NCBI GenBank assembly: GCA_026018925.1
Contig: JAKSZU010000029.1
Coordinates: forward strand, 14,683,778 to 14,747,777
Source: Tupaia tana
Lineage: Eukaryota > Chordata > Mammalia > Scandentia > Tupaiidae
DNA: 64,000 nt
Reading direction: 5' to 3'
Below are positions 1 through 64,000 of this stretch, piece after piece; position 1 is the first letter of the stretch, and the number at the start of each line of letters is the position of its first letter. The notes under the pieces are model-generated. The model did not search any database. It saw nothing but the letters and a program-made list of their open reading frames with translations, and was not told where the DNA came from. Position numbers and translations under genes: made by a program.

Positions 1-75
1 GAGTCCCAGATATGGTGGCTTGCTTTCTCACTCTCCCTGACTCAGGTCAAACTGAAATAAATCATTGTCATTAAA
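1..75 (+). mobile_element. Partial tRNA-derived SINE (short form), right half
   Basis: The window opens at the B-box side of a short-form SINE (gagtcccaga), followed by the 'ggtggcttgctttctcac' block, a CT-rich stretch and 'ggtcaaa'. The left half lies outside the window. Confidence 0.6.
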
Positions 76-88
76 ATAATAAAGTTAA

Positions 89-347
89 GAGACCAGCAGT
101 TAGCGTAATGGCTATGTCGCTGGACTCCCATGTAGTCGACCGCGGTTCGTGTCCCGGACCCAGTGGCTTAAACTCACGCTGGGCACATGTGCGTGCATGC
201 CCAAGATCCCAAGAGGAGAATGGAGGAGAAGGGATTGTGGCATGGCCATCCCCCCTGGAGGGTGATTTCTTACTTTCTGTCTCTCTGTCTCTCTATGTCT
301 GTCTGGCAAGCACACGTGCCCTATAACGAAACCTCTAAAAAAAATAA
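89..347 (+). mobile_element. tRNA-derived SINE, long form
   Basis: Full long-form copy: tRNA-like head (gaccagcagttagcgtaatg, an A-box-like start), B-box-like cgcggttcg, the body with gtgcgtgcatgcccaagatc, a CT-rich stretch and an A-rich tail. A near-perfect duplication of aaaataataaagttaa flanks it (about 73-88 and 348-363; one g/a change). It lies just downstream of the V2R stop codon. Confidence 0.85.
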
Positions 348-364
348 AAAATAATAAAATTAAA

Positions 365-736
365 TAAAGCAAGACCTTCCTAGAACAGAGAGAGAAGATA
401 CAAATCAATAAACCAGATATGGAAGTAAAGACATTATTCCTGACTATATAGAAGTAAAAAGCCTTCTAGGAGAACAAAATAAATACTAAATAATTAATAA
501 AATGTTGCCATTAATCAATACCCATTATGTAAGAAATACCCATTAATCTAAGATACCAATAATAGTTGAAAATATAATAACTGTCAAAGATTAGACACAT
601 ACATTTATTGTTTTAAAATTAATTTAAGAAGTCAGTAATTTTCAGTCACTTTATACTATGAGAATATAAAAATGGTATACTTTTAGTTCAAAACCCTAAA
701 ATTGTCATAGAGGCTTAAGACATAGAACCTTAGATT
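365..736. other. AT-rich 3' flank of the V2R gene
   Basis: AT-rich sequence with no coding signal. On the minus strand this is the 3'UTR side of the V2R gene. One AATAAA overlaps the stop codon and another lies near 604-609. Confidence 0.4.
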
Positions 737-1644
737 TTATTTGAAAACCCTTCTGTTTTTTAAAGCTTTCCAAGAGTTCTTATCAGGTCTTAACAGAATA
801 ATATAGCACTTGGGCACAAAGATACAGTCTAGAAGTCCTGTACTGGAGGCCAAAATGGAGAAGACTTCCACGGCCACCATGAACTTCCCTTTGGTGCTGT
901 GATAGACAGGGACAAATGTGACCCAGACACTGCAGAACACCAGCATGCTGAATGTGAGGAACTTGGCTTCATTGAATGTGTCAGGCAGATTCCTGGCCAG
1001 GAAAGCCACAGTGAAGCTCCTCAGAGCCAAGAAGCCAAGGTAGCCCAGGACACAGTAGAAGGCAGTGACTGAGCCCTTTTTGCACATGATGAGGAGGTTT
1101 CTGGGCTCAAAGTGTGAGTCTATGTCAAAGAAAGGGGGAGAGGTTCCCAGCCAGATTCCGTAGATAATCATTTGGAACAGGGAGCAAATGGGAATGACAG
1201 AGTTAGAAACCCCTGAGAGGAGCAAGCACCTCATTATTCTTCCAGGCTTCATGGCATTGAATGCCAGAATCACAGTAATGGTTTTGGCCAAAACAGTGGA
1301 AACAGCCACAGTGAACACAAGGCCAAATGCAACTTGTTGGAGGACACAGGTGGCTGTGTTAGGATGGCTAATGAAGAGCAAGGAGCAAAGAAAGCACAGC
1401 AGGAGGGAGATGAGCAGAATAAAGCTGAGAGCCTGGTTGTTGGCCTTGACAATGGGAGTGTCTCTGTGCTTCACAAAAACTCCCACAACTACAGCTGTGA
1501 GAACAAAAAAGCACAGAGCTATGCAGGCCATGGCTGTCCCCAAAGCATCTTCAAAATCCAGGAATGTCACAGGCTTGGGGAGGCAGTGAGTTTTTTCACT
1601 GTTTGGATACTCTTGAGCTGGGCACTGGACACTCTGCTTTGCAT
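737..1644 (-). CDS. V2R exon 6: seven-transmembrane domain
   Basis: Terminal exon, 302 codons plus stop, entirely open. The acceptor is ttttgtcaccag, and the exon starts in phase 1, completing the last codon of exon 5. It begins with the end of the cysteine-rich domain (VQCPAQEYPNSEKTHC), followed by seven hydrophobic segments (first about DALGTAMACIALCFFVL). Class C hallmarks include NLPDTFNEAKFLTFSML and, near the C-terminus, PKCYIILLRPDKN. The stop codon TAA is embedded in AATAAA. This is the best-preserved part of the gene and has no defects. Confidence 0.95.
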
Positions 1645-2197
1645 CTGGTGACAAAACAAAGATCCAGCAATTTAATTTTACAAATTGATTGTCATGTTGA
1701 AGGAAATGGTGACTTTTGTGTAATTTTCCACAGATGAATCTCCAAGATAATACCAAGATAAACCAAATTAAAAGCCTATGTTGATGACACTGGAAGAATT
1801 ATTTCAGCTTCAGGTGGCACCAAAGTGATTTAAAACTGGGTCTCAACATCTAAAGATCTTGGTTGGCCCATCTTGTGAAATGATACCATCAATTATGAGA
1901 ATTTATTCCAGATTTCTTCTCTACACTCTCTTCTGTTTTCCTTACAAGGAACTTTATATTTCTATGGCTTATCATATTTCTTCATCACAACAGAAATGAA
2001 TAATTTTTTTAATATTCAGATAACAAAAAAATCTCTTATTCTCCTGTAATATCCTAACTTCTAGCTCTACCCTAATTTCTATTGATTTTTTCTTGTATAT
2101 AGCATGACACATTGTGTACCTATTTTTCTTATTGTACCTTTTAATTTTTCTTTCAATTTTATCATAAATAGTCCTATGTAAATGTTGAAAACTGGTT
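1645..2197. other. V2R intron 5, proximal part
   Basis: AT-rich intron sequence next to the exon 6 acceptor. I see no other feature. Confidence 0.4.
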
Positions 2198-2470
2198 TAA
2201 TTTTTTTTTTTGGTAGAGGTTTTTGCCTTAGGGCATGTGTACTTGCCAGAGAGAGAGAGAAAGAGACAGACACAGTGAGAGAAAAAGTGAGAAATCACCC
2301 TCAGAGAGAATGGTCATGCTGCAAACTTTTTTTCTCCATTCTCTTCCCAGGATCTTGGGCATGTACACATACCTGCCCAGCAAGAGTTTCAAATCGCCAT
2401 GTTTGGGATTTGAACTGCATTTGGTCATGTTGGAGTTCAAAAGTAAATGACTATGACACCTGCAAGTCCC
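2198..2470 (-). mobile_element. Degenerate long-form SINE
   Basis: Reverse-strand copy: T-rich tail, then gaggtttttgcc, the purine-rich (ga)n block, gtgagaaatcaccctc and the gatcttgggcatg block. The tRNA-like end is worn. Confidence 0.6.
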
Positions 2471-2943
2471 AGAAAACTTTTTTAATTTATAACATTTAAA
2501 TCTTGAATGGAATTTGATTGCTCCTATATAGCTGTTGTTTGAGAAATTAGTATTATAATTATATGATAGAAAGATGGAATGTTCTTTTTGAGGTATCCAT
2601 TTATACACATTTGAAAGCATAGTTTGTAAATATCTTTTTCTTATTGAGAGGCTAGTAATATTTTTTGCCTTTATACATTATCTGGTTTCTGTTGGACATA
2701 CTTTTATTGTTATGTAGCAGGAAATCAGCCACAGAGATTATGGAAATTAATAAGTATGTCTGCATTTTAATTACTTTTTTTTTTTTTTAGAAAACTAGGT
2801 GGTATGTCTAATATTTACTCAAGTATTTATTTACTGTTGGTAATACTGAGGCAATATTATTGGGCTGTTGAAAAAATCATGACATATTTTTTCATAGAAA
2901 AGTAAAACAACTAAAATATATTGTGACTCTTACAACCCAATAT

Positions 2944-3226
2944 CTTCTCAAAGAATTACAGTGGGGGTCAGCAGGTGTCATGGCCGTAAAGATACTAGTG
3001 TGAGAAGATGATGGAAGAAGGAGAGTCTGAGGAAAGCCATTAAGGAGAAAAACAGAGAGGCAAGACATTTATGGGGCATAGAAATGAATTATTACTGGTT
3101 GATGATAACATGTAGAGTACCCCTAACTAGACTGGTGAGAAATGTATTCATGTAGGAACATTCACTTTACAAGTAATGTATAGTGATTGAATGTGTAAAA
3201 GAAATTAAAATAATACAAAAAAAAGG
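2944..3226 (+). mobile_element. 5'-truncated L1 3'UTR tail
   Basis: Contains the motif series seen at other L1 ends in this window (gaggcaagacatttatggg, gttgatgataacatgta, a tail with gaaattaaaataata and an A run). It parallels 9690-10236. No coding part remains. Confidence 0.6.
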
Positions 3227-3227
3227 T

Positions 3228-3350
3228 CTAGGCTCCCGCAAGAATTATTGCAGTTTGAGTCTCAGACATGGTCACTTGCTTTCTCCTTTTCCCTTCCTAA
3301 ATCTCTCTGGCTAGTGTGCATGACTTATAGCAAATTTTAATAATGATAAT
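3228..3350 (+). mobile_element. Degenerate SINE fragment
   Basis: B-box-like gtttgagtctcag followed by the acttgctttctcc block, CT-rich stretch and 'ctatagcaaa'-like end. The head is largely missing. Confidence 0.45.
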
Positions 3351-3594
3351 TATAGAATTAAATAAACAGTTCTTAGAAAAAAGGGAATTAGAATGATAAC
3401 TAATCACAATTTTTTCTTGTATTACCTATTTCTATTCCAAGAGTCAGCAGATATTTCAGACTTCTGTCTTGGGAATAGGTTTGGCACCCACATGAATGTG
3501 TTTATTTTTTTCTGGGTCCCAAACCCTTTCTTTCTCTATTCATTTTTTAATTTTTTAATATAATTATTTATTTAATTTTATTTTTCATTAATTT

Positions 3595-4380
3595 TAAAAT
3601 TTGCTCTAGGGTGATTGTGTTCAGCACAGAGAGACAGAGACAGAAAGAGAGACGGAAAGTGGAAAAGTAAGTGGCCAGGTCTGGGACTCAAATCATGGTC
3701 AGTCATGTGGGATTCCAGTATCTTATTAATCATGCTACCTACTGGCCCCTAATATTTATTTTAAAAATTACTTATTTAATTTAATTTGTTATTATTATTA
3801 TTAATTTTGTTTATTACTATCATAATCTTGTTTGCATTACATTGAATCACATATAACTTTACAGGGCATTATAATTCTTTTTCCAGAAAGAATACCATGC
3901 ATATCAGTCAATACAAAGACATTAAAATCCTCATCATTACCAAGTAGCTTTTTATTGTCTTTTTCAGATTATTATTATATCATTATTATTATTTTTATTT
4001 CGACCAGAGAGAGAGTAAAAGTGAGAAAAAAAGCCACCCAGTCCCAGACTCAAATCGCAGTCAGCCATGTGGCAGTCCAACACCCTTAGCCACCACGCCA
4101 CCTGCTGGCTCCATATTATTCATTTAAAAAAAATTGCTGGGAGACACATTCACTCACTAGAGAGAGACACCCAGAGAAAGAACTTGAGACAGCACCACCT
4201 CTGTAAAATGGTTATGCCACAATCCCTTCTGCACCATATTTTCCCTTTATCATTGTTTCACACAACATACAAACTCCTGGTGTATTTTCCAAGTAATCTG
4301 GTGGGAAGGCTCAAGTCACAATTTGGGTCATTCATGTGAGATTCAGTCACCTTAACCACCATGCCATGGGCTGTCTCCAT
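3595..4380 (-). mobile_element. Three degenerate minus-strand SINEs
   Basis: Short-form copies at about 3595-3752 and 3990-4112 show a (ga)n block, gtgagaaa, gactcaaatc, catgtgg-agtcca and a final ctggc. A longer copy lies at about 4127-4380. All are diverged. The spacer between them is AT-rich with no other feature. Confidence 0.55.
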
Positions 4381-4847
4381 ACCTCTATTTTTATTTCTTG
4401 TTTTACACACTCATTTGGTTTTGCAATTCATTCAAAAAAATATAAGCATTTTTTTCTTGGCATATTCTAACCTAAACATAAATATTAATTTTTACTAATA
4501 ATGAAAATCAAAATGATTTCTACTATTAGAATGCCTGAAATTGAATAATACTTATGGAAGAATTCAAACCATATTTATTCCTTATAGATTGGAAAAATGG
4601 AAGCATTTCTTATAACTTTCTATATTTTACAATTGCCGGTACCACATTTCCACATTTTACTTTGACAATTGTTTGATTTTATATTTTGTATGACAGCAAA
4701 TTTTGAGGTGCCTAAGTGTGAAATTTATTAAAATGTTGAGTCTTTAATCTTTAAACTATGTTTCTTTTTCTTCCTGCAATATAATTCAATATTCTGATAT
4801 TAGTCAGTTCTTTGTTCTTAATTGCACAGGCGTTTTATCATGGTTGA
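4381..4847. other. AT-rich intron sequence
   Basis: Part of V2R intron 5. I see no repeat or coding signal. Confidence 0.3.
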
Positions 4848-5105
4848 AAAAGTTTAAAATATTTTGGGACCAGCAGTGGGCATAATGGCTATATTGCTGG
4901 ACTCCCATGTAGACGACCACAGTTTGAGTCCTGGCCTTGGTGGCTTAAACTCATACCAGGTGCATGTGTATGCATGCCCAAGATCTCAAGAGGAGAATGG
5001 AGGAGAAGGGATTGCAGCATGGCCATCCCCCCTGGGGAGTGATTTCTCACTTTCTATCTCTCTGTTTCTCTTTGTCTTTCTGGTGAGAGCACATGCCCTA
5101 TAGCA

Positions 5106-5173
<68 letters not shown>

Positions 5174-5177
5174 AAAA

Positions 5178-5245
<68 letters not shown>

Positions 5246-5266
5246 AAAGAAAAAAGTTTAAAATAT
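4848..5266 (+). mobile_element. Long-form SINE with tail expanded to (GAAA)n
   Basis: SINE body at 4866-5103. The A-rich tail has grown into a pure (GAAA)n microsatellite at about 5104-5246 with one interruption near 5175. The element and microsatellite together are flanked by an 18-bp duplication, aaaagtttaaaatatttt (4848-4865 and about 5248-5265), which shows that the microsatellite arose from the SINE tail. Confidence 0.85.
5104..5246. repeat. (GAAA)n microsatellite
   Basis: About 35 tandem GAAA units on the plus strand, forming the tail of the SINE at 4866. Confidence 0.95.
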
Positions 5267-5592
5267 TTTTATAATAATTTATCTGTTATTATGTTGTGCT
5301 TATCATCTGGGTATAAAAGTGAGATTCAAAGTTTAAGGCACCCACAGGTCACCTTGATAATGACACATCTCTCATTTCATGACTAATGTGCTCCAGAATG
5401 AGATTTAAGATTGACAGTCTTACCCATTAAAGTGCAAGGGTATCCATTGAAAAATCATTTCAAAGTTGAGCCTAATAGAATGAGCATGACCAGATAACAG
5501 CTTACACAAAATAGGGTAGTAATAGTGTTTATAAAATAAATATGCCAAATCAATGAATATGTGAATGAAGAACAGTGGTTCTCTATGATTCA

Positions 5593-5596
<4 letters not shown>

Positions 5597-5633
<37 letters not shown>
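5597..5633. repeat. (TG)n microsatellite
   Basis: About 18 TG units, followed by a (GA)n-rich stretch that leads into a minus-strand SINE. Confidence 0.95.
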
Positions 5634-5639
<6 letters not shown>

Positions 5640-5659
5640 GAGAGAGAAAGAGAAAGAGA

Positions 5660-5885
5660 GAGAGTTTTGCTATAGGGCAAGTGTGTTCAGCAGAGAGATA
5701 GAAAGTGAGAAATCACCTTCCAGGTGAGATGGCTTTGCCACAGTCTCTTATTTTACTTTCTGTTCTGGAGATTTTGGGCACACATGCACATGCACCTAGC
5801 ATGACTCAAGAGTCAGGATTGGGAATTAGACTACAGTCAGCCACATGGGATAGTGCCTTCACCACCGCATCACCTTCTGGTCCCC
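5660..5885 (-). mobile_element. Degenerate long-form SINE
   Basis: Reverse copy: gagttttgctatagggcaag, purine block, gagaaatcacct, ttttgggcacac, catgggatagtgc and a terminal ctggtcccc. It lies 80 bp downstream (minus strand) of V2R exon 5. Confidence 0.65.
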
Positions 5886-5964
5886 ATGTTTTGTTTCTAA
5901 TAGTAACAGTTTTACTTTTATCAAGCAATAATAGGGAATATGAATCTAGTTATATATTTCATAC

Positions 5965-6088
5965 TTGTTTGATTTGAAATGCCTGACTCTGGGCACAAGA
6001 CACAAATAAAGCAGCAAACAGGTCTTCCTTCTTGGGGAAGTTTTTGAAATCCAGGAACACAGCTGCGACTACACACAGATTCAGGAGT
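5965..6088 (-). CDS. V2R exon 5: cysteine-rich linker
   Basis: A 124-nt exon, the usual size for this V2R exon. Acceptor ttttctgctcag, donor caaacaa|gtatga. The translation carries the cysteine pattern VCSRSCVPGF, PVCCFIC and LCPESGISNQT, the linker between the ligand domain and the membrane domain. It enters in phase 0 from exon 4 and leaves in phase 1, which fits exon 6. Reading it in another frame gives an unrelated open stretch that I rejected. Confidence 0.93.
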
Positions 6089-6261
6089 CTGAGCAGAAAA
6101 GAGAATTATTAGTCATAATCATATATGTTATAAACTGTTTTGATGAGATGTATATTTTTCTCCACTTTGGATAACTATTGCCTTTAATAGTTCAATGCTG
6201 TGTATCATTTAAACTCCCATTACATTGATATTAGTTAGGTTTTAATTGTTTTGTTTTAGAG

Positions 6262-6722
6262 AGAGATTTTTTGCTATAGGGTACATAAAGTTGCGAGAGA
6301 GACAGAGAAAGTGAGAAAACACTCCTGGTGTGATTTCCACACTGCAATCCATTCTTTATTGTCTTGTCAGGATTTGAGGCAACCATGAAAATATGCCAGA
6401 CATGAGTTTTAAGTCTCTAGTTCTAGGACTCAAACTGCAGTCAGCCATGTGGGAGTCCAGAACTTAACCACTATGCTACCCTTACAAAGACTTATAATGA
6501 AGAACTAGTATGCTTCCCTTTGTTCTTTATGTATTATTACTATTTTTCAATTTTTGCAAAAAATATTTACTTAACCATATTTATTATTACTATTATTTTA
6601 AAATATGAACAGAAATAGAGAGAAGAAGGCAAAGTGAGAAAGCAAGCCACAGATCCGGGACAAGAACTGTGGTCAAGCATGTGAGAGTCCAGTGCTTTAA
6701 CCATCATGTCATCAGCCTGCCC
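6262..6722 (-). mobile_element. Two degenerate minus-strand SINEs
   Basis: A long-form copy lies at about 6262-6482 (agattttttgctatagggtac, gtgagaaaacactcc, gactcaaactgcagtcagcc) and a short-form copy at about 6600-6722. Both are strongly diverged. Confidence 0.55.
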
Positions 6723-7115
6723 ATTTTATGTATTATTTGCCAAATATCTCCAATGTACCTAATTACTGTACCCCATACATATCTAAAATAATCCCTGTGT
6801 CATTCTCTTCTCTTATGTAATCACTTTCTTCAAAACAATCTCAATGCAGGTTTTACAAGGTAAATATTCTGAAAAGCTGTGTTCACAAGAAGATTTATAC
6901 TAGGTCCTCATATCTGGTTGTGTAGAAAATTTTTGCTTCTAGATTTTAAAATATCTAATATGATATGTAGGTACACAATAGAAAGTTAACTTAAATCTCA
7001 TGTGCCAGCAGAATGATAAGAATGTGTTTAATCCACTTCTGGACTCTGACGTTAGTAAAGCACTCTTTTCATATGTAAACACAATATATGTGTGAAGCAT
7101 GATTGTTATATAAAC
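6723..7115. other. Intron sequence without visible features
   Basis: Part of V2R intron 4. AT-rich. No repeat or exon recognised. Confidence 0.3.
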
Positions 7116-7117
7116 CT

Positions 7118-7392
7118 TTTTTAAAAAGATTTTTGCCTTAGGTTGTGTGCAGTCATGAGAGAGAGAAAGAGAGAGAAAGAAAGAAACAGAGACCCTGAGA
7201 GAGAAAGTGAGAAATTAGCCCACAGAGGGAATGGCCACATCTCAATCAATTCTCCTCCATCTCCTCCCAGTATGTGGGTCATGAATGCACATGCACTCAG
7301 TATGAGGTTGTAGATAGCAGGTCCAAGACTCAAACTGCAGTCAGTCATGTGGGAGTTGAGCATTGTAACTACTACATTATCTGCTGGCCCCT
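7118..7392 (-). mobile_element. Degenerate long-form SINE
   Basis: Reverse copy with aaagatttttgccttagg, a long (ga)n block, gtgagaaattagccc and catgtgggagttgagc, ending in ctggcccc. Confidence 0.6.
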
Positions 7393-7477
7393 GTTGTATA
7401 AATCTTCTGCCTCATCTAATTGGCTAAGATTATAGTCAATGCGTTGAGATGTTTAGTACAACAAAGAATAATATTCA

Positions 7478-7665
7478 AGAGGCTGGCAGGTGGTGGGGTG
7501 GATAAGGCAATCGATTCTCATATGGCAAACTATGGTTTGACCCCTGGATCCATTGACTGGCTTTCACATTCTCTGTGTCTCTCTCTCAATCTCTCTCTCT
7601 CTCTCTCTCATCAAATTGAAGAAGGCTAATAATAAATAACAAATTAAATAAGTAATTCTTAAAAA
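7478..7665 (+). mobile_element. Short-form SINE
   Basis: aggctggcaggtggtggggtgg head, gataaggcaatcgattctcatatggc, ggtttgacccc B-box remnant and a (ct)n block ending at atcaaattgaa. Confidence 0.6.
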
Positions 7666-7856
7666 ATGGTATGCAACATGACAAGAGGAAATGTGAATGG
7701 TATCTACAAAAACATCAATGGTATTTTAATCTGTACTCTCCTTGTGTTTATAGAATGTCAATATAGAAGAAGGACTTTGTTGACGAATGATAAAGGATTT
7801 CCGGATATATAGAGGAATTTTTATAGATACACACAAACTCACACACACACACTTTC

Positions 7857-7861
<5 letters not shown>

Positions 7862-7938
<77 letters not shown>

Positions 7939-7940
7939 GA
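7862..7940. repeat. (TA)n microsatellite
   Basis: Long alternating TA tract with a few C or G interruptions, preceded by a short (CA)n run. Confidence 0.95.
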
Positions 7941-8129
7941 AAGTCGTGTGCTCTACAAACATAGAAGACAATTTAGTCAATGATGAAAAGCATACATGAT
8001 AGTGATCCCATAAGATAATAGATTAGACCATAAAAATTTCATGTGCATGTTCAGTATCATCTAGGTTTGTGTAAGTGCAATCTATTATGTTCACACAATG
8101 ACAAACTTTCCTAAAAATGCATTTCTTGG

Positions 8130-8390
8130 GGACCAGCAGATGGCGCACTGTTCATGTTGTTGGACTTCCACATGGCTAAGTGCAGTTTAAGTCCCAGATC
8201 TGGCAGCTTGAATCTTACCGGATGAATGTGCATGTGAGCTCAAAATTTTGAGAGGAGAATGGAGGAAAAGGGATTGTAGCATGGTCATCTCCTCATTTCT
8301 AGCTTTTTATCTTTTTCTTTCTCTGGCAAGCACACATGACCTACTGCAAAAATCTATCTAAAATAAAAATTAAATTGTTAAATAAAAAAT
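8130..8390 (+). mobile_element. Long-form SINE
   Basis: ggggaccagcagatggcgca head, gttggacttccacatggc, cagtttaagtcccag, body and ctactgcaaaaatc end, with an AT-rich tail. Moderately diverged. Confidence 0.7.
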
Positions 8391-8493
8391 GCATTTATCC
8401 CATTAAACAGTGTTCAACTACGTTTTCAAATTCATTACCACACTGGTTTTAATTGAACTGCTGCTTGAACAAACATAAAAAAAAACAAATCAG

Positions 8494-8752
8494 GAGACCA
8501 GCAGTTAGCGTAATGGCTATGTCGCTGAACTCCCATGTAGTTGACCGCGATTTGAGTCCTGGACCCTTGGCTTAAACTCACACTGTATGCGTGTGCGTGC
8601 GTGCCCAAGATCCCGAGAGGAGAATGGAGGAGAAGGGATTGCGGTGTGGCCATTCTCCCTGGGAAGCGATTTCTCACTTTCTATCTCTCTGTCTCTGTCT
8701 TTCTGGGAACACACACGCCCTATTGAAAAAAACTCTAAAAAAGAAAAGAAAG
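8494..8752 (+). mobile_element. Long-form SINE
   Basis: Well-preserved copy with perfect aaaacaaatcag duplications (8482-8493 and 8753-8764). Confidence 0.85.
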
Positions 8753-8764
8753 AAAACAAATCAG

Positions 8765-9320
8765 CATATAAAAAAACAGATGTTAAAGTGGTTAGATATG
8801 GAGGATCTATTTCTGAGTGAAGTAAGCCAGGCTATGAAAGAAAGATATTGTATTTATCTACTTAATATATACTGACTATCTGCACTCTATGGTAGACAGC
8901 AATATATTGGAGGACATAAAAGCAGTGAAAGTACTTATTGAGGATAAGACAGTGTGGAATGGGGGAGTGAAGAGAAGAGGATAGAGAAAGGTAGCAAGAG
9001 AACAAATAGAGAGGCAGGATGTCAGTGGGAAACAGATATGGTTTATTACCTGTTGATGACATGTATAGTATTCTCAAATGGATTCATCTGAGAAGTATTT
9101 CATGATTGGTAAAGTGTTTTTACAAGCAAAATGAGAAATAGTGATTTACTGTTTAAAAAAATAATTGAAATAATAATAATAATGATTGGGGAAAACAATG
9201 AAAAGATATTGAATGATGAAAAGCAATGTAATACACTATAAAGTTATACGCAATCCAATGTAATATAAACAAGATTATGATGATAATAAAAAATAAATAA
9301 ACAAAAATAAATAAAAAATA
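8765..9320 (+). mobile_element. 5'-truncated L1 3' end
   Basis: Begins in the last codons of L1 ORF2 (gaggatctatttctgagtga, matching the same stretch at 49379) and runs through the 3'UTR to an A-rich tail (aataaaaaataaataa). No full ORF. Confidence 0.8.
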
Positions 9321-9434
9321 AATTTAAAAGAATGTATGTAAAGTCACATAGTATAAAGTCAGAATTAAAAAGGTAGATTTTAAAAAATAATTTGTATTTA
9401 TACTGAAGTTAGAGTTTAATTAATTTTTCTTTAG

Positions 9435-9685
9435 GTGTGTGCCATAGGTCATCGGCTATCACCAGAGAGGGATCCAAACAGAAAAACAATAAGTGAGAGA
9501 AATTAATCCTCAGAATCTTGGTCATGCCTTAAACACTTTTCCCCCATTATTCTCTCAGGATTTTGGGCATACATGCACATATGCATGCAAGGCATAATTT
9601 TCAAGTCACCAGATCCAGAACACAAAATCATGGTTGGCCATGTGAGAACTCAGCTTCTTTACCACTACAGCACCTGCTGGCTTGT
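9435..9685 (-). mobile_element. Degenerate long-form SINE
   Basis: Reverse copy recognisable by gagaaattaatcctc, ggattttgggcatacatgc, catgtgagaactcagc and a terminal ctggc. Confidence 0.5.
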
Positions 9686-9689
9686 GAAA

Positions 9690-10560
9690 GGCAAATTGAA
9701 TGTTAAGTTAGTGTGGAAAGTGGGTGGAAAAAGGAGCAGAATGTGAGGAAAGACATTCAGGACAAAAATAGAAAGGCAAGACATTTATGGGACACAGAAA
9801 TGCAATACTAATTGTTGATGATAACATGTATAGTATCCCCAACTGGATTTATGTGAAATGTATTCATGTTGAAAAATTAACTTTATGGGAACCAGCAGTT
9901 AGCGTAATGGCTATGTCACTGGACTCCCACGTAGTTGACCGCGGTTCACGTCCCGGACCCAGTGGCTTAAAACTCACGCCGGATGCGTGTGCGTGCGTGC
10001 CCAAGATCCCAAGAGGAGAATGGAAGAGAAGGGATTGCAGCGTGACCATCCCCCCTGGGGGGTGATTTCTCGCTTTCTGTCTCTATGTTTCTCTCTGTCT
10101 GTCTGGCGAGCGCATGCGCCCTAAAGCAAAAATATCTCTCCAAACAAAAAAAAAAAAAAAAAGAAAAAGAAAAATTAACTTTATAAGCTAAGTATAGTGA
10201 TTTAATGTATAAAAGAAATTAAAATAAAATAAAATACATGAATGTCTACACTTATAGTATAAACTGAAAGATTGGTAATTATAGTAGCATGGAGTGCAAC
10301 TGTAGATACTACAGATAGTAAGGATAGGGATAATATTAAAGTCAGTATTAGAGGAGGAGGAAAACAGAGGGGAAAAAAGTACATATAACTGACACAAAAA
10401 TAAAAAGCTATTTCTGATGACAATGTAAACGGCAATGTCTTTTTCTTGTCTAATATACACTGTATTCATGCTAGGAAAAGTCATGTTGTACACTGTAAAA
10501 GGTATAGTGATTAAACATAAATAAAAATTAAAAATATTGGAAAACAAAAACAGCACACAT
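9690..10560 (+). mobile_element. L1 3'UTR tails split by a SINE
   Basis: An L1 tail (9690-9887) continues after the inserted SINE at 10167-10236. A second, related tail module follows at about 10240-10560; it resembles 61,310-61,600 (tgatgacaatgtaaacggca, tgtattcatgctaggaaaa). Confidence 0.6.
9888..10166 (+). mobile_element. Long-form SINE inside an L1 tail
   Basis: Young-looking copy with a pure A tail, flanked by perfect gaaaaattaactttat duplications (about 9872-9887 and 10169-10184). It interrupts the L1 3'UTR. Confidence 0.9.
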
Positions 10561-10640
10561 AAAAGGGTAGTCACACAATTTCATTTCAGGACTCTGTTCG
10601 GATACCTCTGTGTATATTTAACATTGAAATGACATCATAC

Positions 10641-10865
10641 CTCCTTGAAACTAACAGGCCAGTTTATCATATCTTCATTGATGACCAAGCCTTGATCATG
10701 GGTGCTCCTGTAGACAAAATCTCCTCCTTTAGCCAACAGCAAACTGCCATTAGAAAATCTCACAAGATTGTGGATATCATACTGTATTGTTTTTCTTTTT
10801 CCATCCAGGGGCTTGTTGTACCCAATGCTGTTTGTCAAATGGCTTTTCCTCAGAAATGGATGAAG
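10641..10865 (-). CDS. V2R exon 4
   Basis: 75 codons, phase 0 at both ends. Acceptor cccttgatgcag, donor caaggag|gtatga. The product LHPFLRKSHLTNS through QYDIHNLVRF to INEDMINWPVSFKE is the classic V2R exon 4, the C-terminal part of the Venus-flytrap domain. It is fully open with intact splice sites. Confidence 0.93.
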
Positions 10866-11285
10866 CTGCATCAAGGGCAGGATTTACAAATTAGGACTGC
10901 ATTAAATGTAGAGGTTCGACAGTCCATATCTATCAAGTAATCCTTCTATTTTATCATCTCTACCCTTTTTTGTAGAAGCTCAATATGGATTGAGTTGTCA
11001 CCAGTTCTGTAGTCATGTGAGATGTACTCTCGTTTTTCTTTCTAAAAACAATGGAGGAGTGGTTGTAGCTCATAAGAAAAATTCTAGAATGTTTCCCAAA
11101 GAGTGATTTGTACATGAACTTTCATAAAACCCAGACTAACAAAATCTGGCTTGGAATAATTAGAGGCTAAACTTGGTCATTCTTAAAGGGCACGTATGGG
11201 CCCATCCAGTGAGTGGTGTGATTAAAGTGGCTGAATCACTAATCGCTAAGCCAGCATATTTGTTTCTGTACCTGTTGCTTACAAA
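10866..11285. other. V2R intron 3 sequence without visible features
   Basis: No recognisable repeat or exon. Confidence 0.3.
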
Positions 11286-11289
11286 ACAC

Positions 11290-11765
11290 ACTGGATGGGG
11301 CCAACAGGTGATGTGGTGGTTAAGGCACTGGATTTTCTCATGACTGACTGTGGTTTAAGTTCTGGACTTGATGGTTTGCTTTCTGACTTCCCTTTTCTTT
11401 TCTCTCTGTCTCTCTCTGATCAAATTTTAAAAATAAAAATAAAATAATTATTTTAAAATGAAACAAAACATTGGACACATATGTGTTCATGTCCCAAATT
11501 CCAGATAAAAACAGAGATGGAGAAAAGATTCCATCATGACTATTCTGCATGGGTGGTGATTTCTCACTTTCCCTCTGTGTCTTTCCCTAACAAATGCATA
11601 TGTAGAAAAAAAGTAAGAATTATTTAATTTTACTTATTATTGCGATTTTTAAAATTTGACCAGCGAGAAAGGGAAACTGAGAAAGCAAGCCACCAGGTTC
11701 TAAATTTGAACCTGTAAGCCATGTGGGAGTTCAGCACTGTGACCACTATGCCACTGCTGGTCCCT
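11290..11765. mobile_element. Cluster of three degenerate SINE fragments
   Basis: A plus short-form copy at about 11298-11450, the 3' part of a plus long-form copy at 11470-11610, and a minus short-form copy at 11650-11765 (agcgagaaaggg ... actgctggtccc). Confidence 0.55.
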
Positions 11766-12084
11766 TGTAGAAAAAATTTTAAAAGGCACTATATGTATGA
11801 AAAGATTTAAATTCTTGATACTGATAGGGGTAGTATAAAAGCATACAGTTCTTAAAGTTTATCCAAAAATGGACATTTAATATGTGCAACTTTTTGGATA
11901 CTATTTGCACCTCAGTAAAACTTTTAAAAAGAACAAACTTGTTTTGTTCTTTATCTACAAACTTGTCTTGTTCTTTATCTTTATTTTGGACTTCTTTTGG
12001 TTAAAGTGTTTTTGTTATGAGACATAAAAATAAATAATTTGTAACAAATATATAAATTTAAAATATTCAAATTCTTTTTTTTTT

Positions 12085-12806
12085 ATTTAGAGAGATTTTT
12101 GCTATAGGGAATGTGTGCTTGTCAGAGAGAAAAAAACAGAGAGACAATAAGTGAGAAATCACCCACAGGAGGGATAGCCATGCCATAATCCCTTTTCCTC
12201 CATTCTTCTCTTTGGATTTGGGGCATGCATGCATACACCACTGGAATGAGTTTTAAGCCTCCAGTTCTGAGATTTGAACCATGGTCAACTACATGAGAGT
12301 CCAGTGACATAACCATTATGCCATCTGTGGTCCCCAAACCTTTAAATTGTAAAGAAGTTTTTATCCCTGGTGGGCAAGTAAACTTCCCAGAGAGACATAG
12401 AGAGAATCTGAGAGATGAGAAAAAAAGTACCCTCATGGGGAATGAGCTGTAATCTCTTCTTCATTTCTCCTTTTATTGGGGATTTGGGGAATGCATACAT
12501 GCACACATGCCTGACTGCTTTTGAGGCCTCAAGGTCTTGGACTTGAGTCATGTGGAATTCAACTTCCTTATTCAATAGACCATAAATCCATTCCACTAAA
12601 GATTTAGCATTTGAATAATTATTTATTTAATTTTATCTATTATCATTATTTTTAATTTGCAAAAGGGCATGGGTGCTGATGAGAGAGAGACAGAGAGAGA
12701 GAGAGAGAGAAGGAAATTGACAAAGCAAGCTGTCAGGTCTAGGACTCAAACCAGTCAGCCATGGGGGAGTTTAGAGATTTAACCACCATACCACTTGTAG
12801 GCCTCA
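12085..12806 (-). mobile_element. Three consecutive minus-strand SINEs
   Basis: Long-form copies at about 12085-12335 and 12345-12600 and a short-form copy at about 12655-12806. All are diverged, and the second has lost most of its tRNA-like end. Confidence 0.55.
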
Positions 12807-12923
12807 GTAAGGAGATTTTTAATAAAGCATGTTAGAATTTTATTTTTAAATTTATGACATTCTTTTGCAGAAAATTATTAACTTTTATTGTTTATACAAC
12901 TGTTTTTTCAGTCTTTACATTTT

Positions 12924-13167
12924 TTGAGAGGTTTTTGCTATAGGGTGTGTCAGCTCGCCAGAAAGACAGAGAGAGACAGAAAGCGAGAAATCACCCCCAC
13001 AGGGGGGATGGTCATGCTGCAATCCCTTCTCCTCCTTTCTCCTCTCAGGATCTTGGGCATGCACGCACACTCGCCCTGCATGAGTTTAAGCCACCAGGTT
13101 CAGGACTCAAACCTCTGTCGACTACATGGAAGTCCAGTGACATAACCATTACACCAACTGCTGGTCC
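12924..13167 (-). mobile_element. Long-form SINE, minus strand
   Basis: Relatively well-preserved reverse copy flanked by a 16-bp duplication, cagtctttacattttt (about 12908-12923 and 13168-13183). Confidence 0.85.
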
Positions 13168-13489
13168 CCAGTCTTTACATTTTTAGAATGGAATCACTCT
13201 CATCTTTAACATATCTAGGTAACCGTTTTGACAAAACTATTTGCTTTTCCAAGAGTCAACTTCAAACTTTTTCAAAGAGCAGGTCAAATGTTGTTATTCT
13301 TAGTACAAGTAGAAATCAAATGGAAACTAAATATCTGATCTTTAGTTTTATGTATGTGTGTTATATTTACTTGTTTTTCTCAACAAATTTGTCTACTTTA
13401 TTGTCTCTTTTTGATAAAGATGTTTTACACATAATTAATGAACTTACTTATATTCTTTGAATTATTTATTTTATTTTATTATTTTTTTT

Positions 13490-13860
13490 TTTTAGATTTT
13501 CTATATGGTGTGTATACCACTAAACAGAGACAGACAACAAGAATGAGGGAAAGTGAGAAAGCAAATCACCAGGCCTAGGGTTCAAAACACAGTCAACCAT
13601 GTGAGAGTCCAGTGTCTTAACCATGATGCCAGCTGCTGGTTCCATGATTTAGTGTTTATTTAAAAGATAAACTTGGGGACCAGTAGGTGGTGTGGTGGTT
13701 AAGGTGCTGGACACTCCCACATGGCTGACCACAGTTCGAGTTGCAGACCTGGTGGCTTCCTTTCTCACTTTCACTCTCTTTCTTTGTGTCTCTCTCTGGC
13801 CAAATATAAATAAATAAATAAATAAACAAACAAATAAATAAATAAATAAATAAATAAAAT
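13490..13860. mobile_element. Two SINEs, minus then plus, with (TAAA)n tail
   Basis: A minus short-form copy (about 13492-13645) is followed by a plus short-form copy (13675-13805) whose tail is a TAAA/CAAA microsatellite up to about 13860. The plus copy keeps a B-box-like acagttcgagttg. Confidence 0.65.
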
Positions 13861-14460
13861 AAATAATTCTTTAAAAAGTAAATTAAAAAAATAAAAGATA
13901 AATTTATTTATAAACCAAATAGGATATCCTGAGACTATATGCATCAAAAGTGGTTCAATATTATAAAACTGGATAACTGTTCCTTCTTCCATGATTATTG
14001 AAGACAGTATAAGAAAAATTAAAATTAATTCTGTTATGATTAAGACAGGCAAAATAAATAACTGCAGACACCTGTAGGTCATCCATGCTCATAAAAGACT
14101 ATAAGTGCTCAGATGCTCCCCAAATTGTCATTCTGACTTTAGAATATTCTAACATTTCTTCCAATATTTTGTCCATCTTAAATCTGTTCATTCTAAGTTA
14201 TATTAAGGTTATATTGTGACTATTTTCCATACTTTCTCTTCCCATCATTTTATAAAATCAAGGACAGGGGAAGACATAGTGAAGTCGAGGGGAAAGAGAG
14301 GAGAAAGAGAGTGATGGGAAAAAGCCAGCCTCCAAGGGCAATTCACAGAGAAAACACAGAGTGGATCAATCATGTACAGCTAATGGAGAGCTCCCTTTTG
14401 AGAAAAAGTTTTATTCTCTATATATAATCTTTTTCAGTACCACAAAGAAATATATCTAAG
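13861..14460. other. Intron sequence without visible features
   Basis: Part of V2R intron 3. No repeat or coding signal recognised. Confidence 0.3.
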
Positions 14461-14463
14461 GAG

Positions 14464-14985
14464 ATGGCTTGGTGATTAGGGTGACTGAGTTTCCACATGA
14501 TCTACCACAGTTTGAGTTCTGTTTCTGGAGTCTTGAAAACCATGCCAGGCAAGTGTGTGTGCATGCCCAAAATCTCAAAAGGAGACAAGAGAAGGGACTG
14601 TATGCAGCATGGTCATTTCCCTAGAAGGTGATTTTCACTTTTCTTCTGTCTTTCTCCTTTCTGGTAAGCACACACCCTAATGGAAAAAGCTAAATACAAA
14701 AAATAAAAATAAAAATAAAAAAACACTTCAGGGATCAGAGGTAGTTTGATGGTTAAGGAGGACTCACATATGACTGACCATGGTTTGAACCTCAGACCAG
14801 TAATGTGGAAAACCATGCCAGGCATGAGTGTATGTCTGGTGCCCAAATCACAGGAAGAAAATGAAACAGAAGGGATTGTGCTGTGGCCATACCCCCTGGG
14901 GAATGAATTCTCTTTCTCTCTCAATATGTCTCTATGGTGAAAGCACATGACCTATGGCAGAAATATTTTTTAAAAAATGAAAAAG
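14464..14985 (+). mobile_element. Two long-form SINEs in tandem
   Basis: Diverged plus copies at about 14464-14720 and 14731-14985, each with a head, body and 'ctatggcaga'-like end. The second ends just short of V2R exon 3. Confidence 0.6.
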
Positions 14986-15029
14986 AAAATGCCTCTAAAT
15001 ATAATCAGGTGCTTATGAAGAATGTTTAC

Positions 15030-15844
15030 CTGCCAGGGAAGAATAGGCTGATCTGCTTCTCCTTCAGATCCCATTTCTATTTTTTGCAGAAACATCTTAT
15101 AAAGATCTTGGACCACCATGTGCACAGCATGATAGATAAAATAGCTGGGGTCAGACATTGTCCTTGTGTAAAAATTAGATGGTATAAACTCTATGGAAGA
15201 ATTTGGTTGGCAGTCTCCAAGTTTGATACATATTGATCCAGTAAGTGAACAATTAAAAAAATAAACCAGAGTCTAATGAGATAAAAATCTTCTGGGTATT
15301 GGAAAGGGTTGACTGTCTTGAGAAATTTTTTAAAGCCAGGAATATTCCTTTTCTGGTTTGAAAGAAAAAGGCTTCCATGGAAATTGTATGGCATGTTACT
15401 CAAAATACTCAAAACATCTTCCAAGTCTGAGGAGCAGAGATTTCTCATGATCCATACCTTTCCCAAAATTAAATAAGAGATTTTTTGCAATCCTATACTC
15501 AGGATACTCCCTTCATCACCATGTATTATATACACATTTGCAGATGAAACTCTGATCCTCTTTGCAACAAGGTAGTCACGATATAAAATGCCACCTTTTG
15601 TGGCAGGGAGCTTTTCTGTAAAGGCCACACAGATATCATTTTCTATCATCTTTGCCTTTACATCCTGGAGGAACTGCTCCCCTTGCATATCATCAGATAC
15701 ATAGAGTGCCACCCATGTCCAGCCAAAATGCAGCAACAAGCAGATGATTCCATAAGCTGGAGAGCTGTCCTTGGTGGCCATCTGATAAACTGATGGAAAT
15801 TGGTCTTTATCATTAAGGATGGGATCAAAAGGACCATATGTTAC
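15030..15844 (-). pseudogene. V2R exon 3: ligand-binding domain, 1-nt deletion
   Basis: Core of the Venus-flytrap domain. Acceptor ttttattcag, starting at VTYGPFDP; donor ccctggcag|gtaaac. The product includes LHFGWTWVALYVSDDMQGEQ and NPFQYPEDFYLIRLWF. The reading frame is open for about 196 codons. It then breaks at a T7 run (A7 on the plus strand at 15255-15261), where an eighth T would keep the frame. Downstream codons in the other frame still read as V2R (MSDPSYFIYHAVHMVVQDLY) up to a good donor. The length is 815 nt, against 816 for a phase-0 exon. Confidence 0.92.
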
Positions 15845-17190
15845 CTGAATAAAAAAAATTAAAAAGAAATCTCACACTTCTTTTTTGTAAAGAAGATGAA
15901 CTCTATTTTACATTTTGTGTACTTGTAAGTTAATTTAATATACCGTCAATTTTTCTAGTTTGAATATAGAATTGTAACACTATACAGTGTACATATCCAG
16001 AACCGTGTGAATATTTCCAATGAACTTTTTTCCAAGTACACTTGTAACCATATGTGTATAATTAACACATCTGTATATGTTTATGCCTGAGCAACATTTT
16101 TTGCAATTCTTGTTTATATTGTCTCTAAAAAAAGTGTGATTTTCATTTTGAAAAAATACAAAGATTTGGAATCTGCCAAAAAATTAAAATAATCTGATTC
16201 TGAATTTAGTATGATTTTTAAAAAATTTCCCACTTAAATAGGGAGGAGCTAATTCTCTACCCACGTAGATAAAAGAATGGAATATTCAGTAAAGAGACCG
16301 CATGCTGTGGAAATGATTCTATTTTATCAATTTGACCATTAGAAGGCTGTATTCAATCCCATTTTTTTTGAGAAATGACATGTTACTAGTGCAGGTAACC
16401 ATATTACTTCCAAACCAAAGCATGAGCGAAAAACTATAAGGTTCAATACATGAGAACTGAGATATACATAAACCTTATAAAGATAGTGCAACGTGATGCT
16501 GGTGAATCTGCCTTCCTGGTTTGATGTGAAAATGTGGATCAGAGGCTTCTTTTTCTAGATGCCAAGTTTAAAATATTAAACTTTGAGAAAAAAATATGTT
16601 TTAAGTTTTTCACACTGTATCTTATCAACGCAACTTAAAATATATTGTCTTTAAAACACAAGCATATAGCCTCTATGAAACTTTAAAATAATTTTTTCTA
16701 CGACATAATTATTCTATGCTAATGCTGTGTTTACCAGTAAAGTCTCTTCAAACTTTTATAAGATAATTTCCCTGGAAGAACCTCTGAGGTGGAGAGCTGT
16801 CATTCTGAGAATAACTGGAAATGCTTCCAAGGGATCCACCTACATGGATGTGAGAAAGGGCAGAGGGATCTGGTAAACCTCAGCTGGGGAATCAAGACAT
16901 TTTGTTGGTTTGGAGGATCTCCAGAGCTGGAATGTTGTTTATTTGCCCAAAGTAATAATGAGTGCAAAGGTTTTTCTATTTTTGTGTCTAATTTTCCTCT
17001 TCACTCCCCCTAATATTGTCCTGTCCTAGGATGGGATGATTCCCTATATTGTGCACACTTTTTAGAAAACTTCTTTAAGAGAACCCTTAATATTCCCATT
17101 ACTGGGTTTTGGATGTTATGGCTATGGAAAATAACATGGGTGAAACTTAACAAATTTTACTTCTTTTTAATTTTAAATTTGCCATAGTGC
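15845..17190. other. V2R intron 2, no visible features
   Basis: About 1.3 kb of AT-rich sequence without the SINE or L1 motifs found elsewhere. I see no coding signal. Confidence 0.35.
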
Positions 17191-17194
17191 AAAT

Positions 17195-17410
17195 TAAATT
17201 ATTTATTCTTGCCACAGAGAGATAGAGGGATAGTGAGAAATCACCCCTCATATGGGATGGTCATACCATATCTTTTATATGTTGGGATTTGGGGCATGCA
17301 AGCACACATGCCAAGTGTATTCTTCAGGATATGAAAATCAAGACTTGAGCCATGCAGTCAGCCAAGTAAAATCCAGGCACATTAACCACCATATCATCAG
17401 CTGGCCTACT
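17195..17410 (-). mobile_element. Degenerate SINE
   Basis: Reverse copy recognised by gtgagaaatcacccctc, tgggatttggggcatgc and the terminal atcagctggcc. Confidence 0.5.
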
Positions 17411-17618
17411 ACAGCTCTTATTTTTTATAATCCTTATACAAGAAAGAACCTGTACCTTTCTCCCTCTGCTTAAACATATTGTGTTCAAATAACCAAGAAA
17501 AGTTCTGAGGCCCTCTAGAGGTATGTAACCCCAGCTTCTATGTTTTCTTTGCTAAGATGTAAGAAGATTACATCAGGACATATCTGATTCTTGTTCCTTA
17601 ACCTGATAACCCACATAC

Positions 17619-17930
17619 CTGTGTACTTTTGTAAAGCTCCAATAGAGTTCCAACTTGAGCTGAAAATGTTGGCATGTTTCCTGCAATAATAGCAACAGGT
17701 TGTTTCTGTATCTGGCAGTTGTAGTTTGGCAGGGACTGATTCCCTCCAGTGAGCAAAAATAGAACACTTTCTAAAGTTCTCTTATCACTGAGAAATGCAT
17801 TGTGGAAATCATAACCAAGGGAGTGGTTGGGGAGCAAATGGGGACTCTTATTGATCTGCTCAATGGCAAAGTAAAAGGCCAATACATATCGGTAGTTCTT
17901 CCATCGGTACCGAAACAGAGGAGACAGCAT
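17619..17930 (-). CDS. V2R exon 2: N-terminal ligand domain
   Basis: Encodes NYRYVLAFYFAIEQINKSPH, LLPNHSLGYDFHNAFLSDKR, a long TGGNQSLPNYNC stretch, and FSAQVGTLLELYKSTQ just before the donor cacag|gtatgt (phase 0, matching exon 3). The 5' edge is uncertain. An AG just before the NYRYVLA codons would start it at 17897 (279 nt), but its phase does not match the end of exon 1. An in-frame TGA lies near 17,950. Confidence 0.88.
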
Positions 17931-18256
17931 TAGGAAATACAGTCAAGTCATGTGATTCAGGGTAAATTTTTCAGCCAAGCCAAAAGACATAAAGTTATAG
18001 GCCCAGGTTCCAATTCAGAGATTCTCCTGCAATGGTACACAGAGCTAGTGTGAATAATGTTTCCAGGACTTCAGAAAAGTTTGAATGTATTTTTCCCTCT
18101 GCTTAAGCGAATCAAGTCCAAACAATGAAGAGAGGCTTTGAAGGTCTTGTGAGTGAGATGAGGTGTCATTTAGCTGAATGCTGACACTGTGGTTTGAACA
18201 GAGATGATTTTAAAGGAGGATCATTAATATAGGGAGAAAATGACAATTTTCTTTAA
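17931..18256. other. V2R intron 1, left edge
   Basis: Holds a possible acceptor (tgtaccattgcag, minus, near 18,033), but the sequence after it has stops in the exon 2 frame. Otherwise featureless. It ends at the L1 target duplication. Confidence 0.3.
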
Positions 18257-18269
18257 GAATATGACTAAA

Positions 18270-18904
18270 GAATTTCCCACTTGTCCTTACCCCATAGGAT
18301 TGCCCCCAGCTCTTCAGCAGAACCCATTTCCATCTCCAGATCCTTGGCCTAAAGGACACTGAGGCAGGGCCTCCACGCCCCAGCTCCACCTTTAGTTGCC
18401 CAACTCCAGCGACCCACTCTGTCTGTCAGCAAGGTAGACCTTTTTTCCTCTTCTCTTCTTTCTTTTGTGAATTTCCTATTTATCCTTACACCATAGGACT
18501 ACCCTCAGCTCTTCAGCAGACCCATTTCCATCTCCATACCCCTGGCAAAATCGTGCACTGCACACTTTCTTTATTCTCTTTTATACTCTTTTATCTTCCG
18601 TATTATATTGTCATCTCCTACCAATTCTCCATGCACCATAAGGGGCTAGACAGATCTAGAATCACAATTTTCAAATACCCTGGTATTGTGATGTTTCCTA
18701 GGATTCTCCCTTTTACATAACCACTTGCAAAAAAGGAAAGATTGCTCTTCAGACTCCTGAATAGAAGACCCCTTCTCTGCAGACCACATTGCAAAACACA
18801 GAAGAAGAGAGACTTCGGCACACATCAGTCTACAAAAAAGGAAGCGCACTTGTTCCCAAAGAGACATTTTCCAAAAAGTTATCCAAAAGTGAATACCTCT
18901 CACC
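18270..18904 (+). repeat. L1 5'UTR with a 199-bp tandem monomer
   Basis: The block beginning gaatttcccacttgtcc at 18270 recurs diverged at 18469 (gaatttcctatttatcc), a 199-bp period. This is followed by a non-repeated leader homologous to 52,030-52,400 of the young L1. It contains aaaggacactgaggcaggg, related to aagggacactgagggaggg in the young L1 monomers. Confidence 0.7.
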
Positions 18905-19852
18905 ATGGCTAGAAGTAGAAGAGCCTCAGGTCTGAATAAACCAGGAAATAAGTTTCTATCGAAAGAACACAATAACTGCCCTCCATCTTTTGAAAAAACA
19001 GATGTTACCAAAATGTTAGGAAAAAAATTAAGAACATTCATGGTGACAGAATTTTATCAGTTGGAACAGAAAAGGAACAATTAGCTACAGGAGATTAGGA
19101 AGTCCTTCCAGGATGTGAAAAAAGAAATGGACACTCTAAGAAAGAATCAGATAGTGCTATTAGAGGTGAAGTCTGTAATACAGAAAATCAAGAACTCTCT
19201 CAAAAGTATTAAAACTTGATTCGATCATGCTGAATATTGTATCTCTGATGTAGAAGATAAAACCTCTGACCTAGAAAAAAATACCAAAAAGATAGAGAAA
19301 ATAACAAAAAAATGAGGATTATATATGAGAAACATTAGACTCCATTGAATGTCCACACATCTGAATAATTAGTATCCCAGAAGGTGAAGAAAATAATATG
19401 GACATGGAAAATCTATTTTATAAAATCATGGAAGTAAACGTCCCAAGTCTAGAGAAGCACTTACACATCCAGACCCAAGAAATACAAAGGACTCCAGATA
19501 GAATCAACCCAAGATCTTCCCCAGGCCACATATTAGCCATACTGGCCAAGGCCACAGATAAAGACAAGATACTAAAATTGGCAAGAGAGAAACAAGAAGT
19601 GACTTACAAAGGTCATCTCATCGGGCTAATTCCGGACCTTTCAACAGAAACACTGTAAGCAGAAATTGAATGGGAAGACATTCAAATTGAACATGTTAGG
19701 AGAGAAACAGTTTCAACCAAAATTATTATATATAGGAATATTATCCTTCATACGAAAAAAAAAAAATCACAAACAAAGAAATCCTGAAAGAAGTTACCGA
19801 AACCAGACCAGCTCTTCAAGAAACTCTGAAGAGAGTCCTGTTCCAGGAAAAC
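18905..19852 (+). pseudogene. L1 ORF1 (broken)
   Basis: Starts atggctagaagtagaaga, parallel to the ORF1 start at 52,403. It encodes the coiled-coil, RRM-like and C-terminal RNA-binding regions, but stop codons and frameshifts interrupt it from about 19,080 on. ORF1p binds L1 RNA and forms the ribonucleoprotein with ORF2p. Confidence 0.8.
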
Positions 19853-20527
19853 TAAGAATGATCAGCCAGAAATATGGGGGAATGACAACCAAGACAAGGG
19901 TCAACTTAAAGGTAAGGACAGGTCTGGAAATATCTATAATAACATTAAGTGTTAATGGATTAAATTCTCCTATCAAGAGACACAGACTGGCTGAATAGAT
20001 AAATAACAACAACAAAGAATCCCTCTATTTGTTGTCTACAAGAAATGCATCTCATGGATAAAGACACACATAAACTAAAAGTGAAGTGTTGGAAAAAAGT
20101 ATTCCATGAAAATGGAAATCAAAAAACAAGCTGGAGTAACGATACTAATGTCTGACAAGATAAGCTTTAAAACAAAAACTGTTTGAGAGTCAAAGAATAT
20201 TATATTTCTATTATATTAATTATATTATATGATATTATATTTATTATATACTATAGTAAAAGGGTTAATCTATCAAGAAGATATAATGTTAATAAATGTC
20301 TATATACTTAACACAGGAACATCCAAATATGTGAAAGAAACACTGTTAGATCTAAAAGGAGAGATAGACTGCAACACACTAATTGTTGGAGACCTCAATG
20401 CCCCACTATCTCCTCTGGACAGATCATCTAGACAAAAAAAATAAATAAAGAGGCAAAGGATTTAAATGATACCATAAATCAAATGGACTTACAGACATCT
20501 ATAGAACTTTCCACCTAAAAACCACTA

Positions 20528-20827
20528 GATATAGTTTTCTTCTTCTTCTTTTTTTTTTTTGAGAGGTTTTTGCTACAGGGCATGTGCGCTCGCCAGACAG
20601 ACAGAGAGAGACAGAGAGATAGAAAGCGAGAAATCACCCCCCAGGGGGGATGGCCATGCCGCAATCCTTTCTCCTCCATTCTCCTCTCAGGATCTTGGGC
20701 ACGCATGCACACGCACCCGGCGTGAGTTTAAGACACCGGGTCTGGGATGTGAACCGTGGTCGACTACGTGGGAATCCAGCGACATAGCCATTACGCTAAC
20801 TGCTGGTCCCCGATATAGTTTTCTTCT
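20528..20827 (-). mobile_element. Long-form SINE inside L1 ORF2
   Basis: Minus copy with perfect 16-bp duplications gatatagttttcttct (20528-20543 and 20812-20827). Well preserved, so much younger than its host L1. Confidence 0.92.
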
Positions 20828-21664
20828 CACCCCCACATGGAACCTTTTGAAGATTAACCACATGATAGAGCATAAAGCAAGATTCTACAGATTTAAAGGC
20901 ATAGAAACTATATTCAGCATCTTCTCTGACCATGATGGAATTAAACTTGATTTTAATTTCATGAGAAATCCTCAAAAATACATGAAAATTAAACAGCCTA
21001 CTCCTGAATGACTATATAACTACTGAAGAAATTAAGACTGAAATAAAAACATTCATGGAGACTAATGACAATGAGGACACGAGTTTCTATAATCTTTAGG
21101 ACACTGCAAAAGCAGTTATAAGAGGGAAGTTTATACTTACTAGTGCACATAAGAAGAAGACAGAAAGAAGGCAAATAGATCATCTGACATTGTGCCTCAG
21201 AGAATTGGAAAAGCAACAGAAAAATAATTCCAAAAAAACTCCAGGAGAAAAGAAATAAAGATTCGAGCAGAAGTAGATGAAATAGAAAATAAGATAACTA
21301 TAGAGAAAATAAATGAAAGTGAAAGCTGGTTCTTTGAAAAAGCAAACAAGACTGACACACCACTAGTCAGACTAATTAAGAAGAGAGAAAGGGACCAGAT
21401 AATTCAAATTCACAATGAATCAGGAAACATTACAACAGACGTAACAGAAATACAAAACGTCATTAGAGGATACTATGAGCGAGTTTATGCCAACACAGAA
21501 GAAAACCTGGATGAGATGGACAAATTCTTGGACACATATAACCTACCAATATTGACTCAGGAATACATAGAAAGCCTGAATAGACCTATAACAATCAATG
21601 AGATTGAATCAGTAATAAATAACCTCCCAACAAAGAAAAATCCAGGCCCTGATGGCTTCACTTT

Positions 21665-21963
21665 CAAATTTTACATAACTTTTTTTTTTTTTTGAGAGGT
21701 TTTTCCTATAGGGCGTGTGCGCTCGCCAGACAGACAGAGAGAGACAGAGAGAGATAGAAAGCAGGAAATCACCCCCCAGGGGGGATGGCCACGCCGCAAT
21801 CCCTTCTCCTCCATTCTCCTCTCGGGATCTTGGGCACGCACGCACACGCGCCCGGCGTGAGTTTTAGCCTCCGGGTCCGGGACTCGAACCGCGGTCGACT
21901 ACGTGGGAGTCCAGCGACATAGCCATTACGCTAACTGCTGGTCCCAAATTTTACATAACTTTT
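21665..21963 (-). mobile_element. Long-form SINE, first of a same-site pair
   Basis: Minus copy between two copies of caaattttacataactttt (21665-21683 and 21945-21963). It carries intact head and body blocks, including the B-box region gactcgaaccgcgg (reverse). Confidence 0.95.
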
Positions 21964-22250
21964 TTCTTTTTTTCTTTTTTTGGAGAGGTTTTTGCTATAG
22001 GGCGCATGCGCTCGCCAGACAGACAGAGAGAGACAGAGAGACAGAAAGCAGGAAATCACCCCCCAGGGGGGATGGCCACGCCGCAATCCCTTCTCCTCCA
22101 TTCTCCTCTTGGGATCTTGGGCACGCACGCACACGCGCCCGGCGTGAGTTTAAGCCACTGGGTCCGGGACTCGAACCGCGGTCGACTACGTGGGAGTCCA
22201 GCGACATAGCCATTACGCTAACTGTTGGTCCCAAATTTTACATAACTTTT
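21945..22250 (-). mobile_element. Long-form SINE, second of a same-site pair
   Basis: Nearly identical to its neighbour at 21,684-21,944, same orientation, between the second and third copies of caaattttacataactttt (third at 22232-22250). Confidence 0.95.
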
Positions 22251-24667
22251 ATAGAAGAGGTAACCTCCATTCTACTCACACTGTTTCTAGAGATCCAAAA
22301 AAAGGAACCTTTCCAAATTCATTGTATGAGTCCTCCATAGTCATCATTTCCAAAACGGTTAAGGATACGACAGAAAAGGAAAACTACAGACCTACATCCC
22401 TGATGAATATAGATGCAAAAATGATCAACAAGAGACTTGCTAACCGTATTCAACAGCATATAAAAATGTTATTCATCACAACCAGGTAGGCTTTATTCCA
22501 GGGATGCAAAGGTGATTCAACATACGCAAAAGCATAAATATAATACATCATACTAACAGAAAGAAAGGTAAAAAGCATATGATTATTTCAATTGATGCAG
22601 CAAAAGCATTCAACCAAATACAACATGCTGCTATAATCAAGACTCAGTAAAATTAGCATAGAAGAATCATTCTCAGCATAATAAAAGCCAATTATGAAAA
22701 AACTACAGCTAACATTATCCTGAATAGGGAAAAGCTGAACGCTTTTCCACTAAAAACTGGGAAAAGGAAAGGCTGCCCACTTGCTCTGCTCTTATTTAAT
22801 ATAGTACTGGAAGTTCTAGTCAATGTGATCAGACAAGAGAAGAAAGTAAAAGGCATTCCAATAGGGAAAGAAGAGTTGAAATGATCTCTGTTACCAAATG
22901 ACGTGACTATATACATAGAAGACCCAATAGTATCCATGAAAAAAACTTCTCAAAGTAATAAATACATACAGTAAAGTGGTAGGATACAAAATTAACTAAT
23001 AAAAATCCATAGCATTTCTATATACAAACAACAAGCAGACAAAGACAGAACTAAAGAAAGTAATTTTGTTTACCATAGCCACAAGAGGCATAAGGTACTT
23101 AGAAATAAAACTAAGCAAGGATGTCAAAGACCTATACAAGAAAAATTACAAAAACCTTAAAAAGGAAATTGAAAAGGATACTAAAAAGTGGAAAGACATC
23201 CCATGTTCCTGAATGGGCAGAATCAATATAATCCAAATGTCAACTCTACCCAAAATAATCTACATGTTTAATGCAATCCCTATAAAATTACAAGAGATAT
23301 TTTTCACAGACCTAGAAAAGACAATCATAGATTTTATCTGGAACCATCAAAGACCCAGTTTTGCTAAAGCCATTCTGCACAAGAAGACAAGAGTAGGTGG
23401 CATTTCACTTCCTGATCCCAGAATATGTTACAAAACTGTGATAATCTAAAAAGCATGGCATTGGTACAAAAACAGACATTAGGACCAATGGAACAGAGTA
23501 GAGACTCCAGAAATAAGCCCAAAAACATACAACCAACTCATCTTTGACAAAGGGTACCAGTCAATCCAGTGAGAAAAGGGAAATCGCTTTAGCAAATTGT
23601 GTTGGAAAAACTTGGTATCCACCTGCAGAAAGATGAATCAGAACCCCTACCTGTCACCATTAACAAAAATCAACTCAAAGTAAATCAATGATCTAAACCT
23701 TAGACCGCAAACTATAAAACCATTGGTGGAAAACACTGGGAAACTGGGAGACATTGGCGTAGGCAAAGACTTCTTAAGTAAGACCCGCAAAGCACAGGCA
23801 ATAATTCCCAAAATAGACAGGTGGGATTACATCAGATTAAGTAATTTCTGCACAGCAAAGCACACCATAATTAGTGTGAATCAACAACACTAGAAATGGG
23901 AGAGAATTTTTATTAATTCTGCCTCAGATAAGGAACTAATAATCATAATACACAGGAAACTCAAGCAGCTTACCCAGAAAAGAAAATGATTAACTCAATT
24001 AAAATATGGGAAAAAAGCTGAATAAACAATTCTCTAAGAAAGACATAGCAACAGCCAAAAAGCATATGAGAATGCTCAACATCCCTTATTGTAAGGGAGA
24101 TGAAGATCAAAACCACAATGAGATACCACCTAACCCAGTCAGAATGGGAGAGATTAAAATAGCAAATAATGATAAGTACTGGAGAGGATGTGATGAAATG
24201 GGGAAACTCCTACACTGTTGGTGGGAATGTAAATTGATCCAGCCGATGTGGAGAATAATATGGAGGTTATTCAAAGACCTTCATATAGTACTACCATATG
24301 ATCCAGCAATTCAACTCCTGAGTATCTACCCAAAGAACAGGAGAGCACTCAGTCAGAAAACTGCTTGCAAAACTATTTACATCACAGCATTACTCATGAT
24401 TGCTAAGTCATGGGACCAACTCAGATGTCCTCAAAGAGATGAATGGATTGAAAAATTATGGTGCATGTATTCTATAGAATACTATTCAGTCATAAAAAAC
24501 AAGTCCCTGAATTTGATAGAAAGTGGACAAATATAAAAGATTTGTTGCTGAGATTCACTCAACTGGGCTGGACTGAGGTGTATATCATGCTGGATAAAGT
24601 CTATTCACAATCTAAATGACGTATAGTGTTTTAATGTATAAATAATAATTTAAAAAATTAATTAAAG

Positions 24668-27046
24668 AGTTTCTTCTCTGTGGTCACTGGGGAGAACCTG
24701 CTGCTGTGCTGACTGTGCTCTGCCAGACAATGTGTCCATGAAGCTATCATTTTAGAAACCTCTGTATTTGTCCAGGGTTAAGAAAATGAATCCCTGAAGA
24801 AGATCACTCATGGCTCCTGGAAAATAGTCATTTCAGGGTACAAGAGAAATGAAGATTTCTACTGAAAATTCAGCCTCCAGCAAACAAGCTAGCGTGATTG
24901 AACTTCAAGAATTAGGAAAAAACACACTACCCATCAGATGACTAGAAATCACCACAGGACCACAAGAAATATGGGAAAGCAAGGGAAAAGAATAACTCCT
25001 CTTAATCCACAAGCAGTTCAATGGAAATCATGGAAATTTCTGATACAGAATTTAGAACATTCATAATGGTGAAGCTAACAGAGATGGAAGAGAAAAGAGA
25101 CAATGAACCGCTGAAAAGAAAGGAGAAAGAAGTTGACGAGTTCCAGGAGGTGAGGAAATTCTTGCAAGATCTAAAAGAGGAATTACACACTTTAAAAAAG
25201 AATCAAAGGGACCTGTTAGAGATGAAGACTATAATACAGGAAGTCAAAATCTCCTTGAAAGTATTAAAAGCAGACTAGATCATACAGAAAATGGTATCTC
25301 AGACATAGAAGAGAAAATTGCTGGCCTAGAAAAATCCACCACAAAGACTGAGAAAATGGCCTAAAAATTTGAAAACAATATACGAGAAGTACTAGATACC
25401 ATCAAACGTCCAAACATCCAGATAACTGGCTTTCCAGAAGGCAAAGAGACCCATAAGGGCATTGATAATCTAGTCCATGAAATCCTGCAAGAAAATTTTC
25501 CAAACCTAGAGAGGCACTCAAAGATCCAGTCCCAAGAAATACAAAGGACCCCAAATAGAATCAACCCAAGAAGATCTTCTCCAAGACATATTTTAGCCAG
25601 ATTGACCAAAACCACAAAGACAAAATACTAAGATTGGCAAGAGAAAAACATCAGGTTACCTACAAAGGATATCCCATCAAGCTAACAGCAGATCTCTCTT
25701 TGGAAATAATGCAAGCGAGGAAAGAATAGGAAAATATATTCAAAGTGTTAAGAGAAAAGCAATTTCAGCCAAGAATACTGTACCCGACAAGACTATCTTT
25801 CATGTGGGAAGAAAAGACAAGAACATTCTCAGAAAAACAAAACCTGAAAGAATTTACCAGCACCAGACCAGATCTCCAAGAAGTTCTCAAGGGAGTGCTA
25901 TATTGGGAAATTTAAATACAGACATACAGAAAGAAAAGTTCAAAAACTAAGAGAGTGGTCAGCTTAATCATGGGGACAAGTCTGGAGTTGAATATTACAT
26001 CCCAGAATTTAATCAGGAAAATTGAACCACAACAGAAGATAAAGTACATGAGACTGAATTGGTGAAGTATAATTTTATGACTTTTGACTAAAATATTGCT
26101 GATTTTCTTGTAGACTTTGTTACCTGGTTGTAAGGATTTGTGTCCTGTCCTGAGATATGGATAGGTTCATGCACCTATCATTTGATCAGAATCCTAACCT
26201 GTTTCCTGGCTTTAAGCAAAGTTTCTTAGCATTTCTTTGATTTAAGTTAAAACTGGTTTTCTTAATAGTATCTAGTAAACTTGCTATTGAAAGTAGTTAG
26301 ATTATTTAAGAAATTGTGTTATCAATACAATGTGGATGGGAAAGGAATGGAAGACAATTGTCAACTCCAGAGATAGTGTGAGAAGAGGGTGGGAAAGGAC
26401 AGAGTGTCAGAAATAAGGGTAAAAAAAATTCTAGAAAATAGAAATGGAAAATTTGTGATAATCATATGCATGATTAAGCCACTATGCAGTATATTCTGGA
26501 TGGGAAATCACATATTGTATGTTGTAACAATGTTTAGGGAAAGAATGTAAATTAAGTTAAAAAAAAGTTTCAGAAAAAAAAATACCTATTCAATGCCTGC
26601 AGTATGATATATAGCCCCAGCTAGGTGCTACTTTATAGGATGTTCATTCTACTCATTAAGTCTTATGCCTAAAGTTGGACTTGTGTTCATAGAAATGTAT
26701 ATATCAGCTGTGTTTACTGTGAAAATATTTAGATTAATTAAGATCTATAGTGACTCAATAAAACGTGGGGGAAAACAGTATAGAAAGCAATCATAGATAC
26801 CAAAGACAGTGTGAAAGGAGAGTGGAAGATGGCAGAGGGTAAGAGATAGGGAATCAAGGACAAGTAATAAAAAGTAAAACATATAGGAAACAAGAAATGG
26901 AAAATTATTTGTTGATGATAACATGTATGCTGATGTGCTTGATTGAGCCAATGTACAGTGTACTCTGGATGGAAAATCTCATTTTGTATGTTGTAATGAT
27001 GTACAGTGAACGAATGTAAATAAATAAATTTTAAAAAACGTAAAAA
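24668..27046 (+). mobile_element. HAL1-like element: ORF1 only, two-module 3'UTR
   Basis: 5'UTR 24,668-24,971; a broken L1-type ORF1 at about 24,972-25,915 (EIMEISDTEFRTFIMVKLTE, then the RRM and C-terminal parts in shifted frames); no ORF2; then 3' module 1 (25,916-26,575), an A-rich linker and 3' module 2 (26,590-27,046). The same layout, with alignable modules, occurs on the minus strand at 32.2-34.9 kb. It is inserted in the A-tail of the L1, flanked by aaaattaattaaa repeats. Half-L1 (HAL1) elements are known in mammals; this looks like a local lineage. Confidence 0.8.
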
Positions 27047-27116
27047 AAAATTAATTAAAAATGAATATGACTAAAACGTGCTCACATTCACTATTCATAC
27101 ATTTAAAAAATTTATA

Positions 27117-27370
27117 GGGACCAGCAGTTAGTGTAATGGCTATGTCACTGGACTCCCACGTAGTCGACCATGGTTCATGCCCTGGACCCAGTGGCTTAAA
27201 ACTCATGCCGGGCACGCGTGTTTGCATACCCAAGATCCTGAGAGCAGAATGGAAGAGAAGGGATTGCGGCGTGACCATCCCCCCAGGTAGTATTTTCTCG
27301 CTTTCTGTCTCTCTGTCTCTCTCTGTCTGTCTGGCGAACGCAAGCGCCCTAAAGCAAAAACCGCTCCAAA

Positions 27371-27376
<6 letters not shown>
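27117..27376 (+). mobile_element. Long-form SINE
   Basis: gggaccagcagttagtgtaa head through to gccctaaagcaaaaacc. It is followed directly by a (TA)n(GA)n microsatellite that replaces its A tail. Confidence 0.85.
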
Positions 27377-27428
<52 letters not shown>

Positions 27429-27430
27429 GG
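27377..27430. repeat. (TA)n(GA)n microsatellite
   Basis: About 14 TA units and then about 10 GA units at the 3' end of the SINE. Confidence 0.95.
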
Positions 27431-27755
27431 AAATTACAGATATGTATATTTATAAAATACAGTTATTTTAAGATTTTTATATATAACATCAACAATTGGA
27501 CTAAGGCTATTACCACATATAACACCTGAAATATTTCAAATTTTCTGTGATGAGAACTTTAGTATCATACTCTTTAGACAGTATTAGAATAAATAGTATT
27601 CAATCATGAGTTATATTCACCATGCATACACTCACTTTCATAACCCTTCTAGAATTGGGTATATCCCACATGTCACCTTGTTTCTATTTAGTTCCAGAAA
27701 CCATGATTAAAGCATTTCTTACTTTTCCTATATTCTAAAACATTTAAATAGCACC
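27431..27755. other. Intron sequence without visible features
   Basis: AT-rich part of V2R intron 1. Confidence 0.3.
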
Positions 27756-27761
27756 TGGCAG

Positions 27762-28200
27762 GGCCAGAAGGTGGCATGGTGTTTAAGGCTCTGGACTCAC
27801 ATACAATTGATCACATTTGAAGTCCCAGACCTGGTGGCTTGATTTCTCACTTTTCTCCCCACTCCTCTCTGTCTCTCTGGTTAGCACAGATGCCTGTTGC
27901 AAATGAAAAACAAAATAACAATAATGATGGGACCAGCAGTTAGCGTAATGGCTATGTCGCTGGACTCCCACGTAGTCGACCGTGGTTCGCGTCCCGGACC
28001 CGGCGGCTTAAACTCACGCCGGGCGCGTGTGCGTGCGTGCCCAAGATCCCGAGAGGAGAATGGAGGAGAAGGGATTGCGGCGTGGCCATCCCCCCTGGCG
28101 GGTGATTTCCTGCTTTCTATCTCTCTGTCTCTCTCTGTCTGGCGAGCGCATGCGCCCTATAGCAAAAACCTCTCAAAAAAAAATAACAATAATGATAAAT
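27762..28200 (+). mobile_element. Short-form SINE with a young long-form SINE in its tail
   Basis: A short-form copy at 27,762-27,910 is followed by a near-consensus long-form copy (27,928-28,180) with gaccgtggttcgcgtcccgg and ggcgagcgcatgcgcc. The second copy sits in the A-rich tail of the first, flanked by aataacaataatgat on both sides. Confidence 0.85.
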
Positions 28201-28672
28201 AAATGAACAATTCTTTAAAGAAGTAGGGAAAGTATAAATAGTAACTGGCTTGCCAGTTTTTCAACCATTTGGCACATTTCAGGTACGTTTAGATGGCTTT
28301 TTCTTTACTTTATACATGATTATGTTAAATCTGAAAAAAACTGTTGTTAAATATGTTTTTGTTTAAAATTAAACATTTAATTCAAATCTAGTCATTTACT
28401 GGCAGCATCAAGTTATTTTACAAATTTGTAAAAAAAATTTTTCTCTATACTTAATTGGTCTTCATAATTATTAATTTCCCCTTGAAAATTCTCAGTTTTT
28501 AAAAGAATATTTGCTAAAAGTATGTTTAGAGTTTTGAACATAGCTCATTTTTTGGTTATTAAATAGTGTTGTATATTGTCTTTAATTGTTTCTCTATTCT
28601 CTGTGTAATTATTCTGGTGTTAATTTCTTAAATCTCAACCTAATTTAAACATTCAAAGTGCTTTTTCTTTTC
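28200..28672. other. AT-rich intron sequence
   Basis: No repeat or coding signal recognised. Confidence 0.3.
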
Positions 28673-28674
28673 TT

Positions 28675-29275
28675 TTTTGAAAGGTTGTTGTCATAGTGTG
28701 TGTACCTTAGAGAGAGAGACACCATGAGAGTAATAGAGAGAAATCACTCCCCAAGAAGGTATGGCCATGCTGCAATCCCTTCTTCATTTTCTTTTTGGGA
28801 TTTTGAGGTCACACTTATGTGTTCCCAGAATAATTTTAAAGCCATCAAGTTCAGGACTCAAACTGCAATCAGCCAAGTGGGAGTTCAGTGACTTAATACT
28901 CCACTATCTACTGGCCCACTGATTTGTTAATAAAGCATGTTAGACTAAAGATTTTTATGTAATCAGAACTCTGTTTTTTCTAAATTGGTTCTTACGTTTT
29001 CTTTGCACTTTTTTTTTTTGCTATAGGGTTTGTGCACTCACTAGAGTGAAACAAAGAGAGAAACACACACATACAGAGAGAGAGAGAAACAGAGAGAGAC
29101 AGAGAGAGAATTCATCCTCTGGGGAGGTCATGCCATGATTCCTTCTCCTCCATTCTGCTCTTGGGATTATTGGACATGCAGGCATACCCCCACCTCTCAT
29201 GTTTTTCAAACAACTCAATTCAGGACCCCAACCATGTAGTCAGTCATGTGGGAAGCAGCTGCCTTAAGCTATATG
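28675..29275 (-). mobile_element. Two degenerate minus-strand SINEs
   Basis: Copies at about 28,675-28,920 and 29,015-29,275 with the usual purine block, gaaatcac, gggattttg and catgtgg motifs. The second has a long (ga)n/(ca)n stretch. Confidence 0.55.
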
Positions 29276-29279
29276 CTGA

Positions 29280-29850
29280 ATTAGGAGTTAGACCCCACTC
29301 TAGGTAGATAGGAGATGAGCTCTGCATAAAGCAGTTACTGTGGTTTTGTTTTCCGTGGTCTGGTGAATGTTCACTAAGTCCCCATTACTAGTTTCAGAGG
29401 AATTTCTGAATCCCCCTTGGGTGGTCTAAAATCAGACTGAAATCAGTCACTGTGTAGAGCACAAATTGTGAGATTCAAGCCTCTGAGACTGCAACTAGAA
29501 TCATGGGCACATCAGAGTACAACGCATCAGCCAGCAGTCCACTTGCTAGCTTGTGCTAGATAAAGCTTTAATCAGAGTTCTGAAAATTCTCCCAGACCTA
29601 TCTGTAAACTTGTATATAATTCATACAAGTGGATTTGGCCAGAATTTTTATTAGCTGTAATGTTACTACTTAGTAATTTTCTATCCAATCAATCCCACCT
29701 TGCTCTTTGAGTACAAATTTTTATTATCTTCAGTGTATTCAGATTTGAACCTAATATACTTGAACTACTGCAAAACCTCACAGCCACGTTCCTCATGTAT
29801 ATTTTGAGACTTTAAAAGAAGGTTTATTTACTGTGATGTAAAAGCTATCA
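29280..29850. other. Unique intron sequence
   Basis: Less AT-rich than its surroundings. No family recognised. Confidence 0.3.
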
Positions 29851-29855
29851 TGAAG

Positions 29856-30015
29856 GGACCAGGAGTGGCATGGTGGTTAAGGTACTGGATTCTCACATGT
29901 CTGACCACAGTTCATGTATTTGGCCTGGAAGCTCCAAAATTATGACAAGAACATGTGCATGCATGTCCAAAATCCTGAGAGGAGAATAGAGCAGAGATAG
30001 AGGTGTGGTTATCAT
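29856..30015 (+). mobile_element. Partial SINE
   Basis: gggaccaggagtggcatggtgg head, gttaaggtactggattctcacatg and part of the long-form body. It is cut off in the body. Confidence 0.6.
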
Positions 30016-30510
30016 CGCTGGCTTGTATATGGTGGCAGCCTTTAGATACCTATGGCTTCTCTACAAAGCACATTTCTACCATCCCCTAGTCAGGAGCAAG
30101 CACCCAGAGTTAGCACCTTGATTCTAACAATAACTTCACATCATGACCTCAGTGTCACAATATGCATGCAGGCCTCACTATATGGGTTTTGGTGGCAAAA
30201 GTGCTAATGTACCAACAATCTTACTCATTCTGAGCCTCCCAAAGATTGAATATGAAGATAGTGCTGATGGAGTGAACAACAAGCTATATTAATTCTCTCT
30301 TCTGTCTTTAAAGAAATGAAAAAACACTAAAAATGAGAAGAAGAAAGATTATAAAAGGATACCAAGGCATCCTGAGTTCACGACTGTGCTCCTCTCTCTT
30401 TTCTGTGCACACTTGATTATTTTCAATGTGATTAATCACACACACATATATACCAGCTACATTATTACACACATATAAACACGTTTACACATACATATAA
30501 CCAACAACTT
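30016..30510. other. Intron sequence next to V2R exon 1
   Basis: Unique sequence with a short CA/TA-rich stretch near 30,435-30,500. No other feature. Confidence 0.3.
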
Positions 30511-30512
30511 AC

Positions 30513-30734
30513 AGAGGTCTTGACACTTCTTGAGGTGGCCTCATCAGAAAATGTAGTTGGCTTAGAGTTTCATTCTCTTCCATGGCTTCAAGAGGGAAAA
30601 ACACACCCAGTACCAGATCCCCATCCTTGTAGACACTTGGCTTCAGGTATGTATGACAGCTAAAAATGTTTCATCTTACATGCCATTTGTACAGGCTGCA
30701 TAAGTAGCAAGACACTAATCAAAGGTAATGGCAT
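30513..30734 (-). pseudogene. V2R exon 1: signal peptide and N-terminus, 1-nt insertion
   Basis: Start ATG at 30,734. The first codons read as a signal peptide (MPLPLISVLLLMQPVQMACK). A T5 run (A5 at 30,662-30,666 on the plus strand) puts a TAG in frame. With one T fewer the frame would continue into YLKPSVYKDGDLVLGVFFPL, the hallmark of V2R exon 1, and end at the donor cct ct|gtaagt. The exon is short and lies 12.6 kb from exon 2, but the family motif and the donor make the call strong. Confidence 0.82.
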
Positions 30735-31295
30735 GTCTGAGCTGGCTCAACACAGATAAAAAGCCCTATGTGTGGGAGCTGAGGAGGAGATGGATGGTGT
30801 CTGCAGGCTCAGCCCTCTGCTGGGAGAGTCAACTCTGTGGAGGGCACAAAGGATTCTCAATTCCATGGTCTGCCTTCAACCTGTACAAAATGTGTTCCAG
30901 ACTGGCATGACAGACAGGGACATAACTAGAACTTTTAAAAATGCATTTCTACAGAAGCCATGGTCCTGAGACTTGTGCTTTATCTGAACAGATCTGGTTT
31001 CCCTGTCTTTTTATTACTTCACTTAAGTCTCATCCAGGGGCTCTAGGGATCTCTCTGCCCTGAGGCTCTACACCTGTCATTCTCCATTTTAGTGAAAAAC
31101 AATTTCGGAAAAACATGGTTTGCACTGTTTTACTCCCCCAGACTTTATGATTTCATAATGACCAGGTAAGGCTTTGGGGACCATCCTATCCTCACACAAC
31201 AAGTTTTGTAATTTTGTGACTAAGAGAGGGCAAACTATCTGTATCACACAACTGCTCTTATAATTTGGACTTTTTAAACTGGCATTAAAATATAC
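30735..31295. other. 5' flank of the V2R gene
   Basis: Unique sequence upstream of the V2R start. No TATA box or other promoter element that I can defend. Confidence 0.3.
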
Positions 31296-31297
31296 AA

Positions 31298-31555
31298 AAG
31301 TTGGACTAGTAGGTGGCATAGTAGTTAAGGAACTGGACTCCCACATGACTGACTATGGTTTGAACCCTGGGCCCTGGAGTTTAAAATTCATGCTTACACT
31401 TGTGTATGCATACCAAAATTCTTGGAATGGAGGAAAATGAAGAAGAAATTGTGGTGTAACTATCTTCCTTAAGGGGTGATTTTTTTGCGTTTTTTGCTCT
31501 TTTTGGCAATCACATGTGCCCTATAGCAAAAGTATCTGTCTAAATAAAAAATAAT
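31298..31555 (+). mobile_element. Degenerate long-form SINE
   Basis: gttggactagtaggtggcat head, gaactggactcccacatg, ggtttgaaccctgg B-box, ccctatagcaaaagtatc end. Diverged. Confidence 0.65.
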
Positions 31556-32165
31556 AATAAATCCACAATAACCTAATTCTGTATGATGCCTTAAAAAGGA
31601 GGGGAAAGAATAATATCAGTCATTGGTGGCTTCCTCACTAGTGTACAGAAGGCATTTTATTATGTCCAATATCACTCTCAGGTCTGCAACACCATCATGG
31701 CACAAATGAGCCTTATAACTTAAAAAGAAGTAGGATACTTTCCAGAAAAGATTAGATTATTTTTAAATTGAAATGTTCCATGAAATGAATCCACATACCC
31801 CTAAGAATGGCATCCTCTGCTCTGTCCACTGATAATTCAGGTGTCAAGTACTCATTATATGATTTAATACATAATAACTCAAGAACTCTATTTTTGACCC
31901 AACATTTATCTGTTACATTTTTTCTCTTACCAGTCTTTATAGAAAATATTCCTTTTTTTTGAAATTTAAAATACTTGCCTTTTGTGTCTTTATTTGATCT
32001 TTATGACAAAAATGTGATGTAATACATATCGGAATCAAAATTAGCATTAATTATAGTATGTAGAATTTTATATTCAAAGAAATGAGTTTACCTGTAGTCT
32101 ATTTTGTGTGTTTATTTGTGGACAGACTTGTTCATAAAAACACAAAAGATTGCTTGAGTAAGGTG
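31556..32165. other. AT-rich sequence without visible features
   Basis: No repeat or coding signal recognised. Confidence 0.3.
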
Positions 32166-32169
32166 AATA

Positions 32170-34944
32170 ACTTTTTTCTTTTTCTTTTTTTTTTTCCTTC
32201 TTATTTTTTTTCTCTTTAAATTTATTTATTTTTTACATTAATTCACTATACATCATTACAGCATACAAATGAATTTTCCATCCAAAATACACTGTGTATT
32301 GGCTCAATCAAGCACATCAACATATGTTTTCAGCAAATAATTTTCCAATTCTTATGTCTTGTATATTTTGTTTTTTTTCTTTGGCCATCCTTGATTCCTT
32401 ATCCCTCACCCTCTGCCATGTCCCACCCTCCTCCCACATTGTCTCTGGTATCCATGGTTGCTCTCTATGCCTTCCCCCCCATTTAATTGATTTGCTAATG
32501 AACTTAATTAGTCTAAATATATCCAATAGGTAGCACAGCTGATATATACCTATACATGAACACAAGTCTGACTTTAGTCATAAACCCCAGTGAGTAGAAT
32601 GAACATATTATAAAGTAGTGCCCAGCTGGGGCTATATAGGTTACTACAGTCATCAAATATGCATTTTTTTTTTAAATTTCGATATGAACAGTTTTACTGT
32701 TTTTTTCTCCTACAACTTTTTTTTAAAAATTACTTAACATTCATTCCCTGAGCATCATCACAACATATTAAATGTGGTTTCCTATCTAGAATAAACTGGA
32801 TAGTGGCTTAATCATGTATGTTATCATCAATAATATTCCATTTCTACTTTCATACATATGTATATGTATATATATGTTTTTTACCCCATGTTTGACCCTC
32901 TGCCCTTTCCCACTCTCTTATTACACTAGCTCTGCTATATACAGTTGTCTTCCATTCCTTTTCCCCCAATATTTTGTTGATCACACAATATCATAAATAA
33001 TCTAACTACTTTCAATAGCAAGTTCAGCTGGTAATTTCAAGAAAAGCAGTTTTGAACTGGTAATGATATTTCCTTGAAACTTAAGGACTAGAAACAGGTT
33101 AGTATTCTGTTCAAATAGTAGGTACATGCACCTATCGACAGCTCAAGACAGGACAAAAATCCTTTAAAACCAACAACAAAGCTTAGAAGAAAAGCAGCAG
33201 TATTTTAGTCAAGTCACAGAATGTTGTTTCGTCAGTTCAGTCTCATGTACTTAATCTTTCTTCTGTTGTGGTTCGATCTTCCAGATTGAATTCTGGGATA
33301 TAATATTTATCTCCAAACATTGTCCCTACAATTAAGTTGCCGATTTTCTTAGTTTTTGAACTTTTATTTCTGTGTGTCTGCATTTAATTTTACTGACATA
33401 GCACTCCTTTAAGAACTTCTTGGAGATCTGTTCTGGTGCTGGTAAATTCTTTCAGGTTTTGTTTATCTGGGAAAGTTTGTGTCTTTTCTTCCCAAATGAA
33501 TGATAACCTTGCTGGGTACAGAATTCTCGGTTGAAATTCCTTTTCCCTTAATACTTTGAATATATTTTTTCATTCTCTCCTTGCTTGCATTGTTTTCGAT
33601 GAGAGGTCTGCCATTAGTCTGATGGGATACCCTTTGTAGGTAACTTGCCTTTTTTCTCTTGCCAGTCTTAGTATCTTGTCTTTGTCTGTGGTTTTGGTCA
33701 ATCTGGCTATAATGTGTCTTGGAGAAGATCTTCTTTTGGTTGATTCTATTTGGGGTCCTCTGTATTTCTTGGGACTGAATCTTTGAGTGCCTCTCCAGAT
33801 TTGGAAAGTTTTCTTGCAGGATTTCATGGAATAGATTATCAATGCCCTTATGAGTCTCTTCACCCTCTGGGATGCCTATTATCTGGATGTTTGGACGTTT
33901 AATTGTATCTAGTACTTCTCGCATATTATATTCAAATTTTTGGGACATTTTCTCAGTCATTGTGGTGGATTTTTCTAGGCCAGCCATTTTCTCTTCTACA
34001 TTAGAGATTCTATTTTCTGTATTTTCTAGTCTGCTTTTAATACTTTCAAGAGAGATTTTGACTTCTTGTATTATAGCCTTCATCTCTAACAGTTCCATCT
34101 GATTCTTTTGTAAAGTGTGAAATTCCTCTTTAAGATCTTGCATGAATTTCCTCACCTCCTGGAACTCTTCAACTCCTTTCTCCTTCCTCTTCAGCAGTTC
34201 CTTGTCTCTCTTCTCTTCCATCTCTGTTAGCTTTGCCATTATGAATGTTCTGAATTCTTTATCAGACATTTCCATGATTTCCATTGAACTGTGTGTGGAT
34301 GAAGAGGAGCTATCCGTTTCCCTTGTGGGAGAGGTATTTTCCTGCTTCCGCATATTTCTTGTGGTCCTGCAGTGATTTCTAGTCATATAGTGGATGGTCG
34401 GGTTCTTCCCAAACTTGGAAGTTCAATCTGAGGGTCGAGGAGTGTGCAGAAAAGGAAGCAGAGAGAGGGAAACAATATCAACAACAGCAAAAAACCAGAG
34501 AAGAAACAGAGAAAAAGAAGAGAAAAACTTTTAAATAAATCTAAAAAAGAAAAATTAATATTCAAAAAATTCAATAAAACTCAAAAATTAGAAAACCGCA
34601 CGGTGCGCAATGGCTAGATCGCAGGAGCCATGGAGCTGTCTGTCTTTTGAAGAAGGGCTGTTCTGGGAGGAGGAGAGGGGATTATTTTTAACAAGATAAA
34701 GGGCTAGCTAGGAGGGACCTGTGAAATGCCTCACCTTAAAAAATTCTAAAAAGCAAAAATTAAAAAAAAAAGACAGAGAAAGAGGACAGAGACAGAGGTA
34801 GAGAAAGGCAAAGACTGATGCAGAGACAGGAGACTTGAAGGGGGTCTTCCTGCCACGTGGGTTTTGTATGCTGGAGGCCCAGTGATCAGTGGGACATCTT
34901 CCTTTCTCCCAAAATGGCTAGATCGCAGGAGCCATGGAGCTGTC
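32170..34944 (-). mobile_element. HAL1-like element, minus strand, open ORF1
   Basis: Read on the minus strand: 5'UTR 34,944-34,387, ORF1 34,386-33,463, 3' module 1 (about 33,440-32,731), an A-rich linker (about 32,730-32,650), 3' module 2 (about 32,640-32,216) and an A tail (T-rich 32,215-32,170). There is no trace of ORF2. Both modules align with the copy at 24.7-27.0 kb, so this is a family structure rather than a chance deletion. It must depend on L1 ORF2p for mobility. Confidence 0.82.
33463..34386 (-). CDS. L1-type ORF1 protein of the HAL1-like element
   Basis: Open reading frame of 307 codons. A short Ser/Thr-rich head (EMIMSDKEF-type motif after it) leads to a long coiled coil (about residues 45-150, LTEMEEKRDKELLKRKEK and similar), then the RRM region (RPNIQIIGIPEGEETHKGID) and the C-terminal domain (QIQRTPNRIN-like block). 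The last part may be frame-shifted, because a second open frame at 33,863-33,570 carries the expected ILRLAREKRQVTYKGYPIRL stretch. The coiled coil and RRM are intact; the C-terminal domain is probably not. Confidence 0.7.
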   Translation of the reverse strand: MTRNHCRTTRNMRKQENTSPTRETDSSSSSTHSSMEIMEMSDKEFRTFIMAKLTEMEEKRDKELLKRKEKGVEEFQEVRKFMQDLKEEFHTLQKNQMELLEMKAIIQEVKISLESIKSRLENTENRISNVEEKMAGLEKSTTMTEKMSQKFEYNMREVLDTIKRPNIQIIGIPEGEETHKGIDNLFHEILQENFPNLERHSKIQSQEIQRTPNRINQKKIFSKTHYSQIDQNHRQRQDTKTGKRKKASYLQRVSHQTNGRPLIENNASKERMKKYIQSIKGKGISTENSVPSKVIIHLGRKDTNFPR

Positions 34945-35175
34945 TCAAAATGTGAACATTTCAATATGTGAACATTTCTCCCCAGTCCCGTTGATCCAAA
35001 TATCTTCAACCGATAACACCACACTTCCCCATCCCGTCAATGCTCTACCTCGGTATCCCTTCTCCAAATGTCCTTCGTTAGGCCCCACTCCTCCACATAC
35101 ACCTCATCTGACATTCACACCCATCTCTTGTGTTTGTACAACCGTTAGTCAATCAGCTTCAGTCATAGAGTGTAG
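34945..35175 (-). mobile_element. L1 3'UTR fragment abutting the HAL1-like 5' end
   Basis: Minus-strand match to the 3'UTR of the young L1 (57,250-57,470): starts at the ORF2 stop region (gaagctgattgactaac), passes gaggtgtatgtggaggagtg and ends at ggggagaaatgttcacatat. It has no A tail and runs straight into the HAL1-like 5'UTR. Confidence 0.85.
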
Positions 35176-35189
35176 ACAAGAAAGAGAGA

Positions 35190-37520
<2,331 letters not shown>

Positions 37521-37780
37521 TTTTTTTTTTATTGGAAGCATTTCTGAAGTTTTTTAGACTTTGCTCAGAAGACCTTAATATGTGTTTGCAATACATTATT
37601 CTATCAGTTACACACATAATACGTAACTATTGTGTATTTGTACTCATACACAAGTTAATATATAAGAGTATATTATCTATAAATATACCATTTTGTAACT
37701 TCATACCTTGACATTTTTTAAAATCTCGTTCTGTTAATAATTTAATCAAAATCTTAAGTCACTAACAGATGTTATTTTCT
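37521..37780. other. AT-rich sequence
   Basis: Possibly the 3'UTR of the FAM149A copy. No other feature. Confidence 0.3.
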
Positions 37781-37784
37781 CCTT

Positions 37785-38145
37785 GCTGACCCCGTAATTC
37801 ACTGGCTAAGGAAGCCATATCCCAAGTAGCTAGCTGTGGTTCACATCCCTGTCTGGTAGCTTGAAAAGATGCTGGGTGAGGGGGACCAGCAGTTGGCATA
37901 ATGGCTATGTCACTGGACTCCCATGTTGTCAACTGCGGTTCGAGTCCTGGACCCAGAGGCTTAAACTCACACCGGGGGTGTGTGCGTGCGTGCCCAAGAT
38001 CCCGAGAGGAGAATGGAGGAGAAGGGATTGTGGCTTGGCCATCCCCCTGGGGGGGTAATTTCTCCCTTCCTCCTTTGTCTCTTTGTCTCTGTCTTTTTGG
38101 AGAGCTCACGCACTCTATAGAAAAAACATCTCCAAAAAAAAAGTA
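37785..38145 (+). mobile_element. SINE fragment plus long-form SINE
   Basis: A head fragment of an old copy (about 37,785-37,878) is followed by a good long-form copy (37,881-38,140) with a consensus B box, ggttcgagtcc, at 37,937. Confidence 0.8.
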
Positions 38146-38399
38146 AGATCATATTTAAGATTCTCTCAGTGTGAGTAAGATTCAGATCATGGTAGTCAGC
38201 ATGCTGACTTTCCTTATGCCTTCCTTTTAATTTTAAAATGCTTTAGTTATGAACCTCTTTGGGAAATGTCAATGGCTGATTCTTCCAAGCCAATTTTGCT
38301 CTACTAGTTTTCATTTTCAGAATCAGGGAACCTGTTTAAAACTATCTCACATGTATTGATTTTTGAAGTCAAATATAAATGTAATTAAAATCTATTGTA

Positions 38400-38519
38400 T
38401 ATGACTTCATTTCGACTGTTTGCAATTGAAGTGCACTTCGATTGGAGGGAAGGCTTTCACCATGATCTGATCTTTGCTCAGATATAACCTCTGCAATAAA
38501 GCCTTCCCTGACACTTTTC

Positions 38520-38572
<53 letters not shown>

Positions 38573-38580
38573 AAAGAAAA
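38400..38580 (+). repeat. Long poly(A) tract after an AATAAA-bearing fragment
   Basis: aataaagccttccctgac (about 38,492) lies 30 bp before a run of about 48 A residues (38,523-38,570). This is the signature of a short retroposed transcript end. The source is not recognised. Confidence 0.6.
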
Positions 38581-38930
38581 AGAGACATGATGTAAGATAT
38601 TTCACAATTATTTTCATTTGTATTTTTCTAATAATTAGTGATGTCAAGTGTTTATTTATATACCTATTGACCATTTGTATACTTTCTCCTGAAAAATTTC
38701 TATCCAATCCTTAGCACTTTTCCCCTTCAGTTATTTGTTTTCTGAATATTAAGTTTTTAATTCATTTTGAATATTAACTTTTTATGTAATATATTACTTA
38801 CTAATATGTTAATAATTATGCAGTTCCTCAAACATGTTTTTGTCTAATTTGTTGGACAGAATCATTTTAGTTTTATATAACTTTGTTTATTATTACTTTT
38901 CTTGTTTTTCCTCTTAAGATATATAAACAT
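38581..38930. other. AT-rich sequence without visible features
   Basis: No repeat or coding signal recognised. Confidence 0.3.
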
Positions 38931-38934
38931 AGTA

Positions 38935-39288
38935 CAGGGCCAGCAGGTGGTATAATGTATATGGCACTGGACTCCAACATGGTTGACCACATTTGAGTCC
39001 TGACCCAGTGGCTTGAAACTCATGCCAGGAATGTGTGTGTGCATGTCCAAAATCCATATAGAAGAAATGAGGAGAAAGGACTGCAGCATGGCCATTCCCT
39101 GTGGTGGTGATTTCTCACTTACTCTCTCAGTGCTACTCTTTCTCTCCAGGGAGTGCAGGTGCCTTATGAAAAAAACATAACAAAAAATGTTACACATGGG
39201 ACCAGCAGGTGCCATGTTGATTAAGGCACTAGATTCCCACATGACAAACTGGTTTGAGTCCTGGACCTGCTGGCTTGAAAATTACACC

Positions 39289-39332
<44 letters not shown>

Positions 39333-39825
39333 AAAACTCTGAGAGGGGAACAGAGGAAAAAGGATCACACTGGGCACGTCTATATGTGTCCAAGACTCTG
39401 GGAGGAAAATGGAAGAAAAGGGATTGCAATATGGCCATCTCCCAGATTGGGTGATTTCTCACTTTCTGACAGTCTCTGTCTTCCTCTCTCTCATGGGAGC
39501 ACACCCACCCTAAGGCAAAAACCTCAAAAAATAGGGTAATAAAATTAGACCATCTTTAAGCAACAGATAAAAGTTTTAAATTCCAGGGCTAGCAGGTTGT
39601 GTATTGGATAAGGTGTTGGACATCCACATGGCACACTGGGGTTTGACTCCTGGATCTGGCAGCTTGAAACCTACACAGGGCACATTCCCAAAATCCCAAG
39701 AGGAGAACTGAGAAAGGATAGTGCCACGACTATTACCCCTGGGGGGTGATATCTTGTTTTCTGTCTCTCTGTCTCTTCCTCTCTGGTGAACACATCCACC
39801 CTATAGCAAAAATCACCTTTCAAAT
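38935..39825 (+). mobile_element. Three long-form SINEs in a row
   Basis: Copies at about 38,935-39,180, 39,197-39,535 and 39,585-39,825. The middle copy has a (TG)n expansion at 39,291-39,330, where the body normally reads gtgtgcgtgc, and then repeats a stretch of the body (ctgggcacgtctatatgtgt). Confidence 0.7.
39291..39330. repeat. (TG)n microsatellite inside a SINE
   Basis: About 20 TG units grown from the GTGTGCGTGC segment of the SINE body. Confidence 0.95.
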
Positions 39826-40200
39826 ATGTGTAATCACAAAATTATAATGTAGCATTAAAATTAGATAATATATCTACTTAGATAGCACAGTAAATAATAA
39901 TATTTTAATAGAGAATGTGGAGACATGTATAGATTGGGACACTGAGATAGTGTGTGAGAGAGAATAAACTCAATTCTGAATATAGAATTGTCAAGTGTGA
40001 ACTTAACACCATGTAGCAGGGTGGAGATCAGTGGATAGAAAATCACATGAGGTAACCTTAGAATTAAGGAGGATTTTGCTCAAACTCACCTGCCTTGATT
40101 TCATAGAAAACCAACAGACCTTTGTAAAGTTTGGGAAGCCTGATTAAATTTTGGTCCAGCAGAGAATCTTTGTCAATACAGACAGAATTATTTATACAAT
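39826..40200. other. Unique sequence with a short orphan open frame
   Basis: The minus strand at 40,187-40,089 reads SVCIDKDSLLDQNLIRLPKL and then YKGLLVFYEIKA, up to a donor-like aaggcag|gtgagt. I do not recognise the protein. It may be an exon of an unrelated old gene copy or chance. Confidence 0.25.
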
Positions 40201-40201
40201 G

Positions 40202-40640
40202 GGCCAGTAGGTGGTGTGGTGGTTAATATGCTGGACTCCCACATGGCCAACAATGGTTTGAGTTCTGAACCTAATGGCTTGGTTTCTCACATTCTTTGAA
40301 TCTCTCTCTTTTTCTCTGGTCAAATTAAAAAATAATAATAAATAAATTTAATAAATAATTATTTGAAAAGAAAAAAATAAGAATTATTTAAACAAAATTT
40401 AAAAAATAAAACTAATTGAGTTTATTCTCTCTCACACACCGCTTTTTAAAACAATCCTGCAGCTAACCCTGTAGTTTAAATTTAAGACCCAGCAGCTTGT
40501 AAATCACACTGGGTGCCTCTGCGTGCATGCCCAAAATCCTGAGGAGAATGGGGATTGCTGTCCTCTTTGGGAAGTGATTTCTCTTTTTCCCTCACTGTGT
40601 GTCTTATGTAAACATACATGCCCTATAGTAAAGTTTTTTA
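40202..40640 (+). mobile_element. Short-form SINE and a partial long-form SINE
   Basis: A short-form copy at 40,202-40,400 (gggccagtaggtggtgtggtg) and the 3' two-thirds of a long-form copy at about 40,470-40,640 ending ccctatagtaaag. Confidence 0.65.
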
Positions 40641-41058
40641 AAAAAACCTTAATAGTAAAAACAAAACCGTTTGTGAGCTGTTTAGAAATATCACATTGGG
40701 GGCACAGATGGTGCACAGTAGTAAAACACAATGCTCTATGAGAGTGACTTACCTGGAAATATTTCTGGGGTTTATGGCTAGAGATCCACTCGGGTATGCT
40801 GAGCAAATGTGTGCTGTGGTTCAAGGCTGGCTGAGTGTGAGAATTAATCATGGTACCAAGACTCTCTTGAGAGTGCTATCTGTCTCTCTCATGGAAGAAA
40901 AAAACCTTTTGTAATAAAAACTGAATCCTCTAGAAAAATAAAAACATTTATATAATTAAGTAAAATATTTACATAACTGAATAGTTAAGGCCTTATACCT
41001 CCGTGACCAGCGGGCAATGGGTGTGAGTGGCACCACCTTTGCATTCAGTATGGCAAAG

Positions 41059-41455
41059 ATGGTGGGCCAGAACAGCACCACAGCCACCCCTGGGGTATTC
41101 CAGGCCCTGTTCATCTGGTACTGCATTTACTTTAATTGAAAGCAATGGAGTGACCTCAACTTCTAGAACAGGCTGCAACAATGAAGAGAGAAACAGAAGT
41201 TTGCCAAGGAGAGAGCAGGGCTTTCCAAATTACCTGACCTTAACAACGCTGAAGCAGTTCAGAGTCTTCTTTGAAGAAATTCAGCTTGCTGAAGCATTGC
41301 TAGCCCAAGGTGAATAAGAGAAGGGCATGGACTGTCTGACCAATGCCATCTCTGTGTGTGGACAACCACAACACGTGCTGCAGGTGTTGTAGCAGATGCT
41401 GCCATCTCTCATGTTCCAGATGCTGCTGATCAAGCTCCCAACAGTCAAATGAAGA
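41059..41455 (+). pseudogene. TOMM20: Processed pseudogene of TOMM20
   Basis: TOM20 is the presequence receptor of the mitochondrial outer-membrane import complex. The plus strand starts MVGQNSTTATPGVFQALFIW and continues FAKERAGLSKLPDLNNAEAV (near 41,200), with later parts in shifted frames (glutamine/leucine-rich stretch near 41,380). Several stop codons and frameshifts, no introns. It ends abruptly where a minus-strand SINE is joined. Confidence 0.9.
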
Positions 41456-41461
41456 AATTTT

Positions 41462-41735
41462 AGAGATTTTTTCCATAGGGTGCCTGCACTCACTGGAGAC
41501 AGAGAAAGAGAGACAGGGATGGAGACAGTGAGAGAAAAAGTGAGAAATCAGCTCCAAGCAAGAATGCCCATGCATGCGACAATCCTTCCCCACTATTCTA
41601 CTCCTGGAATCTTGGGCATGAATGCATTTGCATCTTGCATGAGTTTCAATCCACCAGGTCTGGGACTCGTACCACAGTTGGCCATGTGGGAGTCCAGCCA
41701 GGTAATAGCTATGCTGTCTGCTGGCTACCATTAGA
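41462..41735 (-). mobile_element. Long-form SINE
   Basis: Minus copy with attttttccatagggtgc, the purine block, ggaatcttgggcatgaatgc, gactcgtaccacagttggcc and ctgctggctacc. It truncates the TOMM20 copy. Confidence 0.7.
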
Positions 41736-42155
41736 ATATTTTAAGTGTTCAGAGCTTGACTAAAAATGATGTGGAGTGAGACATGAATGTCAATATAATA
41801 AAATCACAAATAATTATATTGTAAAAATTCTGAACTTGGAAGTTAAGCGGCTCTAGAGAATAAGGGGAAATATGCTTGTTATAGGACTGTCCTGTGCTAA
41901 AATCTACCAGAGGTATTGTTTATTTTGTATAGCTCTATTGGTCTGCTTTATTTATTTTCCCAGTAAAAAATGTATTTTGATAGAAAACTTCTCATTTTAT
42001 AAATATACTCATGAGTTACTATGATACCATGGATTTCTTTTATTCCTAAAACAAGCAATTAAAAAACACATATAATATAAAATATTTGCCCCCAAAAAAG
42101 GGGAGGGACAGGTAAAAAGATATTATTTTTTATAATTATTTTATTTATTATTGTT
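41736..42155. other. AT-rich sequence without visible features
   Basis: No repeat or coding signal recognised. Confidence 0.3.
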
Positions 42156-42159
42156 ATTT

Positions 42160-42315
42160 TTAAAAAGTTTTCTGTAGGACATGCACATTCATCAGAGAGA
42201 AAGTGAGTGAGAGAGGGAGAATGTGAGAAAGCAAGCCACCATGTCTGGGACTAGAACTGCTCTCTACCATGTGGGACTCCAGTGCCTTAACCACCATGTA
42301 ACCTGCTGGTCCTGA
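42160..42315 (-). mobile_element. Short-form SINE
   Basis: Reverse copy: ttttctgtaggacatgcac, purine block, gagaaagcaagccaccatg and aacctgctggtcc. Confidence 0.6.
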
Positions 42316-42459
42316 ATGCATTTTTTAAAATACAGAACAGTTTTCGTATAAATTTAAAAGCTGTGTAGAAACTTGTGTTTATGAAAATTGCATATTAAAG
42401 TTTCTGAGAGACCATTTCTCCCCATTTGCTCTCAGATATTAAAAATAAAATTAATACAG

Positions 42460-43080
42460 GTAAAATGTCCTGAAGGGTGCCACTTCTTTATGACTGCTGG
42501 TCCCAGTTGGAGACCTCCCGAGCACTCACCACCATCCTCAGCATCTCCAAGAGGGCAGGCCTGGGGAGAGCAAGACACCTGGTACACCACAGCCTTCACC
42601 GCCAGCTTATTTCTGCCCCTGGCAACGTGAGCTCCAGGAGGTAGCTGTGCCCACTGGTGTTGTGACAGGCAGCAGGTTCCTGTTAGGCAGGCTGGTACAG
42701 GGAGGGGGCATGGGGAAAAGAATGGAGGAAAGCATAGAAGAGAAGGGGGACAGCTATGAGTGATCATGGATGACTAGAACCACAACCAGGAGGCGGCCTT
42801 ATAAGGTTTTCTGCAGCCACTGCCACCTCCACTACCCACTTTGTTGATTTCAGTTCCCACCTAAGAGTTTTTAGGGGGCATTGCTGGTGGTGTTGGCTGT
42901 CTCTGTGGATAGGAAAGGCACAAAGGAGGGGCTCTCAATGGGATCCTCACAACCACTAGAGGCCAAGGGGGTGATGATGATGATGTTAAAGAGATGCCTC
43001 TTGGCTGCAGCCAAGGCAACCTCCACCTCAGCTCTACTATCAACTTCAATACCTCCACCTTCATGCTCTTAATGAGACAA
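42460..43080. other. GC-richer segment, possible unrecognised retrocopy
   Basis: Distinctly GC-richer than its flanks. The minus strand has a short open stretch ([20 protein letters not shown] near 43,000). I do not recognise the source, and stops break every frame. Confidence 0.3.
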
Positions 43081-43119
43081 TTATCTCTTAATATGACTAT
43101 TAAAGATGACAAGAGCACA

Positions 43120-44150
43120 TACTGGGGGCTTCAGGTCCCTTAGTGGTTAGGCACTGGATATTTATATGATCAACTGTGGTTCAAATACCAGACACAGAAG
43201 GTTGAAATTCATGCCAGACACATGTGTATGTGTGCCCAAAATCTTAAGAATAGAATAAAAGTGAAGAAATTGCAACATGACCATCTCCTACAGAGGGTGA
43301 TTTCTCACTTTCTGTGTCTTTTTTCTCTCTCTGGCAATCAAATATGCCCTGTAGGAAAAATCTCTCCCTAAAAAGAAATCTGGACAAAATTGGATAGTGT
43401 CATAGATGAACTTTTAATACAGAATCCGGATGACCATATCCCTATATCCTATGAATAGATATACCACTGTGTGTATGAGCGTGTAAGCCAGCAACACTGG
43501 AACAGATGTATAGTGATCTGATTTAAAAGATTAATCACTTAGAGGGACCAGCAGATGGTGTTTATGGTTATGCTGCTGGACTCCCATGTAGTCGACTGTG
43601 GTTCAAGTCCCAGACTCAGTGGCTTAAACTCACACAGAGCACGTGTTCATGCCTGCCCAAGATTATGAGAAGAATCTGGAGGAGAAGGAATTGAGGCGTG
43701 GCCATCCCACCTGGGGGTGACTTCTTGCTGTCTCTCTGTCTCTCTGTCTCTTTCCTGTTAGAGATGTGCCCTATAGCAAAAACCTCTCTTCAAAAAAAAG
43801 ACTTGTCACTTAGCATCTCAAAAGAGTTGCATGGCAGTCCTGCAGATCTCTATACTGAAAGATTTAATATAGCTCTTATGGGAACTAGCAGTTAGCGTAA
43901 TGGCTATGTCACTGGACTCCCACGTAGTCGACCGCGGTTCGTGTCCTAGACCCAGTGGCTTAAAACTCATGCCGGCCGCGTGTGCGTGCATGCCCAAGAT
44001 CCCAAGAGGAGAATGGAGGAGAAGGGATTGCGGTGTGACCATCCCCCCTGGGGGGTGATTTCTCGCTTTCTGTCTCTATGTCTCTCTCTGTCAGTCTGGC
44101 AAGCGCACATGCCCTATAGCGAAAATCTCTCCACAAAAAAAAAAAAAAAA
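43120..44150 (+). mobile_element. Three long-form SINEs
   Basis: An old copy at about 43,120-43,380, a medium copy at 43,545-43,797, and a young copy at 43,880-44,150 with a 19-bp duplication, agatttaatatagctctta (43,860-43,878 and 44,151-44,169). Confidence 0.85.
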
Positions 44151-44169
44151 AGATTTAATATAGCTCTTA

Positions 44170-44725
44170 GACAATAGATGAGAGCATCACAGAGCATTGT
44201 GCCTCTTTTCCTACATACAAAAAAGCTTTACATAGAAACCAGCTTAACACAGACTTAAAAGGTGGCCTTTTAAGTTGAGAAAAGCACATTTACAGCAGAA
44301 TGGCTTTACTTTTAGAAGCCCAGACAACACCATCTCAGGTCACATCTACTACGGCAATATTGTGAAGGCCTGTATACTCTCACACCGGAATGGGTTCAAA
44401 AGGCTCCAACTCTGTTTTCTAAATTTATCTTGAACATTTTCCCTCTGGCAGTAGAACATGGACTTTCTGAATATGCTGCTCAAGATCAAAAACTTCAAAG
44501 AGAACTTATTCAGAATGATTTTACAGGAGGTGACAAGTCCCAGAAGAGAGCTGGGGGTGAGTTGGCTTGTAACAGCTCATCAGCATATGCAAGTTCCAGG
44601 GGGAAGAAACAGTGAATGTAGTAAATGTAATTTCCTTCTGAAAAAGAGGATGCACCATAGGTGCAGAGAGTGTATTCAGAGCACAGTGGGGACCTGCAGA
44701 CACTCAGGAACTCTAGCAAAGTGAT
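44170..44725. other. Unrecognised sequence, possible retrocopy
   Basis: Several overlapping open stretches of 60-90 codons on both strands, for example plus 44,458-44,724 with [14 protein letters not shown]. None matches a family I know. Confidence 0.25.
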
Positions 44726-44734
44726 TTTTTTAAA

Positions 44735-44869
44735 AGAGGTTTTGATATAGGGCACATGTGCTTGCTGAGGGACAGAAACAGAGAGACAGAAAGCATGAAA
44801 TCACCACCCCCCAGGATGATCATCTCAAAATCCATTCTCCTCTTGGGATTTTGGGCACACACACAAACT

Positions 44870-44908
<39 letters not shown>

Positions 44909-45000
44909 GGTGTGAGCCTCAAACTGCAGAGTCTGGGACTCAAACCATATTCAACTCTGTGGGAGTCCAGTGATGTATTCACTATGCCATCTGCAGTTCC
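44735..45000 (-). mobile_element. Long-form SINE with (AC)n expansion
   Basis: Minus copy. The gtgtgcgtgc part has become an (AC)n run at about 44,873-44,906. Confidence 0.75.
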
Positions 45001-45074
45001 CCAAATCTGTTTTTACAAGGGGACACTGGACATATTATTTTTGTGTTTAATTTTAAAAAAAACAAAAGACCGAA

Positions 45075-45325
45075 AATGGGAGGTTGAGTAGTGATTAAGA
45101 CACTGGACTCTCAAATGGCCTACCATGGTTCAAGTCCCAGACCTAGTGGCTTGAAAGTCTTAAAAATCACACCAGACATGTGTGTGCACATGCTCAAATT
45201 CCAGGAGAATGAAGGAGAAGGGATTGTGTCATGGCTATCCCCCAGGTGATGATTTTTCACTTTTACTCTCACTCTCTTTCTGTCTCCCTCTCCAGCAAGT
45301 ACACACTCCCTATGGCAAAAATCTT

Positions 45326-45330
<5 letters not shown>
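45075..45330 (+). mobile_element. Degenerate long-form SINE
   Basis: gtagtgattaagacactggactc, ccatggttcaagtcccag B-box region and the ccctatggcaaaaatc end. Confidence 0.7.
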
Positions 45331-45617
<287 letters not shown>

Positions 45618-45654
45618 AAATTAAAAAAAAAGAAAAGAAAACAACAAAACAAAA

Positions 45655-45810
45655 CAGGGCCAGGCATTTGGCATGGTGGACAAGAAGCTGGATTCCCACA
45701 TGGTCAGCTTTGGCTTGATGTCCCGAACCAGTGGTTTGCTTTCTCACTTTCCCACCCTTTATCTTTCTTTCTCTGGTCAAATTAGAAAGCAATAAAAAAA
45801 TTAAGTAAGT
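45655..45810 (+). mobile_element. Short-form SINE
   Basis: gggccaggcatttggcatgg head, gctggattcccacatggtcag and ctctggtcaaatt end with an A-rich tail. Confidence 0.6.
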
Positions 45811-45869
45811 AATTCTCAAAAACAAAGAAAACAAAAAATTGCTACTAGACATGTGGACAATTTTAAAAT

Positions 45870-46490
<621 letters not shown>

Positions 46491-46609
46491 AGAAAAGAAA
46501 AGGAACAACTATTCTAATGATTTTTTTTCTCCCTGAACTCTACTACTGGTAAAAGAATAGAAACCAACTGCAGGTTCAGTATCCTGTATCAAAAATTATT
46601 TCAATCAAG

Positions 46610-46937
46610 TGTGGGGAGCCAAGTAGGAGACTTAGGAATGTGCAGGACATCACTGCTAGATGGAGACCAAGGCTATTGTCTGGACCTAACCTTGGGTGTC
46701 TGAATGGCTATGTGCAAAATGTTCCAAGTATTGTTACAACAACCTGATAAACTCAGCAAGGACTTTTGAGTCCCACGTTAAGGAAGCCAAATGTTTCTGT
46801 ATAAAACAAAACAATAAACTTAACTCGTGGCTGACCAGTATTCACTGGCAGTCCTCCCGTTTCTATCCTGCCTTCTTGTCTTTTCTTTAATCCTTACCTC
46901 CCAACTCAGGAACTGTTCACCATCAGTGGGTCAGACA
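46610..46937 (+). repeat. 5' LTR of a class II endogenous retrovirus
   Basis: Starts TGTGGGGAGCC and ends GGGTCAGACA. Contains a TATA-like gtataaaac (near 46,799) and an AATAAA signal near 46,812, then a CT-rich U5-like end. It is clearly related to 59,236-59,565 but diverged from it by many substitutions and small indels. I see no short duplication matching the other LTR flank. Confidence 0.85.
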
Positions 46938-46940
46938 GAG

Positions 46941-46958
46941 TGGCACCCGAACAAGGAC
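46941..46958 (+). other. Retroviral primer binding site, tRNA-Lys type
   Basis: TGGCACCCGAACAAGGAC, three bases after the 5' LTR. It matches the tRNA-Lys3 type site with two changes. Confidence 0.85.
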
Positions 46959-47047
46959 CTGAGTACTGGGGATACCGGTGAAGGACATCGCAAAGAGTAA
47001 ACGGAGAACACGTTCGTCTTAAAAGTGGAAGTGTTGCAGTGAATATT

Positions 47048-48193
47048 ATGGGAGTAATTATGGGGCAGGGCAATAGTCACCAGCTCTTTGTACATGTGCT
47101 TAAAGAAATGCTAAGTGTGCGAGGCTTGCAGGTAGATCAGCAGCAGCTTTCAAAATTTTTAGAGTTTATTGAAAAAGTTTGTCTTTGATTTCCTGAGGAA
47201 GGTGCAGTTCACATAGATACCTGGAAAAAGGTGGGGCAAAAGCTCCAAGTTTATTACAATGCCCATGGCCCAGAAAATGTGCCTGTGGATGCTTTCAGTT
47301 TATGGGTTTTAATTAGAGATATTTTGGACTTTCACCATTAGTGAGAGAGGATTTTTCCCACCACAGATAAAGACTCTCCCCCAGCTGTTGGAATTTCTCC
47401 CTCTGTTTCTCCCTTGCAGGAGAGGTTAATAGGAGATTTTCCTCCACCCCCAGAGATGGAGGATGAGGAACTCTCCACGGAGGAATTGGAACAAATTGAA
47501 CAAGATGCAGCTCAATATGATGTTGCAAGACACCCTATTGTACTGTTACCCAGAAAAAGACATTTGTACCTGTCTCAACTGAATTATCACAGTTACAGGT
47601 AGAAATGAGGCAAATCTTAGATAAAATGCAAGGGCTTCATCTAAAAACTCATAAAGATCAGGCTACCTGAACTAGTAAGGTTCATCTCCCCACTCCAACT
47701 ATGCTTGCAACATTGGATCCGTTGCCCCCCAACCCACGGTGTTTTCTAAAGATCCCCCTTTAGTAGCAATGGCTCAAAAAGATTTAGCCTCCTTATTCCC
47801 TCTTCAATTATCTTTACAACATGCTCTTAAGGAAAGGGAAGATGTCCGGGGTTTCTCCTTGTATCCCGTTATAGGACAGAGAGATTAACAAGGAAATTTG
47901 GTGCGAGTTCATACACCCATTTCATTTAAGCAATTGAAAGAATTGAAAATGGCTTGTGCTGGGACCAGCAGTTAGTGTAATGGCTATGTTGCTGGACTTG
48001 CATGTAGTTGACCGCAGTTCGTGTTCCAGACCCAGTGGCTTAAAACTCATGCCAGGTGCATGTGCGTGCGTGCCCAAGATCCTGAGAGGAGTATGGAGGA
48101 GAAGGGATTGTGGCATGGCCATCCCCCCTGGGGGGTGATTTCTCACTTTCTATCTGTCTCTCTCTGTCTGTCTGGTGAGCACACACACCTTAT

Positions 48194-48238
<45 letters not shown>

Positions 48239-48668
48239 TTGCACTCAGTATGGTCCAACTGCTCCATTCACGCAAGCAATGTTGGAAGCCATGGCTACTG
48301 ATTTTCTTCCTCCTGGAGACTGGAAAGGTATAGCTAAAGCCTGCCTCTCTGGTGGAGATTATTTGTTATGAAAAACAGAATTTACAGAAAATTGCCAGGC
48401 TACAGCAGAGTTAAATCATACTCAAAATATCCCCATTACTTTTGAAATGTTGGCTGGAGAGGGATAACATATGGATGTTAATCAACAGCTTAATTTTAAC
48501 ATAGCTGGGTATGCACAAGTAAGTGCCGCAGCTAGGAGAGCATGGAATAAAATACCCTCTGCTGGAAATCAGACTGAGGACTTACATAAGATCAGACAAG
48601 AACCAGATGAATCTTTTCAAGATTTTGTAGCCCATTTACTACAGACTGCGGGAGACTGTTATTAGTCT
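47048..48668 (+). pseudogene. gag remnant (matrix and capsid)
   Basis: A matrix-like N-terminus starts at an ATG near 47,048-47,060 and is stopped by TGA near 47,186. Further matrix and linker sequence continues with stops. Capsid sequence begins near 47,830, is split by a SINE at 47,961, and continues to about 48,665, where it breaks off at the L1 fragment. The nucleocapsid end is absent. Confidence 0.8.
47946..48250 (+). mobile_element. Long-form SINE inside gag
   Basis: SINE body 47,961-48,198 with a poly(A) tail of about 35 A. Flanked by aaaatggcttgtgct and aaaatggcttgcact, a duplication with one mismatch. Confidence 0.9.
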
Positions 48669-49950
48669 ATATTAGACTAAGAAGTTTCTGCACAGCAAAG
48701 GTCACAGTAACAAATGTGAACCGACACCCTCAGAATGGGAAAATATTTTTGTTAAATATGCCTCAGACAAGGAACTGATAACCAGAATACACAGGGAACT
48801 CAAGTGCCTTATGCGAAAAAAAAAATGATTAACCCAATCAAAAGATGGGAAAATGAACTGAACAAAAATCTCTCTAAGGAAGACGTACAAACAGCCAAAA
48901 AGCATATGAGAAATGCTCAACATCCCTCATCATAAGGGAGATGCAGATAAAAACCACAATGAGATACCACATAACCCCTTTCAGAATGGCAAAGATTAAG
49001 AATATAAAAAGTGATAAGTGTTGGCAGGGATGTGGTGAAAAGGGAACCCTCCTACACTGTTGGTGGGAATGTAAACTGGTTCAACCACTGTGGAGAACAA
49101 TATGGAGGTTCCTCAAAGATCTACAAATAGAACTACCATTTGATCCATCAATCCCACTTCTGGGTATTGACCCGAAAGACAAGAGAATGTTCAGTCAGAA
49201 AAGTGCTTGCACATCAATGTTTATTGCAGCATTATTCACAATTGCTGAGACATGGAACCACCCTAAATGTCCACAAACTGATGAATGGATTGGAAAAGGG
49301 TGGTATATATATTCTATGGAATATTACTCAGCCATAAAAAATAACAAGACCCTGGCATTTGATAGAAAGTGGTCAGATATGGAGGATCTATTGCTGAGTG
49401 AAGTAAGCCAGGCTATGAAAGAAAGATATTGTATGTATTCACTCAATATATACCAACTATCTGCACTCTATGGTAGAGAGCAAAAAATTGGAGAATATAA
49501 AAGCAGTGAAGGTACTTAACAAGAATAGAACAGTGTGTAATGGGGGGGTGAAGAGAAGAGGATAGAGAAAGTTAGTAAGAGAACAAATAGAGAGGTAGGA
49601 CATTAGTGGGAAACAGATACAGCTTATTACCTGTTGATGATGACATGTATAGTATTCTCAACTGGATTGGTCTGAGAAGTATTTCATGATGGGTAAAGTA
49701 TTTTTACAAGCAAAATTATAAATAGTGATTGACTATTTTAAAAATTAATTAGAACAATAATAATAATGATTGGGAAAAACATAGAAAAGATATTGAATGA
49801 TGAAGTGGGGAGATTAATGTCTCTGTATTAACTGACATGCATGACATTCCCTTTTGAAATACAATGTAATACACTGTAAAAATATATCTAATCCAATGTA
49901 ATATAAAGAAGATTATGATGATAATAAAAATTAAAAAAAAATAGCTAAAT
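48669..49950 (+). mobile_element. 5'-truncated L1 3' end replacing provirus sequence
   Basis: Begins in the last third of ORF2 (ttagactaagaagtttctgc, matching 56,461 of the young L1) and keeps the cysteine motif [18 protein letters not shown] in an open stretch (48,941-49,519). It runs through a 3'UTR to an A-rich end. The provirus protease and RT, which should lie here, are missing, and I find no target duplication. Confidence 0.85.
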
Positions 49951-49959
49951 TTAAAAAAT

Positions 49960-50900
49960 GCACTTGTTTTTACTGACGGTTCTTCATCTGGGCATGCCGC
50001 CTATGTATTTGATAATCATACTACCTTTCTTCATTTCCCCCCCACCCCGCCTGCCTCAGCACAAATGGTGGAATTACAAGTGGTCATAACTGTATTTCAA
50101 CTCTTTCCTCAAACATCTTTCAATTTATATACTGACAGTCATTATATTTTTCAAGCTGCCCAGTCCCTTGAGACTGTTGCCTTTCTTGATCCTACATTAT
50201 CCACTATACAATATCTTCTTTCCAACCTACAACAATGTATTCAACAAAGAACTCTTCCTTGTTTCATTGGACATCTTCGAGCACACTCGAATTTGCCAGG
50301 TTCACTTTCCAGGGGCAATGCCCTGGCCGACAGGGGAACCCGCTTAATCGCACTCACTCGCTTACATAAGCTGAACAGGCTCATGCATTACATCATCAAA
50401 ATAGTATCAGTTCACGAAAACAATTTGGCATTTCTCGGGAAGCTGCTAGACAAATAGTTAAAAGCTGTTCTACCTGCCCAGAATTCCTTTCTGTTCCTCA
50501 TTATGGGTTAAACCCTTGAGGCCTTCTTCCAAATCATTTGTGGCAAATGGATGTTACTCATTATCCTAAATTTGGTAAACTAAAATATATTCATGTGTCA
50601 ATAGATACTTTCTCTGGATTTATTTTTGCTTCAGTTCATACTGGAGAAGCTACAAAGCATGTTGTGGCCCATTGCCTGGAGGCCTTCTCTGTTTTGGGAT
50701 TGCCTCATTGCATTAAAACTGATAATGGCAGTGGATATACGAGTAATAGTTTTGCCCGCTTCTGTGCACAATTTTGTATTTCCCACAAGACTGGCATTCT
50801 TTATAATTTCCAAGGTTAAGGTATTGTAGAAAGAGCTCATGGTACTTTAAAAGCTGCTTTACATAAAATTAAAAGGGGGAGTTGTATCCCCTGACACCAC
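49960..50900 (+). pseudogene. pol remnant: RNase H and integrase
   Basis: RNase H starts abruptly at its first active-site aspartate (FTDGSSSG) just after the L1 tail, with TDSHY further on. Integrase follows: part of the zinc-binding domain (CSTCPEF near 50,470), the core with MDVTH (first D), TDNGSGY (second D) and a VERAH glutamate after an in-frame stop. The three catalytic residues are recognisable, but stops near 50,458, 50,517 and 50,817 break the frame. Confidence 0.85.
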
Positions 50901-50933
50901 ATAATTATTTAAAACATGCCTTATTTGTACTTA

Positions 50934-51300
50934 ATGTATATATCAGCTGTGTTTGCTATGAAAATATTTAGATTAATTAAGATCTTTAGTAATTCAATAA
51001 AATGTGGGGAGAAAACAATATAGAAAGTAAACATAGATACCAGTGACAATGTGGGAAGAGAGTGGGAGATGGCACAGGGTAAGAGATAGGGAATCAAGGA
51101 TGGGGGGGAAGCAACACATACAGGAAACAAGAAATGGAAAATTATTTGTTGACAATAACATGTATGTTGATGTGCTTGATTGAGACACTATACAGTGTAC
51201 TCTGGATGGAAAATCTCATTTTGTATGCTGTAATGATGTACAGTGAATGAATGTAAATAAATAAATTTAAATTAAAAAAAGATTGTTCATCATGAAAAAA
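50934..51300 (+). mobile_element. HAL1-like 3' module 2, 5'-truncated
   Basis: Matches 26,690-27,046 and the reverse of 32,216-32,570: gtatatatcagctgtgtttg, gattaattaagatc, aatgtgggaagagagtggg, gtgtactctggatggaaaat and a taaataaa tail. Confidence 0.85.
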
Positions 51301-51376
51301 ATAAAAAATAAATAAAATATGGACAAACTAGGATCTAGTGCAACTGAATGATTTTGGCATTACAAAACACAATCTC

Positions 51377-52025
51377 CGCTCCTGCAAGCCTCTGGCCGGC
51401 AAGGGACACTGAGGGAGGGTCACCTCTGACCCCCACCTCACTTCCAGACCCCCAGGCCCCAGACTCCACCTTCTAGACCATCCGGGACTGCCAGAAGGCA
51501 ATAGGCGCTCCTGCAAGCCTCTGGCCGGCAAGGGACACTGAGGGAGGGTCACCTCTGACCCCCACCTCACTTCCAGACCCCCAGGCCCCAGACTCCACCT
51601 TCTAGACCATCCGGGACTGCCAGAAGGCAATAGGCGCTCCTGCAAGCCTCTGGCCGGCAAGGGACACTGAGGGAGGGTCACCTCTGACCCCCACCTCACT
51701 TCCAGACCCCCAGGCCCCAGACTCCACCTTCTAGACCATCCGGGACTGCCAGAAGGCAATAGGCGCTCCTGCAAGCCTCTGGCCGGCAAGGGACACTGAG
51801 GGAGGGTCACCTCTGACCCCCACCTCACTTCCAGACCCCCAGGCCCCAGACTCCACGTTCTAGACCATCCGGGACTGCCAGAAGGCAATAGGCGCTCCTG
51901 CAAGCCTCTGGCCGGCAAGGGACACTGAGGGAGGGTCACCTCTGACCCCCACCTCACTTCCAGACCCCCAGGCCCCAGACTCCACCTTCTAGACCATCCG
52001 GGACTGCCAGAAGGCAATAGGCGCT
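51377..52025 (+). repeat. Five 129-bp tandem L1 5'UTR monomers
   Basis: Unit starts at 51,377, 51,506, 51,635, 51,764 and 51,893, with a partial sixth at 52,022. Copies are nearly identical (one c/g change, near 51,857). Each is GC-rich and contains GGGTCACCTCTGACCC, an inverted repeat of GGGTCA. Because 129 is a multiple of three, an artefact reading frame of 234 codons runs across the minus strand. Confidence 0.97.
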
Positions 52026-52402
52026 CCTGCAAGACTCTGGCGAAATCGCGCGGCGCGCGACTTTTTCTTTATTTTTCTGTGTTGTCTTTCCTTTAGTTGC
52101 ATATTGTCCTCTCCTCCTTATTTTTTAATGTGCCAGACAGACTAGACAGGTCCAGAATCATATATCTGAAATTTCCTAGGAAGGTAAGTGTCTCTGGGAT
52201 CCTCCCTAGTACTGATCCCCTTTGAAAAAGGAGATACTGCTTTTTAGACCCTTCTGTAGAGTTCCGCTCCTGAAAACACATTGGTAAAAACAACAGAAGA
52301 GAGACTTCAACAAACAGCTATTCCCATCAAAAAGGAAAGACTCTTACTTCTCGTGGGACAAAAGTTCTCCCAAGAGGTCTTTAAAAGGGAAGTAATCTTC
52401 CA

Positions 52403-53362
52403 ATGGCTAAAAGTAGAAAAAGAGCCCCAGGTCTGAATAAACAAGAAAATATGTCTCCAACAAAGGAAAATGCCCCTCCATGTCTCGTAAATATGGAGGA
52501 CGTTACCAAAATGGCAGACACAGAATTTCGAAAATTCATGGTGACCAAATTCTGTGAATTGGAAAAAAAAAGAGACAACGAACTACAGGAAATTAGGAAG
52601 TCCTTCCAGGATATGAAAGAAGAAATGGATACTCTGAGAAAGAATCAGGTGGAACTATTAGAGATAAAGTCTATAATACAAGAAATCAAAAACTCTCTGG
52701 AAAGTATTAAGAGCCGATTAGACCATGCTGAAGATCGAATCTCTGATGTAGAAGATAAAACCTCTGATCTAGAAAAAAACTACAAAAAGATCGAGAAAAT
52801 AACTAAAAAACATGAGGATAATATACGGGAAATACTAGACTCTATTAGACGCCCAAACATCAGAATAATCGGCATCCCAGAAGGTGAAGAAACTAATAGC
52901 GGAATGGAAAATCTATTCCATGACATCTTGGAAGAAAATTTCCCAAGCCTAGAGAGGCACCGAACCATCCGGACCCAAGAAATACAAAGGACCCCAAATA
53001 GAATCAACCCCAGAAGATCTTCCCCAAGGCACATCTTAGCCAGGCTGTCTAACGTCACAGAAAAAGACATGATACTAAAACTGGCAAGAGAGAAACGAGA
53101 AGTAACTTACAAAGGCCATCCCATAAGACTAACACCAGACCTCTCATCAGAAACAATGCAAGCAAGAAAAGAATGGGAAGACATACTGAAAGTGTTAAGA
53201 GAGAAACAATTTCAGCCAAGACTATTATACCCTGCAAGATTATCCTTCATTTGGGAAAAAAAGATTAAAATCTTCTCAGACAAACAAAACCTGAAAGAAT
53301 TTGCCAACACCAGACCAGCTCTTCAAGAAATCCTGAAGAAAGTACTGTTCCAGGAAAACTAA
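52403..53362 (+). CDS. L1 ORF1 protein, intact
   Basis: 319 residues. RNA-binding chaperone that coats L1 RNA. A basic, Lys/Arg-rich head (KSRKRAPGLNKQE), a coiled coil over about residues 45-150 (EFRKFMVTKFCELEKKRDNE, heptads through NYKKIEKITKKHEDN), the RRM region with RPNIRIIGIPEGEETN (about 155-240) and the C-terminal domain with ILKLAREKREVTYKGHPIRL (about 225-290). Complete, and about the length usual for mammalian L1 ORF1. Confidence 0.96.
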   Translation: MAKSRKRAPGLNKQENMSPTKENAPPCLVNMEDVTKMADTEFRKFMVTKFCELEKKRDNELQEIRKSFQDMKEEMDTLRKNQVELLEIKSIIQEIKNSLESIKSRLDHAEDRISDVEDKTSDLEKNYKKIEKITKKHEDNIREILDSIRRPNIRIIGIPEGEETNSGMENLFHDILEENFPSLERHRTIRTQEIQRTPNRINPRRSSPRHILARLSNVTEKDMILKLAREKREVTYKGHPIRLTPDLSSETMQARKEWEDILKVLREKQFQPRLLYPARLSFIWEKKIKIFSDKQNLKEFANTRPALQEILKKVLFQEN

Positions 53363-53406
53363 AGACGCAACAGCCAGAAACAAAGAAATAACAGGCAACT
53401 AAGACA

Positions 53407-56400
53407 ATGGCTAACTTAAATGTCGGTACAGATCCTGTAACATCGATAATAACATTGAATGTTAATGGGTTAAATTCTCCAATCAAGAGACACAGACTGG
53501 CTGAATGGATAAAAAAACAGAAACCCTCTATCTGTTGCCTACAAGAAACCCACCTCATGGAAAAAGACATACATAGACTGAAAGTGAAGGGTTGGAAAAA
53601 GGTTTTCCATGCAGTTGGGAACCAAAAAAGAGCTGGAGTTGCGATACTAATTTCTGACAAAATAGGCTTTAAAACAAAAAGTGTCCGAAGAGACAAAGAA
53701 GGGCACTACATCATAGTAAAAGGTTCTATAGATCGAGAAGATATAACGCTTATTAATATCTATGCTCCTAACACAGGAGCACCCAAATATGTGAAGGAAA
53801 GATTGTTAGATCTGAAAGGGGAGATAGACTGCAACACACTAATTGTTGGAGATCTCAACACTGCATTATCCCCTCTGGACAGATCATCTAGGCAAAAAAT
53901 AGGTAGAGAGATCAAGGATCTAAATGATACCATAAATCAATTGGACTTAACAGACATCTATAGAACTTTCCACCCAAAAACCACAAGATATAGTTTTTTC
54001 TCACCCCGACATGGAACTTTCTCGAAGATTGACCACATCATAGGACACAAAGCAAGCCTCTGCAGATTCAGAGGCATAGAAACTATTTCCAGCATCTTCT
54101 CTGACCATGATGGAATCAAACTCGAGTTTAATTTCAAGAGAAATCCTCAAAAATACCTAAAAACATGGAAACTAAATAACCTACTCCTGAATGACTCCAC
54201 TATTACCGAAGAAATAAAGTCCGAAATCAAAAGATTCATGGAAGCCAATGACAATGAAGATACAAGTTTCCATAATCTTTGGGACACTGCCAAAGCAGTC
54301 ATAAGAGGGAAGTTCATAGCAATTAGTGCACATAAGAGGAAGACAGAGAAAAGGCTAATGGATCACCTAACATCAAGCCTTAGAGAATTGGAAAAGCAAC
54401 AGCAAAAAAATCCAAAAAATTACAGGAGAAAGGAAATAATAAAGATCCGAGCAGAAATAAATGAAATAGAAAATAAACGTACTATACAGAAAGTAAGTGA
54501 AAGCAAAAGCTGGTTCTTTGAAAGGATAAACAAAATTGATACCCCACTAGCGAGACTTATTAAGAAGAAGAGAGAAAGGAACCAGGTGAATCAAATCTGC
54601 AATGAGGCTGGTAACATAACAACAGACATAGTAGAAATTCAAAACATCATTAGAGGATACTTTGAACATCTATACGCTAAGAAACAAGATAATCTGGATG
54701 AGATGGACAAATTCCTGGACAAATATAATCTACCAAGAATGAGCCAGGAAGAAATAGAGAGTCTAAATAGGCCCATAACAAGCCAGGAAATTGAATCAGT
54801 AATAAGTAACCTCCCAACAAAGAAAAGCCCTGGCCCCGATGGATTCACCTCTGAATTCTACAAAACTTTCAAAGAAGAGTTAACTCCCATTCTGCTCAAA
54901 TTATTTCTAAAGATCCAAAAGGGTGAATCTCTCCCTAATTCATTCTATGAAGCCTCTGTCACCCTCATCCTCAAAACAGATAAGGACAGGACAAGGAAGG
55001 AAAACTATAGACCAATATCTCTGATGAACATAGACTCAAAGATTCTCAACAAGATACTAGCAAATCGTATTCAACAACTTATACAGAAGATCATACACCA
55101 TGATCAGGTAGGCTTTATTCCAGGAATGCAAGGTTGGTTCAACATACGCAAAACCATAAACATAATACACCATATTAATAGGAAGAAAGACAAAAACCAT
55201 ATGGTCATATCGATTGACGCAGAAAAAGCATTTGATAAGATACAACATCCCTTCATGATCAAGACTCTTAGCAAAATTGGCATAGAAGGGCCATTTCTCA
55301 ATACAATAAAAGCCATCTATGAAAAACCCATAGCGAACATCATCCTGAATGGAGAAAAGCTGAAAGCTTTCCCACTAAACACAGGAACAAGACAAGGATG
55401 CCCACTTTCTCCTCTCCTTTTCAACATAGTTCTGGAAGTCCTCGCCAACGCAATCAGAAAAGAGGAAAAAATAAAGGGCATTCGAATAGGAAAAGAAGAG
55501 GTGAAACTCTCTCTATTTGCAGATGACATGATTGTATACATAGAAGACCCAATGGTCTCCATGGAAAAACTACTGGAAGTAATACATGATTACAGTAAAG
55601 TTGCAGGATATAAAATCAATATACAGAAATCAATAGCATTTCTGTATACGAATAACAGGCAGACTGAGATAGAACTGAAAAAACTTATTCCGTTTACCAT
55701 AGCCACTAAAAGTATAAGATATTTAGGAATAAATCTAACCAAAGAAGTTAAAGACCTCCACAAGGAAAACTATGAGAAGGTAAAAAAAGAAATTGAAAAT
55801 GACACAAAAAAATGGAAGGACATCCCATGTTCATGGATTGGAAGAGTTAATATAATCAAAATGGCAATTCTACCCAAATTAATCTACCTATTTAATGCAA
55901 TGCCAATCAAAGTACCAGACACATTCTTCACAGATCTAGAAAAGACAATCTTAAAATTTGTCTGGAATCATAAAAGACCCCGTATTGCCAAAGCACTTCT
56001 ACACAAGAAGAATGGAGTGGGTGGCATCTCAATCCCCGATCCAAAAATGTATTACAAAGCTGTGGTAATAAAGACAGCATGGTATTGGCACAGAAACAGA
56101 CATGTGGACCAATGGAACAGAATAGAGTCCCCAGAAATAAGTGCCCAAACATACAGTCAACTGATCTTTGACAAGGGGTACCAGTCAATCCAGTGGGAAA
56201 ATGAAAGCCTCTTCAGCAAGTGGTGCTGGAGAAACTGGACTTCCACTTGCAGAAAGATGAATCTGAACCCCTACCTCTCTCCTTTGACAAGAATCAAGTC
56301 AAGGTGGATCAAGGATCTAAATCTAAGACCTCAAACTATAAAGCTGCTCCTGGAGAATGCTGGGGAAACTCTGGGAGACATTGGTGTAGGGAAAGACTTC

Positions 56401-57264
56401 CTAAAGAAGACACTCAAAGCAGAGTCCATCGTCCACAAAATAGACAAGTGGGATTACATCAGACTAAGAAGTTTCTGCATGGCCAAAGACACAGTAGTTA
56501 GTGTGAATCGACAGCCCTCAGAATGGGAAAATATTTTTGTAAATGTTGCATCAGATAAGGGACTGATAACCAGAATACATAAGGAACTAAAAAAGGTGTT
56601 TGGAAAAAAGATGATCAACCCTATTAAAAGATGGGAGAAGGAGATGAAGAAAACACTCTCTAAAGATGACATACGAATGGCCAAAAGGCATATGAAAAAA
56701 TGTTCAACCTCCCTCATTGTAAGGGAAATGCAGATAAAAACAACAATGAGGTACCACCTAACCCCAGTCAGATTGTCTAATATTAAAAAAACAAAAAATG
56801 ATAAGTGTTGGCGGGGGTGTGGTGAAAGGGGAACTCTTTTACACTGCTGGTGGGAATGTAGATTGGTCCAACCACTGTGGAGAATAATTTGGAGATTCCT
56901 CAAAAATCTACAGATAGATCTGCCATATGATCCAGAGATCCCACTCCTCGGTATCTACCCAAAGGACAGAAGAATTCTTCATTGGAAAAGTGCTTGCACA
57001 TCGATGTTTATTGCGGCACTATTCACAATTGCTAAGTCTTGGAACCAACCCAGATGTCCCCGTATGGAGGAATGGATTGAAAAACTGTGGCTCATATACT
57101 CTATGGAATACTACTCAGCCATAAAAACCAACAGAGCCCTGGCTTTTGACAGAAAGTGGAAGAATATGGAAGATGTACTGCTGAGTGAGGCAAGCCAGAT
57201 TATGAAGGAGAGACATTGTATGTCCCCACTTAACATATACCGTTTGTCTGCTTTCTATGTCTGA
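53407..57264 (+). CDS. L1 ORF2 protein: endonuclease and reverse transcriptase, intact
   Basis: 1285 residues, normal for L1. N-terminal APE-like endonuclease with [28 protein letters not shown] and [10 protein letters not shown], the expected Asn, Glu, Asp/Asn and Asp/His catalytic positions. Reverse transcriptase in the middle: [38 protein letters not shown] (about residue 660) and the active-site FADDMIVY (about residue 704). C-terminal cysteine motif [18 protein letters not shown] (C-X3-C-X7-H-X4-C). It nicks DNA at T-rich sites and copies L1, SINE and cellular RNA at the nick. No stop or frameshift. Confidence 0.97.
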
Positions 57265-57541
57265 AACTGATTGACTAACAGTTGAACAAACACAAGAGAT
57301 GGGTGTGAATGTCAGATGAGGTGTATGTGGAGGAGTGGGGCCCAACGAAAGACATTTAGAGAAGGGATACAGAGGTAGAGCATTGACGGGATGGGGAGGT
57401 GTGGTGTTATCTGCTGAAGATATTTCAATCAACGGGTCTGGGGAGAAATGTTCACATATCAAAATGGTCTCATTGTAAGACAAACAATATGATTGAAAGT
57501 ATATACAAAAATAAATAAATAAATAAATAAATAAATAAAAA
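57265..57541 (+). other. L1 3'UTR and A-rich tail
   Basis: Short 3'UTR with gaggtgtatgtggaggagtg, ending in aaaataaataaat repeats and an A run. A piece of the same 3'UTR occurs on the minus strand at 34,945-35,175. Confidence 0.9.
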
Positions 57542-57554
57542 AAAACACAATCTC

Positions 57555-58480
57555 ATTGTACCACCGTTATTTGGAAAGATCCCTTAATGTGATCATGGAA
57601 TGGGCCCGACCCTGTGTTGATATGGGGTTGAGGAGATGTTTCTGTTTTTTCACAGGACAATGATGGAGCTCGCTAGCTTCCAAAAATCTTGGTGTAGTTT
57701 TTGGACACCCTGAAAGACCAAGAAGATGTTGTGCATATGGATCTGTCTGAAGATGGTGACACTCATTGAAGCAGAAATCTACTGAGCAAGACTATTTCCG
57801 GAGGGAAATCAGACGGTTTGTATGATGGCTTCTCGATCAGTAAACAGCTCTGTCAACACCACACAACCCCAGTATCTTCCCCCTTGCACCAAAGAGAATC
57901 ACCTGGACAATCAGACCTTATTATGAAAAGAAAGATATAGGTATGAAGATGTATTTGTGGTGTAAAATGCTAAAAAGAAGGAGAATAGTTTGATATTGAA
58001 AGAATTTTGTATGATAAAATTTTTGTCCTAAAGTAAGATGGCTGGATTATTTCCAGAATGAAAAAAGTAAAAGGGGACAAATAATCAAGGAATAAAGCAG
58101 GTTGCAAAAGGTTTGAGTTATGTTGGAGAAGGTCTGAGGGGGAATTGTAAAGAATTAGAAAGATTTCATGAAAAGATGTATATATAACAGATGGTAACTG
58201 AGGTGGCCATAAAACAATGGGCCACACTATTCAGTGCTAAAACACAGTCTAAATAGACCCAAGGAGGTCTCACTCTCATCCCATTCCAACCCAGTAACAG
58301 ATGAGAGCTCCAAATAACTGGTCCAGAAATGCATGACTTCATTCATGCTACAGCTAAGAGCACTGGCATTGATTTAATTCTTTAAGTTTGCTGGCGGAAG
58401 GCCTCTCTAGTAAATAGTCAGCTATCAGTATCTCTAAAAAATGGGTATGCTTGAAACTTAAAATTTAAAAACCACAGACA
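57555..58480. other. Provirus sequence between integrase and env TM, decayed
   Basis: Sits where the integrase C-terminus and env surface part are expected. No frame is open beyond about 85 codons, and I cannot align it with confidence. Confidence 0.35.
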
Positions 58481-59100
58481 GTACAAACAGCTGGTTTTGT
58501 GGATAAAGTAACAAAAAATATTTCTATAGCTTTACACACTCAAAAAACTATTGATGAAAAAATCCAACACAAATTGGATGTCCTTTATGACTCTGTTGTA
58601 CATTTGGTGAACCAGGTCGATGGGTTACATGTGGGTTGGTCTGTCCAATGTCATGTATTGTATCCATGGATTTGTGTCACCCCTAAAATTTATTATGAAA
58701 GCCAATATGATTGGGAAAAGGTAAAAAAACATTTACAAGGTGTCTAGTACAGGGCCAATGAAACAATAGATATTCTTACACTCCATCGAGAGATCTTGGA
58801 GATAGAGAAGGTATGTTCCTCTCCCTTTAATGCAGCACAGGAGGCAAATAAATTGCTGCAATAATTGTATGGTCTCCTACCACACTGGACCTCTTGGCAG
58901 TAGTGGTTAATGCCTGCCATTATGGCAGCACTTATTGATCTTGTGTTGCATTGTTGTGCCCCCTGCCTTGTGTGAATACTCAGATGTTCCTTTCTTGGAG
59001 TTTGCTTCAAAATCCATCCATTAAAAGTTCAAGCCAAGGCATTAGATTCAGAGGCTGGTAGTCAATGTTGGGTAAGATCTTTGGGATGTTTCTCAACCTA
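58481..59100 (+). pseudogene. env remnant, transmembrane subunit
   Basis: An open stretch (58,499-58,747) shows a heptad-like region (IDEKIQHKLDVLYDSVVHLV), then a short Cys/Trp segment with WICVTPKIYYESQYDW, typical of the class II env TM ectodomain. A stop ends it at 58,745, and a hydrophobic, membrane-anchor-like part follows with further stops. Confidence 0.75.
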
Positions 59101-59221
59101 AGACAGGGAATGCATGCAAATATGCATTAGCCAATGATGAGTAAGAGAAAATGTCACCAAGAACAACCTAAGACAGGCACAGCCTAACTGCCTGTCAGAA
59201 GTGGCAGATCATTTAATAAAC

Positions 59222-59233
59222 AAAAAAGGGCGA
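59222..59233 (+). other. Polypurine tract
   Basis: aaaaaagggcga lies just before the 3' LTR start at 59,236 and would prime plus-strand synthesis. Confidence 0.7.
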
Positions 59234-59235
59234 TA

Positions 59236-59565
59236 TGTGGGGAGACATGAGGAATGTGCAGGATGTGACCACCATAATAAAACCAGGGTCTTTATCCGGA
59301 CATGGTCTTGGGTGGCTAGATTGTTATGAGCAGAATGTCGTGGGACTGTTTTGAGCTCAATGTTCCAAAGAATTGTGATACCAACCTGGTAAATTCAGTA
59401 AGGACTTAAAACCTTACATCACAGAAGTCTCTGGAGTGTGTATAGATACTAAAAATAAAGTACGTTTCGTGCTGACCAGTATTGACTGGCAGTCCTCCTG
59501 TTTCTATCTTGTCTTCTTGTCTTTTCTTTAATCCTCACCCCCCAACTCAGGTTGGTGGGTCCGAC
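59236..59565 (+). repeat. 3' LTR of the class II provirus
   Basis: Starts TGTGGGGAGAC and ends GGGTCCGACA, 330 bp. Shares gaatgtgcagga, gctgaccagtatt, cactggcagtcctcc-like and tcttgtcttttctttaatcc blocks with the 5' LTR, but is considerably diverged. Confidence 0.85.
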
Positions 59566-59777
59566 ATATCCACAGAGTTTGTTGCCTAAAGTCAACTTTT
59601 GTTCACAGATATGTATATATCAGCTGAACTTACTATTGAAAGTATTTAGATTAATTGAGATATTTTTTGAATCACTACAATGTGGGACAGAATAAAGGAA
59701 TAGAAAGCAACTGCAGATAACAGAGACAGGGTGGGAGAAGGATGAGAAATGGCAGAGGGTTAGAAATAGGGGGGAAA

Positions 59778-59870
59778 TATATATATGTATGTATATGTGT
59801 GTGTGTGTGTATATATATACATATATATATATATGTATATATATATACATACATACATACACACACAAGA
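59778..59870. repeat. (TA/TG)n microsatellite
   Basis: Mixed TA, TG and TACA repeats inside the HAL1 module. Confidence 0.95.
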
Positions 59871-60013
59871 AACAAGAAATGGAAAATTATTTGTTGACAA
59901 TAATGAAACTGAGCAAGGGCCCTCTAATGTATTTTCTAAGGTTCTTGAAATATAAGATCCCATTACATTGTAATGGTTCAGAGTAAGAAGTAAGTCTTCA
60001 GACTTTTGGTTAT

Positions 60014-61747
60014 AATAATGACCAACATGGGCCCGCCGAGCCTGCGTGGCCCGCCGGGCCTGCGCGGCTGGGGCTCTGCCTCACATGCCGTGGCCCGGAC
60101 CGCCCAGCCCCTGCTGCCGCTCCAGCACTGGGTGTGTCCCGCGCACTTAGTGCAGACGGGCCGAGCTCGCCGACCTTCCTTTCTTGGGGCGGGTGGGCGA
60201 GCGGGAGGTGGCGCTGGATCCCGTGAACATTCGTGCGCTCAGGGCTGGCGTGTGACCACCGGGCCTGTGCGTGGCCGCCGGGCCTGCGTGTGGCTGCTGG
60301 GCCTGTGCCTGCGCATGGCTGCTGGGCCCAAGCGTGGTTGCAGGGCCAGTATGTGACCACTGGGCCTGCGCGTGGCCGCTGGGCCTGCACCTGCACATGG
60401 CTGCTGGGCCCGAGCTTGGTTGCCTGGCCAGTGCGTGGCCACCAGGCCTGCGCGTGGCCCCCAGGCCTGCACGTGGCCTCCAGGCCTGTGCGTGGCCACC
60501 AGGCCTGTGCATGGCCGCTGGGCCTGTGCCTGCGCATGGCCGCCGGGCCAGCGTGTGACCGCCGGACCTGCGCTGGCGCATGGCCACGGGTCCTGCGCGT
60601 GGTTGCCGGGCCTGCGCATGGTCACCGGCCCAGTGCATGACCACCAGGCCTGCACGCGACCCCCGGGCCTGTGCGTGGCAGCCGGGCCTGCACGTGGATG
60701 CTGGACCTGCGCCGGCGCGTGGCCCCTGGGCCTGCACGTGGACGTCGGGCCTTAGTGGGGCCGCCGGGCCTGCGCGTGGCCACCGGGCCTGCGCCTGCAC
60801 TTGATGGTTGGGCCTGCACGTGGCCGCCGGGCCTGGGCCTGCGCGTGGCCGCCAGCCGCAGGCAGCAAATTGAATCCTAAAACTAGGACTAAGAACTTGC
60901 AACCACAAGCAACAGAAAGAAACTTTAGCTGTCTTAAACCAATTGAGAAATATATTGTATAGGAGGATTTTCTCCGCCTATGGACAGTGAGAAGATGATG
61001 GTCACCAGCCCTGCATTACCTCAGGGAAAAACAAGAACTACTCTACCATTCTTAAGGAAGCCAGATACCCGAGGATGACTCACGCTGCAGATCCCCGCAA
61101 CACCATTCCCGGTAATCACAAGATGGATGCTGTGCCGCATCAACTGATAATCATCTCTGCTTTCCAGAACCGCTTTCCTGAAACTGTCTTCCATGGAGAT
61201 TCACCTACAATTGCGGAACTGCACGAGACCCACCCTTAATCCAACCCTGAATAGAATCTATGCTCCCTGTTGTTAAAAACTATATGAGCTGATAATTGGG
61301 AAAAAAAAAAACTGAAAGAACTGGAGGGTATAATAACAGGGAAGGCAACTGCGGATGCTAGAGACAATATGGGAAAGGTAATGGGAACGAGTAATTGAGG
61401 GCAGAAGGGAGGGATTCAGGGAACAAACAACACACTCAATAGACACAAAAATGAAAAGTTGTCTGTTGATGATAATGTATATGGTAATATCATTGTCTTG
61501 ACTAATGTGCATTGTATTCATGCTGGGAAAAACCATGTTGTACACGGTAAAGAGGTGCAATGATTAAATGTAATAATTAAAAAAAATAATTGAAATCTGG
61601 GGGAAAAAAAAAAAATATATATATACTGACTGACATGCATGGCATTCCCTTTTGAAAAAGCAATGTAATACCCTGTAAAGTTATATGTAATCCAATGTAA
61701 TATAAAGAAGATTATGATGATAATAAAAAAAATAATGACCAACATGG
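60014..61747 (+). mobile_element. SVA-like composite retrotransposon with VNTR
   Basis: Element 60,031-61,730 flanked by a perfect 17-bp duplication, aataatgaccaacatgg (60,014-60,030 and 61,731-61,747). Parts: GC-rich head (60,031-60,240), a 19/25-bp VNTR (60,241-60,850), a unique body of unknown origin (60,851-61,300) closed by an A11 run, an L1-type tail module (61,311-61,600) closed by an A12 run, and an L1 3'-end module (about 61,625-61,720) with a final A tail. No coding capacity that I believe. The architecture recalls hominoid SVA elements, but no part matches them. Confidence 0.82.
60241..60850 (+). repeat. GC-rich VNTR, 19/25-bp unit
   Basis: Units such as gggcctgcgcgtggccgcc (19 bp), some with an inserted 6-bp step giving 25 bp. 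About 30 units, variable at CpG positions. Long open frames on both strands here come from the absence of A/T-rich stops and are not genes. Confidence 0.93.
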
Positions 61748-61925
61748 ACCATAAGTGAGGGCCATTGGACCTCTAAAACTCTCACTTAAAGGAAAGATAA
61801 AGTTTTGATTTCAATGTGTAAGATGTTTTATAGGCTGGAAACTGCTGGTTGTGAGCTCAAAGACTCTAGACTGAGTGGTTCTAGACATCTGAAGAGAAAT
61901 TTGATTATCTAAGGCCTCACCAATC

Positions 61926-62233
61926 AAGAATGCCCATGAGGGAACCAGCAGTTAGTGTAATGGCTATGTTGCTGGACTCCCACATAGTTGACCGCGGTTC
62001 ACGTACTGGACCCGGTGGATTAAAACTCACGCCGGGCATGTGTGTGTGTGTGTGTGCCCAAGATCCTGAGAGGAGAATGGAGGAGAAGGGATTGCAGCAT
62101 GTCCATCCCCCCGGGGGGGGTGATTTCTCGCTTTCTGTCTCTATGTCTCTCTGTCTGTCTGTCTGTCTGTCTGGCAAGCCCATGTGCCCTATAGTGAAAA
62201 CCTCTCCAAAAAAAAAAAAGAATGCCCATGAGA
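61926..62233 (+). mobile_element. Long-form SINE inside the solo LTR
   Basis: Body 61,941-62,218, flanked by aagaatgcccatgag (61,926-61,940 and 62,219-62,233). Well preserved, with a (TCTG)n-like stretch. Confidence 0.92.
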
Positions 62234-62634
62234 TAATCACACCCTCTGGAACCAATTACTGAACTGATCATGCACCTAGGACCTCTGCCCCTAATTTTCC
62301 CCTTAAAAACTCATGTGAGGAACATCTCGGGGAGGCAGGGTCTTTTCAGCATGAGCTGCCAACTCTCCTTGATCTGTGCTTAGCAATAAACTGTACTTTC
62401 CTTTATCACACCATGTGCCTATGGTTTGGTTTTATAACGCTTGGGTGAGCAAACCTGATTTGATTTCAGTAACAATAACGTGTATGATGAAGCCACTTTA
62501 AAGTGTATTCTGGCTAGAAAATCAAATCTGGCATGCTGTGAAATGTGATGTTTGGTGATGTGCAGTGAAAGTATGTAAATTAATTAATAAAAAAATAATT
62601 TTTGTAAAATAAAATCCTCATCAAGTTAAAAAAA

Positions 62635-62826
62635 AAAAGAGAAAGTGAGAAATCACCACCCTGGGGAATGACCATACCACAATCCCTTCTCACTTCTCTT
62701 CTATGGATTTTGGACATGCACACACACATGCCTGACATAAGTTTCAAGCCACAGGGTCTAGAACTTGAATGTGGTTGACCATATGGGAGTCCAGTGCCAT
62801 AAATATTATGCCAACTGCTGGCCCAG
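62635..62826 (-). mobile_element. Degenerate SINE
   Basis: Reverse copy: gtgagaaatcaccaccc, ggattttggacatgcac, catatgggagtccagtg and ctgctggccc. The T-rich end lies against the A tail of the HAL1 module. Confidence 0.65.
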
Positions 62827-63012
62827 TTTTACTTTTATATTATCTCAAGATGAAAAACAAGAAAAGTAATAATATACAAAGTTATATAAAACAAATACAA
62901 TTCTGTCCAACAAAGTAAACAAAAATAGATTTGAGGACCTGTAGAATTATTGACATATTGATAAGTAGTGTATTACATAAAAAGTTAATAATCAAAATGA
63001 ATCAAAAACTTT
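62827..63012. other. AT-rich sequence
   Basis: No feature recognised. Confidence 0.3.
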
Positions 63013-63650
63013 TGTAGGGACATGTTCAGACAAAGGTCCTGAAGGTATGGGACATGCTCTGAGCAAACATCACCTGTCCCTTTGGGCTATGGCAGAACCC
63101 TACAGCTTTTCCTTTCCTTTACCCTCACTGCAGACAGAGCAAAGGGTGGAAATTCCTAGGGGCTTTTCAACAGACACATCTGATGGAATTCAGGAAGCAT
63201 CTTGACCCCATTTAGCAAAGTCCTGCTCTGGCTCTGTAAGATTCTTTAGCCTTCTCTGGGCATGATGTACTATGGCGAGATTCTTTAGCCTTATGTTTCT
63301 TCCCCACACCTGCAGCTAGGTTTCTGTCCATTAGAAAGTAAGTTTAATGTGAATTCTGCTTGATGTGATTATTGCCAAGGGATACACCTGGACTAGTATG
63401 TCTAAGACCTTACAGATTTGTTACCTGCTTCTTATTGTCTGTAACACATCAACATATCTATGGAATGTCATGAAATACACATATGTAGGGTCACTTTATC
63501 CTATAAATAAAGGCTCCCAGTTTGTCTGGGCAGCACAAGTTGCTTGGGCTGCCTAGGCTCAGGCTGCCTGTGTCCACTGCTATGCTGTCCCTCTGTCTCT
63601 TTCTTTCCATTTCCTCTTAGACCAAGCCAAACCCAGGGTGGATGCTGACA
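63013..63650 (+). repeat. Probable solo LTR, 638 bp
   Basis: TGTAGGGACA at the start and GATGCTGACA at the end. A TATA/polyA-like cctataaataaagg lies near 63,500, followed by a GC/CT-rich U5-like end. Flanks aacttt and aatttt would be a 6-bp duplication with one mismatch, which fits a class II LTR. Confidence 0.6.
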
Positions 63651-63654
63651 AATT

Positions 63655-63830
63655 TTATATTGAGAAAACAAATAATTGAAATGGAAAAGTGCAAAGGACT
63701 TGGATAGATTCTTTTTTAGAATAAAGCATACAAATGGCCAATGAGCATATGAATAAACACTCAACATTACTAATCATTAGGAAAATACAAATAAAAACAA
63801 TTGTGAAATATCACATCACATTTTTTCTTT
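63655..63830 (+). mobile_element. Old L1 ORF2 fragment
   Basis: aatggccaatgagcatatga, aacactcaacattactaatc and aaatacaaataaaaacaat match the conserved C-terminal part of L1 ORF2 (compare 48,890-48,960). No A tail. Confidence 0.75.
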
Positions 63831-63879
63831 AAAATATTACTTTATTTATTTTATCTATCTTTTGTTATTATTTTATAAT

Positions 63880-64000
63880 CTGACAAGAGAGAGAGAGAGA
63901 GACAGGGAAAGTGAGAAAGCAAGCCATCAGTTTCAGGACTCAAACCATAGCCATGTGGGAATCTAGTACCTCAACAACCACACCACCTGCCAGCCCCCAC
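63880..64000 (-). mobile_element. Short-form SINE at the window end
   Basis: Reverse copy: (ga)n block, gtgagaaagcaagccatcag, gactcaaaccatagccatg and cacctgccagcccc. Confidence 0.65.

Follow-up and report, generated by a model that had tools for sequence, protein, structure and literature searches.

VNTR composite retrotransposons (SVA, LAVA, PVA and FVA) are called hominoid-specific in the available parts of two reports (PMC4432496; PMC7353768). As described in the same parts of PMC4432496, the 3' domain of LAVA contains an L1 fragment, and the ancestral repeat units of the SVA group have lengths of 40 bp (A) and 39 bp (B). A second class of related insertions is found in a catalogue of human L1 chimeras, where, as far as the accessible portion of the article goes, fusions of foreign RNA with L1 occur together with duplications and A tails, and recombination between RNAs and retroelements is said to be able to yield new composite elements (PMC13174262).

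The DNA analysed here is a single stretch of 64 kb, referred to below as the window, and carries near its end a 1.7-kb element (Table 1). Like SVA, LAVA, PVA and FVA, this element is a non-coding composite with a GC-rich 5' domain, a central VNTR, an A tail and a target duplication, and its 3' domain is borrowed from another repeat, as is the L1 fragment of LAVA. The likeness would include the mode of action only if the element was one RNA. The element differs from the SVA group in its units of 19 and 25 bp (about 40 bp in the SVA group), in a 3' domain that corresponds to an L1/HAL1 terminus of the host, and in the host, which is not an ape. Neither a CT-hexamer array nor an Alu-like domain was found in the element by a tandem-repeat scan and an Rfam search up to E 5; the latter gave no SRP/7SL match in the element, and mir-493 and Twister-sister scored far below gathering scores.

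The non-ape host presumed by the first-pass annotation was borne out by a V2R-type frame (737-1795, minus strand). Proteins of Tupaia chinensis at 76-90% were the main best matches of this frame among the best 120 of 5,299 relatives (7,984 candidates scored); in the same 120, an opossum protein (61%) ranked first, and identities of rabbit and armadillo proteins went up to 76%. Frames resembling pieces of V2R vomeronasal receptors were seen at 737-1798, 15191-15871 and 17598-17942, all on the minus strand. In addition, a SINE is present in 35 places of the 64 kb (7,010 bases), which by our reading is probably tRNA-derived and non-Alu. No tRNA was detected in the window by ARAGORN or by Rfam at gathering scores. 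Tree shrew genomes consist to 21% of tRNA-derived Tu-SINEs, according to the part of PMC4408798 that was available. On this evidence, the host is probably a tree shrew (Scandentia). Only the layout would place the element in the hominoid SVA/LAVA/PVA/FVA group, with a GC-rich 5' domain, a VNTR and, like LAVA, a fragment of L1 in the 3' domain. With units of 19/25 bp against ancestral ones of 39/40 bp, with no match to the SRP family, and with a host marked by the V2R matches and the SINE, ape SVA membership was ruled out as a candidate and is regarded as exceedingly improbable. A thin literature search retrieved no comparable element in tree shrews.

The L1 chimeric insertions formed by template switch, 5' transduction or trans-splicing, as characterized in the consulted portion of PMC13174262, are also similar, since foreign 5' sequence in sense orientation is joined to L1 and accompanied by a duplication and an A tail. 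Unlike these insertions, the element has only about 0.4 kb of L1-type sequence, and its foreign part includes a VNTR.

Table 1. Coordinates of the element, its parts, the enclosing repeats and the full-length L1 in the window.
Feature	Position	Strand	Basis or properties
Full-length L1	51377..57541	+	13-bp duplication, open ORF1 (319 aa), ORF2 (1285 aa from first ATG)
HAL1-type 3' terminus holding nested insertions	59570..59900	+	profile positions 35-240 and 247-298
Putative solo LTR-like sequence holding element and SINE	59904..62474	+	TG...CA, 4-bp flanking ATAA, AATAAA at 62385
5' target-site duplication copy AATAATGACCAACATGG	60014..60030	+	direct repeat, random-pair control
Two VNTR-like 18/19-bp units at the extreme 5' end	60031..60068	+	insertion begins within VNTR-type sequence
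GC-rich unique head	60069..60243	+	70% GC, CpG o/e 0.79
VNTR, partial unit then 29 units from 60261	60244..60853	+	one register, 75% GC, CpG o/e 0.66
Unique body	60854..61300	+	447 bp, 45% GC, CpG o/e 0.46
A11 run, junction of body and L1/HAL1-type 3' end	61301..61311	+	A-run listing
L1/HAL1-type 3' terminus I, 5'-truncated	61312..61603	+	matches the profile over 61322-61580 (E 4.9e-17)
A12 run plus a short TA tract separating the termini	61604..61621	+	right border by eye
L1 3' terminus II, AATAAA at 61722, A tail	61622..61730	+	matches L1 3' ends in window
3' target-site duplication copy	61731..61747	+	direct repeat
HAL1-type 3' terminus, continuation	62474-62588	+	profile positions 304-407

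Boundaries and surroundings of the insertion

Target-site duplications left by L1-type target-primed reverse transcription measure about 7-20 bp and lie flush with the inserted element. The element (60031-61730) is bracketed by a perfect 17-bp direct repeat (17/17 identical), and when 2,000 pairs of 70-bp stretches were drawn at random from the window at the same spacing, one pair shared at least 17 bp. Its 3' A tail is an A8 run (61725-61732), whose last two bases are also the first two of the duplication; the other runs of at least six A's in the element lie at 61301-61311, 61579-61586 and 61604-61615. The perfect target duplications and the A tail around a 1.7-kb unit, both reported in the first-pass annotation, are therefore present. 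The nick-site context TTAT/AATAAT is a loose form of TT/AAAA, which the available part of PMC13174262 gives as the consensus site of the L1 endonuclease. From 5' to 3', the element consists of two VNTR-like units, the head, the VNTR, the body, the A11 run, terminus I, the A12/TA tract, terminus II and the A tail.

The element lies in a HAL1-type 3' terminus that was split by insertions. This terminus was followed by a profile through 59570-59777 and 59849-59900 (to profile position 298), and the match resumes at 62474-62588 from position 304. The profile was built from five termini of the window, four from two HAL1-type copies and one at 50860-51280; the name HAL1 is applied to copies that we take to be of the half-L1 type. 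The sequence between the two parts of the split terminus is, by our reading, probably a solo LTR, and no relative of it was found in the window. A SINE (61940-62222) is nested in this LTR-like sequence like the element, and is flanked by its own direct repeat AAGAATGCCCATGAG at 61926-61940 and 62218-62232. The duplication, the A tail, the nested position, and the order and orientation of the parts can be read directly at the locus. Because the element is nested in the LTR-like sequence within the split HAL1-type 3' end and has a target duplication, it is, on sequence grounds, a discrete L1-type insertion.

From the duplication and the tail, the first-pass annotation had concluded that the unit moved as one RNA. 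This conclusion was overstated, because a second insertion into the A tail of a first one leaves an identical outer duplication. In such a case, a truncated L1 3' end would have inserted at a later time into the A tail of a GC-rich retrocopy that ended in the A11 run at 61301-61311, and the outer duplication would have survived; A tails are common targets of L1. Neither AATAAA nor ATTAAA precedes A11 and no inner duplication was recognisable (one of pure A's would be invisible), which argues against two nested insertions, and this course of events is considered improbable.

Head, VNTR and body in relation to L1 and HAL1

Between 60261 and 60853, the VNTR contains 22 units of 19 bp and seven of 25 bp in a single register, with the unit consensus GGGCCTGCGCGTGGCCGCC and a mean identity to consensus of 82% for the 19-bp and 86% for the 25-bp units. 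The 25-bp unit resembles the 19-bp unit with six added bases, and combinations of the two lengths add up to the spacings of 44, 63 and 82 bp. All 14 matches of the VNTR pattern in the window fall within the element (0.00 expected). The CpG o/e of the entire window is 0.26, compared with 0.79 in the head and 0.66 in the VNTR. The annotated composite layout was thus confirmed: the head is GC-rich (70%), the VNTR has 29 units of 19 or 25 bp, and the unique body, given as approximately 450 bp in the annotation, measures 447 bp.

Searches of the remaining window with nhmmer gave no match for the head (E up to 10) or the VNTR (E up to 1), and nothing better than E 3.2 for the body. In coarse Smith-Waterman comparisons with two shuffles each, slight excesses on the minus strand were obtained for the head (45 vs 41 and 43), the left body half (39 vs 32 and 36) and the right body half (42 vs 35 and 31), none of which was counted as significant; the other five comparisons scored at or under at least one of their two shuffles. 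For the 276-aa antisense frame of the VNTR, no protein was found at E up to 10 (7,988 candidates scored). The patterns of the body and the VNTR had no match in a collection of viral contigs, and that of the body had none in a collection of genome contigs, both of which hardly contain mammals. In the latter collection, with hardly any mammals, the VNTR pattern gave two single matches on bacterial contigs, which were taken as chance.

The possibility that the body is a piece of an LTR, like SINE-R in SVA, was rejected after 18 comparisons with the surrounding LTR-like sequence, in which the observed score was equalled or exceeded by between 31 and 197 of 200 dinucleotide-shuffled sequences. These comparisons were made with LTR borders at 59894 and 62466, about ten bases from the final reading of the LTR.

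The comparison with L1 was made against the full-length copy in the window. At the DNA level, the scores of the body against its 5'UTR, ORF1 and remaining part on both strands were within those of 30 shuffles. At the protein level, four local alignments with scores of 39-43 were obtained without a control, and no ORF1 or ORF2 remnant was recognised in the body. In agreement with the annotated composite layout, none of the L1 and HAL1 copies within the window was significantly matched by the 5' two thirds of the element. Head, VNTR and body are thus probably not derived from L1 or HAL1.

The first-pass annotation already named a deleted L1/HAL1 copy with a VNTR as its 5'UTR as the alternative. 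In the form considered here, the VNTR and the body would represent the 5'UTR of an L1 or HAL1 lineage of the host, and ORF1/ORF2 would have been lost before the 3'UTR by internal deletion or splicing. This alternative stays alive and is somewhat strengthened by the full-length L1, which has a GC-rich tandem 5'UTR, although of different sequence. In this 5'UTR, a 129-bp unit is repeated 5.2 times (51377-52041, 99% matches), and approximately 360 bp of unique sequence follow before ORF1, a layout as in the VNTR and body. Further points in its favour are the non-autonomous HAL1-type copies occurring in the window, a direct repeat of 33 bp, with its two copies spaced 304 bp apart, which is located upstream of one HAL1-type ORF1, and the marginal similarity of the end of the body to one HAL1 terminus, described in the next section. 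It is opposed by the lack of significant similarity of head, VNTR and body to the L1 or HAL1 5' regions in the window, by the lack of a recognised ORF1/ORF2 remnant, and by the unique head between VNTR-like units, which was not seen in the L1 of the window. A deleted L1 or HAL1 is the main rival of the explanation placed first below, although a rather doubtful one.

An older L1 copy (18542-24552) matches the full-length L1 from just inside the last, partial 129-bp unit onward. The 33-bp repeat is perfect (34609-34641 and 34913-34945, minus strand), and the segment 34609-34945 adjoins a copy of an L1 3'UTR which is 90% identical to that of the full-length L1.

The A11 junction and the L1/HAL1-type 3' end

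Within the 60 nt before A11, AATAGA at 61250, starting 51 nt upstream, was the sole match among 12 poly(A)-signal hexamers, and AATAAA and ATTAAA are absent. Because only AATAGA precedes A11, one transcript ending at the L1 terminus is favoured. The same region bears on a one-off chimera, which could have arisen by a template switch of the reverse transcriptase onto an unrelated GC-rich RNA during insertion of a 5'-truncated L1/HAL1 3' end, or when a fusion transcript was copied once. The A11 run at the junction fits a jump onto a poly(A) tail, and the available part of PMC13174262 documents chimeras in which L1 and another RNA share one orientation and which have duplications and A tails. The missing AATAAA or ATTAAA in the 60 nt before A11 is the one observation in the window that speaks against this origin, which predicts a single copy and is regarded as unlikely.

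The annotated L1-type 3' end was upheld, as one of L1/HAL1 type, by the profile match of terminus I (E 4.9e-17) and by the 92-93% identity of module 2 to two L1 3' ends, and the L1/HAL1 nature of this 3' third of the element is directly visible. Module 1 (61309-61595) was most similar to copy A at 10261-10543, with 71% identity by BLASTN and 67% in a multiple alignment, in which it showed 60% identity to the HAL1-type termini. Module 2 was identical to L1 3' end D (49831-49930, which follows an L1 ORF2 end) in 94 of 101 positions (93%), to E (9219-9300) in 71 of 77 (92%), and to F (3913-3804) in 43 of 51 (84%; 83% by BLASTN). Since D and E agree in 88% over the region of module 1, where the element reaches only 50-51% identity to them, the 3' end of the element, judged by these alignments, is a mosaic and not simply that of D and E. 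In the copies at 49426-49937 and 8895-9309, where the last 100 bp are 92-93% and the preceding 250 bp 50-51% identical to the element, it looks as if L1 3' termini had been exchanged as modules.

Upstream of 61309, the local alignment with D extends to 61251, that with C to 61247 and that with B to 61271. No L1 similarity is claimed for this part, as in comparisons of seven L1/HAL1 3' regions with 61200-61311 the score was reached by 6 (B), 73, 78, 98, 116, 187 and 194 of 200 single-letter shuffles. The similarity to HAL1 terminus B (6/200) is marginal, and the profile match begins only at 61322; a weak L1/HAL1 ancestry of the end of the body is possible.

The two HAL1-type copies of the window, 24896-27061 on the plus and 34428-32191 on the minus strand, are 79.8% identical over 2,264 alignment columns and match L1 across ORF1 and not across the ORF2 body. 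Each ends in two tandem 3' termini with off-diagonal matches of 67-69%; the profile agrees with this, having been seeded by these same termini. The element is like HAL1 in that terminus I fits the profile derived mostly from these two copies, in which tandem termini and A runs occur as well, and unlike HAL1 in that no ORF1 was recognised in it and its 5' part had no significant match to them. Two L1-type 3' modules with A runs between them are present in the element as annotated. As a sign of special assembly they were discarded, and the two-termini layout is usual in this host, because both HAL1-type copies end in the same way.

Proposed origin and mobilising machinery

The explanation placed first is a non-autonomous composite RNA, made of the head, the VNTR, a body that is not L1/HAL1 and a truncated L1/HAL1 3' end, which would have been inserted in trans by L1. 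It is given about an even chance. In this model, the CpG-rich head, the 19/25-bp VNTR and the unique body were fused upstream of a 5'-truncated L1/HAL1 3' end, and the GC-rich 5' part would drive transcription. A single RNA would extend from the GC-rich end into terminus II, whose poly(A) signal, AATAAA at 61722, may supply the poly(A) end, and L1 proteins of the host would copy this RNA in trans by target-primed reverse transcription. Against the composite RNA stand the absence of a second copy within the 64-kb window, the A11 run at 61301, which could be an old A tail and would then mean two insertions, and the L1 copies with terminus II (49831 and 9219), which are 5'-truncated here and whose 5'UTR could be this VNTR.

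A further step would be a VNTR composite family of the tree shrew lineage, independent of ape SVA, in which a non-Alu CpG-rich head and the 19/25-bp VNTR were placed on a host L1/HAL1 terminus and amplified by L1 in trans. Such a family is proposed tentatively, as a possibility short of probable. If it is real, it would represent a second origin of VNTR composites, in close relatives of primates, set against their description as hominoid-specific in the parts of PMC4432496 that were available. It could then be asked whether L1 selects for a GC-rich 5' domain, for a VNTR or for nothing more than a good poly(A) end, and the family would show how the 3' ends of L1/HAL1 can turn into the tails of new non-autonomous elements. 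As a single chimera, the element would add one more case to the known L1 chimeras, and as an L1 5'UTR it would be a new L1 promoter of VNTR type, a modest gain in either case.

The full-length L1 at 51377-57541, whose 3'UTR differs from the 3' end of the element, is a candidate for a recently active copy by its sequence, and could provide machinery of the type needed to mobilise the element. Of 287 relatives of its ORF1, 120 were listed; the highest identity in this list was 71%, for a fragment covering 56%, and the best-ranked relative (68%) came from a contig labelled Streptomyces narbonensis. This L1 ORF1-like protein (P0001) is located on a contig of 2,304 bases filed under that species, apparently a mammalian contamination of the bacterial assembly.
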